From assembly GCA_019775845.1 (NCBI GenBank), contig JADQAV010000015.1, positions 1,443,061 to 1,507,060 of the forward strand: DNA of 64,000 nucleotides, in the 5' to 3' direction. Positions 1 to 64,000 of the stretch are shown piece after piece. Source of the stretch: Myrmaecium sp. VS I D KN 1 (taxonomy: Eukaryota > Ascomycota > Dothideomycetes > Valsariales > Valsariaceae). Under the pieces are notes generated by a model. That model searched no databases. It was not told the origin of the DNA and saw only the letters and a program-made list of their open reading frames with translations. The position numbers and the translations under genes were made by a program. Every line of letters begins with the position of its first letter. The first letter of the stretch is position 1.

Positions 1-1
1 C

Positions 2-151
2 ATGCCGGCAGGACACCCTCACACCCTCGCCTACCAGCGCTTTCTGACCGCATACCACGACCCAAACAAAACCGACAACGAGCGCGTCATCGCGCTTCGG
101 GCTCAGATTCTGTCAAACCGGCGTCTTCTAGCTTCCATCAATGCGGTTTAA
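2..151 (+). CDS. Short ORF, possibly 3' part of a small gene
   Basis: A 49-codon ORF opens at an ATG two bases into the window and ends TAA; the true 5' end may lie outside. It is a predicted helix with a Tyr-x-Arg-Phe-Leu start and a regular Ile/Leu pattern. It resembles the ORF at 1821-2150 in order of residues (Y-x-x-F-[LI]-x-x-Y, a short polar gap, then two amphipathic helices), and the two share CACCCTCGCCTAC just upstream or at the start. I do not recognise a family. It could also be chance ORF sequence. Confidence 0.3.
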   Translation: MPAGHPHTLAYQRFLTAYHDPNKTDNERVIALRAQILSNRRLLASINAV

Positions 152-993
152 CAGCCTGCGAGCGGTTGGGCGCAAACGAACGACGGCGAGGGGGAAGTGT
201 GACGGATATGCGCGTCTATCAGGTGATAGAATTGGAATGCGTGCTACTGCAGGGCGAGGCGTTATTACTGGGCGCAAGGTTGGATGAGGCTCATCGTCAG
301 ACTGTTTTTAGATAAGGTAAGTGGTCTAGAAGGTCTTCCGTTTCAAGGACCATATTAACTCCTCAAGCAGAGACGCATACAACAAGGTGAAGACCCATGG
401 GCATACTGAGGCGCCTATAACAGCTAACAGCCTAGAAAATCATCCAATCAAGCAGAATTAGGCTTCATTTCACATACCACAAAGCACGTGATGTAAAACA
501 GCGTCGAGATTAGAGAAAGGCCTTTCAAGACATCCAGAGGGTGAGGGTTACTGTACGAGTATTCAAGAGAAAGCGGCATCCCGAAATAGGCCTAAGAAAA
601 CGCTGCCTGGCAAGGAAGGCAAGAGTTATCTGCGCCTGTACCTTTAGGTACGGCATGGAGCTTCAAGGGCTTCAGAGGAAATCTCTACGCTTTGATTTAT
701 CCATACGTTGTATAGGAATGGTACGAGCATCAAAATTAACTTACCCAACGGAGACACAAGGCCACATAAACAACACCCGGGATATGGAGTAACAGTCTCA
801 GCCTGTTCTGATCTGCTACGATTGCTAATATGAGCTTTTTGTCCTACCCGACACCAAAGGGGCCTATACTTATTTACAGCTGAGTACTCCCACCTCGATT
901 CAGAAGCCGTCTGCTTACTACTCTGGACAACATGACGACACGCATTGTCAAAAGATATACCTTCAGATCTCCGAACTTCTCTTGCCATTCACC
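152..993. other. Intergenic, no gene seen
   Basis: Mixed composition; short ORFs on both strands lack ATG starts or family features. I see no repeat or structured element. Confidence 0.5.
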
Positions 994-1243
994 ATGTCTA
1001 CCGAGCTCCGAGAAGGATCCCGTGCTTCCCAGCGGTTCTGGGAGATCATGCCCACCCGCGACACCTATAGCACGGGCCTTGGACGAGCTTACCGCAGCAC
1101 TGGAAATGAAGATCGCAGCTCAGGAGCGGATAGTCTACTACGCGGCTTTCCTTGAGCACCGTACCCTTGACTTGCGCGTGCCGAGATCCACCAAGGGATG
1201 TGCCTCGGGGCGAGGCACGTACGGGAGCAATGGGCGATCATGA
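994..1243 (+). pseudogene. Possible frameshifted relative of the 1821 ORF
   Basis: From the ATG at 994 one frame gives a segment with Ser-Gln-Arg-Phe-Trp. About 80 bases on, that frame turns into low-quality sequence while the next frame gives a coiled-coil stretch (LDELTAALEMKIAAQERIV). Joined by a frame change near 1075, the layout (QRF motif, polar gap, two amphipathic helices) follows the ORFs at 2-151 and 1821-2150. This is either a broken paralog, an unrecognised intron, or coincidence. The similarity was judged by eye and is weak. Confidence 0.25.
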
Positions 1244-1820
1244 GCATCGAGACTGGGATGTTTCCCACTTATCGGAGGTCAGCTAGTGCTTGCAGCTATC
1301 CTTCTGGTAGCTAGGCTTGAAGCTGACGGCCGTATCGCCAAGAGCTGTGGAGACTGGTCACTCACCTAGGGAATAGAGGACATGGGATCAACGGTCGAAG
1401 GTCATATGAAGAGAGCATCACCTGCATATAACAAGAGAATGATACTTCCAGGCCATTACCTTACTGCTTCGATCGCTCGCGCGGGTTTCTTGCACCACGG
1501 CCGCGCGGTCGCATGGTATCTGTCACGTGTTATTTGCCCCTCTGCGTTTGTGAAAGGGAATACCACGTTAACACTTTGCTTTGTATGCCAGGCACCGAAC
1601 GGGGAGAGCGGCAAATCTAGCAATCGTCTGTGATAGCGAACGCCTTGGTCCTGTACATGCACCTGGCGTATCGACTTCCACATATAAAAAGGCTGCGGAA
1701 GTATCACCTACCCTCGAATCCTAACATTCTGCTCGCATTAGGAACGTTTTGTGTATCACCGAGCTCGAAAGCATACAGCAGCACCCTCGCCTACACTCTC
1801 ACCTCAATACCCTCCCGGTC
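1244..1820. other. Intergenic, no gene seen
   Basis: Overlapping short ORFs on both strands at 1382-1707 mirror each other, which is typical of chance ORFs. No element recognised. Confidence 0.4.
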
Positions 1821-2150
1821 ATGCAACCAACCATGGCAAACGAACTCCCCCACAGTGAAGACTACCACAACTTCATCGCCCTCTACAACCGCACCGACCT
1901 CGACCAAGACACCATCGGTCTCGGGCTCGAAACCCACCTCACCGCGCAACGTCAGAAGCTGCACGCCCTCGTGCAGGAAGCGAAGGATTACGTCGCTAGA
2001 CCTCCAGAACAGCAGGTCGAGAAGGAGTTATTAAAGCTGCGCAATCAGGCATCGAGTGTCAAGGGGGATCTTATGGAGATGAGGCAGATGTATGAGCGCT
2101 TGGTGGACAGATGGGTGCGGGAGGAGAAGGCGGCAGGAAGGACATGGTAG
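1821..2150 (+). CDS. Small hypothetical coiled-coil protein, 109 aa
   Basis: I chose the ATG at 1821 because the open frame further upstream begins only with a non-ATG codon; a second ATG four codons on (1833) is equally possible. The product is acidic/basic mixed and helical: residues about 40-100 form a long amphipathic helix with heptad-like Leu/Val/Met spacing, and there is no signal peptide or membrane segment. No known family recognised. Two shorter ORFs to the left (2-151, 994-1243) have a similar order of motifs, so this may be the intact member of a small local family. Function unknown. Confidence 0.45.
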   Translation: MQPTMANELPHSEDYHNFIALYNRTDLDQDTIGLGLETHLTAQRQKLHALVQEAKDYVARPPEQQVEKELLKLRNQASSVKGDLMEMRQMYERLVDRWVREEKAAGRTW

Positions 2151-3874
2151 TTGAGTTGTGTTGCTGTTCGCTCTGATTTCATGGAGGGAAAAACTGCTTG
2201 AAGTTGACAGGAATTCAGCTGGATCCCTCGGTGATCCACCGCTTCGCCGCTGGAGAGGGTGGGGCCCTTTGGACTTCGGATTCTTCTGGTCGGGAGCCAA
2301 GTATGGGCAATTAGTTATAGCGGACAAAACATCTTTACGTTCCATGGAAGCCCAACATCCCCCGGCTGTAAGTGGAGCTTGTTGTAGGCCGTGCTACATT
2401 GTGCCTGAGTATAAGGTCGTGTCTGTGTGCTGATGGGGTACAACTCTGAACCTCTCTTTTCTTAAGCCATAAGCGACTATCTAACCTCATCAAATGGGAA
2501 TTCCCCATGCGCCAATGTTGGCAATCTCGAGGGTATTGGAACCCGGTTTCACGATAAAACCGTCCTGCTGAAATAGTCCATTCACTGAGGAATTACCGGT
2601 TGCAGGCTACAATGCAAATTTCCTACCACTTCGATGCGCGCACAATGTTGCATGTTACTTCATCATAATGGCTACCCTTCGCACTTATTGAGCCGCTTTC
2701 TGCCGGTGGAGCAGATAACATCCAGGAGGGAGCGTCATGCTGCACTCGGCCAAGCACGGGCGGTGTGAGAGGCGGTGCAGACAGCGGGCTGGCCCTCCGT
2801 TTGCAGTCATGTGAGTAAACCCGCGACTGACAGCCACGCCCGTTCGCCACCTGTCTGTCGTCCTGCAGATTCTCTGTGCGTTGCTGACAGCGACCACCAG
2901 CGTTGCCAACCCCTCTTCTTCCCTTCAAGCAATCCAGCGGATCGAACCATCACGATGTTTCAGCCCTCAGTCAGCTTCGATGCTCTTTTCAAACCTCTCC
3001 TTGTCGTCGCACCTCAGTCGCTTGATCGGTCGCTTGCCTTCGCCTTTCTTGTCAGTCAGTCGTTACACAACCAGCAAATCTCTTTCAGCGTCAAGAAACA
3101 CCTACTCCACAGCACCAGCACACCGGGCGGCAATATGCACCGTTGCACGCTATCATTTGATCCAGGAGGACTGCTTGGAGCTGCTTCTTGGGCTTTCTTC
3201 CCTTGCGTCGGTTTCTTCTTTCAAGCGGACGCCGTTAGACTCCGGTGTCGACAAGTCGCGACTGAAAGCCAAGTCACTACTCCCTTCACAGCCACCGGGC
3301 ATGACGCCTGTCTCACGCAGCAATCAAAATTCGAGCCTACCGTCGCTCTGCTTTGTTTCCCCAAGCACATCTCCCCACCGCAGCCAACGAAGTCTACCGA
3401 CACCGACAACAACCACAGATCCACTGACACCGGCAACATTCCCAACCGCATCACAATGCGAAGTGCTTGCACTCGGCGGGAGAAAGTTCGAGGAGAAGCC
3501 CGCACCTAGCGGTGCACTTCCGCGAGCACTCGCAACGAGTCGTCAGTGGTGCCCTCCGTTGGGCTTCACGACATGCAGGAAGAGCCTAGGTAATACCTCC
3601 GCGCACCGCGCACAGCCCAAGACCAACGCGCCTCGGGCCCGACATCCGAACACCTTCGACAGCAGAAAGCATGCCAAGCTTGGACCTTCCAGAACTCGCG
3701 GTGGTAATGGAAATCGATGTGCTTACTACATTTGCCGCCGGCGGAATGTGGATGGCGCACACATTGGTGGCTTCACCGTCACCATCACCGCCATTGCTTT
3801 CCGACGGTTGCTTCTGCGGTGCGGCAGCGGTTCGAGAGGTCGACACCCCTTACAACCATTGTGTTCTGGTTATG
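2151..3874. other. Intergenic or non-coding, no supported gene
   Basis: Two long overlapping plus-strand ORFs (2775-3509, 2881-3912) are rich in Ser/Pro/Thr, lack ATG starts at their 5' ends and overlap in different frames, so I do not accept either as protein coding. Downstream a hairpin and a clean plus-strand intron suggest the area may be transcribed as RNA. Confidence 0.4.
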
Positions 3875-3904
3875 TGGGGTGCTCCGAGCAGTCGGAGCAC
3901 CCCA
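3875..3904 (+). repeat. Perfect 13-bp stem with 4-nt GCAG loop
   Basis: Arms 3875-3887 and 3892-3904 are exact reverse complements around a 4-base loop, very GC-rich. Such a stem would be very stable in RNA on either strand. It lies 78 bases before a canonical plus-strand intron. Role unknown: RNA processing signal, ncRNA stem or terminator. Confidence 0.75.
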
Positions 3905-3981
3905 TTGACTGATCGTTTCGATGTCGAATGCTGTTGTGGAGACGGGAACGTGAAAAGGCTAAGCAAGCGCAGGTCATCCTA

Positions 3982-4048
3982 GTAAGTTACCTACCTACCC
4001 AAGGCCATCATACCCAATACAATACAGCGCTAACATTCCAACCATCAG
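3982..4048 (+). other. Predicted spliceosomal intron, plus strand
   Basis: Donor GTAAGT at 3982, branch GCTAAC about 20 bases before the acceptor CAG ending at 4048; length 67, typical for this group of fungi. Removing it joins the frame from an ATG at 3928 to a stop near 4100, giving a 40-codon-scale ORF. Whether this is a micro-protein or a spliced ncRNA cannot be told. Confidence 0.5.
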
Positions 4049-4099
4049 GAGGTGATTCTGGACAAGTACCGGTTCCCATCGCGGAGCGGTACTATACCG

Positions 4100-5690
4100 A
4101 CATAAACACAGACCGAAGCCGCCTCGGGAATCCCCGTTCCCAAGGGCTTCCGCTTCCTGCCGTGCGAACTTCAAGCGGGTGCCGCTAACCGGCATCCCCA
4201 GCTTCGACGGCGCTGGCCCCGATCGAACGGCTAGGTATAACCCTAGCCCCGACGGGGAACCAAGCATCATCCTCGAGTCCTTAAGCAACCATTGTCCGGT
4301 TGGTGCTCGGCTTCCTTCAGCAGTATCCAACACCATCCGGCGCTGCGCTCTTGCTGCTTCGTTTAGTAGTATTCAGCACCATGGCCCTGTCTCTTCTTCA
4401 TGTACATCATAACAAACAACACAACGCCCGGCTCCATGGCTCGGAGTTCGCGCTCCGGGCTGTGGAACTGGGGGAGGAAAAAATCAATAAGGCAGTTGGG
4501 CTCTCCTCACCCTCTCCCTTCATTCCCGGTGTTCACCACCGTGGAATTTAAGGGTGAGTGGTGGTGGGCCCGGCGTAAGACCTCCCCCGACGACTTGGAA
4601 AGCTCGCACCTTCACGCGGTGTCGGGGACCAGCCTCTTTTTATTTTCTTCCCAGGATCTTGGATCTCTCTTCTCCGAATTTCTTCGGGGGGGTGGAGTGA
4701 AGAGGGAGGGAGGGAGGTTGCTAAGACGAGCTTTCCGTACGTTACATGATGAGGGACGGGGTTTTGGTTTTGCTGCTGGGGGATGTCAGCTGGCCCTTTT
4801 GGTCGATGGGAGGCACTCTCCGCTTCAATTCGACGTTTGGCCTTTCGACTGCGTTTTTAACGTCCTTGTTTTTGGACATCGACGTTCGCTCAAGAATTCA
4901 ATTCCTCTTCTGCAACCTGTTGAGCTTTCAGCGATATACTATTCAGCCTCGACTGATCCGCGGATACTTTCTCGCTTCTGGGCATGTCAGCACAGTCTAT
5001 TATACGGACCCTTCCCGCTAAAAACTCTCGCCCTCCGGGTCCGCTGCTCTTTCGCATCACGCTGCTGTCTTGTATATAAGTTCCCGACTACCGACTTCAG
5101 TATGCTTATCCAGATGCACTCTATATTTCTCGCTGACACGGTGAGCACCGCGACATAACCGCATTGTTCGCAACCCACCTACAAACGCTGGCAACGCATC
5201 GCTATTCCTCATCGCCATACGTCTTTGTATACTAAGTAAAGGGTTTATGTATGCTCAAGGCGCTCTCAATTGATTCATTGTACATTGCAAAGTACGTTTG
5301 CACTCTATCAGCTCCATACACCAATATCGCATGGCGCGGCGCGAGACATTTGGCTCTCTACATCTACTTCCAACCTCTGTCTTCTCTCTTCGACTCTCGA
5401 ACAACGAATATTAATCTTCCGCCTCGACAGCATGTCGGCAATGCTTTCCGCCTCACTGCCATCGTTTTCGATCTATCACCACACGTCGCGAAGCGTCTAT
5501 ATACGACTTCTTACCCACACGATACTATCCCCAAACGACCAGCATTCCTATACGTTGTTTCCTGCAGGATCACGTGTCCTGCCACTATATCGCCACTGGA
5601 CAATATAGCAGAAGCCTTGCTCTGCATCTTATCACCCCCACCGCGCCGATCAAGCGATATCTTGAGGAAAGCATTGCACCTCGTTGCTCG
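4100..5690. other. Intergenic or leader-like region, no supported gene
   Basis: No convincing ORF. CT-rich stretches (4500-4530, 5370-5400) and several short GC hairpins, for example an arm pair around 4585-4629 (CCCCGAC/GTCGGGG), suggest UTR or ncRNA rather than protein. Confidence 0.35.
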
Positions 5691-6330
5691 ATCTCATCTT
5701 CGACAGTAATCCGGAGGACGCACGGCCAGCGGCAGGTCTGCTGGCCCTGCTGACGGGTGTTCATCCTTATCCTATTCTTATCGCATCTTGTCTGTCGCGT
5801 TTCATATTCTTTTTGGCTCGTGCCATTCTTTTTGGTTGTGTCGCCGTTCAAGTTCATCTTCGACAGCAGCCCGGAGGACGCACTCCCGGCGGCTAGTCCG
5901 TCGGCATTGCTGACGGGTTATCTATTCTTCTCTCATCCTTATTGCATCTTTTCTCTTTCTGTCACACATTCTTGGTCCACGCTATTAATTTTAGTCGTGT
6001 CGTTGTTTGAGCTCATCTTTGACAGCAGCCCGGAGGACGCACGGTCGGCAGCTGGTCTGCCGGCCCTGCTGACGGGTTATCATTATCATATTCTTACCGT
6101 ATTCTTACCGTCTTGTTTTGTGTCGAATTATATCATTTTTTTTGGTCCGCTCTCTATTCTGGTTATGCTTCTTTTTAGAGTAACCCGGAGGACGCACGGG
6201 CGGCGGCTGGGCCGTTGGCCGCGCTGACGGGTTTCTGTATTCTTTTCTTATTAATATTGCTTTGTTTTGTATTGCGTTATATTCTTTTTGGTCCGTGGTT
6301 ATAGTCTTTCTTATTCTTTTCCATTCCTAT
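5690..6330 (+). repeat. Tandem repeat, about 159 bp x 4
   Basis: A GC-rich core of about 65 bases, starting near CATCTTCGACAGCAG and running through CCGGAGGACGCAC to CTGACGGGTT, occurs at about 5693, 5852, 6011 and 6178 (the last lacks the first bases). Copies 1-3 are 159-160 bases apart and copy 4 about 155. The spacers are T-rich and also related between units (TTTTTGGTCCG, TTGTTTTGT). Each core can fold: outer AACCCG/CGGGTT and an inner stem that differs in sequence but stays paired (7 bp in copy 1, 9 bp with one G-U in copy 3). Copies 2 and 3 share an open frame by chance of spacing; I do not call it coding. Confidence 0.85.
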
Positions 6331-8200
6331 GTCCGCTAAAAGTTCTCCGTTATTCTTCTTGTCTTTCCATCTTTTTATAGAAGTCTTCATTTTCTTATTC
6401 GACTCGTTTTCCTCTCAGTGGAATATTGCGCGGCGGCCCAACGGTCAGAGAGCAGCATATGATGTATATTCATTTTGAGCAGGAGAAAAGACTGGTGTTA
6501 TTCCGTAAAAATGCATTCATCCCTTACATACACTGTAGTCTACCGTGCTACTCATGGGACAAGTCCAATTGGCCGGCCTGCCGAAGCGGAGGTCCGAACA
6601 AGCGATGGCCCACGCGCCGGACCGGACTTATCCCCACCACGTAATCCACATGGTGGGATCCACAAAGCTTAGCCAGCTTATTTAAACGTCAAGGGTTTCA
6701 CGAGGCTGGAAGGACGTCTCGATGCATAATGTCGGTATAGTGAGTTGCATATCCAAAGAACTGTAGTTGCACGATTGTCGTAGACGTGGACTTGCGAATG
6801 CGTCGCCCCTCAGCTGGAGAAGAACATATATGAATTCCTTTCATCACATCTACAGCTGCATGGGCTGCAGAGGTTACCGGGTGGTGCATGCCGATGTGCG
6901 CTTCGCGCAGGTTTATGTGATGGTCTCCATGCGACCGGACTTCGCATCCTTTTGAGACGGGTATCTTTCGGACATGTCGCGGCTCGCACCCAACACGTGC
7001 TCATCTTTCCACTACGTACTAGTCAGTTGTCTGAGTTGAACCCATCTAGCTTTCGATCAAAATAACAATTAATCCATGGTACTGTTGCGCTGCTTGACCG
7101 GCTCACGCTTAGGTGGACCTTTGCTCTCCTTTGATGATGCGCGCACCAGAAAGTCGGTTGGGTCGACTTGGCTAATTCTTACAAGTCCAAGTCCCGCTCG
7201 CCTGGTGTTCTGGTTGGATCAAGTAGGCTTTACTAGAGTCGAACGCTCCAACGAATTTGCCGCATACTGAACATAAGATGGGGGGCGCGTATTTTCTTTT
7301 TCCTTCCGTTCCATATTTCCATCATTAAATGGACTCTACCTAAGCCAATACCTTATTCGCTTACACACAATGGCCATATACATCAGCATAAAAGTTTGGG
7401 ATGAGAAATTACTAAAAGATCTGATTTTTAAGAGTTTCCCGTCCAATTCAAAGTCCATCACACATACATGCATGGAAAATACCCTGTGCAATCCAAACTT
7501 CCGTTGTTTTATGCCTTATACGTATGGCTACATCTGCTGGGTCATGCCTGCTCTCTCGAATGTGGATTTTTCGGGTAATCACTGTAGCAATCCGGGGTAT
7601 CTTTGTTTCTTTTCGCTGGCAAGGCTGGACGGATATCCATCGATGGGGAATACTGTAGGGCCCGATGGGGCGCAGAGCGCGGGCGCCGGTGAGATAATCG
7701 AGAGGCATTGGAGATGATCGATGCCGGTGCATCTTTTTGGGACCGATCCTTTGCACGTGAAGGTTGGATTATAAAGATCCTTCACCTGGACAACGGCAAA
7801 CAATTTCTCACGGTGCATGCAGGTACTCTCCAAGGAAAGTGCAACAAGTGACTTGCCAAGCCGGGAATGAGAAGGCCGTCTTTTCCCTGGGAACAAAGAG
7901 AAGCTCATTTAAATTTCAAAGCACCGTATCAAAAGCAAAGAGGGAGTGTTAAACTGCACAAAGTTCGCAACAAGATTCAATTAATTAGAGTATCTAAGTA
8001 GAAGAGAGCTACTACTACAGAATGTACCCAAACACATTTGTTACTGCGCCACAGAGGAAGGCTACAGAGATCACAAACATTGGGCTCCGGCTAATGGTCA
8101 GTTTACACCGGATTCTAATTCTTCTCTCCTCTGTGTCTGCCGAAACTAAGCGATCACGTCGAGCTTGTCTCGAATTGAGAGGGGCTTTTGTATAAAGCCG
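6331..8200. other. Intergenic, no gene seen
   Basis: T-rich at the left, mixed to the right. ORFs are short and mostly lack an ATG or mirror each other on the two strands. No repeat or RNA recognised. Confidence 0.45.
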
Positions 8201-9025
8201 TACCTAGATATTAGCAAGACAGTTGCGAAAGGGATGAACTTACCCTGATGATCGTAACGACGCGGACATTGTGATGGAAGTGGAATGTACTCTCCTAGAT
8301 GCGGTTGCTCCAGCTATAGAAGCAGCTGGTCAACCATCATCCAGAGAGGAAGCTCGAAGCTTATCGTTCATCTTACCCCCACTGTTCTGAAACATCAGTT
8401 GTCCTTAGTGAAGCTTCTCTAGTATGAGGGTTGTACTGCGTATGTTGCAGCAAAGCGTGTAGTGAAGTAGGATGTGAAGGTCTCTCCAAAAGGCAAAGAA
8501 GATGGAGAGAATGACGGAGCGAAGAAAAGAAAAACGAACACAGCAGTGATGCCAGTTTTAGAAATGGAAATGTACCAAGTGGGCGGGTTGCTGAAGCTTG
8601 GGAAAAGAGCATCTCAACCGTCGACCTAATGGTAAAGGCCCGCTGTGAATACCGTTCCTGAAAGCGGTAAAGCGGATATCCTTCAACTGTTAATCTTCCA
8701 GTGTTTCCTTGGCTAACGCTGTAGGATTGAAGCGAAACCATAGTGACACTGGTGCTCAGTACTGTTCTGCAGGGATATAAAGTTTTGGACGGAGCGAAAG
8801 AGAATGAACGAAATGAAAGGAAGAAAAGAAAAGGAAGTCGAAGAGAGGAAAGAAGGTAATAGAGGATTGCGATATATGAGAAGATGTATCCCCTGAAGCG
8901 GTTCCGAACGTCTTAAAAAGAAACGAATGGGAAGAAGCTTGCAGAGGGAAGAGCATAGCGTTTTGGTGTGGGTATGTTGTACTAAGGAGACTTGAGAAGA
9001 CCCGGCTATGCCCATCCGTTTATCT

Positions 9026-9082
9026 CCCAGGTGACCAGTAGAGCCGGCTATAGATTTGAAGCCGACCCAAATTTCACCTGGG
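9026..9082 (-). other. Long two-part stem-loop, H/ACA-like hairpin
   Basis: Outer arms 9074-9082 and 9026-9034 pair perfectly (9 bp); an inner 7-bp stem (GTCGGCT with AGCCGGC) is separated from it by unpaired 7-8 nt on each side, the shape of a pseudouridylation pocket. On the minus strand the hairpin is followed at once by AGATAA (9025-9020), which fits the H box ANANNA. The second hairpin and an ACA end expected of an H/ACA snoRNA are not convincing, so I call only the hairpin. Confidence 0.4.
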
Positions 9083-9293
9083 ATGTATGTGAAGAAGGGT
9101 AGGCGGAGATTGTGATAGGGAAGGCAGAAGAAAGAGAAGAAAGAGTGAACGCGAGCAGCAGAGATAACAAGAGAAATAAAAGATAAGAAGCGCATAAAAG
9201 AGTAATGAAAGAAGGACGCACCTCTGCAGATATCGCACTCACCTGCTCACTGGAAGACGCTGCTGCCAGATGCGCACAAAGAAAAAGGGTAAA

Positions 9294-9345
9294 AGAAGAA
9301 GAAGAAGAGAAGAAGAAGAAGAAGAAGAAGAAGAAGAGAAGACAA
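9294..9345 (+). repeat. GAA microsatellite
   Basis: About 50 bases of near-pure GAA repeats. On the minus strand this is a CTT polypyrimidine run just after a donor GTAAGT, inside a probable intron of the snoRNA host transcript. Confidence 0.8.
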
Positions 9346-9742
9346 CTTACCGCGGGTGACCAGCACACCACGCCCAAGGAGTGGACGCCGCCGGAGCAGC
9401 AAAGAATATGTACACTCAACGCCCGAAGGCGGAGAAAAAGAAAGGGTCGAAGAGAAAGGTTAAGTATAGGGTGGTAATAATACCTCTCGACGCCCGGAGG
9501 CGGAGATGAATGGAACGAGGAAAGAAGGAAAAGTTTTTTATGGGTTTTGAGGTTTTATGACTGGGAGGAGAGCAGTCAGTTATTAGTCAGCTGAGGATGT
9601 GCGCGAGTGGGGCGACATCCTGCAGCTGAAGCATCTTCCAGTGATGGTGAGTGGTATCTGAATGTCATGATAGAGTGTTGGATCTGTGGAAGCTGTTAGC
9701 TGTTGCAGAGGAATCCAGCGAATAATAAGAAGAACTGTAGGT

Positions 9743-9820
9743 TTCGCTCAGATATTTTTTTTTTTTTCGGCAGAACCAACTGAGATAAATACGCGCTAAA
9801 AACGGCTTCATCACTGCGAA
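9743..9820 (-). ncRNA. Box C/D snoRNA candidate (unit 4 of 4)
   Basis: Minus strand: terminal stem TTCGC/GCGAA (9820-9816 with 9747-9743) closes box C GTGATGA (9814-9808) and box D CTGA (9751-9748); length 78. It sits inside intron 9852-9684. The sequence before box D is a long A run, an unlikely guide, so this copy may be an orphan or degraded. Internal motif CTCAGTTGG is shared with the sister copies. Confidence 0.75.
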
Positions 9821-9963
9821 TGATAGAAGGAAAGGGAATAGTATAGTCTTACTTTCTTGACAGTTGGACGGTGATTCTCTTTGTGGGAATAATAGTATAT
9901 CTGTCGCAGCGGTTAGCTGTTGCAGAGACATCAAGCGAGTGTAAGAGGATGAACAACTATAGG

Positions 9964-10042
9964 TATCGCTCAGATCATTTTTTTTTTCGGCATACTAACC
10001 GAGACGTATACGCGTGAAGGCCATGGCGTCATCACTGCTAAA
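9964..10042 (-). ncRNA. Box C/D snoRNA candidate (unit 3 of 4)
   Basis: Box C GTGATGA (10035-10029) and box D CTGA (9973-9970) at the same spacing as in its sisters; the terminal stem is weaker here. It lies in intron 10076-9901, downstream of the same AGAAA/GTAAG donor. Guide sequence before box D differs from the other copies. Confidence 0.7.
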
Positions 10043-10210
10043 GATGAATGGGAACAGAACAGTAGTATGGACTTACTTTCTTAATAGTGGAACGGTTATC
10101 TCGTCGTGGAAGTGAAGGGGAATCTGGATAAAAACATAGAGTGTTATATCTATTAAGCGGTTAGCTGTTCTAAAGGCACAAAGCATGTAAGAGAAGGAAG
10201 AACTATATAT

Positions 10211-10283
10211 TTCGCTCAGACAAGATTTTTTCGGCAGGCCAACTGAGAAAAATACGCACATGACATAGCTTCATCACTGCGAA
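10211..10283 (-). ncRNA. Box C/D snoRNA candidate (unit 2 of 4)
   Basis: Terminal stem TTCGC/GCGAA (10283-10279 with 10215-10211), box C GTGATGA (10277-10271), box D CTGA (10219-10216), 73 nt, inside intron 10315-10150. Shares GCGTAT, CTCAGTTGG and TGCCGAAAAA with the unit-4 copy. Confidence 0.8.
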
Positions 10284-10433
10284 CGACGGAAGGAAAGGGG
10301 ATAGTATAAGCTTACTTTCTGAATAATTAAGCGGTGAGCAAGCTGTATCTGGACGTTAAGACAGAGTGCTGGGTCTGTGAAAGCCGTCAGCTTGTACAAA
10401 AACATAAAGCATGTAAGAGAATAAACAACAGTG

Positions 10434-10510
10434 TCTCGCTCAGACAGAGTTTCTTCGTCATACTAACTGAGGAGAATATATTGAGCGATAGTTTCATCAT
10501 CACTGCGAAA
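10434..10510 (-). ncRNA. Box C/D snoRNA candidate (unit 1 of 4)
   Basis: Terminal stem TTTCGC/GCGAGA with one G-U pair, box C GTGATGA (10503-10497), box D CTGA (10443-10440), inside intron 10547-10375. It is the most diverged of the four: the segment before box D (GAAGAAACTCTGT) is not an A run and could be a real guide. Confidence 0.8.
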
Positions 10511-10664
10511 GACGGGGAGGAGGAAAGAAGGAAGAGTAGGAACTTACTTTTGTAAAACTTGAACGGTTATGAACAAACAGTGCGGACAGAGTATCTGGAG
10601 ATAGGAAATAGTTAGCTGAAACCCTCGAAGAAAGAAGAGAGAACAGAAGTCAGGATTTATAAGT

Positions 10665-10746
10665 GTGCTCAGAATGTAGAGAAGCTACTCAGTTATCGGC
10701 AACCTTCTTGTGATCCTTACGTTGAGAGAAGGGGATCATCATGGCA
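10665..10746 (-). ncRNA. Box C/D snoRNA candidate
   Basis: Box C ATGATGA (10742-10736); two CTGA motifs follow, at 10692-10689 (D' or D) and 10672-10669 (D), separated by a small GTAG/CTAC stem. Terminal stem is only 3 bp. It lies in intron 10788-10595. The stretch before the first CTGA (AGGTTGCCGATAA) is a possible guide; I could not match it to rRNA without a search. Confidence 0.6.
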
Positions 10747-10896
10747 ACAGTGGTAAGGAAGAATGAGAAAAGAGAGAGATTAACTTACCATCTGGTTCTG
10801 CACCAAGACGCCAACACCGGGGTTTCGTTGTGCAATTACGCACCGTCAGTATAGCCCACACAAAAAAAGTGAACGGTGTAAATAACAAAGAAAGTT

Positions 10897-11052
10897 TTCC
10901 TCAGACGTGATGGCTCTTCATCGCCTCAACGGTTGCGTTTCCGTCATGGTTTCAAGTTTGCTATGGAAACGCAACCTTTTGAATGTTGTCTCAAAGCGCA
11001 GTGATTGCGGGCTTCACCTTCCGTGTGCGAGGTGAAGCCCTCATCATGGGAA
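10897..11052 (-). ncRNA. Long box C/D-like RNA with two perfect internal stems
   Basis: Box C ATGATGA (11047-11041) and box D CTGA (10904-10901) are closed by TTCC/GGAA. Inside are two perfect stems: 11 bp (11030-11040 with 11009-11019, 10-nt loop) and 12 bp (10965-10976 with 10931-10942, 22-nt loop), then a C'-like CGATGAA (10923-10917). At 156 nt it is longer than usual guide snoRNAs. It lies in the segment after a CAG/GTACGT junction. It could instead be two neighbouring RNAs. Confidence 0.5.
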
Positions 11053-11237
11053 GGTGGAAGGCAAGAACGGTTTTATACGTACCTGTGCGGGAGTATGTTA
11101 GCTGAGGCTCGGAGAGATGAGAAGGTGGAAGGAGGGAAGTGAAGTGAAGGTTTTTGGGACAGTGCCGACGGTAATGAAGACGGTGACGGTGATGTCGGAA
11201 GGAAAAAGAAACATACCTTTGATTCGGTTTTAGCACT

Positions 11238-11317
11238 GTGTGTGCAAAAGACTGCAACGAGTCTTTACGCACACGACAGTAGATTGCATCCTCTTCATAG
11301 GCAAGAAGTTGAAGAGG
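11238..11317 (-). other. Two adjacent imperfect stem-loops in host transcript
   Basis: Stem 1 pairs 11310-11317 with 11290-11297 (8 bp, extended past one mismatch to TTGC/GCAA). Stem 2 pairs GTGTG...AAAGACT with AGTCTTT...CACAC (11238-11274). On the minus strand they lie in tandem before the donor at 11216. Two hairpins in a row recall H/ACA RNAs, but no H box is present. Confidence 0.4.
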
Positions 11318-11370
11318 AAGCAAATGGAAAGCGTCATTTGTTTTCTCTTTCCGATACTCTCATTGAAATG

Positions 11371-11463
11371 TCCCTCAGAATGGGTTTTTCTCATCAGCCG
11401 TCGGTCCCAAGAATGGACCCGACGTTCTGAAGTTTGAGACAATTTTGTTATTCATCATCGGGA
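11371..11463 (-). ncRNA. Box C/D snoRNA candidate with internal stem
   Basis: Terminal stem TCCC/GGGA, box C ATGATGA inside GATGATGA (11459-11452), a GC-rich internal stem (CGTCGGGTCC with GGACCGACG, one bulge), box C' TGATGA (11396-11391) and box D CTGA (11378-11375); 93 nt. Its 5' end coincides with the TTAG acceptor of intron 11609-11464, so either that acceptor is not used or the RNA is released from an exon. Confidence 0.75.
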
Positions 11464-11813
11464 CTAATATTTCATTCCTCGGTTTGTGATCCTTGTGTTG
11501 ATGTTGGTGTTAGTGACGTTTGAAATGATGTGAGGGAGAACGGTTGATTTGAGTGTGGTGTTGGGTGGGAAGTGATGGAAGGAAGGACTGAAGAGATGAA
11601 ATGACTTACCTTTTGACAAAACATTGTCGACCGTCCTTGTACCGATCGGTCAAGAGCAACGACGGCCTTTGTATGGCATCGATGTCAGCATTGTTTCTCT
11701 AATCAGTGATGCAGTGCAGTGAGTGTGATGATGAGATGGAAGATGTGGTTACAAAGACAGTTGACTTACTCTTCAATGAAGTTTGACCGTCAGCTTCAGT
11801 CGTTGAGCTTGTC

Positions 11814-11848
11814 CTTCCTCCTCGCAAACCGAAGCAGCGAGGAGGAAG
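11814..11848 (-). other. Perfect 12-bp stem-loop in first host exon
   Basis: Arms 11814-11825 and 11837-11848 are exact reverse complements with an 11-nt loop. It lies in the exon just upstream of the donor at 11769 on the minus strand. Possibly a processing signal or part of an unrecognised structured RNA. Confidence 0.7.
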
Positions 11849-12060
11849 CGACGAGATTCGGTGGGAACACGAAGGGGTAATATGACATGAAGCTGAACAG
11901 TGCAATCCCCTTGATCCTTGTGGTATTTGATCCTTCTTAGGTGAAATAGTAAGCGATGGGATGTGTGTGAAGTGGAAGGAGATGACAGGAAGAGAAAGAA
12001 GGTGAAGTTGCGAAGGAAAAGTAGTTTGTGTGGGCAGCTTGGCGCTTGGGCCAAGCAAAC

Positions 12061-12950
12061 ATGTGAGTACCTAGACGAGCCGCAGCTGCATGTTGCTAGA
12101 CAATTCTGCGGGTAAAATTGCCTCGCACATGTGCCTGGATGCCTGGACGGGATGGATACTGCAGGTTGAGCTGGATGTAAGCAAAACGTTGCCAGTTTGC
12201 GGAGGGACTCTAGTAACCATTGCTGTATGGCACTGGTTCAGACGTTTGTAACGCTACTGTTGACGAACCTTGTGCTGCTCCATCCGTTGCAGCCTCAGTA
12301 GTATTGTCTTGATTGCTGCTCAAAGTTCCCTTGACTGACATGGAACAACGTGGAAGGTCTTCGTAGCTCGCATACCCGTGAAAGATTGAAGGAGCTTTTC
12401 AGAAGCTGGACGGAACCGGGCCGTGGCAGTTTCCATCTCAGTTTCAACGACCATGTGTATCATCGCTGGGACGAAATAGTCCCTCCACCAAGCCAGAAAT
12501 CCTCCTCAGTCGGACGACAAAGAAGAAAATAAATGGTGCACAATGACGCAGGAATGCCAACATTTACCATCTGGACCAGCAACATCACGAAGGGCAGGGA
12601 CTTCCAGGTTTAATGGAGAACACCGCAAAGAGAAACATGACATGCACTTTTTTCCGCGTAGATGGCATTTCTTGGGGCAATCGCCAGCAAAGCAGGATTG
12701 CGGGTATGAAATAGGCCTTCTTATGAAATTTGCAAGGAGTTCCCCTGGCAAGCATTGGACTATGATTAGTTCTTTTATCACGGTTAATGGGTAGGATAAT
12801 TCTGGAGAAAGAGGCATGTAGAAATAAAGCGAATATTCATTTGACCCCATTGGTAATACTTTTTTAAGCACGCAGTCACTGAAAAGGAACAGTCTAATCT
12901 TATGGATCTTCCTCTCAAACACCCAATCCTTCAAGTCCTCCATATCGAGC
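12061..12950. other. Intergenic, no gene seen
   Basis: Probable promoter side of the snoRNA host transcript on its left part and 3' flank of the zinc-cluster gene on its right. No ORF with family features. Confidence 0.4.
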
Positions 12951-15278
12951 CTATTCGGCGTTCTCCATGACCTGGTCCTCCGGATTCTTCTTCACAGCGT
13001 CCACCCAGCTCTCCTTCAAATCCCGAGCCTCCTCCCCTTCCCTGGTCTCCGCCCAGATGCCGAAGCTTCCAGACTCCAACCGGATCTTCCCCAATTCCCT
13101 CTCCACCCAATCCCTCACATATCCATCCTCCAGGTCCATGATATCCTGGATCTCAAGTCCTTCCTTTTTCTCCTTGTAGGATCCAGTGAACCGAAGTTCG
13201 ACCTTCTCCAGATCCCTAAACCCACACTTTCCCAGCTGTCCAAGCGGGAAGAGTAGCATCGCCGGCTTCCTCAGCGAAGTCTCATCATCCCACTTGCCCA
13301 CCCACTCCCTCATCCCCTCCATAACCTTCTTATTATCCATCCTCTCCCTCACCCTCCTCGGCACATACGCCGCCCCAGGTACATCCGTCACCAACACCAC
13401 CCTCTTAAACCAGGCACAAACATGCGGCGGCGGCAAGTGCAAATTGCGGCACACATGGCCCTCCCCATTCGCCGGATTCGTATGCACCTCCTCAGAGTTA
13501 TGCAAAGCCAGCGTATGCAGCGCCAGCGCCTCCCTCACCGCATCCAACAACTGCTTCTCATGAGCAAGCAGCTCCTCCTCCCGCCAGCTCGCGCCCGTGA
13601 GCACCCGGTGCGTGGTCACGGTGTACGACGCGCGACGCGTGTGCGCGCTGTCGTCGTGGCTGAGCTCCCGGGTGGACGGCCAGATCTCGGAGACTTGGTC
13701 TTCGGTGGCGTAGCAGCGGCCGATGGAGGTCAGGAGGCGGGCGAGGTCGGAGGTTGTGAGTGGCGGGTGTGGGATTCCGGGACCCGGCGCGGCGAGCAAG
13801 CCGGCTAGCTGCGCTTTCACGGTGCGCAGCTTGGCAGACATGCTCCGCGCGTTCGGCTTCGGCTGGTTGGCGCGTGGGCGGGTGTAACTGGGTGCGGGAG
13901 GGGTGAAGAGCAGCCACTTTCGGCCTTCGGGCGGTGGGGCGGGCACGAGGACGGCGCCGTCGTAGGGGCCGCCGTGCCAGAGGTGTGTGCCAGATGGAAG
14001 CTCTGCATCAGCAAGCACAGCGGCTTCAGCGACCGCTGTAGCTTCTTCAGCTGCGAGTTCCTCAGGCGCGGCTTGCTCAGCCGGAGCGGGCTCAACCGAT
14101 GCTGGCTCAGCCGGAGCTAGCACAGCTGAATCTGGTTCTGCCTCGACGACCGCCTTCTTCGGCTTGATCGCCCTCGGCTTCCTCGGTGCCTTGGCCTTGG
14201 GCTCTGCCGGCTTCTTGGGCGCCTTCGCCTTGGGCTCCTTCGGCGCTTTGGCGGTCGTCGTCTTCGCCAGCTTCGCCTTCGGTTCCTCCGCGTCTTTTGG
14301 CTCGGCGGCATTACGCTTCCTCTTCAGGGGCCGTGAAGCGGTCGGCTCTGCCGGAGCAGTAGCCTCCGTCGTCGGTGCCGCTGAGTCCGCTGGTGCCGGT
14401 TCGGCAGTTGCCTCAGCCTTTGTCTCTTCCGCAGGGGGAGCAACCTTCTTCGTAGCTTTCGGCTTCCCCTTTGCCTTGGTGGTCTTAGCCTTGTCTGCTT
14501 TGACTTTGTCCTTGTGCGCCTTGATCCGGGCGCGGAGCTCTTCGCGCAGCTGCTTGGTTTGGTCGCTGTCGCGGTCGGCTTTGGAGTTGCCGCGATCATC
14601 ACGGTAGCTGCAGCGGTCTTGCAGCTCGTGTTGTGCGCAGTAGGGGCAGGCGTCGTCGTTTTCTCCCTCGCACTTGCGCTTGAGGAGACGGCAGACGGAG
14701 CAGGCGCGCTTGGTGCGCTTGGTGGTGGGCTTTGCCGGCTCCTCCGCAGTTCCTTTTGATTCTTCGGTGTCATGGTCAGCGGCTCGATCGGCGGTTTGAT
14801 TCGAGATCTGTCCAGAGCGCTGCTCACCGGGAACATCCGCTTGCTGTCCAGCTGCCTCATCGGCATTGGTCTCTGTCGTCGACTGCACAGCCTCAACTGC
14901 TCGACGGGCCAGTTCTGCTATAGCTGGGTCCACCCTCAGCATCTTCGCCGGCGGCTCTGAAGTCCTCTCTTCGTCTTCATCGTCCTCAGGCCTGGCTCGC
15001 TTCCCTGGCCTGCTTGCAGTGAACATAGGTGCCACCGGGGCGACTTGAGTGCCAGGGCCAGCCTGGCTTGCATCAGGGACGTTATCCTGTGTGGTGTCTT
15101 GCACCGTGGTCATGGTGGGCAACCCATGGAGAAGCTCCTCACGAGTGGGAACAGCTCCAGTGGTGTCGACCCCTGTGGTGCTCGCAGCCCGGCGCGCAAC
15201 TTGGACGCGGTGGGTGTAGCTCGCCGACAGGGTGTGGCTCCGGCTGCGGGAGGTCTTGATCGAAGCTTGTGTGAACAT
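12951..15278 (-). CDS. Zn2Cys6-type protein with shared C-terminal module, 775 aa
   Basis: Single exon from ATG 15278. Residues 193-223 hold C-x2-C-x6-C-x7-C-x2-C-x8-C (Cys 193, 196, 203, 211, 214, 223), a fungal binuclear zinc cluster with longer loops than usual; such domains bind DNA in the nucleus. Residues 225-440 are a low-complexity Ala/Lys/Pro/Glu linker with repeated PKAKAP-type motifs. Residues about 500-765 form a folded domain shared with the proteins at 19389 and 28415: a T-T-x-[DQ]-L-A-x-L-x3-I-G motif, then V-C-R-N-[LV]-x-[LM]-P-P-x-H-[VI]-C, then a G-F-x6-L-x-[LF] block. No fungal_trans middle domain. Target genes unknown; the C-terminal module is not one I can name. Confidence 0.85.
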   Translation of the reverse strand: MFTQASIKTSRSRSHTLSASYTHRVQVARRAASTTGVDTTGAVPTREELLHGLPTMTTVQDTTQDNVPDASQAGPGTQVAPVAPMFTASRPGKRARPEDDEDEERTSEPPAKMLRVDPAIAELARRAVEAVQSTTETNADEAAGQQADVPGEQRSGQISNQTADRAADHDTEESKGTAEEPAKPTTKRTKRACSVCRLLKRKCEGENDDACPYCAQHELQDRCSYRDDRGNSKADRDSDQTKQLREELRARIKAHKDKVKADKAKTTKAKGKPKATKKVAPPAEETKAEATAEPAPADSAAPTTEATAPAEPTASRPLKRKRNAAEPKDAEEPKAKLAKTTTAKAPKEPKAKAPKKPAEPKAKAPRKPRAIKPKKAVVEAEPDSAVLAPAEPASVEPAPAEQAAPEELAAEEATAVAEAAVLADAELPSGTHLWHGGPYDGAVLVPAPPPEGRKWLLFTPPAPSYTRPRANQPKPNARSMSAKLRTVKAQLAGLLAAPGPGIPHPPLTTSDLARLLTSIGRCYATEDQVSEIWPSTRELSHDDSAHTRRASYTVTTHRVLTGASWREEELLAHEKQLLDAVREALALHTLALHNSEEVHTNPANGEGHVCRNLHLPPPHVCAWFKRVVLVTDVPGAAYVPRRVRERMDNKKVMEGMREWVGKWDDETSLRKPAMLLFPLGQLGKCGFRDLEKVELRFTGSYKEKKEGLEIQDIMDLEDGYVRDWVERELGKIRLESGSFGIWAETREGEEARDLKESWVDAVKKNPEDQVMENAE

Positions 15279-17192
15279 GGTTGAAATATAGAGAGTCCGG
15301 AGTATGGTTCTCGGTGGATGTGTGTGGATAGAGGTTCCGGTAGGTGGGTAATCTAGAGAAGTGAAAGTGCTTTGAGTTGGAAGGGGAGTTTAGAATCGGT
15401 GGGAAGTCGCGGAAACCGGGATCGTTCAATGTCAAATCGGTAATCTTAGCTGTGCTCAGGAAAATGTTCTGCCAGAAAAACGCAGAGCCGGGAGAATCGG
15501 GCGCTTTTAAGTCCAGTGAAAGCGCCAGGCGAGAACCGTGCCCGCGACTCTAATGGCACTGTCATGGTAACAATGGCGCGTCACTCAAACCAGAGCATGT
15601 AACAGTGGTTTGGATGGTGAAGAGTGCATTGTGAAGGCCCTGTACCTCCCCGGGGTAGCGCCGGGCCTTGTTGTTGGTCGGACAAACAATGTAGGGACCG
15701 CTCAGTCACGCCGGTGACGGAACAATGTCGGGACTCTCCGCTGCTATGTTCCGATCTTTACAGATTTAATTGCCATGGACTGGAGGTGACAATGTCTCAG
15801 CGTCTGCTGCATGAACCTGGTGGTGAGGGTGCGGGCAGCTAAGAGGAGGTATGGTGTCGGGCAGTACTGTAGGGTCTGCGTCGACTTAAGACCGGACTGC
15901 AGAGTATGGATAGGGAGAATTATATATCGTCTCGACTCATATATAGCGGTGATATACTCCAGGCAGATACCTCCATGCGCCCGTTTATCTCTGGCTATAT
16001 ATATGCTTCTTTCCAGTATGTTAATCCTGATGGAGCTATCATTCCGCAACCCTTGTTGGCTGGCGTTCACGTATTCTCTGCCAGCGGTGCTGATTGCTAA
16101 TTGGCTCATCCGAAAACCCGTAAAACGTTGACAAGTGTGCATGGTCCATTGGACAAGCAACCTCTTTCAGATTGGCATGAAGGCTCTCGGTAGTCCGGCG
16201 TGATGCTGGTCCACCAGTGTATGAGCCAGCAGAATTGGTCCGGCTGATAAAGAAAGTGTTTAGACATCTAAAGCAACCCGAAAAAGCGAGAAGAAGGCAA
16301 GCGGCGGATATCGCTTATGGAAGGCTGGGAAGAAATCCGAGAAATGGAAGACGGAGGGAAATTTTGGATGCAAACCGATTTGCGAGGGAGATCCGCGGGA
16401 CCCCTGGACTCCGCGGTATCAAGATGGGAGCTATGCAATGGCCTATGATTGATGCATTTGTTACAAGATCCAAGATGGCTACGTCTCCCGCCATACCGTT
16501 GAAGCGCCTCCTCTCAAGCTGTGCCACTGCTTCATTGCTGTCTTAGGTGGCTTGGCTTTTCAATTTGATTCTTAAGGTGTTTATTCAGGTGTATTTGCTC
16601 AACAAAACCTGCGCACATACACGCACTACGTATAGCAGATGCTCAATTGCTATTCAAACCTTCTCAGCTTGCTCGGCGTGGGCAACAATGAAACATTACC
16701 GTGAAAAACTATTAGTGATATCTGGCTTACGGAAGCAGCACGACTATTAATGGGGCAAAGGCTTGAGCTACACGAATCACTTCGGCAAGGCTTTTTATCG
16801 GCATCAAATATCAATATGCATTTGAATGTATAAGTGACAATTTTCGAAACACTGAAAGTACAGCAGTCATAAGGCCACAACAAGAACGGGAAAAGGAGAT
16901 ATACAACCCGGAAGAAAAACGCCACCCAAGAATATCCAGTTGAACGACTTCCACGTGAAGAGGAAGCTTGCTTGCTTCTTTTCCTTGATATAGAGCCATA
17001 AGAGGCAGGAGCACTCTGCCAAGTGCGATGTCCTGGAGCCGAAGGTGATACTGTCTTCTCTGATGTAGCCGCAGCGCTGGTAGATGCTTCTGCTTCCAGC
17101 ATAATCCTGCTTGTTGTTGCTTTCCGGCGCAAGTAGGCAATCCCTCAGCTTCTCTTCCCTGAAAAGGAGTGCGATTCAATGTGAACAGACGT
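15279..17192. other. Intergenic, no gene seen
   Basis: Contains the promoter of the 12951 gene and the 3' flank of the 17193 gene. Short ORFs at 15744-16160 and 16217-16546 have no family features. Confidence 0.45.
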
Positions 17193-18524
17193 CTACCGCT
17201 GCCCCCGCCGGAACTCCTTCCCCTCCCTCAGCAGCTGCTTGCGAAACCTACGGTCATCAGCGGACCCGCGCGTGCTGCTGTTGTTCGTCCTCTCGAAGCG
17301 GCAAGGCCAGCCGTTTTTGATGCAGCTGGAGCAGCGGCTGGGGGAGGATGTGGACGGCTTCTCGCACTTCCGCTTTAGCGTGCGGCATTCGTCGCATGCG
17401 CGAGTGCGCCGGCTAGGGGTGGAGGAAGCAGGAGACTTGGTGTTGGTCTTGGTAGGCGTGGATGAGGGTGCGTGCAGGATGAGTCGAAGACGCTTGGGAG
17501 GTGGTGGGGATGTATCGGTGGAGGCCGAATGGCCGTGTGAAGCAGCGTGAAGCTGATCAACGCTGTCATCGTCGGAACGAGGGCGCTTGCTGCGCTTCGA
17601 AGCGTTCGGGGCAATGCCACTGTTGTCTATAATATGTTTGGGAGCTTGCGCGAGGCTAAGAAGGACCGAAGCCGCTTCTTCTCTGCTTAGTGAAGGTGTC
17701 CAAGTCTTTTTCGCAGGTGGCGAAGCGGTATTTTGGTGACCTTTGTCACGGCCGGGCAAACAACAAGGCCAGCCGTTGCGGACGCAGCTAAGGCATCGCT
17801 TCTCGGTGGCATCGCTGGAAGACGCAGGAGCCTCTTCACACTTGCATTTGAGCGAGCGACATTTGTCGCACGCTCGCCTGCAACGGTTGGAGGCCGCTTG
17901 ATTCACAGCGGCCTGGACAGCGGCTTTCTGTTCCGAGCCGCTGGGCTCAGCGGGCCGAGGACCCAGGATTAGTCGGAGGCGTTTCCGAGGCGGCGCAGCT
18001 GTATCGGAGGAGGAGAACTGGGAACCTCCTCCGACCGGCGACTCACTAGTATTGTGGTCAACCGACGGCGCAGTTGTATCGGAGGAGGAGAATTGGGAAC
18101 CTCCTCCGACCGGAAACTCACAAGTGTTGTGGTCATCCGAGTGTGAACGCTTCCCTGGTCTAGTGGTCGACCGGAGGGCTGGCGTGGTATGGGGGCTGTG
18201 ACGAAGTCTGGAGCCGCTTGCGAGTTCGAGGAGGACCTGCGCTGCCTCTTCGCGGGTCGGACGTTGCGCCGGTGGCGGTGGAGGAGCCATCGAAGCGGAC
18301 TGGGTGCCGCTGGTATTACCCATGTTGGTGTTATGCTTTTCGTTCCAGTCGAATGTTGCAAAGCCGCTATCCAGCAGTGCATCAATAGACGGCAGTGCAG
18401 ACCGGCTCACTGTACCGTCATGTGAATGGTAGAATGGCATGCCCGGACGATTGATTTCGGGACGAGGAACGCGATGCTTGCGAGTCACCGTAACTTTAGG
18501 TGCTGGCGAAGAAGCGACCGACAT
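17193..18524 (-). CDS. Protein with two tandem zinc clusters, 443 aa
   Basis: ATG 18524 chosen; the longer open frame has no ATG further up. The protein is an internal duplication. Each half has REEAA-x-VLL-x-LA (residues 91-101 and 281-291), then P-x-KRLRLIL (179-187 and 343-350), then a cluster of six Cys ending N-G-W-P-C. Cluster 1: Cys 219, 222, 229, 244, 247, 254; cluster 2: Cys 377, 380, 387, 398, 401, 408. Loops between the third and fourth Cys are 14 and 10 residues, far longer than the usual 5-9. A 25-residue repeat (HNT...GGGSQFSSSDT) lies at 132-181. No C-terminal regulatory domain like that of its neighbours. Probably nuclear and DNA-binding by family; role unknown. Confidence 0.8.
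   Translation of the reverse strand: MSVASSPAPKVTVTRKHRVPRPEINRPGMPFYHSHDGTVSRSALPSIDALLDSGFATFDWNEKHNTNMGNTSGTQSASMAPPPPPAQRPTREEAAQVLLELASGSRLRHSPHTTPALRSTTRPGKRSHSDDHNTCEFPVGGGSQFSSSDTTAPSVDHNTSESPVGGGSQFSSSDTAAPPRKRLRLILGPRPAEPSGSEQKAAVQAAVNQAASNRCRRACDKCRSLKCKCEEAPASSSDATEKRCLSCVRNGWPCCLPGRDKGHQNTASPPAKKTWTPSLSREEAASVLLSLAQAPKHIIDNSGIAPNASKRSKRPRSDDDSVDQLHAASHGHSASTDTSPPPPKRLRLILHAPSSTPTKTNTKSPASSTPSRRTRACDECRTLKRKCEKPSTSSPSRCSSCIKNGWPCRFERTNNSSTRGSADDRRFRKQLLREGKEFRRGQR
17992..18141 (-). repeat. 75-bp in-frame tandem duplication
   Basis: Two copies offset by 75 bases (GGCGCAG starts at 17992 and 18067), each containing GTATCGGAGGAGGAGA and CCTCCTCCGACCGG, which are themselves self-complementary. 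It encodes a 25-residue repeat in the double zinc-cluster protein. Few differences between copies suggest a recent event. Confidence 0.9.
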
Positions 18525-19388
18525 CTTCGTATTTGTGCTGATCTTTATTTCGGCGGCTGTAGAAGCGAACGAGGCAAGGCAAGCGAGGGTGGGAAGGCGG
18601 GGTCGATGTAGGATGGATGAGGTATATACCGATCGTAGGTAATCCGAGCAAAGACGGTAGTGAGGTGCGGTGCAGAGTGCGAAGCTGTTTCGGATTGTTT
18701 TGGTTGAAGGGTTGAAGCGTGAGAGTCGAAGAAGAGGAACGGCACGTCGGCGTGTTTTGCTAAGGCGGCAATGATCCAAGGCAACCGGAAGTGTTACTGT
18801 GACAGGAATTGATGCTGCCGGACTCCACTGCCACCTCCCGCCTTCTTATAGTGACCTTCACAGCCTCGCATAACCAGAAGTACGTGACAACGTCTTTGGC
18901 GTCTATACAATACTCTGCATGCATTGTTTCGGTTGGTCCGGGGAAATGGACATGAATGTATTGTATTGTATATACTAAGGAAAACGGCTTCGAGATTTTG
19001 ACGAGCCCGGCTCGAACAATGTCGGTCACCCGTCTCAACTTAAGAAATCCATATTATTGGTCCGAAGGGTCCTTCATTGGCCCAGGTCCTGCTCATGAGA
19101 GACTAGTTGCTTTGCCTGCTGGAGGCGTCGATACCATTTTCAACACTTTGTGCAGCTGATATCAGTTCGGCATGTCGGTAGGGCAAAACGTGCGAGCTAT
19201 TGTCGGGGCAGGTCATATAATTAAAAGTATACGCATAGTCAAGTATTACGGTGGAAAGACCTCGGAAAAGGCGAATAATAGATTGTTGTTAGGAGACAAT
19301 GCCGTTCGTGCTCTGCCGTCCAAGAAAGTCAAACATTCAAGCTTCAACTCGATGGAATGAACCGTACCGGATCATTTCTGCGGCCTCT
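18525..19388. other. Intergenic, no gene seen
   Basis: Promoter side of the 17193 gene and 3' flank of the 19389 gene; nothing further recognised. Confidence 0.45.
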
Positions 19389-21080
19389 TCATTCCATTGC
19401 CCTCCTCTTCCTCCACCGCTCATACCCATGATCCACTCCCAACTTCGAAACCGGCCTCTCCATCGCCGCCGCCACCCATTTGTCCCGCACTCCATGCCAG
19501 GAGTCTGGTAAGTCCCGCACCTCAAAGCGCAGGAACTCCACCCTAGCCTCCTTCAAAAAGCTCTCCACCTCATTCTGAAAATCCCTCTTCTGGATGCCGA
19601 GCAGGTGTTGCGGCTCCAATCCGAATTCAGGACCGATCGCGAACTCCAGCGTTAGGCTGCTCAGCGTCCCCTGGAACCCGAGCCGGTTCAAACTGCCGAT
19701 GGGTTCGAGAAAGCTGAATTCCTTACGGCGGCGCGGCATGGAGCAGGATGAGGGTGCGTCTGTCATAATGACATCTTCCATATCGCTGTCCTTGTCGTCT
19801 TCGAAGGGTACTTCGACATGAACAATGACGTTGGTGAATAGCCGGCAGATGTGCGCGGGCGGCATGTCTACGTTACGACAGAGGACGGGCTCGCCGGGGT
19901 TGTGGAAGAAGCAGCGGCTCACCCGGTATGTGATAACGAGGGTCAGCTTGGATAGGATGGTGAGCACTTGCTGGATGAATTGCTGCTGCGCCGGGCAGAG
20001 CGAGGTCAGCGGCGACGCGGTGGTGGTCAGGCTCCGGTGTGTGGTAATGAGGCGGGTGCTGCCGCAGTGATGCAGGTCGATGGGTGGGTACCACGTTTCT
20101 GTGGAGCGAAAGCTGGGGGTGTACATTTGCCCGATCTCGTTGAAGAGGGTGGCTAGTTGGGCGGTGGTGATGGTTGGGTGGGTTGGGGGGTGGGCATGAT
20201 GGAGAAGTTCCTGTAGGCGTTGGAGTTTGTCGGGAGTCGAGATGGAGGAGGCCAGGATCGAAGAGATGTCGTTGGGATCAAGGTTGTCGTCGGCTTGCTG
20301 GGCGTGGTTTTGCTTTTGTTTTTTGGTGGATCGAGTGGGTTTACTGGTTGATGCTTGCGATCTCGTACGCTTCAGTGACTCCTGTCCGGCAGGCGAAGGG
20401 CGCTTGGTACCTCTAGAACCTTGAGGTTCAGTGGAATCACTCTTTCCGTCCACCTTGCTCGACACCTTGCCCTTGGTCGATCGATCTCTCGGCGCCATGT
20501 TGATGTGCACGTTTATTCGCTTTAATCTGATCTCGCAGCTGTCGGGTTCCTTCCAGGTTTCCGCGTATTGACGAGCGCGTACGTCGTTCGGTCGGTCTGT
20601 ATATATACATCTCCATCCATTGTTCCTGCATGAACGACAGGCATTGTTCCCATCTCCGTTACAACGAGCCTTGAGTAGCCTGCACTGATGACAGGCACGT
20701 TTATGGCGCTTGGGCATCTGGGGAGCGGGAACAGTGATGTCTATTGTGGACATGGGGTGGACATTGTTACGGAGCGAAGGAGTGATAGATATCTGTTCTG
20801 TGCTGGGGCTCGAAGAGGCTCCGGCTTCATTGTTAACTTTTGATCGATCGTTGGTAGACCGGACGCTGAACAGCTGCTGGTCACCAGAGGCACAATGGTC
20901 TGTCTCCTGCTCGGCCTGCTTGCTTTTCTGTTCTTTTCGACCTTGCTCAACCATACCAACGAAGTTACCATGGACCATGTCTTCCGGGTCGATACCAAGC
21001 TGCGTCCAAGCCTGACTGGCATGATACCAGTACATGTCTTGCCAGTGGTGGATACGGGGGTCGACGTTTGGATCAGACAT
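19389..21080 (-). CDS. Zn2Cys6-type protein with shared C-terminal module, 563 aa
   Basis: ATG 21080 is the first in-frame ATG; the open frame above it starts only with GTG. N-terminal residues 1-60 carry an acidic/aromatic segment (HHWQDMYWYHASQAW). The cluster at residues 130-158 is C-x2-C-x6-C-x7-C-x2-C-x6-C, with the same unusual seven-residue loop as the 12951 protein. After a basic Ser/Thr/Lys linker, residues about 330-555 match the C-terminal module of 12951: TITTAQLATLF-x-x-IG, then VLCRNVDMPPAHICRLF, then LGFQGTLSSLTLEF and a closing W-V-A-A. The two are clear paralogs although only 4 kb apart. Likely a nuclear DNA-binding protein; no target can be inferred. Confidence 0.85.
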   Translation of the reverse strand: MSDPNVDPRIHHWQDMYWYHASQAWTQLGIDPEDMVHGNFVGMVEQGRKEQKSKQAEQETDHCASGDQQLFSVRSTNDRSKVNNEAGASSSPSTEQISITPSLRNNVHPMSTIDITVPAPQMPKRHKRACHQCRLLKARCNGDGNNACRSCRNNGWRCIYTDRPNDVRARQYAETWKEPDSCEIRLKRINVHINMAPRDRSTKGKVSSKVDGKSDSTEPQGSRGTKRPSPAGQESLKRTRSQASTSKPTRSTKKQKQNHAQQADDNLDPNDISSILASSISTPDKLQRLQELLHHAHPPTHPTITTAQLATLFNEIGQMYTPSFRSTETWYPPIDLHHCGSTRLITTHRSLTTTASPLTSLCPAQQQFIQQVLTILSKLTLVITYRVSRCFFHNPGEPVLCRNVDMPPAHICRLFTNVIVHVEVPFEDDKDSDMEDVIMTDAPSSCSMPRRRKEFSFLEPIGSLNRLGFQGTLSSLTLEFAIGPEFGLEPQHLLGIQKRDFQNEVESFLKEARVEFLRFEVRDLPDSWHGVRDKWVAAAMERPVSKLGVDHGYERWRKRRAME

Positions 21081-22887
21081 AGTGAGGCCTCGAGATGTCG
21101 ATCGAACTGGAGGATTCCGATGGATGCGTTTCTGGTAGGAGAACGCTGGGTTCAGAGGTATTGGAGTCGGGAGGTCGGCGGCGCTTTCAAGACGGAAAAT
21201 ATGAATATTCGTTGTTTTGCTTCTCTTGCACAGAGTCTGAAGACGCGTGCAGAAGCGCACTAGCAGCGATAGTATTGCCTGTTTCGTATCCGCAACAACG
21301 GAGTCCACGGAACTCTCCCCCGGTCTTCACTGCCAGCCTTGGCGCATTCTGGCCAGGTCGCCGGGATCTCTGAAGACCTAATAGGGCCAGTATGGGAAGA
21401 TGTGTTTAATATATAACCCATCTCGATGGGCTGAATGGAAAACGCGCGTTTGTGGTGCTCCAATCCCATTCACTCTGCAAAGGTAATGATTGCTACGCGT
21501 GAGCTGCTGCGCCTGGATTCAAGCGGTAGAAGTAGGCCTCGCTTCGCCTGGTTTGACAACCGGCAATTAGCTTTTCTCATCCATTGTTGAGTCCAACCAG
21601 ACGCTCACCATCTTTCAGCCGTTTGGTCAGCTCCCAACGTTGAAGGTATCGAGCTGACCTAACGGTGATCGACATTCAGGCCCCGATGCCGGTGCGACTC
21701 GCAGAAACGTTGTGAGCAAGCTTCAGTTACTCCCATGCTGGCCGCCCTCTTGCCTTGTTCTTCGACACCACATGTGATGGTCGCTGCCATCTTAGATCGG
21801 ACCGATCTTTCTGTCATGGATCCGACCGCATCCTGCACGGATAGTATAGCTGGAATGTTCGAGATGGTTGGCCTCCGTTCGTGCCATGAGCAGCGACAAG
21901 CCATGAGCCGTAGACCGTCCTTCTCGCTTGAAGCTGGCTGCAGGACACTGCGAAGATCGCATTTCGTCCCGGCCTTTGGATGCGTTTCCTGTCGCTTTGT
22001 ACCCATGAAAACAGATCTTCTCGGCAGGTTCGGACGACTTCCGAGAGCTACAGTTGCGTGGAGGTATCGATGTACGCGTGGCGGGTAGTGAGTGTTGAGT
22101 TACTGCGTAGGCGCGGGACGTCTGTAAAGGCTCCGTGGGGAAGAAGTGATGCAGCGGGATCAAGAATCGAGCGCATGCGCAGGAGCTGTAGGTGCTTTAG
22201 GCTCGTTCGGTCCCCAGCCAGGAACGAAGGGTGCGGCACTGACATCGATGACCGGAAGTGATGGGTAGAAGAGACACACCTCTCATAAGCAGCGAAAGAA
22301 GGAGCGTGAGCTCATATTAGTACTTTCAAATACGCGAAGGCATTCCAGTGTTTGTGTTCGTGCCACGCGCTTACGTGCACCACTGACTGGCTGAAATGAT
22401 GGGGAGACGTGTATGGTGGCAAGGTGTTGGTGCTTGCCAGGACATGGATGCCACGCCTTTGACCTAGAGAGACATGGAATGGAGACAAGACTTCTTTCCA
22501 TTTTGAAAATGGCACTTCCACTTTTCTGGGATGATGTGGCAGGTCAAGACAGCAGCTGCAAGAGAGAATTCGCAAACACGAGAAAATGACAGCAAGGCTA
22601 CGAAAATTGAACAGCTGAGGAACGGGACAAATGAGAGTGCGAAGCCGTGGGACGTTCTCCGATTGTTCAGTTTAGATTCTTTGGAAAATATGCAGTATTT
22701 ATCTGACGTGACGCACGAAAGCAACGGTTCTGACAATGCTAGGAAATGCGATTAGGGATAGAAATGAAATGTTTTACCAGGGGTATATCCAGCACCGAAC
22801 CATTAGGAAGAAAGGCCGAAAGAACCATAGAAATAGAAAGCGAACGAAACGCCGCGGGATCCCACCCGCAGTACAGGATGTCTGTAG
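21081..22887. other. Intergenic, no gene seen
   Basis: Several open frames on both strands, none with ATG plus family features. No structured element recognised. Confidence 0.4.
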
Positions 22888-24355
22888 TCACGAATCCAAC
22901 GCCGCCCGACCAAGCCGTTGCAGCCCCCTCCCGGACGCATCCCACTCCACCTCCTCCACCGTCCGATCATCGACGACCTCGATCTCGCTCTGTATATCCT
23001 CATCCTCCTCCTCACTCCCGCCAACCGCCAATCTGCCAGCCGAGTGGCTCGTAGACGGCTTCGTCGGTCGGGAGAAGCGCGCATGCCTCAGCTTCTTGCG
23101 ACGCGGTTTCCTCACGCGATCGGCGGACGCACCGGCGGACGTAGCGCGCGACAATGAAGTGACTGACGACGCGGTCGTGGGACGCTGCTGCGGTGGAGGC
23201 TTGACTGCGAAAGCGCGCAGCAAACTCTCCGCTTGCAGCTGCGCGGCCGGGCCGTCCAGATCCTCATCCTCCGAAGATTCCGGGACCTCGGAGCGAGCCG
23301 GATGCGGGATTTGACGGTGCGACAAAACCGCATGTTGAGTCTCGTCTTCGGCCTCTGAGCTCTCTTCGCTCGGCAAACTCTCTGGATGTCGCGTTTCCCC
23401 TGGCGGAGGGATGGTCGTATGGTCGTCCTCGCCCTCTGACTCCGATGAGGTGATGCCGCTCTTCATGCCTCTCCTCACGGCCTCGACATCCACCTTGCCC
23501 TTTTCCCGGAAAGCCTGCAGCAGCGCCGCTCGATCGCGCTCTTGTGAGACATCCACCGTCCTCGCCTTCACCTTCGACGGACGTCCTCTCCTTCTTGGCT
23601 TCACCACCGGCTCCACCCCCTCCTCCCCTAACGCCGACGCCGTCACAAAAGCCGAAGATTGCAAATTCAACGGCATCGCATCCGTCGTCGCAGAGGTCTC
23701 TTCCACATCCGCCTCCATCTCCATCTCCGTCTCAGCCTCCACTTCCGTGCCCTCCGCGCCCTCCGCGCGCACCTGCTCCACACTCGCCTCCTCAACCCTC
23801 CTCGGACGCCCTCTCTTCTTCCTCCCCCTCCCCGCCGCAATAGGCGCCGCCGACGCCGACGCCGACGCCATAGCCTTCGCCCTTATCCGCTCCCTTTCCT
23901 CCTCCTCCCTCGCCCGCCGCAAGTCCCGCTCCACCTGCCGATACGCCCGGAACTGCTCGTTCTCAAACCGCTCCAGCTCCGCAGGGCTCACGTACGTCAG
24001 CACATCTGCTAGGTCCGCTTCCAGCGTTGTGCTCTTTGTTGCCTCGCTCTCCTCTCCTGCGCCCTCATTGTGGGTCTCGTGCGCGCTGCTCGGCTGGATC
24101 TGAATGCGGTACACCGGCATCACCCGCGCGTCCGCGGTTCGGGACAGGATGGTGGCGACGGTGCAAGGGATCGGGGATGTGGAGGCTGGACGCGGTTTCG
24201 GCACGGGTAGGACGCGTGAGGGCATGTAGAGCGGTGCGGCATCGTCCTCTGAGGGATCGCGGGTCTGGTCATGGAGGGATGTGGGTTAGCTAGGGAGAGC
24301 TGGAAGAAAGCGTAAAGGGGCGAGGTACGCGAAAGGTTGGCCGAAGGGCTGGCAT
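22888..24355 (-). CDS. AT-hook protein, two exons, about 467 aa
   Basis: Predicted exons 24355-24329 and 24264-22888; intron 24328-24265 has donor GTACCT, branch GCTAAC and acceptor CAG. The protein has an N-terminal Pro-rich part, a charged helix with Arg/Glu (RREEEERERIRAK type), two AT-hook cores (GRKKRGRPRR and KPRRRGRPSK) about 75 residues apart, then long acidic Ser/Glu stretches and a basic patch before the C terminus. AT-hooks bind the minor groove of AT-rich DNA, so a chromatin role is likely. The frame is open upstream of the chosen ATG up to a GTG at 24511, where an AT-rich island begins, so the original start may have been lost. Family beyond AT-hook not recognised. Confidence 0.7.
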
Positions 24356-24529
24356 GGAGGTGGTTTGTGGGTGTTGGTTGTGGTTGTGGATGTGGTGGAC
24401 GCGGCGATGATGTACGGCGGACGTCGGAGGTTCGGGCGGGAATGCGGTGGTTGGGTCCGTTCGGCGATGGTTCGGAGACGACGAGGTTTCGGGTGCCTTG
24501 TTGCCAGCCACGCGATTTATTATATCACG

Positions 24530-24840
24530 GAGCTATATATTTAAAGAGTACTTAGTTCCTAGGTATACCTAGACTACTTTAGTTATTTTATAATATACTC
24601 TCTATTTAAGATTTTTAGGGTTTCCTATAATTTAAGCTTATTTAGAACCAAAAATAAATTAAAGAGCTAAAAGATGAATTCTCCTATAGAAATATATAAG
24701 TAGTTTAAGTGGAAAGAAAACTCAAGTATAGATATTTACTTAAACTTGAATACTAGGACTACTATTGATATAGAAAGGCAACAAGGAAAAGAATATATTA
24801 AATCAGAACGATATCCACTCCATAGATCTATAATATTCAC
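24530..24840. repeat. AT-rich island, likely decayed transposon
   Basis: About 310 bases of very high A+T with many TA steps and no ORF, with sharp borders against GC-rich genes on both sides. This is how repeat-induced point mutation leaves old repeats in filamentous ascomycetes. No terminal repeats or coding remnant seen. Confidence 0.65.
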
Positions 24841-24889
24841 ACGGCATTCCGTAATATCAGCCAGCTATAGCAGAATCATCACCATCCCC

Positions 24890-26941
24890 TCACAGCTCCT
24901 CTTCCCCCTGCGACTCTTCATCATACCTCATCTCCATGTCCCCATCACCGCCCCTCGGCCCTTGCCATCCCGGCTGTCCCTGCCCATCCATATATACGGT
25001 GCCATTGTAGAAATTGATAGTCCCGTAATTCACGATCCGCATATTTGCCGGACCGGAGCCGAACGCACCATCTCTGCCGTGGTTGTTCATGCTAGGACGG
25101 CGAGCGGAATGCGTTGGGCGTGGATTGTCCCGCCGCCCTCGGCTTGGGTGGAGGTTGGGTTGCATCGTTTGGCTATTGTTCTGGCTCCGCTGAGACTGCT
25201 GCCGGTAGATTTCGCTCCTCCGTCGGCGCTGTACGCTCTCGAGGCTCTCCCGCCGGCTCTGTAGGCTCCGCAGTTGGCTCTCCCGCCGCTGCGAGCTGCC
25301 ATCATGCTGGGCTAGCTGCTGGGCAGTGAGCGGGTCTGGTATGGCCTGCGGAGGAGTGCTCGGCCGTCGCGTTGAGCGGAGTGATAGCTCGGAAATGGCC
25401 GCGGCGAAGGACCCGCTGCGTTGAACCGGACCTGGGCCCGTGAACGGGTCCGGGCCTGGCGGGAGCTGGATAACGGGTTCAGGGATGGGAGGAGGGACGG
25501 ACGGTGCCGGCGTCAGGGGTGCTGGCTGTTGTTGGACTGGCTCTTGTGGTGCTGGCTGGGGAGACGGCAGCCTGGTGACTGGAGGGATTTCGCTTCCAGC
25601 CTGGGCCCGCGTCGCCTCCAGACGTGCTTGATACCGTGCTTGAGCCCGAGCCTGCGCCCGCGTCAGCATGTGCTGTGACCCTCGGGGCGGTTGAGGCAGG
25701 TCCGTGGCGGAAGGGATGTCTTCGGCAGGAGGAATATCTCAAGCTTGGGGAAGGTCTGAGGCGGGGGCAAGGTCTTCGGCGTCGGAAAGGTCTCCAGCAT
25801 TGCTGTCCACCTCCACATCCGACGCAATCGGATGGGCCGGGTCGTACTTGACGCGGCGGCGGCGGCGACGCCTGACCTCAGGCTCCGGCTGAGCCTCCGG
25901 CTTCCGCTTCTGCTGTTTTGCCTTCCCTTGCTGCTTCGTCTGGTTCGCCGGTTTCTTGCCCCCGACCGCGGCCAGTTCTTTCTCCTGTTCCTCCCGCTCC
26001 TCCTTGTCCAGGCGCTCCCGCGTCTCCTCCTCCGTCGGCGTGAAACGGGAGTCCCTCAGCGGTCGGCGGATGGCGAAGCCCGTATGTTGCATGACGTTCA
26101 CGGGGTATATACATGCATTGCGTGTGGAGGGCAAAAGGGCCAGATGAGCCTCCTTGATGCCATAGGGGGTTCGTCTCACCGGCCGGAACTTGATGCGGTC
26201 CATGAGTATGGCGAAGTCGTGCTTGAACATGCGTGGTGGTGGGAGAGTGACGGGTGCGGAGCTTCGGAACAGCTCCTCGTATTCGTGCAGCAGCCAGCGG
26301 ACGGTGTATGTGCCCATCCACCAGGACGCAGTGGCGTGGATGAGCCAGTAGTTGGCCCGCCAGAGGATGCCCTTGTATTGTCGAGATCCCACCGGGTACG
26401 GTGGTTTTGCGTCCACCATGACTGTCCCATCGCTGCCCCATTCGCCGAAGCACTGCTGTTCCTCTGCATGTCGTCGCTCCCTCTCAACCGCATCGGCTGT
26501 GATCGCTTCCATGTCCTCAAAGGCGCCCGGATAGCACCAGTTCCATCCCTCCTCCACCGGGGACCACGCCTGTTTCCGCCATCCCTTTGGGTCCTTTGCC
26601 AGCTCGCTTCCCCAGAAGCGCGTGAAGGCGTCCTCATAGCCGAGCGCACCGTATCTGGCGAGGTTGAGGAGCTCCGGGTCCTCGACCTTGTAGTTACAGT
26701 AGCGGGGCAGATAGCGGAAGCCCTTCTTGTCCTTGTGTAGCCTCCACTCGGTCTTGGCTAGCCAGGTTTTGGTCGGCTTGTGCAGGTATATTTCTGAGCC
26801 GTCTTCGAGAAAGCAGCTGTACCATAGGTCGGGAACCTCCGGCTGCTGGAAGACAATATCGTCCTCGCCGCTTCTAATCGAGGCAGGTTCGCGGATGTCA
26901 CCCGGGAGGCGCGTGGAGGAGAAAGTGTTCTGTTGGTCCAT
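24890..26941 (-). pseudogene. Orphan gene split by one in-frame TGA (400 + 23 + 259 codons)
   Basis: From ATG 26941 the frame runs 400 codons to TGA at 25741-25739, then stays open in the same frame for 23 codons to an ATG at 25669 and on to 24890. A degenerate DxPxAxDxP repeat (DLAPASDLPQA, stop, DIPPAEDIPSATDLPQP) runs through the stop, so both parts were one gene of about 682 codons. N-terminal part: aromatic-rich domain with a WYSCFLEDGSEIYLH start and several Trp; middle: basic KKPANQTKQQGKAKQQKRK and RRRRRRR; C-terminal part: Gln/Arg/Pro-rich, ending in an acidic tail after a hydrophobic NYGTINFYNGTVYMDG motif. No known family. The stop could be a mutation, an assembly error, or read through; the last 259 codons could also be translated from their own ATG. 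Confidence 0.7.
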
Positions 26942-28414
26942 GGTGATGTATATGAATTGTCGATTATATTTGGTGGGAAGGACTTCAACAGCGTGTCAGT
27001 AAATGCTGGTAATCGGTGGATTTCGATTGATGATCGTTGAGGTTTGCGAAAGTGATCTCAATCAGAATGTGCAGAGTGTCGTGTGCTGGAGATCATATTT
27101 CGCGGTCGGCGAGAGCGATGATATAGAAGAGGCGGCTCAGAGAAGCTATTCACAATGGACAGCCTTTGTTACTCCGATTGTGAAGGCGTTCTGTCCCAGC
27201 TCGATGTGACATCCATCCGTGGAACATTGTAGCTGTAACAATCAAGTAGACTTAGGTGGACCAGATGTCACAGTCCCTTAGGTCTGTGACTATTCACAGA
27301 CCTCTGTTATAGCATCTTCCATTGTCTGTTGCCTCGTTTTCTGAACGGTGCTGCTTCACGCATGCGCCTTTCGAGGTAAGGCGAGCTGAGGGCAGCCACA
27401 TCTCTCCCGTCCTTGGGGCGATCGGAGAAGGTGTTATACGAAGAGCTCAGGTATGGGTTTCCTAGTCGTGCAGGCACGCATCACTGTGTCGGGCCAGTTA
27501 CTGTGCTTGAAGTCAGATCGGGTCGATAGGTAAGTGCCATCGGTTCTGCGTGCTTGCAGGTATCAGACTGATGCTGTCGACAGGAACGAAGCGTCCCAGT
27601 CCATCAGTCTATCGGAGAAGGTGAAATCATGCGAGTGCGCCGGCCAGATGAAGTTCAGAAGTTCTGATTCTCCATTGGTTTGGCTCGGTCCTCTTGAAGG
27701 TGCAATTATATAGACGGCTTGATTGATAAACGGATCGCTCCACGGAGTTTGTGGAAGAAAACAACCTCAAAGGAGGCACGCGGTCTGAACAGATACGACT
27801 AGGTTAGGATGCTCATGAGGGAGTTTGGGGGGAAGTGCGGGAAGTATTCTTGCTTCCTGGGGTGACGCGAAGCGGGTGCTGAGGTAGAAAATAATCTGGA
27901 TCTAACAAAGCTCTCGGCGGCCAAACTGTGGCGAGCGTAAATGCGCGAAGATCTTCCATCTAGGTGCCGGCCGTGACCCGGAGCTGATCTTGGAGCATTT
28001 CTGGAGCATATATCTCATATGCTACCCGATCAGATAGTGGGACCGAAAGCCCACGCTTTATCAAGGCCACTGACATGATCCCGTGTGAGATGCACCGGAG
28101 AATTCCTGGAACATCTGTTGTGTTGCTCCGAAATCCATAAGCGACGGTCCTCCCAGTAGTCGCATATTCTTCGTGTATGATTTGGACCGCGCCGTCAGAA
28201 GCCGGCTCTTCTCGCTGGATCCGAAAAAAAATTTGTCTCTGGACTATGCGAATCAAAAGGGGCTGTTGCTGATCTCACCCGGACACCCCTCGGACCAGCT
28301 GTAGAAATGTTGTATTTCAATAGGTATCGTTCCACTTGTCGAACAGATGACTATAAGCCGTCAGAGCCGGAGAACATTTGGGCCTCCCCATTCCGGAATG
28401 GATAACATGCTTAC
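26942..28414. other. Intergenic with an inverted repeat, no gene accepted
   Basis: A perfect inverted repeat lies at 27280-27303 (see separate entry). A 98-codon minus ORF at 27960-28256 has plausible composition but no ATG at its 5' end; it could be an exon remnant. Confidence 0.4.
27280..27303. repeat. 10-bp perfect inverted repeat, 4-nt spacer
   Basis: Arms AGGTCTGTGA and TCACAGACCT at 27280-27289 and 27294-27303. In DNA this could be a binding site for a dimeric factor upstream of the minus-strand gene ending at 26941; in RNA it would be a small hairpin. Confidence 0.6.
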
Positions 28415-29665
28415 CTAAAGCATCTCGGCGAAGATCTCTGCCTCTAGCCATCGCTTCATCCACCGCCCAACCTTATCCTCTCCAGACAGCCATGCGACGA
28501 TCTCTCGCTCTTCTTCGTCAGTCCGGAACGCCAGCTTCATTTCCTTCTCGCGCACACCAGTGAAGCCAGCCCTCTCCATCTCCCGCCATGGCCGCAAGCA
28601 ATGTTCATTCCACTTGCACTCTGGCACCCATCCTCTCATCATCCATTCGCAAGCTCTCTTGATTGCGGCAACATTCGCTGCAGATTCCAGCTCGCTCGAC
28701 TCGTACCAACGAGCGTCCGGGCAGCTGCCGGGTAACCATGTCCGCAGCAGGACCTTCTCGAAAATAGCGGCGATGTGCGCTGGTGGGATCCGACATACCC
28801 TCCTCACCTGGAAGAGGCCCGAGTGGCTGTCCATCTCCGGAACCTCTCGGTTCTGGATCTCGAATATCTTGCGCTTGAGCCATGCAACGAACGACCGCTT
28901 CAACGACGCCCACTCAGGCGGGGGCAACAGCCATATGTGAGGGTCAAAGAGAGGGTGTGTGGTGATATTCTCCGGCGACGTGCCAGTTGAGGACCACCAG
29001 GGGCGACGGGCGTTGGGACCTTGGGCGAACGGGATCGTGACTAACGGCACGGATGAGAGGTTGCCCACGGTTTCGAGGATGTCAGTGAGGTCGTCGATCG
29101 TGATGGTCGATTGGGGATGTGCTTCCCGGAGTGCTTTCATGATGGCCTTGGTCTTGGGCTTGCGCTGGGTGGTAGCAAACCATGATCGTCGCTCGTTCTG
29201 ATCCGGTCGAGGCGCGGGTATAGAGTCGGATTTGTCTGTCGCTTTGCGCTTCAGGTCTTGGTCCTTGGAATGAGGTTTTACAGGTGTGACTGTGCTTTCC
29301 ACCACGGGAATCAATTCTCCAGCTGGGGCCGCTGTATCGTTTGACGAATGCTGATCATGAACGACGGAAAGTGCAGTCGTCTTGACAGGACCCCCGGCCA
29401 ATGACACGTCATATCGGGGCAGCGATATAGGACTAGGACTACTCCGTTCATCGGTCGTAGAAGACGACGAACTTTCCTGCTCGCTAAGAGGAACGCTGCT
29501 GGCAGCCCTCAGCATGTCGCGTGTGACTTGCGAATTGCTCGTCGACTTGTTATCGCAAGCCTTCTCCTTTCTGAGGCAGGAACTGCAGGGGCTGCTTCCA
29601 TCGCACTTGATCCGGTTGAGCCTGCAGAAGTCGCATGCCCTTCTGGACCGGACCAAGGTGATCAT
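28415..29665 (-). CDS. Zn2Cys6-type protein with shared C-terminal module, 416 aa
   Basis: ATG 29665. The cluster is at the very N terminus and canonical: Cys 11, 14, 21, 27, 30, 37 (C-x2-C-x6-C-x5-C-x2-C-x6-C). Residues 40-150 are a Ser/Pro/Lys linker. Residues about 180-410 resemble the C-terminal module of the 12951 and 19389 proteins: STITIDDLTDILETVG, later RRVCRIPPAHIAAIFEKVLL, and an AGFTGV-x6-LAF block before a Trp-rich end. It is the most diverged of the three. All three lie on the same strand within 17 kb. Likely a nuclear DNA-binding protein; targets unknown. Confidence 0.85.
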   Translation of the reverse strand: MITLVRSRRACDFCRLNRIKCDGSSPCSSCLRKEKACDNKSTSNSQVTRDMLRAASSVPLSEQESSSSSTTDERSSPSPISLPRYDVSLAGGPVKTTALSVVHDQHSSNDTAAPAGELIPVVESTVTPVKPHSKDQDLKRKATDKSDSIPAPRPDQNERRSWFATTQRKPKTKAIMKALREAHPQSTITIDDLTDILETVGNLSSVPLVTIPFAQGPNARRPWWSSTGTSPENITTHPLFDPHIWLLPPPEWASLKRSFVAWLKRKIFEIQNREVPEMDSHSGLFQVRRVCRIPPAHIAAIFEKVLLRTWLPGSCPDARWYESSELESAANVAAIKRACEWMMRGWVPECKWNEHCLRPWREMERAGFTGVREKEMKLAFRTDEEEREIVAWLSGEDKVGRWMKRWLEAEIFAEML

Positions 29666-32422
29666 GGTGCAGGGGAAACTGAGATGCGACTTGCGCGTCC
29701 ATGAGGAATTGATGAGGGCTGTAACCGGGAAGCCGCAAAGGGAGCGATCGCATTTAAGGACGGTGGTATTGCATATAACACTCGGGTCTCCGTCTCAGGC
29801 TTTGAAGTTCAAGTAGTGGAAGCGGGTATGTTGTCGCAAACAAGATGACCTGAAGCAGGATTGAAAACATTTTCGGCATTGACCCGCACGCGTGTCGGTT
29901 GCCATGACAAGGCTTCGGTCGCAAAGCGCATTCATGAAATCAAAGATTTCTGCGACCGATGATGGATGTTTGATCGTGGTTTTCGATGCTAGTCACTGTC
30001 TCGGCTGGCTCAGCCTGACTATGTTTTCGCGACTTTTGTTGCGGGCCCGCGGTTGGTACATCATCCCGACAGACGAGGGGTCTTAGGTTTGCTGGAGGCT
30101 TCCAGACCCAAACCGATTGTCTGATCCTCAGTCATCCGGTTGGTATGCGGGTTTCACTACTTTGAGCGATGAGCGGTTGATCCTTTGGCCTTTTTTGAGC
30201 CTTTCCTTTCTTCAGAGGTGCCGATCATCTTGCTCTTTCCCTGCAAGCCCGTTCCACTACGCGTCTCGCGCTATGCTCCAGAAATCAGTCAAAGCCTCTA
30301 ACATCCGATCCAAATAGCCCGGATTTGCACCGTTTTACATTGCACCGTCACGCAGGCAGTGCGGCCGGTCTTCTACTCCCCTCACCTGTTTCATCACCCT
30401 TTATCCGGTATACGAAGCTTCGAAGGTAAATGAAGCACATCGGCTTCCGGATCAATCGTCCGCGAGTTTGCGTGGTGTTTGAATTGTCCAACTATTTCAG
30501 ACGTTACCACGCTTGGTGCAGGCCCGCCAGCAATCGTAGCGGTAATTAACACGTATACTCTGTTGTGGGTCGAGCTCCGGCCATGAGCACCGCAGCGAGT
30601 ATGTCTTATGTACGACGGGAAGGCCTTACGGTCATAGGATTGGAGAGCTGTCGCTGCGGTTGCGGAAGAGCCATCTGAACGTATAGGCGATAGCGGAAGA
30701 TGACCGTGGCCATAGGTTTCTTCGTCGCTGTGAGGACTGGTATGGTAGTTGGAATGTTAGGCCCCTGTGGCTAGGATTCATAAGCGTATGTTTTCTTTGT
30801 TCAAGTCGCCCTTTGCGCGGGTGTGAGCTTGACGGATGATGCGAGACAATGGACCACCGTGAGTTGACCAGTCGCTGTCAGTGCAAGCCACGTCGTCGGA
30901 CTGGCAGACGCTGAGTCGATCAACTATTTTTCCTTGCGTTGGGACTGACGTGTCTGGATCGGCTTCGTCTCTGCCGTCATGGTCGGCTTGCTTGAGCTGC
31001 TTCGCGACACGATGGATAACATCCTTCCTGTCAAGGTGGGCGCAAATCACCTAGATTCCAGGCAATCACACATCTGTATTTGCTTTGACGAGACTGTCGT
31101 AGATTGAATCGTAAGGCACGCTGTGCAGCGGAGGAAACGGTGAGCGGTGCTGCTGACCAGCGTGTCAGCCCACTGTTTGACATGCGCTACTCCCTCACTG
31201 GCGTCGGTCGTCTGGTGAGAATGTCAGCGAAATTGAACAAAGCACGGCATATTGGGAACATCGCGTCCGGTATACCCTGGAATGGTAGAATAGCAAATTG
31301 GCGCCATTTTGCAAGCAGGCATATCAGTCAGTGCACTTTGCCATGGTCTTTCCAATGTCTATGAGACGAATATGTAGACGCATATGTAAAAGGCCCACGT
31401 AGGTACCCATTCTCCTTCCACTTATACCCGAACCAAAGGCGAATGTCCAAGTATCAACAGGCCTGGCAAGTCTGAATAGAGAAGTTCCATGGTGCGACAC
31501 ACAGTCTGCGCAGCGTGAAGCCCTGCATGTCCCCCAGGGCGGCTATGCACATCGTGGGCTGAGTCTGAAAACAACCTACAAAACTCCCACATCAATCAGG
31601 CTGAACTAGGCACTCGTCTTGTCGTATGCTGAGAGACGCAATCCAAGTGACAAAACGTAAGACGAACGTATCGTGTTCCTCGTGGCGAGGTGCATTGCTG
31701 TCTACTCTACACACTCAAACAATCCTCCTTGCTTCTTCCCGGTCATGCCCTGCCCGTCCGGCCCTAACAGTGTAGCCTCTGTATAGTCTAGTGAACCTGT
31801 GTGTCTAAGCATCTACCATACGATCAATGGTGATAAGTATTGTTGTATAGGTTGGGTATTCCGCCATACCTCTGAAGTTGCTTCAAGTGGGTGAACAACC
31901 TGTCTTCTTCGAACGCGTTGATCGATCACTTCCGGACGCACTTTCGGGTGGAACTTCAGTAGAAATTTGTAACCGTGCTTTCTCAATTCAAATTGTACAT
32001 CAAGGCTTGTTGTAGGGCGGATTGATAGCAGGTACTGAGGTATTACGTGCACTGAAGGAGCTCATTGTAGGTGTTCACAGAGCATGCTGTATCCTGCAAC
32101 ATGGACACTCAGCGTCCGCAGGGAGACTGCGGCATCAGCAACCTCAAAGTCGCTGGCATCACCCTCTGTCTGTACAAATGCCTTCGTCAACCTTCAAATT
32201 GCTTACGGTTGGACTGTCTCATATCAAAGGCTTCAACCCAGGGAGAGCTCTCACTGCTTCGACCGACTTCCACGGGCCGCTTCCACATGCCAAACCAGTC
32301 TGTGCCGTGCCGTCCCCCCAGCAAACAAGCCTCTGCTTGCCTAAGCCTTCCACCCGGCATCCTGTAAGCCTGGATGCCTGCTCGCTACCGGGGCCGGGCC
32401 GACTCACTCCCCGAGGCTCGTC
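29666..32422. other. Intergenic, no gene accepted
   Basis: A 90-codon minus ORF at 30778-31050 has a fair amino acid mix but starts with GTG and has no clear splice partner. Otherwise nothing recognised. Confidence 0.4.
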
Positions 32423-32430
32423 TATAAAAG
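32423..32430 (+). promoter_or_regulatory. TATA box followed by CT-rich initiator
   Basis: TATAAAAG followed within 20-60 bases by a CT-rich run, the usual layout of a strong fungal core promoter. The product would run rightward through the spliced region at 32460-33500. Confidence 0.6.
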
Positions 32431-32711
32431 CAGCTCCCCTCTTCCTTCCCTTCCCTCTCTTCTTCTTTTCTTCTTCAGCGTCTTTGCCATTTGGCTTTGA
32501 ACAGACGTATCTAGTTCTTTTCTAGTTTGACAGCTAGAAAATATACCTACGGGTATGTTACTGTTGAAAATTCTTTGGAACTACCTCTGCGGCCTCTGGG
32601 CTTGCCTATGTCTGCGGAGGACAGTGTCGTCCTGTTTGCACCACCCGGGACTGACGCGACCACTTTTTTTCATTGAGATCGCTTGCTTTATGCAAGGGCA
32701 AGAAGAAGAAG

Positions 32712-32725
32712 AAGAAGTACTTCTT
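32712..32725. repeat. 14-bp perfect palindrome
   Basis: AAGAAGTACTTCTT reads the same on both strands and follows a GAA run. Small hairpin or protein site; likely incidental. Confidence 0.5.
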
Positions 32726-33019
32726 GCTATACTGGGTCTTTGCTTTGTCTTATCCAAAGGTTGTTCAGCAACGACATGCCACACAATCTCCATTTAAGCG
32801 GACCAAAGACTGGACGGACGCCGCCGACTGCAGCAAGCCCTCGCATGGTAAGTTTCCAGGTGTCTTTATTCTCGACCACTGGTTGAATGCATTCAGGCAT
32901 GACTGACATGGCACGACAGTGACCAGTGGTTCTCACGGGCAGCTGCTTCGCAAGCCACTTCGGTCCCTACCTGCCATCCGAGGCAGAAACGCAAACAACG
33001 TCTCTGTCAACGGCCTCTG

Positions 33020-33490
33020 CAGCTGCCCAGCGCCTCTCACAACCACAGTTATTCGTTCGTTTGATTGGCGTGAGACCGACCACCGGTCTTTTCGGTCATA
33101 TACTCGGATTTCGCGACTGGCGACTGATGCCATTCAAGTCAACGATGAAATACAAGTGCGGCGAACCCGAATCCCAGCTGGACACCCTCCTCAGTTTATA
33201 GAACGTAACTGATATTTCAGCGGGCAGTGGACTTCCCTGACTCGAAGACACGGTATGCAGCTGCCCAGCGCCTACCGCATCTGAAGCTATTCTTTCATCT
33301 GATCGGCGTGAAACCCACCGCCTTCTTTCGATACATACTCGAAGCTGGGGACCGACGTCACTAACGCCGACGGTGAAATACCGACACGGCCAAGGCGGAC
33401 TTGAGCTGGGTATCATACTTGGCTATTCGGCACTCGTTCCAGCGGACGGTGGACCTCATTCTGTCGAGGACATGACGGTGTCGTGGCATA
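33020..33490 (+). repeat. Diverged tandem duplication, 238 bp x 2
   Basis: CAGCTGCCCAGCGCCT occurs at 33020 and 33258. Each copy is followed by related sequence (GGCGTGARACC, CATACTCG, GATGAAATAC/GGTGAAATAC), then by CAGCTGG/GAGCTGG and GCGG-x-CAGTGGAC-like blocks. The two copies are clearly related but well diverged. Confidence 0.65.
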
Positions 33491-33500
33491 CAATCGGATC

Positions 33501-34661
33501 CACGGACATGCCGGCCTTTTGCTGCTGAGAGACCAGCGCTGCCAGCACGAAGCTGCGAGCTTCAAGACACTTTGAGAACGAGTTTCTCGATACCAACAGG
33601 GGCTTGGGGGCGATTTTGATGCTCAGGGTTTGAGCCGGTCGGATTCAGAACACTGACCGAGCGGAGACGAGTATCAGGCTTGCCTTGTCGACTCTCACGG
33701 TCAGTGGATCGTGTATAAGGTATGGTAGGTACCTAGGTACGGATACCTACTGACTCCTCCATATCCGGAGCTAGGTTTCCCGAGTCGAAATATCCTCGCA
33801 AAAGTGGATCAGCCCCGGTCATCTCAATCAACCATTCCTGGTTGAACAGTGAAAAGCGCTCAGCAACACTATTTTCGCAGTGTTCGCGGTGAAAAATTCC
33901 CTTACGGTCCCGCCGTTGAGTATCGCGCATGGCTTGGACCATAGCCGGGTGAGGTGATCAGCGTGGACGGTCGACTGGCACTGTTCCGGGGTTTGGCATG
34001 GTCCATCGATCGAAATACTCAGCTGGACAGCAGAGCGGCACGCCATCGAGATTCAGAACCGGAGTCCAAGAAGGGGACCGTCATTGAATGCGCCTTGGAG
34101 CCGTAGGCAAACACCGCCGCTTTCACTCGTCTTTGTCGCTATGTGCGTGTAGCTGCATCTGAGCGGGCAACACGGATACTGTACATATGGCGTCCAGTAT
34201 ACATTGGTCGAAACACCGACTCCAAAACGAGGGATTGCGATCGCTTTGAGGACATTCACAAGTATACCTCCGCGACTGACAGAAAATGTTCGATCAGATG
34301 CCCTTACAAGGCCATGTGTGAAGGACACCAAGAAAGCCCGTTAGTTTTGCGAAAGTTGTGCCGTTCGAAAAAAGAAGCTGTCGATTGACGCGGGGCTGTG
34401 GTGCTTCCGTACAATGTCAGATCCGTGAATGATGAGGAATGCTTTGGAGGACTCATTGTTCAGCATTCGGTCAGAGACCGCCTAACCGACACACTGTATG
34501 TACCAAACCGTTCACTCCCCGTGAAAGACAGAATCCTGTCTTTCCAGGTACAAATAGAGGACGCGGATATCCTCTTCAGCGCTACATCTTCCACTCACTC
34601 ACTCGCCAATCAGACTCCCGGCTGTCACCAACTTATTTCCGGAAAGAAATCCAGTCACAAG
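33501..34661. other. Intergenic, no gene seen
   Basis: No ORF with family features. The last 200 bases are the leader of the 34662 gene. Confidence 0.45.
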
Positions 34662-35486
34662 ATGTCCACCACAACCAACTCCGTCGCTAGCAGCGCCTTC
34701 ACCGCGCCCACGCACCATCGCAGCACATCCGCCGAATTCCACACCTGGTCCGACCTCGGCCTAAACTACGAATCCTCCCCCGCCGCCCAGGCACTGCACT
34801 CACTCAGCACCCACTCCACCGCCACCGAACGACAAACAATCTACGCCCAAATCGCCCAACGCACCCCCTTCCTCCTGCCCATCCCCAGCCTCCCCTGCTC
34901 CAGCGGCGCCAACTCACAACAACCAGTACCCCTCCTCACCCACACATCCTACCACCTGCCCCCCAGCACCCTAACATGGGCCCTCGGCCTCCCAACCCTG
35001 CACAACGAATTCCTCACCTACGCCCGCGCCCACCTCACCGCCCTCTTCCGCATCGACAGCTCCAACGCCCAACAAGAACCCTGGCGCTTCGCCCTCGACC
35101 CCACGCTCGCCGCGACCCTGCGCGCATGCCAGGTGGAACTAGACCTGCCCTCCGTCGCGCTGGCGGCGGCATACCAGCACCACGGGCGGGGGCGGGGGAT
35201 CGCGGCGGTGGTCGCGCTGCGGCGGGGGCTGGTGCGATTTTTGCGCGCGCTGCCGGCGCTGCGGGAGGTTACGGTCGTGTGGCGCGAGCGGGGGTGGGAG
35301 GGGAGGAGGTGGTTTGTGGATGGGCGGGTGAGGAGCCGCATGTGTTGTTGGGAGGTGCTGGCGAAGTTGAAGTATCTTCTTGGTTTGGAGAGGATTGGGA
35401 TTCGGGCGGACTGGGAGGAGGTGGAGAGGGTGTGGGTGTGGTCGGTGAGCAGGGGGAGGTGGGTGTCGGTGTTGAGGACTGTGTAG
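34662..35486 (+). CDS. Orphan protein, 274 aa
   Basis: I chose ATG 34662 (MSTTTNSV) over the longer open frame because composition switches to the GC-rich coding style exactly there. No signal peptide or membrane segment. The first 60 residues are Ser/Thr/Ala-rich; the middle has alternating helices; the last 110 residues are basic and Trp-rich (VVWRERGWEGRRWFVDGRV). I do not recognise a family. The layout (Ser/Thr-rich head, compact Trp-rich tail) recalls the C-terminal modules of the zinc-cluster genes nearby but I cannot align it. The coding strand is C-rich until about 35150 and G-rich afterwards. Confidence 0.65.
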   Translation: MSTTTNSVASSAFTAPTHHRSTSAEFHTWSDLGLNYESSPAAQALHSLSTHSTATERQTIYAQIAQRTPFLLPIPSLPCSSGANSQQPVPLLTHTSYHLPPSTLTWALGLPTLHNEFLTYARAHLTALFRIDSSNAQQEPWRFALDPTLAATLRACQVELDLPSVALAAAYQHHGRGRGIAAVVALRRGLVRFLRALPALREVTVVWRERGWEGRRWFVDGRVRSRMCCWEVLAKLKYLLGLERIGIRADWEEVERVWVWSVSRGRWVSVLRTV

Positions 35487-36090
35487 GATCCGCTGGTGGT
35501 GGAAAGTGAATGTGCGTGGGAGCCTCGATGATCTGAAGGATATCATAGTTCCGAAATCCGGTGTTTTGGTGAGTGAACCATCTCGTGTGCTGAACAGTCA
35601 CTCCACATTCTCGCAGAAATTTCATATGTCCATCTCATTCGACTTTCCTAACCAGTTTTCCTCAATCTTCTACTCTAATTCTAGAATGCAGGTGATGTTT
35701 TACAATGCCTACCTATATTCTCTGGAATTAGTAGAGCACCTGACAGCAACTAAAAGATGCGGTGGATTGCCCTGATGATTCGCACCGCTCGTCGTCCTTA
35801 TGACCTCCATCTGATTTCCCCCGTCGTTGAACCCCCTGATATCCACTTGGTAAAAGCTGGACCTCACTATCAACTTCTTGCACGATTCAGCTGCATGTTT
35901 CCTATACCGCCAGGCTGCCCATTAAATCATGAAAAAGGCACATCCAAGTTAGTGTCCACAAAACTCACACTACACTAGTACTTGGCCTCAGTGATATATT
36001 TTCATTGAGTGAAATACCACCCATCATCATCTTCTCATCTAAGCATGATTCTCTTGCACATTCCCTCGCTCCTCACGCCTCATCCCCCTA
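35487..36090. other. Convergent 3' region, no gene seen
   Basis: Lies between two converging genes; holds their 3' UTRs. AT-richer than the genes. Nothing else recognised. Confidence 0.5.
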
Positions 36091-37100
36091 TCAAAAATCC
36101 GCCAAATCAAACCCATGCATACCAGCATCAAAATTCCACCCCGAAAGATCCGTAAAGTCCACACCCAAGAAAGCCTCAAGATCCATATCCATCCCATCCC
36201 CCAAAGGCATGGAGGCACTCCCACCACCACTATACGCCGTCTCCGGCGTCGGCGGCATGCCCAAGCAACCACTTCCCACACCCTCAGCGCTCGCATCCTT
36301 CACCACCGCCGGCGTCCAGTCCACCATCACACCGTCCGACTGCTTCCCCTGCTCCACCGCAGCCGATTCACAGCTCGCCCCAGCCCCAGCCCCAGCCTCA
36401 CCCTCCCAATCCAACCCAAGCGCCCTCCCAAAAAACCCCAGCACCCTCTCCAACACCTCCCCCCTCCTCTCCTCCCCCCCACCAACCGCCCACCCAGCAG
36501 CCAAAAACCAGTACTCAACCCACCCACACCCCAACCGCCCAATCGCTTGCTCCAGAAGCGTCAACCCCTCCCGCACCAGCTCCGCACAGCCCCCCTCCAA
36601 CGCCACCTCCACCACCACCTCCCTCCGGCTCCAGCAGCCGTGCAGCTGGGCGTTGCGTCGCAGCGGCACGTGCGCCGTGTACAGACTCTGCACCACCGCC
36701 ACCGCGCCCCCGGCCCGCAGCACGTCCGCCCGCCCGCGCGCCCACCCCACCAGGCCCCGCGCCGCGGCCAGCGTGCGGTGCGCGTCTAGGATCGAGGAGG
36801 CCGCGGCCAGCACGCGGAGGGCGAGGGTGGCGAACTGGGGGTGCAAGGGGGCCCCGCTGGTGCCGCTGCAACCCCCTCCGCTGGGCCCTCCGGTGGCGGC
36901 CATGGCGTTGGGACCGAGGTAGGAGGGGCCCCCGCTCCCGCCTGGACGAAGCAGGGGAAGGTGGAGGAGGATGTGGAATTGGAGGAGTTGGAGGCGGAGG
37001 AGGGTGGTGGTGGTGAGGCGGGCGGAGGTTTGCCAGTCCGGGCCGAGGAGGGTGTGGAGGAGGTGTTGGTCCGGGGGGAGGGAGGGCGTGGAGGCGGGAG

Positions 37101-37142
<42 letters not shown>

Positions 37143-39063
37143 CTGAGAGGGGGGTTGGGTTAGCTGGCTGTTGCTGCGGCGGTGGTGACTCCGGATCGTC
37201 GTCAGCATCGACGGCAGTCCAGTCCGGCAGCTCTGCCAGCGCTTCATCGACGCGACGGGCGTACGCTTCGATCTCATGGCCCGCGAGCCCATCGAACGCG
37301 TTGTTCAACCGAGTGGCCATCTCCGTCCGCAGCGCCAGGCTCTTCGCGCTCCAAACGAGGTAGCTCGTCGGCGTCCATTCGCGCTCGTTGCGGCCTCCAT
37401 CAGTACTATCCTTCTCCTCCTCCTCCAACTCATGATCCCACACATTCGCCGGCGCACCCGCATCCCATCCCACGCCCGCCAGAGCGCCGGGTAAGCCGCG
37501 TTCAATGCCCGCCTGAGTATCCACCTCCGCCACAACCCCCCAAAACCGTCGACGGACTTCCGCATTGCGTCTGCGGGTGGTACATCCAGGCTTGCCCTGT
37601 GACGCAGCCCCCTTCCCAGCGGCGATGAGCACCGGATCCCGATGCATACCCACGGCGACGGCGTAACGAAGCAGCGCGCCGGCGCCCGCCCAGTGCTGCT
37701 TGCTCTTGACGTAGTTGACTTCCTTGGCGAGCTGGAGCAGGATGTGCACGCCGAAGAGGGCGGCGGTGAGGTGCTTGAAGCTTTGCTGGTGCAGCCAACG
37801 TTCGACGGTCAGGATCCAGCGGGTGGCTGCTTCGCGTTCGGCGGTGGTGCGGAGTAAGGTTAGCGGTTGCTGTTGCTGTTGCTGCTGCTGGTCACGGCCA
37901 GACGAGGACGCCATGGGGACGTGAACCCGGCCTATCGCGCAAACGAGCAAAAGCGTCGCTAGGAAGACCTCCGGCACCGGACACTCCTCCTCCCTCTCCT
38001 CCCTCGCCTCCAACCAGCCCCACAACCTCCCATACGTCTCCCCAAACTCGCCCAGAACAAGGACCCTCCAACACACCTCCCAATTCCGCAAATACACCGC
38101 CACCAAGCAATCACACACCCTTTTCTCCGGGGGTAGTAAATCCACCAACTCCCTCCACCCCTGTCCCTTCCCCTCCTTCCCCGTCTTCTTCTGGCTATCC
38201 TTCCCCTTCCACCCCCTCCTCACCCCCTCAAACGCCGCCTGCAACGTCACTCCCGTGCCCCCTCCCCCAACGCCCCGGCTCACCCGCGACGCAATCGCAC
38301 TCTGCATGAACGCGCGTAAGCCAGGGACCTGCGCAACCCCGCCCCCGATCGCGTTCGTGGGGCCGTAGAATTGCGTGCGGAAGCCGGAGCCGCGGAAGAG
38401 CATGGCGGCGGAGGCGGTGGTGGAGGTGCCGGGGTTGGTCGAGCTGGAGGTGCTCGTGGTGGCGATGAGGCGCGGTTGCTGGCTCCAGGGGAGCGGGAAG
38501 GGTGTGCTGGTCGTGTTGCTAGGTAGAGGGGCGGTGGGCGGTGGGCCGCTGCTGCTGTTGTTGTTGCTGCGCTGCAGGAGCAGGGCTTCCAGCTGCGCCA
38601 GTCGCTGAGCGAGGCTTGCATCGCTGCCTGCGGTCGGCAGCAACGGCGGTGGTGGTGCGCAAGAGCCCTCCGCTTCACCCAAACCAGTACCCGTAGGCAC
38701 CAGCATCTCCCGCGCATACCCAGCCTCGCTGCCCGTCCCGTCGTCGCCGAGACGCGCGTCGTAGATGCAGCCGTCCGCCTGTCCGGACCGCCGACAGCGG
38801 GTGCAGGCCGGAAAGGCGCGGTCGCAGCCGAGCTTGCGACGCCGGCAGGGGAGGCAGGAGAGCACTTTGCGGCGGCGTTTGCGCTCGGGGGTGGTGTTGG
38901 TGTTGGAATGTGGATGTGGGTGTGAGTGGGAGTCGGTGGGGTGGGTGGGGTGAGAGTTGGTGGGGTGAGAGTGGGAGGTGAAGTGGGAGTGAGGCTCATG
39001 CCGTGGTGGCTGATCATGTGGCGGTGACGGGGACCCCGGGCGTTTTCGGGGGATGGCGGACAT
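36091..39063 (-). CDS. Zn2Cys6 transcription factor with fungal_trans domain, 990 aa
   Basis: Start taken at ATG 39063; a further in-frame ATG at 39189 would put a TATA-like element inside the gene. A His/Pro-rich head is followed by a basic patch and the zinc cluster (Cys 70, 73, 80, 87, 90, 99), which binds CGG-type DNA sites in this family. Asn and Gln runs follow. The middle homology region of fungal transcription factors is clear: LTVERWLHQQSFKHLTAALF, AVAVGMHRDP, then RRRFWGVVAEVDTQAG and RGLP. A CAG-encoded run of about 13 Gln (37102-37143) and a shorter one (37869-37892) sit near it, and the C terminus is acidic with aromatic residues (DFTDLSGWNFDAG), as in activation domains. One exon. 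Role unknown; no enzyme cluster next to it. Confidence 0.9.
37102..37143 (-). repeat. CAG repeat coding polyglutamine
   Basis: About 13 CTG/CAG triplets; in the minus-strand gene they encode Gln. Likely length-variable. Confidence 0.9.
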
Positions 39064-39164
39064 CGTGGGCCAAGTTGATCCGGGGTGGTCCGATGACGCG
39101 GTCAGGCACCCAGGCAATAACGGTGCGTGCTTGCTTCTGTGCTTCGGCCGAGCGGGGGATGTCC

Positions 39165-39176
39165 AATATATAAAAT
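39165..39176. promoter_or_regulatory. TATA-like element upstream of the Zn2Cys6 factor
   Basis: AATATATAAAAT on the plus strand, readable as a TATA box in either direction. It is about 105 bases above ATG 39063 and is the best promoter candidate there; it could equally drive rightward transcription. Confidence 0.4.
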
Positions 39177-39331
39177 CCCCGACCTGCATCCTTAACTCCG
39201 GGAGCGTCCGGCTCGGCCGAGAGGACTCGGTGTCCGAGGCCCTCCGCCCGGAGTTGGCTGTTCAACTCCGAGTCCGAGGGATGCGCGGATCTGATTGGTC
39301 GAGAGGGAAATTGTTTCGAGACCGTGAGGCA

Positions 39332-39360
39332 GCAAAGGCAGCAAAGGCAGCAAAGGCAGT
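39332..39360. repeat. Short tandem repeat GGCAGCAAA x 3
   Basis: Three copies of a 9-base unit with a partial fourth. Likely simple slippage. Confidence 0.7.
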
Positions 39361-39448
39361 TACAGGCCTGGCGAACAAGCCGATTCACGGCATTCTTTCC
39401 TTCTCTCTCCTTACTTCTAAGGCAGGATGGTAAAGAAGTCCGAGGCGG

Positions 39449-39668
39449 GCTGCCTGAGTATGTTCCCGCCTGAGTGCCTTCCTGCCTGAGCCTGGCTTTG
39501 TGCGTCTATGTACCTACCTATGCCTACCCCGTGTGCGTGCCTGGGCTGTGCCTGAGCTGCGCCTGAACTTGTGCCTAAGGTCGCATGAAATCCGATGCCT
39601 GAGTCTGGTGCCTGACTTGGCCTTGTCCGAGGTGCCCGAGTTGTCCGAGTCTTCGCTGCCTGAGGCCT
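39449..39668. repeat. Degenerate array of GCCTGAG motifs
   Basis: At least ten copies or near copies of GCCTGAG/GCCTGAC/GCCTAAG in about 220 bases at irregular spacing (8-30 bases), between the divergent Zn2Cys6 factor and the sulfotransferase-like gene. It could be a decayed minisatellite or a cluster of binding sites. Confidence 0.6.
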
Positions 39669-40607
39669 CGCCACCCCAACGCGATGGTCTGCATATCTAC
39701 CACTTTCGTCTTGCATCTGATAAATATACAAGTCTCATCTGTGATGCTCAGTAGTCATCTAATCGATACGAAGCAGTGATCTGATATCGGACACACATCT
39801 CCGACGCGATAATCAAACCACCCGGAGGAGGTGGAGGAGGTGATTGGGAACACCGTGCGCGCAGTAGTGAGCCCGTCCTTCACCGCCCGGTCGTTATTGT
39901 ACGGCGGGGCTGGCTGGGACTGAGTCAGGGTGTAAGTGTGAATGTGAGATGAGGTTCAAGCTATGTTGACTGTACTTTGTATATAGCGCTAGGTGAGGAT
40001 GTGATTCTGTGTCGGCCGTGTCTCCCGGCTCAACTTTTCTCCTCCTCCCCCTACCTTCCTTCCCTCTCTTTTCTACGATCGAATAGGATGTTGGATCTGA
40101 TAGATATTCACTCACTCACCGCAGCACGGCGAAGAGAGAGGGGTAATCCAAGTAAACCCAATTCCTCCATCTCCATCACGCCAAGCCCAGCGTGGGAAAC
40201 CCCTCGTGCAGAAAATTTTCCCTCTTCCCTCTTGGCTCGCAAGGATGAAATATCTTCTCCCACCCGCCGCGATCCCACTCGCTCTCCCGCTTCCCTCTCC
40301 TCCTCCCGGCCCTGCCGATCATGCCTCTTTCCGGGCGGGCGGGCGGGCCGTTGGTGGGGAACAGGGACCGAGCGTGGAAAATTTTATCAGATCGACCATC
40401 GGTGAACAGCGACGCGCGATACCGGAGATGACTCGCCCGGGGGAGCTCTCCACCTCGATCCGGGTCATGGCTTCAGCGAGTACAAAGACCGGCCATCGCC
40501 GCGTCGTGGGAGGGGGAGAGGGAGGAAGAGTTGTTTGAATCGTACACCGGAGTCCTTCTCCTTTCTCCCTCCCCCCTCCCCTCCTCCCTCCCCTTACATC
40601 CCCCGTC
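39669..40607. other. Intergenic, promoter side of the 40608 gene
   Basis: CT-rich just before the ATG at 40608, as usual for fungal promoters. No gene seen. Confidence 0.5.
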
Positions 40608-42257
40608 ATGCGCCTCTCAGCCGTGCTGCCAACGGCCCTCATCGCCCTCGCGGCGGAGGCCTCGCCAGCCCTCGCAGCAGCAGCAGCAGCAGCAACAGCA
40701 GCGCCAGCAACGACGGCAAACGCGACCTACTGGCCCTGGCAAACGTACAAGTCCAGCTGGGCGCGGCCGCCCTCGCTGAACATCACCAAAACCGGCCCGA
40801 CCGCGCCGGGACGCCTCTTCTTCACGCAGAACGGCGACTACGCCCACGCGCCCGCCTCCTTCATCATGGACGACGACAACGAGCTGGTGTGGCAGAGCGC
40901 GCGGGGCGACATGAGCGACTTCAAGGCCCAGACCCTCGACGGCCGTCCCGTGCTCACCTTCTTCAACGGCATCACCTTGCCTGAGCCGTGGGGCTGGGGG
41001 TACGGCATCATCCAGGTCCTCGACGACGCGTACGAGAGCATCTACAACGTCTCCATCACCGCCGAGCAGGAGGATCTGACGGTGGGCGCGGGCATGGATC
41101 CCTCCGAACTCACCTCCTACATCGACATGCACGAGTCCAAGATCACACCCGACGGCACCATCCTCGTCACCCTCATCAACGTCACGCGGTGGGATCTCAG
41201 CGACGTCGGCGGGCCCGCCGACGGTTGGGTCGCCGACTCGCTCTTCTACGAGATCGACGTCAAAACCAACGCCGTGCTCTTCCGCTGGAGCGCGCTCGCC
41301 CACGCCGACCAGATCCCCCTCGCCGCCATGACGCAGTTCTACCCCGTCGGCGACCTCGGCCGCAATCAGTCCTACCCCTACGGCTACTTCCACATCAACT
41401 CCGTCGACAAGTTCGCCGACGGCTCCTACCTCATCTCCTCCCGCTTCTACTGCTCCCTCTTCAAGATCGCCCGCGACGGCACCGTCGAGTGGACGCTCCA
41501 GGGCCGCGACGGCGGCGACTTCACCCTCCTCGACGCCCCGGACCTCTCCTTCTGCTACCAACACCACGCCCGCATCCACGCCGAGGACATCTCCTCCTCC
41601 TCCTCCCTCTCCTCCTCCTCCACCAACTCCACCACCAACGACACCCTCACCATCATCAGCCTCTTCAACAACGACAACGACGCCGAACACCAGGGCGTCA
41701 ACCAAACCACCGGGCTCCTCCTCGCCCTCAACCCCCACCGAAAAACCGCCTCCCTCCTCTCCCCCCCCAGCCCCCTTTACGACCCCACCGACCCCCTCTA
41801 CGCCGCCTCCCAAGGCGCCCTGCAGCTCCTCCCCAGCTCAGGCCACGCCCTCATGGCCTACGGCGCCGTCCCCACCCTCAAGGAATTCGACCCCCAAGGC
41901 CGCTGCATCATGACCGTGCGCTTCGGCCTGGTGGAGGGGAACGTGCAATCGTACCGGGGGTTTCGCCTTCCGTGGGTGGGGCGCCCGCGCGCGCCGCCGG
42001 ATGTCTTTGCGTGCCGTGACGCGGGGGCGACCAGGGTTTATATGAGTTGGATGGGGGCGACGGAGCATAGGGCTTGGACGGTGTTTGGGGCGGAGAGGGC
42101 GAAGGGGACGATGAGACGGGTGGAGAGGGTGGAGAGGAGGGGGTTTGAGACGGAGGTCCTGGTGAGGGAGAGCTTGGGGGTGGTGCAGGTTGAGGCGAGT
42201 GGGGTGGGGATTGAGAGGAGGAGGTCGGAGGTTGTGGAGGTGCAATCGTCTTGCTGA
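40608..42257 (+). CDS. Secreted arylsulfotransferase (ASST) family protein, 549 aa
   Basis: One exon from ATG 40608. An N-terminal signal peptide (hydrophobic, ending in an Ala run) and many N-x-S/T sites point to secretion. The body fits the fungal ASST family (Arylsulfotran_2), a six-bladed propeller: ITPDGTILVTLINVT, DMHESKI, YFHINSVDKFADGSYLISSR, DGTVEWTLQGRDGGDF, CYQHHARI and ISLFNNDND are recognisable blade motifs, with conserved His in H-E, H-I-N and H-H-A-R. In bacteria the family moves sulfate between phenols, but for fungal members the activity is not shown, so I name only the family. A Ser/Thr/Asn loop (about 325-345) is a local insertion. Confidence 0.88.
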   Translation: MRLSAVLPTALIALAAEASPALAAAAAAATAAPATTANATYWPWQTYKSSWARPPSLNITKTGPTAPGRLFFTQNGDYAHAPASFIMDDDNELVWQSARGDMSDFKAQTLDGRPVLTFFNGITLPEPWGWGYGIIQVLDDAYESIYNVSITAEQEDLTVGAGMDPSELTSYIDMHESKITPDGTILVTLINVTRWDLSDVGGPADGWVADSLFYEIDVKTNAVLFRWSALAHADQIPLAAMTQFYPVGDLGRNQSYPYGYFHINSVDKFADGSYLISSRFYCSLFKIARDGTVEWTLQGRDGGDFTLLDAPDLSFCYQHHARIHAEDISSSSSLSSSSTNSTTNDTLTIISLFNNDNDAEHQGVNQTTGLLLALNPHRKTASLLSPPSPLYDPTDPLYAASQGALQLLPSSGHALMAYGAVPTLKEFDPQGRCIMTVRFGLVEGNVQSYRGFRLPWVGRPRAPPDVFACRDAGATRVYMSWMGATEHRAWTVFGAERAKGTMRRVERVERRGFETEVLVRESLGVVQVEASGVGIERRRSEVVEVQSSC

Positions 42258-42637
42258 GTTGTCTGTTGTGGAAGAAGGATGGAGTAGGAACTAGCAGATG
42301 TGTGGACTCGGTTTCGCGCATTGTCGGTCAGCGTGGCTGATTGGACTGGCTGGCATCCTCGACAACGGTCGACTGTTTGTCGGCTATTCATACGAAATCA
42401 ATGTATATTTAATGCGGTGATCTGAATTGCTGTTTTCCAAAGTTGTGATGGCTGATTGTGATATGAAGTGTGTTCCTCCATGGTTCGGAAATGGATGTTC
42501 TCATAGCGATATTTTTTTCTAACATGCACGCGCATGATGAGGACTTTCATCCTCAAAACGACCGACTAAAAAACACCGCCCACGCATGTAAGTACCCGCA
42601 CGGTATATATCCATCCATCTTGTGAAGGGGAAAGAGC

Positions 42638-42652
42638 CGAAAAAAAAAAAAA
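42638..42652 (-). terminator. Pol III T-run terminator of the tRNA
   Basis: A run of 13 A on the plus strand (T on the minus), starting about 10 bases after the tRNA 3' end; pol III stops at such runs. Confidence 0.8.
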
Positions 42653-42662
42653 GAAACATCTT

Positions 42663-42762
42663 GACAGGAACGAGACTCGAACTCGCGCGGGTTTCCCCAC
42701 CAGGAAATTAGATGCTAAGGTAGACCTTAACCTGGCGCCATAACCAACTCGGCCATCCTGCC
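42663..42762 (-). tRNA. tRNA-Leu(AAG) with 19-nt intron
   Basis: Acceptor stem GGCAGGA/TCCTGTC, D arm GCC/GGC, anticodon stem CCAGG/CCTGG with loop TTAAGG-intron-T, so anticodon AAG (read as IAG, Leu CUN). The intron (42724-42706) sits after position 37, the standard site. A long variable arm (GGG/CCC stem) marks it as class II, as expected for Leu. T arm GCGAG-TTCGAGT-CTCGT is canonical and gives the internal B box; the D arm gives the A box. Confidence 0.95.
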
Positions 42763-43627
42763 TAAATCGATCGTAGTGATTGATGGGAAATGTTCACGTC
42801 AGCAGGGTTGATGAATCGCGGCAAGGGTGTGAGCTGCGTAGACTGTGAAGGAAATGGGGTACAACCACGGCTTAACGCTTAACGCACGAGGAGGATAGCG
42901 CAGCAACCTACCTTTTAGCCTTAGGTGTATATACCTGGAGAGATTTAAAGAGGGACCGACTTCCTTTCCGGTTTTACCGATCGGATCGAATGGTAAAAGG
43001 GCTTCTATACAGGTATATACAGATATCTAGGCACGTAAGGAAACCTATGTGTTTACTTACGATATTCTCTAGCATACCTTTATACTTCTGAGACGTGAAT
43101 TAGAGGAGTAGCATTATTATTTCGCTCTGTTGATTCAGTAATATATAGGTAGCTAAGAACATACGAAATAACTGGAAAGCATCAGCGTAGCTCTGAGTAT
43201 ATTTTCTTGTCTTTAATACTGGAGAATCAGACAGCTGAAGCATAGTACGGGATATTCGATACTGTCGCTACTTTGTACCCGAGCACTCCACAACCACATT
43301 TGTCTGAGAACGAAGTCCAAGAGAGTGAATCGATTGGAATCGCGAGTCCACCATACGAAGCTTGCGATTGGACAAATGAATGGGCAGTGCAAGGCAGAAA
43401 GACCTCGGCGGTAAGGCAGAAGACGGAGGGATGCATGCGGCACAGCTTAACCACCAGCCAATCAACGAGCCCAGCCAATCAACCAGCCAGTCAGCTCAGC
43501 CTTGTCGGTCTGCATGAGTTGGCAGAGCGGGCGGCTATCAACCTAAGCATATGTATTTACTATCACCACCACCACCACCACACTCACGACAACGATACAA
43601 CGAGATCTTCAAGATCTCCTCCATCAG
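42763..43627. other. Intergenic, AT-richer, no gene seen
   Basis: AT-rich between 42960 and 43240; the right part is the leader of the 43628 gene with CA-rich repeats (CACCACCACCACCAC near 43565). Confidence 0.5.
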
Positions 43628-44946
43628 ATGGCCGGCCCCTCGACGGTTTCCCAAGGCGCCGTCCTCTGGCTGCCGAAGCGCGAAGACATCTATGAGTCTC
43701 GTCCTTCATCTTCATCTTCTTCATCTTCTTCCTCCCCATCCTCCTCCCCAGCACCCATCCTCCCTCAAAACCGCTTCTGCACCGTCCCCAACCAGTGCTT
43801 CGGGCACCCCGTCATCGTGGTCTCCGAAACAAACGAGCAAGGACTCGTCTACATAATCATCGTACGACAACCCAGAACCTCCTCCCTCCCCCCATCACCT
43901 CACCACCATGAACACCAACCAACCAACCAACCAAACCCCCCCAGCTCACCACCTTCCGCGGCTGCGGCCCGGACCCCGACCGCGTCCACCACCGCCGCCA
44001 CAACCTCGCCGACTACCTCCCCATCCACCCGTCCCCCCCGCACCTCGTCGGCGCGCCAGCCCTGCACCTCCGCCACGCCCGCCGCTTCAAGAAGGATAGC
44101 TGGGCCAACGTCAAGCAGCCCTATGCCTGTCCCTCGGCCTGGCTGAAGCCCATCTGGAAGAATCAATGGCGGCGAGATGGACAAAAGAGGGCTGGGGGTG
44201 GCGGTGGGAGACTCACGTCCACCTCCTTACAGGCCATGCTGCTCTACGTTCTCTCGCATGATTTCGCCCAGGACATCTACGGCCCCATCCTGCAGCGGTG
44301 GATCCTCGCCGCCTCCGTCGAGGACCTGAGATCCGACGATCAGAGCGCTCACGTCGACCTCCCTCCTCCATACGCCGCCGCTACCGCGCTCAACGCATCC
44401 CCTTCCCCATCACCAACCCTTCCCCCAGCGACAACCCAGACCCCCCGATCACCAGCCCTCACATACCACACCTTCCCCTCCCACCACAGCAGCAGCAGCT
44501 GGAGCAGCAGCAACGACCGCTGGAGCAACAACAGCAACAACGACCGCTGGAGCAACAGCATCAACAACGACCGCTGGAGCAACAGCAACGACCGTTGGAA
44601 CAACAACGACCGCTGGACCACCAACGACCGTTGGACCAACAACAACTCCCCCCACCCCTTCCTCCTCCTCTTCTGCACTCTCCTTCTCTGCCGCCTCCTC
44701 TACACCCTCTGCTCCGTCCTCTGCTCCTTCCTCTGGTCCCTCCTCTGGTCCCTCCTCTGGTCCCTCCTGCCCCAGATCACCCGCGTGCTGTTCTACCTGG
44801 CCTGTGTGTATCTCGTTTTTCTCGGCCTGCGATGGGCGGGCGGCGTGCTGTGTGCGGGGGTGGCGGGGGCGGTGGGGGCTGTCGTGGAGGGGGTGAGGGA
44901 TGTGGGGGGTGTGGTGGAGGGGGTACCGGGGGGGTGGAGTGGCTGA
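43628..44946 (+). CDS. Conserved fungal protein with NDRW repeat and membrane tail, 411 aa
   Basis: Exons 43628-43861 and 43945-44946; intron 43862-43944 (GTACGA...CCCCAG, 83 nt) keeps the frame. The first 170 residues (QGAVLWLPKRED, NRFCTVPNQCFGHPVIVVSE, TTFRGCGPD, YLPIHPSPPH, RFKKDSWANVKQPY, WLKPI) look like a globular domain I believe is widespread as a hypothetical protein in filamentous fungi. After a Pro/Ser linker come six Asn-rich repeats built on NDRW (residues about 268-314), then about 60 hydrophobic residues with three LWSL repeats, enough for two or three membrane spans, and a Gly/Val tail. Thus it is probably a membrane protein with an N-terminal cytosolic domain. Function unknown. 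Confidence 0.75.
44512..44650 (+). repeat. Degenerate tandem repeat coding NDRW units
   Basis: Six copies of AACGACCG[CT]TGGA with AAC/AGC codons between; unit length 18-30 bases. In frame in the 43628 gene. Confidence 0.9.
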
Positions 44947-45208
44947 GGGGGAAAGGGGGAGAAGGGGAGAGTGGTTTTTCTTTCTGCGGTTTTTCTTTTT
45001 CTTTTCGGGATGACAGATTGATGATGGTATGGATGGATGGTCAGGCAGGCGTTTCCGTGGGAATGGGAAGCATAAATTGCAAATTCATCCTCGATGAGGA
45101 ATGAGAACTACATATCTCGGTATCGTATCGAAGAATCAAAGGTAGTACCTACATAACAACCAATCCAAACCAATCCAAACTATCCCCACTCACCTCACCC
45201 ACCTCACC
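44947..45208. other. Convergent 3' region
   Basis: Between two converging genes, a short shared 3' UTR area. Nothing else seen. Confidence 0.5.
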
Positions 45209-46918
45209 TCAGCCCATAATAACCCCCACAATAACCTCCGCCTTCGCCCTCCTCCACTCCTCCATCTCCCCCCCATCCCCCTTCCCCTCACGAAATCCCA
45301 TAATTCCCCTCGCTGCCCCCCCCACGCGCACCAACCCCCCAAACACCCTCCCCAACACCGCCTCCACCCGCCACCCCCTCTCCAACCCATACCCCAGCGT
45401 CCACGCCACCAGGCGCTGCAAATCCAACACATACGGCTGGGCCGCCGCCGGCGGGGGTAGCAGGCCCTTATGGCTGCTGGCGCCGGCCCGCGAATCCCAG
45501 AAGAAGAGCGCGCACATGCGGGAGAAGGTGAGGAGGAAGCGGCGGGAGTCGGAGTGGTGGGAAAGGGTGCGGAGACGAGGGAGGAAGGGCGCGATGTGCG
45601 GGTGTGTGTAGATGAAGGGGTCGTGGGGGAGGGCGTGGGCGAAGAAGGTGGTGAGGAGGGTGGTGGGGGTGGTGGGGGTGATGGGGGTTGTGTGGCTAGT
45701 CGTTGCTTCTGGATTCGCCGGTGAGGGTGCGGGATGCGGGGAGCTGGGTGCGGCGGGAGCGGGAAGGGGGTGGGTGGAGCCGAGAAGTGGGGAGAGAGGG
45801 GGGTGGTGCGACTCGCCGTCTGGAGACGGGTTGTGGCCATGTGTTGGTTGTGCGGACGGCTGGCTTGCGACTGGTGGTGGGGATGGAGGCATGGACGCAT
45901 CATGGGCATCCGAACACCGCACTCCCGGCGCAGCTCGCGGTTCTGGATCCGGAGAGCTGCGGCGGCGCTTGGCGGGAGAAGCCACCAAAGGAGACATCTC
46001 GAAGAGCACGGCCGGGAACGGCGAGCTGTGCGGCGTGGGTTGGATGTGGTCAAGAGACAAACCCTGTGCCATGGGGCTTTCAGCTACGAACTCATCCCAC
46101 TCTTGGTCCCCCAGCACGTCGGTCATGCAGGGCTCTTGGGAGCTTTCCGGGACGAGAACGTGCGGCGAGACATCCGCAGTGATCTTGCGCTTGGGAAGTG
46201 GATCCTCACCGTAACGCGGTGGCTCGTCCTTGTCAACACACACACCAGGCGATTGGGGGTCGTCATAAGCCGGCGGGTCGTCGCTGAACTTGATCATGGA
46301 CCAGTCCATCATCTGCATACCACCCATCACCGAGCGAGCCTGTTCCAGATGAAGGCCGTTGAGCAAGCCGCAAACGGTGCGAAGGCCCTGGCGGGCGTAG
46401 TCGCTTGGTTTGAGATAAGCAGTCATCCGGCGTGCCGCGGAGAGGTTGTGGAATTCCCGCAGGAGCTGTGCTGATGTCCCATTGTGTGGCTCGATGGCTT
46501 GAGCCTTGGTGGTCGGCGTGATCACGTAACCACACTCAGCGAGCTGGAACGTGAGACGGATGGTGGAGCCATGCAGCGAGAAACCGGCTTCGTGAACCTG
46601 AGCGGCGGCGGGGCCAAGTTCAGAGAGTTTGATTTGCTCGAAGGAGAGCGAGTGTGCGTGTACGGCTTGGTTCAGAGGCAGGATGAGCTTGAACATCCTC
46701 TTCACGTGCTTGCCTTTGCGCGCCTTGCAGGTGACGGGGAAAGCAAAGTAGATGGACATGGCTTGGTTGTTGCAGCCGATTAGGAGAGTGAGATTGGAGT
46801 GGCATTTATTGACAGAGGAAAGCGAGCCCAGAAACCTCATTTGATTCTTCTCCTGCCACATGACGACCACGTGCTCGTTGACATGCTCTCTCCAGCCGGT
46901 GAGGAAAGAAGTGGACAT
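45209..46918 (-). CDS. Orphan protein with conserved-looking N-terminal domain, 569 aa
   Basis: ATG 46918 (MSTSFLTGW); the frame above it starts with TTG only. Residues 1-215 look like a folded domain: WREHVNEHVVVMWQEK, then alternating strands (LTLLIGCNNQAMSIYFAFPV, FSLHGSTIRLTFQLAECGYVI) ending DPPAYDD. A Pro/Ser-rich disordered middle (about 225-440) follows with KRKI and AKRRRS basic patches that could be nuclear signals. Residues about 445-569 are a second compact region (THPHIAPFLPRLRTLS, FLLTFSRMCALFFWDSRAG, VLDLQRLVAWTLGYGLERGW). No signal peptide, no known motif. Coding strand is C-rich then G-rich from about 45420 on. Single exon as far as I can see. Function unknown. Confidence 0.7.
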   Translation of the reverse strand: MSTSFLTGWREHVNEHVVVMWQEKNQMRFLGSLSSVNKCHSNLTLLIGCNNQAMSIYFAFPVTCKARKGKHVKRMFKLILPLNQAVHAHSLSFEQIKLSELGPAAAQVHEAGFSLHGSTIRLTFQLAECGYVITPTTKAQAIEPHNGTSAQLLREFHNLSAARRMTAYLKPSDYARQGLRTVCGLLNGLHLEQARSVMGGMQMMDWSMIKFSDDPPAYDDPQSPGVCVDKDEPPRYGEDPLPKRKITADVSPHVLVPESSQEPCMTDVLGDQEWDEFVAESPMAQGLSLDHIQPTPHSSPFPAVLFEMSPLVASPAKRRRSSPDPEPRAAPGVRCSDAHDASMPPSPPPVASQPSAQPTHGHNPSPDGESHHPPLSPLLGSTHPLPAPAAPSSPHPAPSPANPEATTSHTTPITPTTPTTLLTTFFAHALPHDPFIYTHPHIAPFLPRLRTLSHHSDSRRFLLTFSRMCALFFWDSRAGASSHKGLLPPPAAAQPYVLDLQRLVAWTLGYGLERGWRVEAVLGRVFGGLVRVGGAARGIMGFREGKGDGGEMEEWRRAKAEVIVGVIMG

Positions 46919-49175
46919 GGTTTTAGAAATGTCGATGGGATTGAGATACGACAAATACGAAAAGAACGCAGCAAGGGGTATTGAGAAATGACTGAAGCCA
47001 AGCGACGGCTAGAAAGAAGACGAGCAATCACGAACGAAATACCGAAGCTGTTCAAGGCAAACCACCTTCCCACGGACAGCCACTGCAATAGCAGCCAGTC
47101 GCGACGAGAAGGCCTCTAGGGGATAGCAACACACGCAAAGGTGAAGCCGACTCCGCCGTAGAGAGATGACCAAGTGCCAACCCCAGTATAACGTCGAGAA
47201 CGTCGGAAAAAAACAAAAAATCGCCCCGGTCGGTTCAACGCTGAGGCTTGTTCTGGACAGACAACCGATCCAAGGACAGCCACTACGATAGCAGCCAAGT
47301 CGCTATGGAAGAGCCTCTGGGGGGAAATGACGACTGAAAGCGCCGGTCCCGCCGCAGAGTTGGTCCAGCGCCAAGCTCAGCGCGTCTTCGATTGGGAACG
47401 AGTGTGATTGTAGAAGTTGAACGAGTGTTGCGGTTTGCGGAGGAATGGTCGCGTCGGATGTCAAAGTCGATGTTGATGTCAAGTTCGTGAATCCGATCGA
47501 AGGCGTCGGGCGCGACACCTCGACCTCCAACAACACGCGCCGCCGACGTCGACCTTGAGTGCGCACGTCCGGCCGCCTTCAACAGTCGTCGCTGGGGGCA
47601 GTAAGAGTGACCGAACCGCCGCCGCAGCGAGGGACCGTCGAAGAAGCTGTACGAGGACTGAAGACGAGGAAGGGTTGCGCGTTGCGGAGGGAGACGTTCA
47701 GTAAAGAACACTCGTGCGACCGAATGAATCCAAGCGACTGTGTGTATGTTTCGGTGGGAAACCGCGACAGCGACGAGAAGTGGTGAAGTGGTGATGTGAT
47801 GTTGGTGTTGGTGTTGATGTTGGCGGTGGTTGGGGGTGGAGAGCGGAGTCAGGGACCAGCCACGTGATGACTAAGCTTGAGAGCGAAGTCCGGTCGTAAC
47901 TTACCGTAACGAATGTACCTATCGTAACAAATGTACTGTAACGTTCGGTCGCCTTGCCGATTCACGTTCACAACGTCTTTTCTCCACCGCACACCGTTTT
48001 CCGAGGGGACAATGCATGCCAAAGTCAGAGCAAGCAGTCGGCTCTCTTGTCCGTAGCCACCATATTAACGCCTTCTTGCCCCGAACCCGGAGCGAGAGGG
48101 AATGGTACGGAGGCCTCCGCAGAGAGACACAATTCCAAGCGTGGTTTCCGAGGAAGACAATTGCGCTGCAAGAAACGCAGCCTCGTCACGACATGACAGA
48201 GCTGGATTGGGGTCCAATCTTCATCGCGTGCAGAACCCTCAGCTCTTGTGGTCCATCTGCTCTGTGATACAGAAAACGGCGAGCACGTGGAGACGGCTGT
48301 TTCTCCGTGACCACCGCATGTGTGACCACTGGCTGAAACAGGCAGCGACTGAGGTTCAAGATGGCGCATCGTGGAGTCTACCACTCCTCAATTGTCCGCT
48401 TCGCCCTCAGGTCGACTCCATGTCGCTGGCGCACTGAAGTCGTGTGAGCCCTCCAGCGTATTCATTCTTCACTTGTCATTCCGAGCCTTGGGGAAGGGAA
48501 GATGATGAATTGAGCTTCGGTCCAGAAACCTCCCTTTGGAGCAGAGATCGATTGCGGATTTTCATGTGTTCAGAATGAACCCGGCTGGAGTTTGGGATAT
48601 GGTATGTACCCAGCCGGCTATGTCTTTTCAGACTATGAAAGGGAAGTCAGCCGTCAGGTCGTTGACTTGATCCAATCGCTTCCGCTCAGATATCTCCATG
48701 AATGGCATGAATGATTATATCACTGGCCACAGCCATATACTTGTATGGTGTCAGCTAGAACCCGACACACTCGTGACATGCAATTATCACTTCATTGTAC
48801 ACCTGCCGTGCCCTCCGCCCTCCGCAACGCAACAGACCGAAGTCCTCCCTCAATGCCAAATGCGCGAAAGATTACAAAACAGCTAATATGAAGAGGCAAA
48901 AACAGAATGCAGAAGGAAATAAAGAAGGAGAGGGAGAAAAAGAAGGAAATAACGCTCGCTTGCTCATGTGAAATAAAATCCAAAGAAGGTGAGATGAAGA
49001 AGGAAATCGCGAACGGGAGCGACTGGAGAAAGGCTGAAAAGAGGAATGGCCAGCCCTTTTCGACGGACAGGCGGTCACACTGCTCCGCTTCAAAGGGCCA
49101 AAAACATGCACACACCAACACCTGGTCACCCTCACCCACCGATGAAAAGAAGCTAAACTATAACCCCCCTCACCT
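46919..49175. other. Long upstream region with a 200-bp-spaced repeat, no gene accepted
   Basis: Left part (46919-47720) is probably the leader/promoter of the 45209 gene and contains a direct repeat (47074-47180, 47274-47375). Open frames at 47283-47711 have no ATG context or family. 48880-49020 is A-rich. Nothing else recognised. Confidence 0.4.
47074..47375 (-). repeat. Direct repeat, about 105 bp x 2, offset 200
   Basis: GGACAGCCACT-x-C-x-ATAGCAGCCA begins at 47074 and 47274, and related sequence continues through GCCTCT-x-GGGG to a CCGCC-x-x-AGAG block. About 70 percent alike by eye. Confidence 0.6.
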
Positions 49176-50358
49176 CTAGCTCGCCGCCGCCGCCGCCGCC
49201 GCAGCGGCAACAAAACAATCCAACGCACTGCCCTGAGCCGCCGCACTCGGATTCCCAAACGGACCCTGCCAGCGGGGGCCCATCTCATCCGTCCCCACCT
49301 CCCGATCCGCATTCCAAATCGCTGCCGCATTCGTCGCCAAAAACGCGCGGTACGCCGCCCGCGGCGCCACGGCCTGGAGGTACTTCAGATTGCGCACGAA
49401 CACCCCCTTGAACGCCGCGCTGACGATGTCCTCGCCCGAATTCTCCGTCAGCACCCCGCCGGCGTCCGTCAGGTTGGCGAGGGTGGCGTTGGCGCGGGCC
49501 GCCGCGGCGGTGAGGTAGGTTGCTGTGTCGCCGGTGGCGCGGGCGAGCTCGACGAGCGCCCCGATCAGCACGCCTTGGTTGTAGGTGAAGGGCGTGCCGC
49601 CGTTGTTGGCGCAGGTGGTCGGGTCCAGCCCGTCGTTTACGAGGTTCTCTTCGTTGTAGAACCCCGCGCTCTCGAACCAGGCGTGTTCGCGCAGGGCCCA
49701 GTCGAGGTAGCTGGCGCGCCGGGTGGCGTCGCTGACTCGGTTGGCGAGGTGCGCGGCGACGGAGAGGAAGAGCTCGTTGGCGATGGCGGCGACTTGCGTG
49801 TGCGCTTTGTCCCACCAGATCCCCCCGCCGCACGGCGTCGTCCAGCCGTTCGTCATGTCGGCGAAGAGCGTTTCGGCGGCGGAGAGGAAGGTGGCGTTGC
49901 CGTAGAGGTCGTAGGCGGCGATCCAGGCGAGCGCCCACCATCCCTGTTGAGGGTGTGTGAGCATCGGCGTCGTATCAAGAGAAACGGAGGTGAGATGGAA
50001 AGGGAAAACCTACCTCATCATCGTAAAACCCACTCAGCCAGGTGCCCGGCTCGCCTCCAGAGCCCCGACCGATGGCGTTCGTCCAGGTATGGTCTACGTA
50101 GAAGATGCTGGTCGATTCCAGGCTAGGTTCGACGTCGGCGAGCTCGATGACGGCGGTGAGGATGTTGGCGCTCTGCCACCAGAGGTTCTCCCACAGCCCG
50201 GTCGAACTGTTCCACCATTGGGTGGTGAGGACGTTGGCCGCAGTGTTGGCGTAGCTGACATAGGTGGCGGAGGAGGAGGAATTCGTCGTTTGAGCGGAGG
50301 TGACGGAGAAGAGGGAGGTAAGGGCGGTGACGGCGGGGAGCACGTGGTGGGCGTGCAT
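49176..50358 (-). CDS. Secreted GH76 alpha-1,6-mannanase, 370 aa
   Basis: Exons 50358-50014 and 49943-49176; intron 50013-49944 (GTAGGT...CAACAG, 70 nt). The signal peptide is residues 1-23 (ending SVTSAQ). GH76 hallmarks: NTAANVLTTQWWNSSTGLWENLWWQSAN near the N terminus, then the catalytic Asp pair in GFYDDEGWWALAWIAAYDL (Asp113-Asp114; the intron falls right after Glu115), CGGGIWWDKAHTQVAAIANELF, and FTYNQGVLIGALVELARATGD. Known members hydrolyse alpha-1,6-mannan chains of fungal cell walls or glycoproteins; plasma-membrane DFG5/DCW1 relatives have a GPI anchor signal, which is absent here (the C terminus is an Ala run), so a soluble secreted enzyme is likely. Confidence 0.9.
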
Positions 50359-53300
50359 GGCGGTTGATGTGGGTGTGAGAGATAGATGAAAATGGAAGTC
50401 GGCAAGGGGAAGAACAGACGAAGGGGTATCAAGAGAAGGCAAGCGGTGACGGTGGGGTTGAAGATGTGGGGATGAGGAACGCGGTCGGGACTCTGACAAT
50501 CGCCGTTTGGACCGGGAGAAGGATCGATCGGAGGAAGGATGAGGTGTGTGAGATGAGAGATGAGGAAAAGGAAGTACGGTGACAGAGGCTGCTTATCTAC
50601 TTTGGACGACCTCGTTGGTGAATCCGGGCATGACGATGGCAGGAAAGGAAAAAGCAAGAAATGATGGTTGCGAGAAGAGGTGCGGATGATGAAGAGGGCA
50701 CCTCGAAACGAAACAAATGATGAGATGGATGGTTCAGATCCATCAGGGACAAACGTGAAGTACATGCTGGGAATTTGATCGGTCGCATGACTCCTCATTT
50801 CCCCCCTGGGTTGGCTGTCTGTCTGGTCAGTGTGATCATGTTGGTGGTGGGTGTGAACGGTGATCAAGTCCCATGGGCGGTGGAGGACGATCGTCATAGG
50901 GGACAGCCTTGATGTCAAGCGAAAGAAGGAGGTGTGGTTCCAGAACGAGAAGGCTGGTTGGCTGTGAGTAGGGCACGGAATCATCCGGAGGCTAGTCCAG
51001 ATGGATCCCGCCCTTTTTTGTTTCTCTCTGTCTCTCTCTCTTCTCCCAGCCTGGCGGTGATGGTGGTTGAGGTGGAAGATGCACATGGCCGATGTGAATC
51101 CCCTCCACCGCCCCAGTGTTTTGTGGGCCTCGGAAGGGCGGATGTGGGTCGCGGGGCGGTTGATGTCAAGCCGTGCCGGGACGGTAAGGCAGGGAGGGAG
51201 GCTTCCTTGCCGGCCCCACGACAAGGCGTTCAGCCTTGGTCCAGCCAGGTCCAGCTGGCCAGGGCCACAGAGGCGGTCATGATGATCGTTGTGAGGCAGT
51301 CCGGTTTAAGGGGGGAAAGTTGCAAGGACAGCCAAGTTGAGTTGTCCAGTTTCCTTGCGAGCAGCACCTCCATTTTGACGTCAAGAGTTGATCCACTTTC
51401 ACTCTTCTGCCGTTCTCTGCTCGTCTGAAGGAAGGAGGAGAGGGAAGGGAGGGAGGGAGACTGAGGTGAAGGGTGATGGAGAGTATCCACCATGTGTTCA
51501 CACGGGGTGACTGATTGGTTAACCGGGTACTTGATTCCCGCCAGAATGGGGGGTTCGGTGAAGTTGGAGAAATCAAGGATGAAGCTGGAGAAATTAAGGA
51601 GCAACCAACACAGCAGATGGAGGAGTGAATCGTTATTATCATGTGCGTGTAGGCGTGATCAGAGCGAGGTAGGCGGAGGATGAAAAGATGGGAGTTGGGC
51701 AGAGGGAGTGAACGGATGGTGGTGGTGCTTGATGATGGTGATGGTGATGACGATGATGATAATGCTGGCGGCGGTGGTGTTCGTGGTGGTGGTGGTGGTG
51801 GTGGTGATGATGGCGACGATGATGATGAATGGCGAAGATGGAAGATGATGCAGGGCGAGGAGGTGGAGCAGCTGGTGGGCTGGCGGCGCTGTGGCGCAGC
51901 TGGGAGGATGCGCAGGAGGGAGAAAAGAAGGCTGGGATGCCTTGCGATGTTGGTGCCTTGCAGTTGGCGTCTTGATATTCCAATTTGTGCCTTAGGCTTT
52001 ATCATGTCTTGGCAGGTATCCTTCGGTCGCAGCGACAGGACGACGACGACGACGAAGATGAACACCACCATGACCAACACCATTACGATGGTTTCTCTCT
52101 CTGCTCTTGCTAGTCGATTCAGTGAGCTATCTGACCGAGGATGCCCTTCACCACTTCGTTAGCCTAACTCACTCTTCGCCGTCCAGTCCGGTCGCACGAC
52201 AGCACCTGTGCCGGAGCCCGACAAGGCTATCCATGACATCCACTCCGGCACCACACCAGTCAAATTACCTACCTAGTGAACTGACAAACACAAACACAAG
52301 CACAAGCACAAGCATAAGCGCCATGCTAGGAATAATCTCGACCGATCATCTGCTCACCAACCTCGGTCACTCGACTCGCGCCTGGACTCGACATACGGAT
52401 ACCCAACTAAGTAACTCATTTGACTCTGCTGGTCCTCCTCAAGACATGGACGATTCCGCAAAGGGGCATTCCCTGCCTTCCACGGACCTGCGTCTTTTAC
52501 TAACCATTCAGTCAGACCGGAGTGCCACCGCGACTGTCATGTGCATGTGCTTTTGCCCAGCCCGGCGCCGGCCACGGTTCACCACCTTCCACCCGCGCTC
52601 TCCCCACCATCCTGTCCTCCTCCAGCCTGCCGTACAGAACCACTGAGTCCTTTTCTTCTCCCCCGCACAGGGCGGGGGTTGAGGTCTCCCGTAACTAGAC
52701 TGTCACCTGCGACTTTCTCTCGCGCCCAAGGAATGAGCAGCTTATTCATTCACTCGTTCTGCACGTCGCTTCTCCCTCCCAGCCTAGTTGTTGCAGTCGG
52801 ATGGGAGAACCGAGACAGCTCCGGCACCGGCATCAGCACCACGGGACGAGGTGAGGAGGGAGAAAGAGAGTCGCGGCATAACGGTGCAGTGCCACCAATG
52901 CGTGGAACACTCCGCACTTTGACCCGTGGACACGCGAAATGAACTCATGCGTGCACGTGGTCATGGCAGCATACCCTGCTGACAAGGAGAAGATGATGAG
53001 AAGAGGAAGAGCAGGTTGGGGAGGTTGATGAGGACTTTCCCTTGGGAGACGAGATACTCCTTCGTATCTTGGTCCAGATCCGATCTTATCATGAATCCTT
53101 CGAGATTATCCCATCCACCTCGGGAGCGGATGGAAGGAATACTTAGAAGGGAAAAAGCGAAAAGGAAGGGCGAGAAATTGAAAAGGGAGCTGAGAAACAG
53201 GGAGACCGAGAAACCCCTGACATGTGATCGACACACCTGCACAGACGAGGATCGCCGGGAGTAAACGTCAACGGCTTCGATCGATGTCCCCACTCCGTCT

Positions 53301-53930
53301 TCACCGGTCTCCACAACTCGTCCCCACCCACCCACTGCCGCCAGCCTCTCCCTTTCTTGTTTTCTTCTCCGCTTGTTTTCCTGTTGACCGACACATCTCT
53401 ATCATTTCCCATGGGAGGCGTAGAACAAGGTGATGAGGAATGTGGGGATGTTTTCGCTTTACGACTTCAGACAGCTGCGGAATCCGTCCGTGGAACAGAA
53501 GATACAGAGGGCGATGAAGAAAACAACATCCATCTTTACATCGGGAGGATATATATTATCTCGCAAAAAAATCTACCGCAGCAGCAACGATTACCTTCCC
53601 CTTGATCGCTCACGCATTCTATCTCCTTCGTTCCTTTCAATCAATGATCATTACTTATCCAATACGACCGAGGCCAAAACAAAGCGAAAGAAGAAAACAA
53701 ACAAACAGAACCAACGGGAAAGAGAGAAGAGCGAGAGAGAGAGCAAAGATGTAAAGAAAGATGGCAAGAATCCAAAAGGAAAGGAAGGAAGGAAGGAAAA
53801 AAAAACATCCCCGGAAAAGAAGGAACTCCCCATTAAAAACAATTCCCTCGAGCCTCCGGTGCGGCAGCGGCAGCGCAACACCCGTCCGTCCAATCTCACA
53901 TTCTCCAGCGGAGAGACACTGCAGGCCTAC
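50359..53930. other. Long region without accepted gene
   Basis: Open frames on both strands mirror each other and are low complexity. Contains a GAT/GGT microsatellite (51711-51840) and a short ACAAGC repeat (about 52286-52318). A plus-strand ORF at 52107-52646 has an ATG but no features. CT/GA-rich tracts at 51010-51060 and 51420-51470 look like promoter or UTR sequence. Confidence 0.4.
51711..51840. repeat. GAT/GGT microsatellite tract
   Basis: Imperfect (GAT)n and (GGT)n repeats over about 130 bases, purine-rich on the plus strand. Confidence 0.85.
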
Positions 53931-55034
53931 TCACTGACCGACCTCCCTCTCACCGTCACCCACTTCCATCCCAGCACCACTCCCGCACCACTCAGAGTAC
54001 GGCGGCGGCGGCGGCAGGCACTGACTGTGGTGGCTGTGGTTGTGGTGCTGGTGCTGGTGCTGCTGCTCATCTTCTCTCGCTCCGTGCGTGGCCCCGGCGG
54101 CGTGTCGCCCCGACATGCCCGACGACCACTGTGGCCATGACCACCCGGACCCCAACGACGGCCCGCTGATGGAGTCCTGCTGCTGCTGGTGCTGGTGCTG
54201 CTGATGCTGATGTTCCTCGTGGACGTTAGCTGCAGTGACCGCCACCACCGCCACTGCCGCCGTCGCCGCCGCCACCGTTGCTGGCTTCGTCTGCGGGCCG
54301 GTGCCATCGTGGCCGTGGCCGTGCTCCAGCGCGCCCTGGCGGCCGCGGCGCTGATACCGGGCCTGGTACCATCGGCGGAGGTGGGTGAAGAGCAGGCCGA
54401 GGACGAAGACGACGAAGCAGATGAGGCTGATGGCGAGGAAGGTTCGCCAGGAGGTCGACGAGGGTGGGGCCCTTTGGGTGACTTGTCAGTTTCTTCCATT
54501 CGGGACGGATTGGGCGTGATTGGGGAGGAGTGGGTTGGTGGAAACTCACAAGTCGGAATCTCGGAAGAGACGGCGGAGGAGGAGCTTGTGCCCCCCACGT
54601 TTGTCCTTGTGCCTCTGCTTCTTCTTCTCTTCCTTCAGCTTCTTCTTCTCCTCTTTCCTCTGCTTCTTCTCCTCCTTTTCCTTCTCATGCTTCTCGTGCT
54701 TCTCTTCTTTCTTGCGTTTCTTGTCGTCCTCATCGTCCTTCTTCTTCTTCTTGTCATCCTCATCGTCCTTCTTCTTCTTGTCATCCTTCTCATCATCCGA
54801 GTCCGAGTCCGAGTCCGACTCCGACCCGGACCCCTTGTCATCCCCCTTCTTGTCATCCGGATCCTCCTCCCCCATCAGCTTCCGCAGCTTCTTCATCGCT
54901 TTCCGCTGCCTTTTCCGGCGCCCCCGCTCCCGCGCTCGTTCAAAGTACCAGTCCAACCCCGCTTCCGCCCCTTTCTCCCATGACTTGACGATCCCATCAT
55001 TGGCGTATTCTTCGAACCAGTCCCAGAAGGGCAT
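53931..55034 (-). CDS. Charged single-pass membrane protein, two exons, 341 aa
   Basis: Exons 55034-54550 and 54471-53931; intron 54549-54472 (GTGAGT, branch ACTGAC, acceptor AAG). The acceptor AAG is uncommon, but the join keeps the frame and both sides are open. Residues 1-60: aromatic/basic head (MPFWDWFEEYANDGIV, KSWEKGAEAGLDWYFERARE). Residues 60-160: a long Lys/Asp/Glu/Ser tract, almost all charged. Then SSTSWRTFLAISLICFVVFV at about 170, a single membrane span, followed by basic LRRWYQARYQRR (inside by the positive rule), then a His/Gln-rich tail with a PPPPPY motif near the C terminus, a possible WW-domain or ubiquitin-ligase site. No family recognised. Confidence 0.7.
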
Positions 55035-55968
55035 GGTGGGCGACGGAAGGTCGATGAGGAAGGGAAAGAGAGGGGGTGCGTGAGTGGGGTAACGGGAGGA
55101 AAAGCCGGTGGAATGCGAAGAAAAAGATTCGGAGAGGAACCGAACGGGTGCGATACGCAATACACGACGCACTTGTTAAGGCTGGGCAAGGACCGGAGGA
55201 AGGTTTCGGTGGAGGATGGATTGGTTTGGGAAGAAGAAGGAGGAACCTAGCCGGGGACGGGCGCTGGTCTTTTAAAACTTCGATCGGGAGGGCTGGAGAG
55301 GGCTAAGGGGGCAAGCGACTGCGAAAGTATGAGCAGAATCATCGTGTGAACTGGAAAGGAGAGGGTTTACGTCGGGGCGAGCAGATGCAGGTCGCTGCAG
55401 AGTCGACTGGGTGGACCTATGCCGACGGTCATTTGGCTGATGTTCTGTCCAGTTGGGCGTCCGATTGGGTGTCTGAGTCGATGGAGAGTGGAGAACGGGA
55501 GGCGGGAGGGATGAGTGAGATTGCAGAAGTAAGGGGGTGGGTAGATGGAGGAGAAGTGAGGGAGATGACGAATCATAACTTCCAGGAGATCCAAGATTGA
55601 TGGTCCGGAGGATACAGGGGATAGTTAGTGATTTACATAATCATCCATCTTGTTGAGGTCGGCAGCATTGATGGTTCCGTGGAAACATCTCGAGAGAAGA
55701 GCGAAGCTCCCTTCCCGTAGCTGTAGGGTGTGCAGTATACATGTAGAGCCTGGGATGTGGAGTGTGGAGTAGTATACAGTATGCCGTATGTGACATGCAA
55801 AGGGGCAGGGGGGTCATGTCAAGGATATATACATATTCACCGTATATAATAATATGCAGCACCCCGTTTGTCCCAGCCCTTCCTCGCCCTACCTACTCCT
55901 ACTCATCCGCCCACTCCCTCACCTCACTTACTCGATCACCCACCCCCTTCTCTGACCCATCCTCTCAC
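55035..55968. other. Intergenic, no gene seen
   Basis: Promoter side of the 53931 gene and 3' flank of the GH43 gene. No ORF with features. Confidence 0.5.
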
Positions 55969-57697
55969 TCACTCATCCGGCACAACCAGCGCATCCACAT
56001 CCGGACCCCATCCCCCATCCACGCCCCCAACCACCACCTCGTTCATCCCATCCACCACCTCCGCCTCAAACTCGCTCAACCCGACCACGTTCCCGCCCCC
56101 CGTCGGCAAAAACGCCACCACCTGCTCCACGCCCCCATTCACCACCACGCTCGCCCGCCGCTCCGTCGCATCCCCGTTCGCATACCGAAACCGCAGCGTC
56201 CGCGTCTGCCTCCCACCGCTCCCGCTCCCGCTGACCTGGACTGCGAACGTCGCCGTCCCGCCCGCGTCGCCGCCGATGTATCCCGCCGCCAGCCCGCCGT
56301 CGCAGCCGCTGCAGCTCACATTGCGCGCGCCCCCCGCCAGCGTGGCGGTTTCTCCCGGATACGCGACTTCGGTGGGCGGCGCCGCCCAAGTCCCGCTGCC
56401 CGCGTCGATGACCCAGCTTGTGTAGTCGGTGGGCATGCTGGCGGTGCTGCCGCTGAGCGTGAGGGGGAGCCAGATGTAGGTGCTCCGGCCGAGGGAGGAG
56501 GACACCCAGCGGTCGCCCATGTAGATGGCGGAGCCGCTTTGGTTGAGAGGGAGGATGAAGTTGGTTTGGGAGTTGAAGGTGTTGGTGCCGGCTGGGGCGA
56601 AGGTGGTCCAGTCGGACCAGGGGCCTGAGAGGTTGGTGGCGGTGGCGTAGAGGTTGTCGTTGGGGTCCTGTGGACAGTCACGATGGTTAATCAAGTGAGG
56701 AGGCTTGAGGTTGGGGAAACACGATCCGTCGGTGTATGGGGACAATAGGAAGTGCGAATGGAACTCACCCATCCCGTCAACCGGGAGCCGAAGATGAAAT
56801 ACACGCCGTCCTGCTTCACCATCGCCGGCGCCTCGATGGAGTCGGAAAAGAGGTACGTGCTGCTCGACACATTCAGGTAGTCGTCCGTCAACTGATCAAT
56901 GCGAAGACCGTTCGCTCGCTACCATGAAGGCGTATCAGCAATCGTTCCAACCCTGACTGCGTACCCATGCCCTCTCAGCGTCGCAACTGCGACAAACGAC
57001 ACGGGTAGACTCACATCTTCGGTCAGGAGATACCCCGTCCCGTCATCATCGACGAACAAGTTCATGTCTCTTGACTGGAATCCAAGCGGCTGAAAGCTGC
57101 CCAGGTAGCTATACTCCTCCCCACACGCCGACGACGCCGTCGCGACCCCGACCTTGGCCTCGCCGTAACTGCTCGAGTCGATGTGCATGTACATGACATA
57201 CGTCCTGGTCATCCTTGTCAGCCATCTGCATTCTTCGTTCGTCCTCTTCGTTCTTCTTTCGTTCTTCCATTGCCCAAATAATCACTCCCACTTACCCCGT
57301 CCCTTCATTAAAAACAACCTTCGGCCTTTCCACCACTCGATCAGGCCCTAAATCCCCGCTCGCCTGCCGCGTCAACAGCGCCCGCTCGAACGACCACTGC
57401 ACCAGATCGGTCGACGAGTAGCAGGTTACGTTCTGGAAGGCGCTGCCATCGGTGCGGTCCTCGCCCACCCAGTAGTAGGTCGATCCGACCTGGAGGATAC
57501 CTCCTCCGTGCGCTTGGACGTGGTGGTGGATGGTGGTCTGGGATGGGCTGGGATGAGTACCTATGAGGGCTTTGTGGGAAGGGGGAGGGGGGCTGGCTTA
57601 CGTCGGTCCAGGTTGCGCCGGGGACGATCTGGAGGACGCCGAGGACGGGGAGGGGGGTGAGGAGGCTGAGGAGGAGTAGTGGATTGGTGTACTTCAT
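55969..57697 (-). CDS. Secreted exo-beta-1,3-galactanase, GH43_24 with CBM35, 458 aa
   Basis: Five exons: 57697-57602, 57537-57296, 57204-57015, 56918-56769, 56667-55969; all joins keep the frame and introns have fungal branch sites (for example GGCTGACA, TTGATTAAC). Signal peptide 1-20. The catalytic five-bladed domain (to about residue 310) shows VQAHGGGILQVGSTYYWVGED, CYSSTDLVQWSF, VVERPKVVFN (Glu102), SRDMNLFVDDDGTGYLL, SIEAPAMVK (Glu205, expected acid), NSQTNF (Gln260) and IYMGDRW. Gln260 matches the Gln that stands in for the usual base in the Phanerochaete galactanase. Residues about 320-458 are a CBM35-like module (AAGYIGGDAGGTATF, FRYANGDATERRASVVVNG, WGPDVDALVV), which binds galactan. 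The enzyme trims beta-1,3-galactan backbones of arabinogalactan proteins outside the cell. Confidence 0.92.
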
Positions 57698-59869
57698 AGT
57701 GGTAGGGTGGAATTGATCGCTATCACGGTGATGGTAACGCGAAAACAACGAGAAGATAGCACGGATATATATACCCACCCCCATCACAAACATTCTCCGC
57801 TTCAGCATAATGCGAAACCATGCCACTCTTATTTATCCCGATCGCAGAGTGGACCAGGAGTGTGGCCGCGGCGCCCAGATTGGGTGGGATGCTGCGATGG
57901 TTCGCTGTCTTGTGGGGATCGTTTCGGGTCTCGTTCACCCCTGTCGGCTCCAAGGGATCGTCGTGGATGGATGATTCTCCGCCAACGAGGGCTCGGCCCG
58001 GTGGCTGGCGGGCCGCTTGTCCTAAATATCGTCGTCCGGCGGTAAAACAAGGGTGTATGGAATGCGATGTTATGGTGGGCGTTACTAGCTACCTTACTGA
58101 GCATGAGGAGCGAAGGTGGAGGTAGGAAAGGGGTTAAACATGTAAATACTACGTACTGTGTAAATATAAACATATATATACCTATATCGAAGGAGACAGA
58201 TATCAACCAGCCTGTTATGGCAACGTATCTAATACGATCAAGGGTTAGAAATCTCTGCTGGTGCCTTCTGGGTCTTCTTGTGCTGATGCTGGTGCTCTAG
58301 AGCGATCGAATATACCTAAGAGCCTACCCGTTTCACTAGGCGCAACGTCTCTCGACCAACTCACAGATAGAATGCTGGCTAAAAGAAATGCTAAACACAT
58401 GCTTGAACAGGTAACAGTTCGGTTTGGTATCCTCTCAACTGTCGTGTATTCGCAAGCGGACATCCTTATCCGCACTATCGACGTCTAGCATGTGTGGATC
58501 GCATTTCTCCGACCACCCCTGCGCATCCCCGCCTTCATTCATTTTCTCGCTGGATTAGCTGTATATATCCACTGTAAACAAGCTTACCGCATCACTGGTT
58601 AGTGTAAGTATAATACATGGAAGTGTAGCAGATCTCTCCTGTCTTCGATCGCCATCACAGGTAGTAAGCCTATCTAGCTTACGCTTCGACGTCAGTCTCA
58701 GACTCTCGCTTCTTACCAGCAGATGCGATTCATGCATTCATCCTTCTTACGTTTCTCTCCGAAGTCGATATGCTGCAGCAGAAAGAGAAGTGTCTTAGCC
58801 GGTTCGCGGCGACCGCTGGATAATAACGTGGGTTTCAACACCACGGCTCACGAAGCCTACAAGTCTATTTCCAGCCCCCTATACAGAAGATCCCGTAGAA
58901 CACGGAACTATATAATTATCGTTAAAGTGTACGTTAAGCACTGGCAGTAATGCGATTCGCTCCCGGACGGCACCAGCTCCGTCTTTATTAACACTACCCT
59001 GGGAAAGGCTGGCCTCTCTCCCTTCGGCGGCTTCTACGTCCGCAATAGGATCGTTAACGCCTTCATCACTTCGCCCTCTGCCAACCGCGCTGCTCTCCCT
59101 GCTATCTCCCCTCAGGGTAGTCGCGTGCTTACTTCCAGCGGTGAAGCGAGCACTATCATCCCACTTGGCGCGGTGGTCCTCTGAATTGTCTGGAGCGTGA
59201 CGTACGTCTGGGTGAGAGCGTGGTGGCACGTCTGTGTATGAATGTAGGGCAGGGGGAGTTCGCTATCAGAGGTCACTGGGAGGGTCGTATAATCAGCTGG
59301 ACGGGCGCATGGCGACTGTACCGCGTGTCGCTATCTGACGGGTGGTAACGTCTTGAATGTGGGATTTAACCCTAACCCTAGCTAAGTTTACAGCACCCAA
59401 CATGCTCTTCGACTGTCCGTCCGGGATTGTTCACCGTTGCCCTGCCTTGGGATTCACGTGTTGACGGCTGCGACAGCACCACTAACACCAGCACTCGGTG
59501 AGTCCACATCTTTCTATTTTGCGAGCCTAGCCTTCGACCGCTCGTCCGTTAGAGATATAGCTGACAGGGCAGCCAGCGAGTGAACGTTTAGATTGGCAGT
59601 TATGGTGAGTTTAATAGGTTAGACAAATTCCGATAAGGTAGAGATGGCGGTTTGAGGAGGACATTGAATTCTGGGAATAGGTTTCATCTTCATATGAATG
59701 GCTATCACGCCCTTGCCGGGCTACTACTCTGAGATTATTACTTCAAGGACTTCTAGCACGATGCAGTAGATGTAGATTAACTAACTCTAGTGGCTACCTA
59801 CTTCCAAACGACAGATGCTAGGAGCTTGCTCGCTATCTCACGCGAACGACCCAGTTTCCCGATAATACT
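57698..59869. other. Subtelomeric region without accepted gene
   Basis: No ORF with features. It includes a short internal telomere-like motif (59366-59380) and becomes AT-richer near 58140-58200 and 58555-58620. Confidence 0.45.
59366..59380 (-). repeat. Internal telomere-like motif, inverted
   Basis: TTAACCCTAACCCTA: two CCCTAA units, in the opposite orientation to the terminal repeats 4.6 kb away. Confidence 0.6.
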
Positions 59870-62800
59870 CTACATGCCGTCGAAGACGAGGAGGCTCTGA
59901 ACCGGGAACTTACCAAGCCCGTGTCGGAGTAATGTCTCCCGACCACGGTGAATTGGGAACTCCGCTATAACCATCGTTGTGGCATTCTCAACCTGGGCCT
60001 CATCTAAAAGCCGCAGAATTGCGCACATAGTCTCCCCCGTCGCAAGCACGTCGTCGACCACGACCACCGACGCGGCCGGGGGAAGCACATCCTTCTCCAT
60101 CGTGATACGTTTGAGCTCTGAACAGCGGACTTGTGCAGATGAGATGTATGATTGTGACTTTATCACGGATAAGGTGGGAGGAGGAAGCTTGCCAGCCTCT
60201 CGAATCAACACCAACGGAACCTTGACACACGACGCCAGCGCGGAGGCGAAGATGAAGCCGCCCGCCTCGCAGCACACGATAGCGTCGACTTTGTTCCAGT
60301 CTCCGGCAAAGTAGGTGCGCAGCAGCGACGTGCACAGAGCGAGCCCCCCGGGCTGCTGGGCGATGCCGAGCACATGGCGAAACTCGATCCCCGAGCGTGG
60401 AAAGTCGGCTACCGAGCGGACCATCAGGGCCAGTTGCTGCAAGTTTTCGTGGCAGAAGGGCAGCAGATGCGACCGTGCGAACTGCTTGCTGGCCTCCTCG
60501 TCGCTGGCGTCGTTCCTGAATACGAAGGTGGGACGATAGTGAGCCGGTACGGGTCTGTCGCTGTCGCTCTCACGGTCCTCTATCTGCTCTCCAGGAATGC
60601 CATCGCTCCCACGTCCACGGCGCACTGACCGTATTAGACTGTTGGCTTCGACGTGGACTTCTATCACCCTGTAGGCCGGCACCAGAGGAGACAACGCAGT
60701 GACCGGCGCGTCGTCTCTCATCCCGGTGATCAGCAACACGTCGACATCCGCGTTGGCATAGACCACGTCCAAGAAGTGCTGCCGTGGAAGCTTGCAGTTT
60801 TGTCGAACCTGCTCCCGGTAAAAGGCCGTCAATGCTGGCCGGTGTTTTTCTTTGTAGCCACGATCTTGGAGCAGCCGATCCAGATCCGCACCGGTAGCTG
60901 CAGCGTACTCTCGCTTAGTAGCATCGCTGATGCTGACCGCGCGAGCCGTCGGATTTCCGCTCGCGTCGTGCGTGAACACCGCGGCCCAGATGCTCGCACA
61001 ATAGTCCTTCCCAGCGCCGTTTTTGCCGGTGACGAGGACGATCATCTTAGGCGGCATAAGCGGTTCTGGGAGCGGACATGCGTAGGGCAGCACGCGGTGC
61101 GGGTCTGCTCGTTGTTTGAGACGAGCAAGGCGTGAGCGGTTCGGTCCGAAAGCCATGGTCGCCAGGCTCAGGTCTCTTGAATCCGGCCCAAGATCAGCAC
61201 CGTAGACACCGCTGGCGATAGGCAACAGATCCTTCACAACATCGTACACCCACTGTGTAGCAACCTTTGCGAGCGTGGTGTTGTCCTGGTTGCGAGGCCA
61301 TACGGCAGTGATCACGCAAGCAAAATCCCAATCCCGACATCCAAACGCCGTGGCGTCGGGAGCAACGTCACGCACAGCTGCTCCGCCCTGTAGCAGGTGA
61401 AGGTAGCACAGCGGAGACGGACGACGCTGTATAGCCTTGATCAACCGGGTGACGACAGCTTCTTCTCCAATCTGGTTAAGGAAGATACACCGCTTGAACG
61501 ACGAAGTTTTCCCACCGCCGTGGCCTCCGTGCATCCTGGCCATGTATATCTCCGTCTCAAACATACCGATCCCATCCACGGTCTTGCATTCGTGTTCCGG
61601 CCCCCATGTCATCGGACATTGCACTGTCGCCGTGGGCGGTCTCTCCACAAAAGATTCGTATACAGTCACGCCAAGCTGCAATTGGCCGGCATCCCAGTGT
61701 AGATACGCATCGGCGGAACAGTGTCGCTGTAATTCTCGGGAGAACATATCAAACTGCAGGATGACAAGCTGCGCATGATTAGAATCGGTGAGGGGTAAAA
61801 CCCAGTTGCGCACCACGTAGTTTGGAGCCCGGTAGGCCTGAAAGGTGATGCTTTTGACGATGCCGAAGTTAGTACCGGCGCCCTTGAGCGCCCAGAGAAG
61901 ATCAGCTTCGTTCACTGGACGAACAGCGTTGGCTGGCTGGTGTTTGACCGGTACGCGGCCAAGGCAAAGGACCTGGCTAGAGTCGACGCTGACGATCACG
62001 GCACCGACGACGGCGTCACAGGCCAGCCCATGCTGTCTAGCCAAATGTCCAATGCCGCCCTGGAGCCAGAGTCCTGCGCCAACGCTGGGGCGAGCACCTA
62101 AGGGAACGGTCAAGCCCACTGCCTGCGTCTGGCGCACGATGTCCCCTGCCTTGCAGCCGGCCCCGACGACGACCAATGGGCCAGAAGGAGTCCCGCATTG
62201 GCTTTCTGCTTCTGCCGCCGTCAGGAAATGAACTTGGTTGAATGCCGCCATGTCGACGGCGACCGTGTGGGGCCTTAAACAATGCCCGCTGTGGCCACCG
62301 CCGACGACAGTTAAACGGACACGATGCTTTAAGGCCCATCGAACACAGTGCTGGACCTGCGCAATCTCCGTCGGTCTAACGACCGCTGCCGGTTGGTGCG
62401 CACGCGCCTCCCGGTTCTTCACCGTTAAGCTATCTCTCCCTATTATTATCTGTGACGGAAGCTCCGATGTCGCGGTAGCGTGCTTAGTGAATGCTACCAT
62501 AACTTCAGGGGCGCTGAATAAGAGATCGTTTGAAGGTTTCTCCGTACGACGGCCTAGGATCCGACACAACTTGCGCCAGTTAAGTTTGACGGCGTTGTCT
62601 CCGTCCGGATCCAGGGTGAACCCTGCGACAAATGCAGCAAAGCAGTCCAGCGCCCCATCGTTGTCGGGAACGCTCACATCTCCCTCGTGAAAAAGGGCGC
62701 TTTGATGGGCACATAAAGTGTCGAGATCAAGAGTCCCTTCACGATGGAAAACCACTACTATCCCGGGGGATGCGGGCGAACCTTGCTCTGCGAGCATTTC

Positions 62801-63301
62801 CATGGCTCGTTTAATATACTTATGCTGTGGCTTCATGCCGTACAAGCTATGGCAGAACAAGATAACATCGTAGGTTATTTTGTTATCTGATGTATTATCC
62901 GTTAAGCCGAATGGCATTTGGAGAATGCGAGATGGCGTTTGCAGGGAAGGGAATACGGTGGAGACTGACGTATCTAATTTCGCAGCAAACAACCCGGTAG
63001 GCTCGAACGCGGTGTATTTGGCAACCTTCTGCCTCATCGGCGCTGGCAGATGTGCTAGTACGCTATGTGGACCTGGTCCAATCTCAAGCACGGAGATGTA
63101 CAAGCGCGATGCAAAGAGAGAAACTAATAACCGAGAGAGCTGAGGGATGATGAAGTCTCGGTAATTCAACCATCCACGGCCCTCTACAAACGTCTTAAAG
63201 CCCTTTTCGTATTCAGCATCGGATAGAGGTTGTCTTGATGGCGAACCATCGTCCGACGCCGCCTCCCTGAGGGCTTTCTTCAAGGAGTTTAACGTGTCCA
63301 T
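59870..63301 (-). CDS. Four-module fusion: methyltransferase-like, FAD oxidase, PMVK-like kinase, APRT-like, 1143 aa
   Basis: One exon; ATG 63301 chosen because a TATA box lies about 80 bases upstream. Module 1 (about 45-275): Rossmann methyltransferase type, motif I VLEIGPGPHS (71-80), YDVILFCHSLYGM. Module 2 (about 300-745): PCMH/BBE FAD-linked oxidase, TVVGGGHSG (His337 may bind FAD), GARPSVGAG (consensus Cys replaced by Arg403, so no second covalent link), MAFGPNRSRLARLKQRADP. Module 3 (about 753-900): P-loop TGKNGAGKD (758-766), with ISDATKREYAAATGADLDRLL, RGYKEKHR and LLITGMRDD, like animal-type phosphomevalonate kinase. Module 4 (about 945-1143): type I phosphoribosyltransferase of the adenine kind, ADFPRSGIEFR, CEAGGFIFASALA, IREAGKLP and PRPP loop VVVVDDVLATGET (1080-1091). 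No signal peptide. I know no characterised enzyme with this order. Substrate unknown; a nucleobase-linked pathway is possible from module 4. Confidence 0.85.
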   Translation of the reverse strand: MDTLNSLKKALREAASDDGSPSRQPLSDAEYEKGFKTFVEGRGWLNYRDFIIPQLSRLLVSLFASRLYISVLEIGPGPHSVLAHLPAPMRQKVAKYTAFEPTGLFAAKLDTSVSTVFPSLQTPSRILQMPFGLTDNTSDNKITYDVILFCHSLYGMKPQHKYIKRAMEMLAEQGSPASPGIVVVFHREGTLDLDTLCAHQSALFHEGDVSVPDNDGALDCFAAFVAGFTLDPDGDNAVKLNWRKLCRILGRRTEKPSNDLLFSAPEVMVAFTKHATATSELPSQIIIGRDSLTVKNREARAHQPAAVVRPTEIAQVQHCVRWALKHRVRLTVVGGGHSGHCLRPHTVAVDMAAFNQVHFLTAAEAESQCGTPSGPLVVVGAGCKAGDIVRQTQAVGLTVPLGARPSVGAGLWLQGGIGHLARQHGLACDAVVGAVIVSVDSSQVLCLGRVPVKHQPANAVRPVNEADLLWALKGAGTNFGIVKSITFQAYRAPNYVVRNWVLPLTDSNHAQLVILQFDMFSRELQRHCSADAYLHWDAGQLQLGVTVYESFVERPPTATVQCPMTWGPEHECKTVDGIGMFETEIYMARMHGGHGGGKTSSFKRCIFLNQIGEEAVVTRLIKAIQRRPSPLCYLHLLQGGAAVRDVAPDATAFGCRDWDFACVITAVWPRNQDNTTLAKVATQWVYDVVKDLLPIASGVYGADLGPDSRDLSLATMAFGPNRSRLARLKQRADPHRVLPYACPLPEPLMPPKMIVLVTGKNGAGKDYCASIWAAVFTHDASGNPTARAVSISDATKREYAAATGADLDRLLQDRGYKEKHRPALTAFYREQVRQNCKLPRQHFLDVVYANADVDVLLITGMRDDAPVTALSPLVPAYRVIEVHVEANSLIRSVRRGRGSDGIPGEQIEDRESDSDRPVPAHYRPTFVFRNDASDEEASKQFARSHLLPFCHENLQQLALMVRSVADFPRSGIEFRHVLGIAQQPGGLALCTSLLRTYFAGDWNKVDAIVCCEAGGFIFASALASCVKVPLVLIREAGKLPPPTLSVIKSQSYISSAQVRCSELKRITMEKDVLPPAASVVVVDDVLATGETMCAILRLLDEAQVENATTMVIAEFPIHRGRETLLRHGLGKFPVQSLLVFDGM

Positions 63302-63971
63302 TTCGAAGTTGGAATCGATATCAGGATGGTGAAGAGTGTAGGACCTGGGCTGCTGCAGAAAGATGAAGGTTACGGAGGCACTTATATACCTATTTCTTTC
63401 TACGTTTGCTGTTTGCGCTGCGTTGTCTGCTACCTCATAGATTACCAACGCCCCTGTAACGTGTTCGTGTTCCATCACAAGCCCTGCCGCGGCGGCTTAC
63501 CGTAGCAATCACTCCCTTCTCTCCTGACCCTTCATATACATATAACATAGATTGCTGGGTGTTTCGGGATAAGAGCTAGGGAGGCTGAACACTTATTTTA
63601 CTAAAGGTAAACCTTCGCAACGATTAAAACGGGTGAGAGGAAAGTCCGTATCTAGTAGAAAGTTCCCCGAGAGGTAAAGTAGCGTACCGGGACGGGGAGT
63701 ACCTTACAAACTAGTATAAATTTAATAAAAGAGAAAAAAAATAACAGAATTACTATTTACATATATAGGTTTCATAAAAAATAGGATCTTATTAGTAACT
63801 AATTACTACGCGTAGAATTATAGTTATAAATTAACCGGATATATATAAACTATTAGGTTAACTATATATTCGACGAGTAACTAAAACCCTATATAGAATT
63901 ATGGTTGTATATTATAGTACTATTAGTAGACTGTTTAATTCACCGCCTAACTACTAATATAACTAAGACTC
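63302..63971. other. Subtelomeric AT-rich spacer
   Basis: From 63302 to about 63500 the promoter of the terminal gene; from about 63720 on strongly AT-rich with TA steps and no ORF, like the island at 24530. No transposon or helicase remnant seen. Confidence 0.6.
63381..63388 (-). promoter_or_regulatory. TATA box of the terminal fusion gene
   Basis: TATATAAG on the minus strand, about 80 bases above ATG 63301. It argues against starting at the in-frame ATG 63475, which lies upstream of it. Confidence 0.6.
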
Positions 63972-64000
63972 TTAGGGTTAGGGTTAGGGTTAGGGTTAGG
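63972..64000 (+). repeat. Telomere repeats TTAGGG
   Basis: Nearly five TTAGGG units running to the window edge, G-rich strand outward, so this is a right chromosome end. Confidence 0.97.

Follow-up and report, generated by a model that had tools for sequence, protein, structure and literature searches.

Joining of a kinase and a phosphoribosyltransferase in one fungal polypeptide is known from Cns3 of the cordycepin/pentostatin cluster, in which an NK kinase domain is linked to a HisG phosphoribosyltransferase domain (PMC11188397). Judged by their names, the Cns3 domains (nucleoside kinase, HisG) belong to other families than those of the gene analysed here, and Cns3 is encoded within a gene cluster. 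Described counterparts also exist for three individual portions of our protein: 6-hydroxy-D-nicotine oxidase (PDB 2bvf) and EncM (4xlo), which share with it an FAD-binding half with a flavin-linking histidine; animal-type phosphomevalonate kinase (PMK; human enzyme, 3ch4), which shares the P-loop GKxxxGKD, the YKExxR motif and the PF04275 profile; and adenine phosphoribosyltransferase (APRT; human enzyme, 1ore, and the APRT of the same genome), which is related over the whole length and shares the PRPP loop and the GKLP motif. Unlike in 2bvf and 4xlo, the FAD oxidase occupies the second place in a four-module fusion. Cns3 is not known to include a methyltransferase or an FAD oxidase. No description of the four-module combination was found in titles and the beginnings of abstracts, a search that did not extend to fungal protein databases. 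The window, a stretch of 64,000 nucleotides of Myrmaecium DNA, contains the following features:

59870..63301, minus strand: whole four-module ORF (1143 aa), with ATG at 63301 and the stop codon ending at 59870; introns are not needed
62459..63301, minus strand: module 1 (aa 1-281), class I SAM methyltransferase-like, with Methyltransf_23 at aa 54-174
61061..62458, minus strand: module 2 (aa 282-747), PCMH-type FAD oxidase, 6-HDNO/EncM-like, with His337 in GGGHS
60470..61054, minus strand: module 3 (aa 750-944), P-loop kinase of PF04275 in the PMK/dNMP-kinase neighbourhood, placed by Pfam and structure search
59873..60445, minus strand: module 4 (aa 953-1143), APRT-like phosphoribosyltransferase domain that has most of the PRPP motif and several altered APRT hallmark residues
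63381..63388, minus strand: TATATAAG, possible TATA element
63972..64000, plus strand: telomere repeat closing the contig (TTAGGG x 4.8)

A single open frame encodes, connected by short linkers, a methyltransferase, an FAD oxidase, a PF04275 kinase and an APRT-like domain, in this order. It runs over 3.4 kb with zero internal stops, the sequence read over the locus contains no N, and contig C5 terminates (position 1507060) in the telomere repeat 0.7 kb past the start codon. The preliminary description had proposed four enzyme-like modules in one telomere-adjacent frame, and this is borne out by Pfam matches above the curated cut-offs for all four of them and by the TTAGGG end. Its coordinates were correct, its quoted motifs (VLEIGPGPHS, GGGHS, TGKNGAGKD, RGYKEKHR and VVVVDDVLATGET) all occur in the translation, and the strand, which it had left unstated, is minus. 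The frame stays open upstream of ATG 63301 and includes a further in-frame ATG at 63475; the former start is favoured because TATATAAG, a motif match only, lies 80 bp before it. We regard the four-module gene as real and probably expressed.

Assignment of module 1 to the class I SAM methyltransferases is based on motif I (VLEIGPGPHS) together with the Methyltransf_23 profile, whose score barely exceeds the cut-off of 27 bits in the whole ORF (28.9 bits; E 1.1e-6) and reaches 31.9 bits when the module is scanned alone. Searching solved structures by sequence yielded none related to this module, and single-sequence structure prediction gave no usable model (pLDDT 34.9). For module 2, the proposed FAD-linked oxidase is supported: FAD_binding_4 scores 58.9 bits (E 5.6e-16; cut-off 26.4), and the nearest solved structures are 6-hydroxy-D-nicotine oxidase and EncM. 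It aligns over its whole length with prokaryotic FAD oxidases at 28-29% identity; the C-terminal BBE model stays below its cut-off (14.1 vs 20.6 bits), and that region nonetheless aligns with the relatives. An alignment of 79 prokaryotic relatives has 39 columns with a conservation of 95% or more; the module keeps 33 of them and the relatives themselves keep 34 to 39. Among the residues retained in the module is His337, the flavin-linking residue. A cysteine is absent from the second flavin-linking position of berberine-bridge-type enzymes. By these alignments, the FAD module looks intact.

Membership of module 3 in the family P-mevalo_kinase (PF04275) is clear (E 1.3e-20; 73.9 bits in the whole ORF and 78.2 bits in a second scan; cut-off 33.8), the alignment spanning model positions 1-109 of 114. 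The kinase had been likened to animal-type PMK. This applies at the level of the family, whereas the animal PMK equivalog TIGR01223 is missed by far (28.7 bits vs a cut-off of 188.15), and the genome possesses an ERG8-type gene. The module shares the GKxxxGKD and YKExxR motifs with human PMK and differs from that enzyme in that R18 and K19 (human numbering) are replaced by N and G. The structural model (pLDDT 66.9) matched adenylate-kinase relatives and human PMK 3ch4 on PDB ranks 1-5 with near-equal E values (9e-4 to 1.5e-3) and TM-scores of only 0.35-0.43, while the top BFVD match was labelled phosphomevalonate kinase (8.3e-7), followed by a coliphage ATP-binding protein (1.4e-6) and, further below, several dNMP kinases. 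Hints at phages also came from 22 phage records (best E 5e-4 at 95% coverage) and from phrog_139 (2.3e-7). We nevertheless dropped the idea that the module is simply a phage-type dNMP kinase: a profile built from 40 phage relatives scored 11.2 bits, in the N-terminal part only (best of 2000 shuffles, 5.5), as opposed to 78.2 bits for PF04275.

Module 4 belongs to the phosphoribosyltransferase superfamily (Pribosyltran, E 5.8e-20; 71.6 bits vs a cut-off of 26.3). The designation as adenine-type phosphoribosyltransferase was right with respect to relatedness (best APRT profile, E 8.7e-31). Among the matches listed, however, no APRT equivalog cut-off is reached (best, NF002636, 106.8 vs 125; TIGR01090, 96.5 vs 185.85), and the loop carries replacements at hallmark residues. 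In the PRPP loop, D1083, D1084, A1087, T1088 and G1089 are kept and G1090 is replaced by E (ATGG to ATGE). Elsewhere EARGF has become EAGGF, RKxGK has become REAGK and FRD has become FRH, and the Glu of the LEYG loop is lost along with an insertion of roughly nine residues. Six canonical APRTs have 35 invariant positions in common, of which module 4 retains 21, as compared to 35/36 to 35/44 for canonical APRT rows in a leave-one-out comparison. We therefore rejected a canonical APRT, and ordinary transfer of phosphoribosyl to adenine by this module is doubtful. Given the lost hallmark residues, the domain may even be non-enzymatic. A PADLOC scan returned only ShosT (E 0.0021), on the phosphoribosyltransferase part.

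The four-module gene is single-copy in the genome, three other matches corresponding to the APRT or FAD part only, and PF04275 was not found elsewhere in this genome. A separate APRT is encoded at C25:49471-49866 and an ERG8-type PMK at C66:1006566-1008075, the latter as three pieces resembling exons (E 1.1e-55 to 6.9e-17) which together reach about 324 bits vs a whole-protein cut-off of 377. Thus, the modules described here appear free from housekeeping duties, and the gene looks accessory, as had been suggested from its position. Because of the ERG8-type gene we discarded the kinase as the mevalonate-pathway enzyme of this genome; a role of the protein in that pathway or as ordinary adenine salvage enzyme is unlikely.

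Relatives of the fusion were also sought in prokaryotes and viruses. None of the other three modules was detected at FAD-oxidase loci in GTDB (0/80, the best 80 of 522 confirmed; tblastn E <= 0.01; flanks of at most 3 kb), PF04275 exceeded its cut-off in 0/5, 0/396 and 0/398 genomes (0/794 across two bacterial phyla), with a single sub-cut-off match of 21.4 bits among the 396, and the methyltransferase module was found in 0/396 genomes. On these results we abandoned a prokaryotic origin of the whole fusion, with the caveat that empty answers obtained without a positive control amount to little proof. Scans of viral contigs with the two halves and with query A1, and of genome contigs with query A1, revealed no relative, nor did plasmid tblastn with the methyltransferase or the kinase module alone give a match.

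We consider it probable that the gene encodes an accessory multi-step enzyme. The reading we favour, with about an even chance of being right, is that this subtelomeric gene specifies one four-module polypeptide acting as a multifunctional tailoring enzyme, whose small-molecule substrate would carry a nucleotide or phosphate. Methylation and oxidation of a small molecule, with covalent flavin and O2 as acceptor, would fall to the N-terminal pair, whereas the C-terminal pair would act on a partner bearing a nucleotide or phosphate. Within the C-terminal pair, the PRT-type domain would bind PRPP, either for attaching ribose-5-phosphate to a non-adenine base or for sensing PRPP, and the kinase would use ATP to phosphorylate a monophosphate, as PMK and dNMP kinases do. 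We infer that the protein might operate in specialised or detoxifying metabolism with a chemistry of this kind, and that the modules might form one enzyme line on one molecule of this nature. Should the four modules cooperate, the order of the parts would be a direct clue to a nucleotide-linked metabolite and the gene a single-gene expression target; the organism, which keeps an ERG8-type gene, would then use a PF04275 kinase for something other than the mevalonate pathway, and the APRT-like domain would have departed from adenine salvage.

The same architecture could have arisen by a chance join of two bifunctional halves, methyltransferase-FAD oxidase and kinase-PRT, which would have a common promoter and no common substrate. 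We regard this as possible and rather unlikely: the very short FAD-kinase junction (about aa 740-755) and the GC3 of the methyltransferase module (0.55 vs 0.62-0.71 in the rest) are in line with it, but GC drops unevenly toward the telomere, which alone could explain the deviating GC3, and our searches of prokaryotic and viral collections turned up no stand-alone half for comparison. Improbable, in our view, is a PurR-type role of the C-terminal PRT as PRPP-sensing regulatory domain that gates the kinase or the oxidase. The mostly kept PRPP loop, combined with loss of the EARGF Arg, the loop Glu, the RKxGK Lys and the FRD Asp, would suit such a sensor, and the pur operon repressor profile also matches the domain (6.7e-9). 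However, APRT profiles match far better, the PRPP loop itself is altered, and a changed base specificity would affect some of the same positions.

We consider a decaying or misassembled subtelomeric chimera devoid of combined function very unlikely, although the telomere-adjacent site, the altered PRT residues and the RIP-like flanks would fit. For the TA/AT index, values of 1.06 and 1.45 were obtained in the flanks and 0.68 in the ORF (0.52-0.75 in the modules), so that by customary thresholds the flanks are RIP-like and the gene is not. Against decay also stand the uninterrupted, N-free reading frame, a base composition that varies by codon position in every module, and the preserved hallmarks of the FAD and kinase modules. 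Weighing against the favoured reading, a second RIP-type index is 1.00 for the kinase module, on the RIP-like side of the customary threshold.

With regard to the favoured tailoring enzyme, it is tempting to speculate, at a low probability, that this one gene stands in for a small biosynthetic cluster: a base-like scaffold would be methylated and oxidized, a re-specialised phosphoribosyltransferase would add ribose-5-phosphate from PRPP, and the kinase would phosphorylate the resulting nucleotide, giving a natural product or antimetabolite of nucleotide type. It counts against the favoured reading that a Pfam scan of 16 other ORFs of the window, small or intron-split genes not having been assembled, pointed to no companion biosynthetic gene. 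An Rfam scan of the 50-64 kb portion returned nothing. Those of the 16 ORFs that exceed a Pfam cut-off encode four Zn2Cys6 regulators, one arylsulfotransferase-type protein and one GH76 glycoside hydrolase.

The fused gene runs on the minus strand from 63301 to 59870 and encodes a protein of 1143 amino acids with no internal stop. It is the last gene recognised before the terminal TTAGGG array, which forms the end of C5 (1507060), the contig holding the window. The Zn2Cys6 regulators in the gene content and the type of telomere repeat suggest a filamentous fungus. The preliminary description had proposed four enzyme-like modules in one frame next to a telomere, and this arrangement is borne out by Pfam, where all four modules score above the curated cut-offs:

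aa 54-174, Methyltransf_23, methyltransferase-like (MT) module
aa 304-440, FAD_binding_4, FAD oxidase module
aa 757-871, P-mevalo_kinase (PF04275), kinase module
aa 980-1114, Pribosyltran, APRT-like (PRT) module

Scores of the MT, FAD and kinase modules rose slightly when each was scanned alone rather than within the whole protein, and the linkers between modules are short. The gene is single-copy in the genome examined (25.66 Mb, 66 contigs). Elsewhere this genome encodes an APRT, an ERG8-type phosphomevalonate kinase (PMK) and further FAD oxidases, represented by two matches; a search of it for another PF04275 gene came up empty.

The assignment of an FAD-linked oxidase is well founded. In addition to the Pfam match, the closest solved structures are 6-hydroxy-D-nicotine oxidase and EncM, and archaeal and bacterial FAD oxidases align along the full module with 28-29% identity. 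Using 79 of 80 relatives from GTDB contigs (one was dropped on strand or length), we took the columns that show at least 95% conservation across the prokaryotic rows. The FAD module retains 33 of 39, among them the GGGHS histidine, as compared with 34 in the lowest prokaryotic row and 39 in the median row, a comparison that is biased against the module because the prokaryotic rows themselves define the columns. It is more diverged than its prokaryotic relatives, yet looks competent. A Salinimonas plasmid protein annotated as SDR oxidoreductase (record L023, 1832-3952) also matches the FAD module and is apparently an SDR-FAD oxidase fusion.

With respect to the kinase module, described earlier as having animal-type phosphomevalonate kinase features, family membership stands (PF04275, 78.2 bits, profile positions 1-109 of 114) but the animal PMK equivalog (TIGR01223) was clearly missed. 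Human phosphomevalonate kinase is the top phmmer match in the PDB, though a weak one (E 0.013, approximately the first 80 residues); common to both are GKxxxGKD, a lysine in the next helix, and YKExxR. Phage dNMP kinases match at 95% coverage (tblastn, best E 5e-4), but a phage-type dNMP kinase was rejected as a candidate since a profile from 40 phage relatives gave just 11.2 bits, confined to the N-terminal part. In a published BLASTP survey of dNMP-kinase relatives, one of 871 hits was annotated as phosphomevalonate kinase (PMC10653934). Searched against the PDB, a structure model built with the 40 phage sequences (pLDDT 66.9, C-terminal quarter weak) came about as close to adenylate-kinase-type folds as to human PMK, with low TM-scores (0.35-0.43 in the first five rows). 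Its matches in BFVD are viral proteins that carry a PMK or dNMP-kinase label; closeness to phage kinases is not independent evidence here because the model rests on a phage alignment. The module is safely placed no more closely than in the PMK/dNMP-kinase neighbourhood. In some Kuravirus records (L018, L015; 1192-2085) the dNMP-kinase coding sequence is about 96 amino acids longer N-terminally than in SGF2 (894 versus 606 bases), reflecting either another start or an extra domain.

The proposed adenine-type phosphoribosyltransferase proved to be related to APRTs (E 8.7e-31) but stayed under the equivalog cut-offs (NF002636, TIGR01090). For comparison we aligned six canonical APRTs: one comes from the genome itself, the others were picked from 17 matching plasmid-collection records. 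The PRT module retains 21 of the 35 columns invariant among them; canonical rows, left out one at a time, retained between 35/36 and 35/44. Among the missing positions are the arginine of EARGF, the lysine of RKxGK, the aspartate of FRD and the second glycine of ATGG, and the LEYG loop has lost its glutamate and glycine and carries an insertion of about nine residues. We take the lost positions to be catalytic or substrate-contact sites; a literature search on their role found nothing. Given these losses and the DD and ATG still present in the PRPP loop, PRPP binding is plausible and adenine phosphoribosyl transfer doubtful, while an altered substrate or a sensing role is possible. The plasmid collection also contains NZ_LR214986.1 (L190), the 986-kb 'plasmid 13' of Mycoplasmopsis cynos, which carries infB and looks like a mislabelled chromosome.

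The other three modules were found at none of 80 prokaryotic FAD-oxidase loci. PF04275 exceeded its cut-off in none of 396 and none of 398 bacterial genomes, and the MT module was matched in none of 396. The four-module architecture may be common in fungi, the comparison having covered prokaryotes and the fungus's own genome.

The most economical functional reading would pair the methyltransferase with the FAD oxidase as a tailoring half, and the PRPP-binding domain with the monophosphate-type kinase as a nucleotide-handling half. We consider the chances about even that the gene encodes an accessory multifunctional tailoring enzyme. A fungal precedent is Cns3 of the cordycepin/pentostatin cluster, a kinase-phosphoribosyltransferase fusion, NK plus HisG (PMC11188397), which resembles our protein in layout, a kinase being joined to a phosphoribosyltransferase, but differs in the families involved, as far as the domain names tell.

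That two unrelated halves merely share one protein is a less likely reading. Improbable is a PRPP sensor as last module, for which the PRPP loop would speak. Least probable is a non-functional chimera; the altered APRT positions would suit it, the stop-free frame and the GGGHS histidine would not.

RIP-type indices (TA/AT; CA+TG over AC+GT) are 0.68 and 1.13 for the fused ORF, 1.06 and 0.98 for 57830-59869, and 1.45 and 0.78 for 63302-63700. Per module they range from 0.52 to 0.75 and from 1.00 (kinase) to 1.16. The MT module has a GC3 of 0.55, the remaining modules 0.62-0.71; two other window ORFs, a small reference set, are higher (0.77 and 0.89). A low GC3 would suit an accessory gene or one of foreign origin, but might equally reflect telomeric position alone. 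Near the telomere, short pieces match C42 and C10, two further contigs of the same genome, at 79-87% identity, as would be expected of a repeat at the end of the chromosome. The AT-rich segment 63700-63960 (GC 0.23), located between gene and telomere, holds such pieces and is probably a RIP-affected repeat. A short interstitial telomere-like stretch, TTAACCCTAACCCTAG (59366-59381), oriented opposite to the terminal repeat, lies past the 3' end of the fused gene, which is located between this stretch and the chromosome end.

A Pfam scan of 16 other ORFs of the window, which would miss small or intron-split genes, showed no companion biosynthetic enzyme. It yielded the following matches, above cut-off except for the first:

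12954-15278, Zn2Cys6 cluster domain ORF, just below cut-off
17196-18779, Zn2Cys6 regulator
19392-21308, Zn2Cys6 regulator
28418-29665, Zn2Cys6 regulator
36091-39189, Zn2Cys6 regulator
40608-42254, arylsulfotransferase-type protein
49179-49964, GH76 hydrolase

Four Zn2Cys6 ORFs within 22 kb (17196-39189) are unusually many regulators for one stretch.
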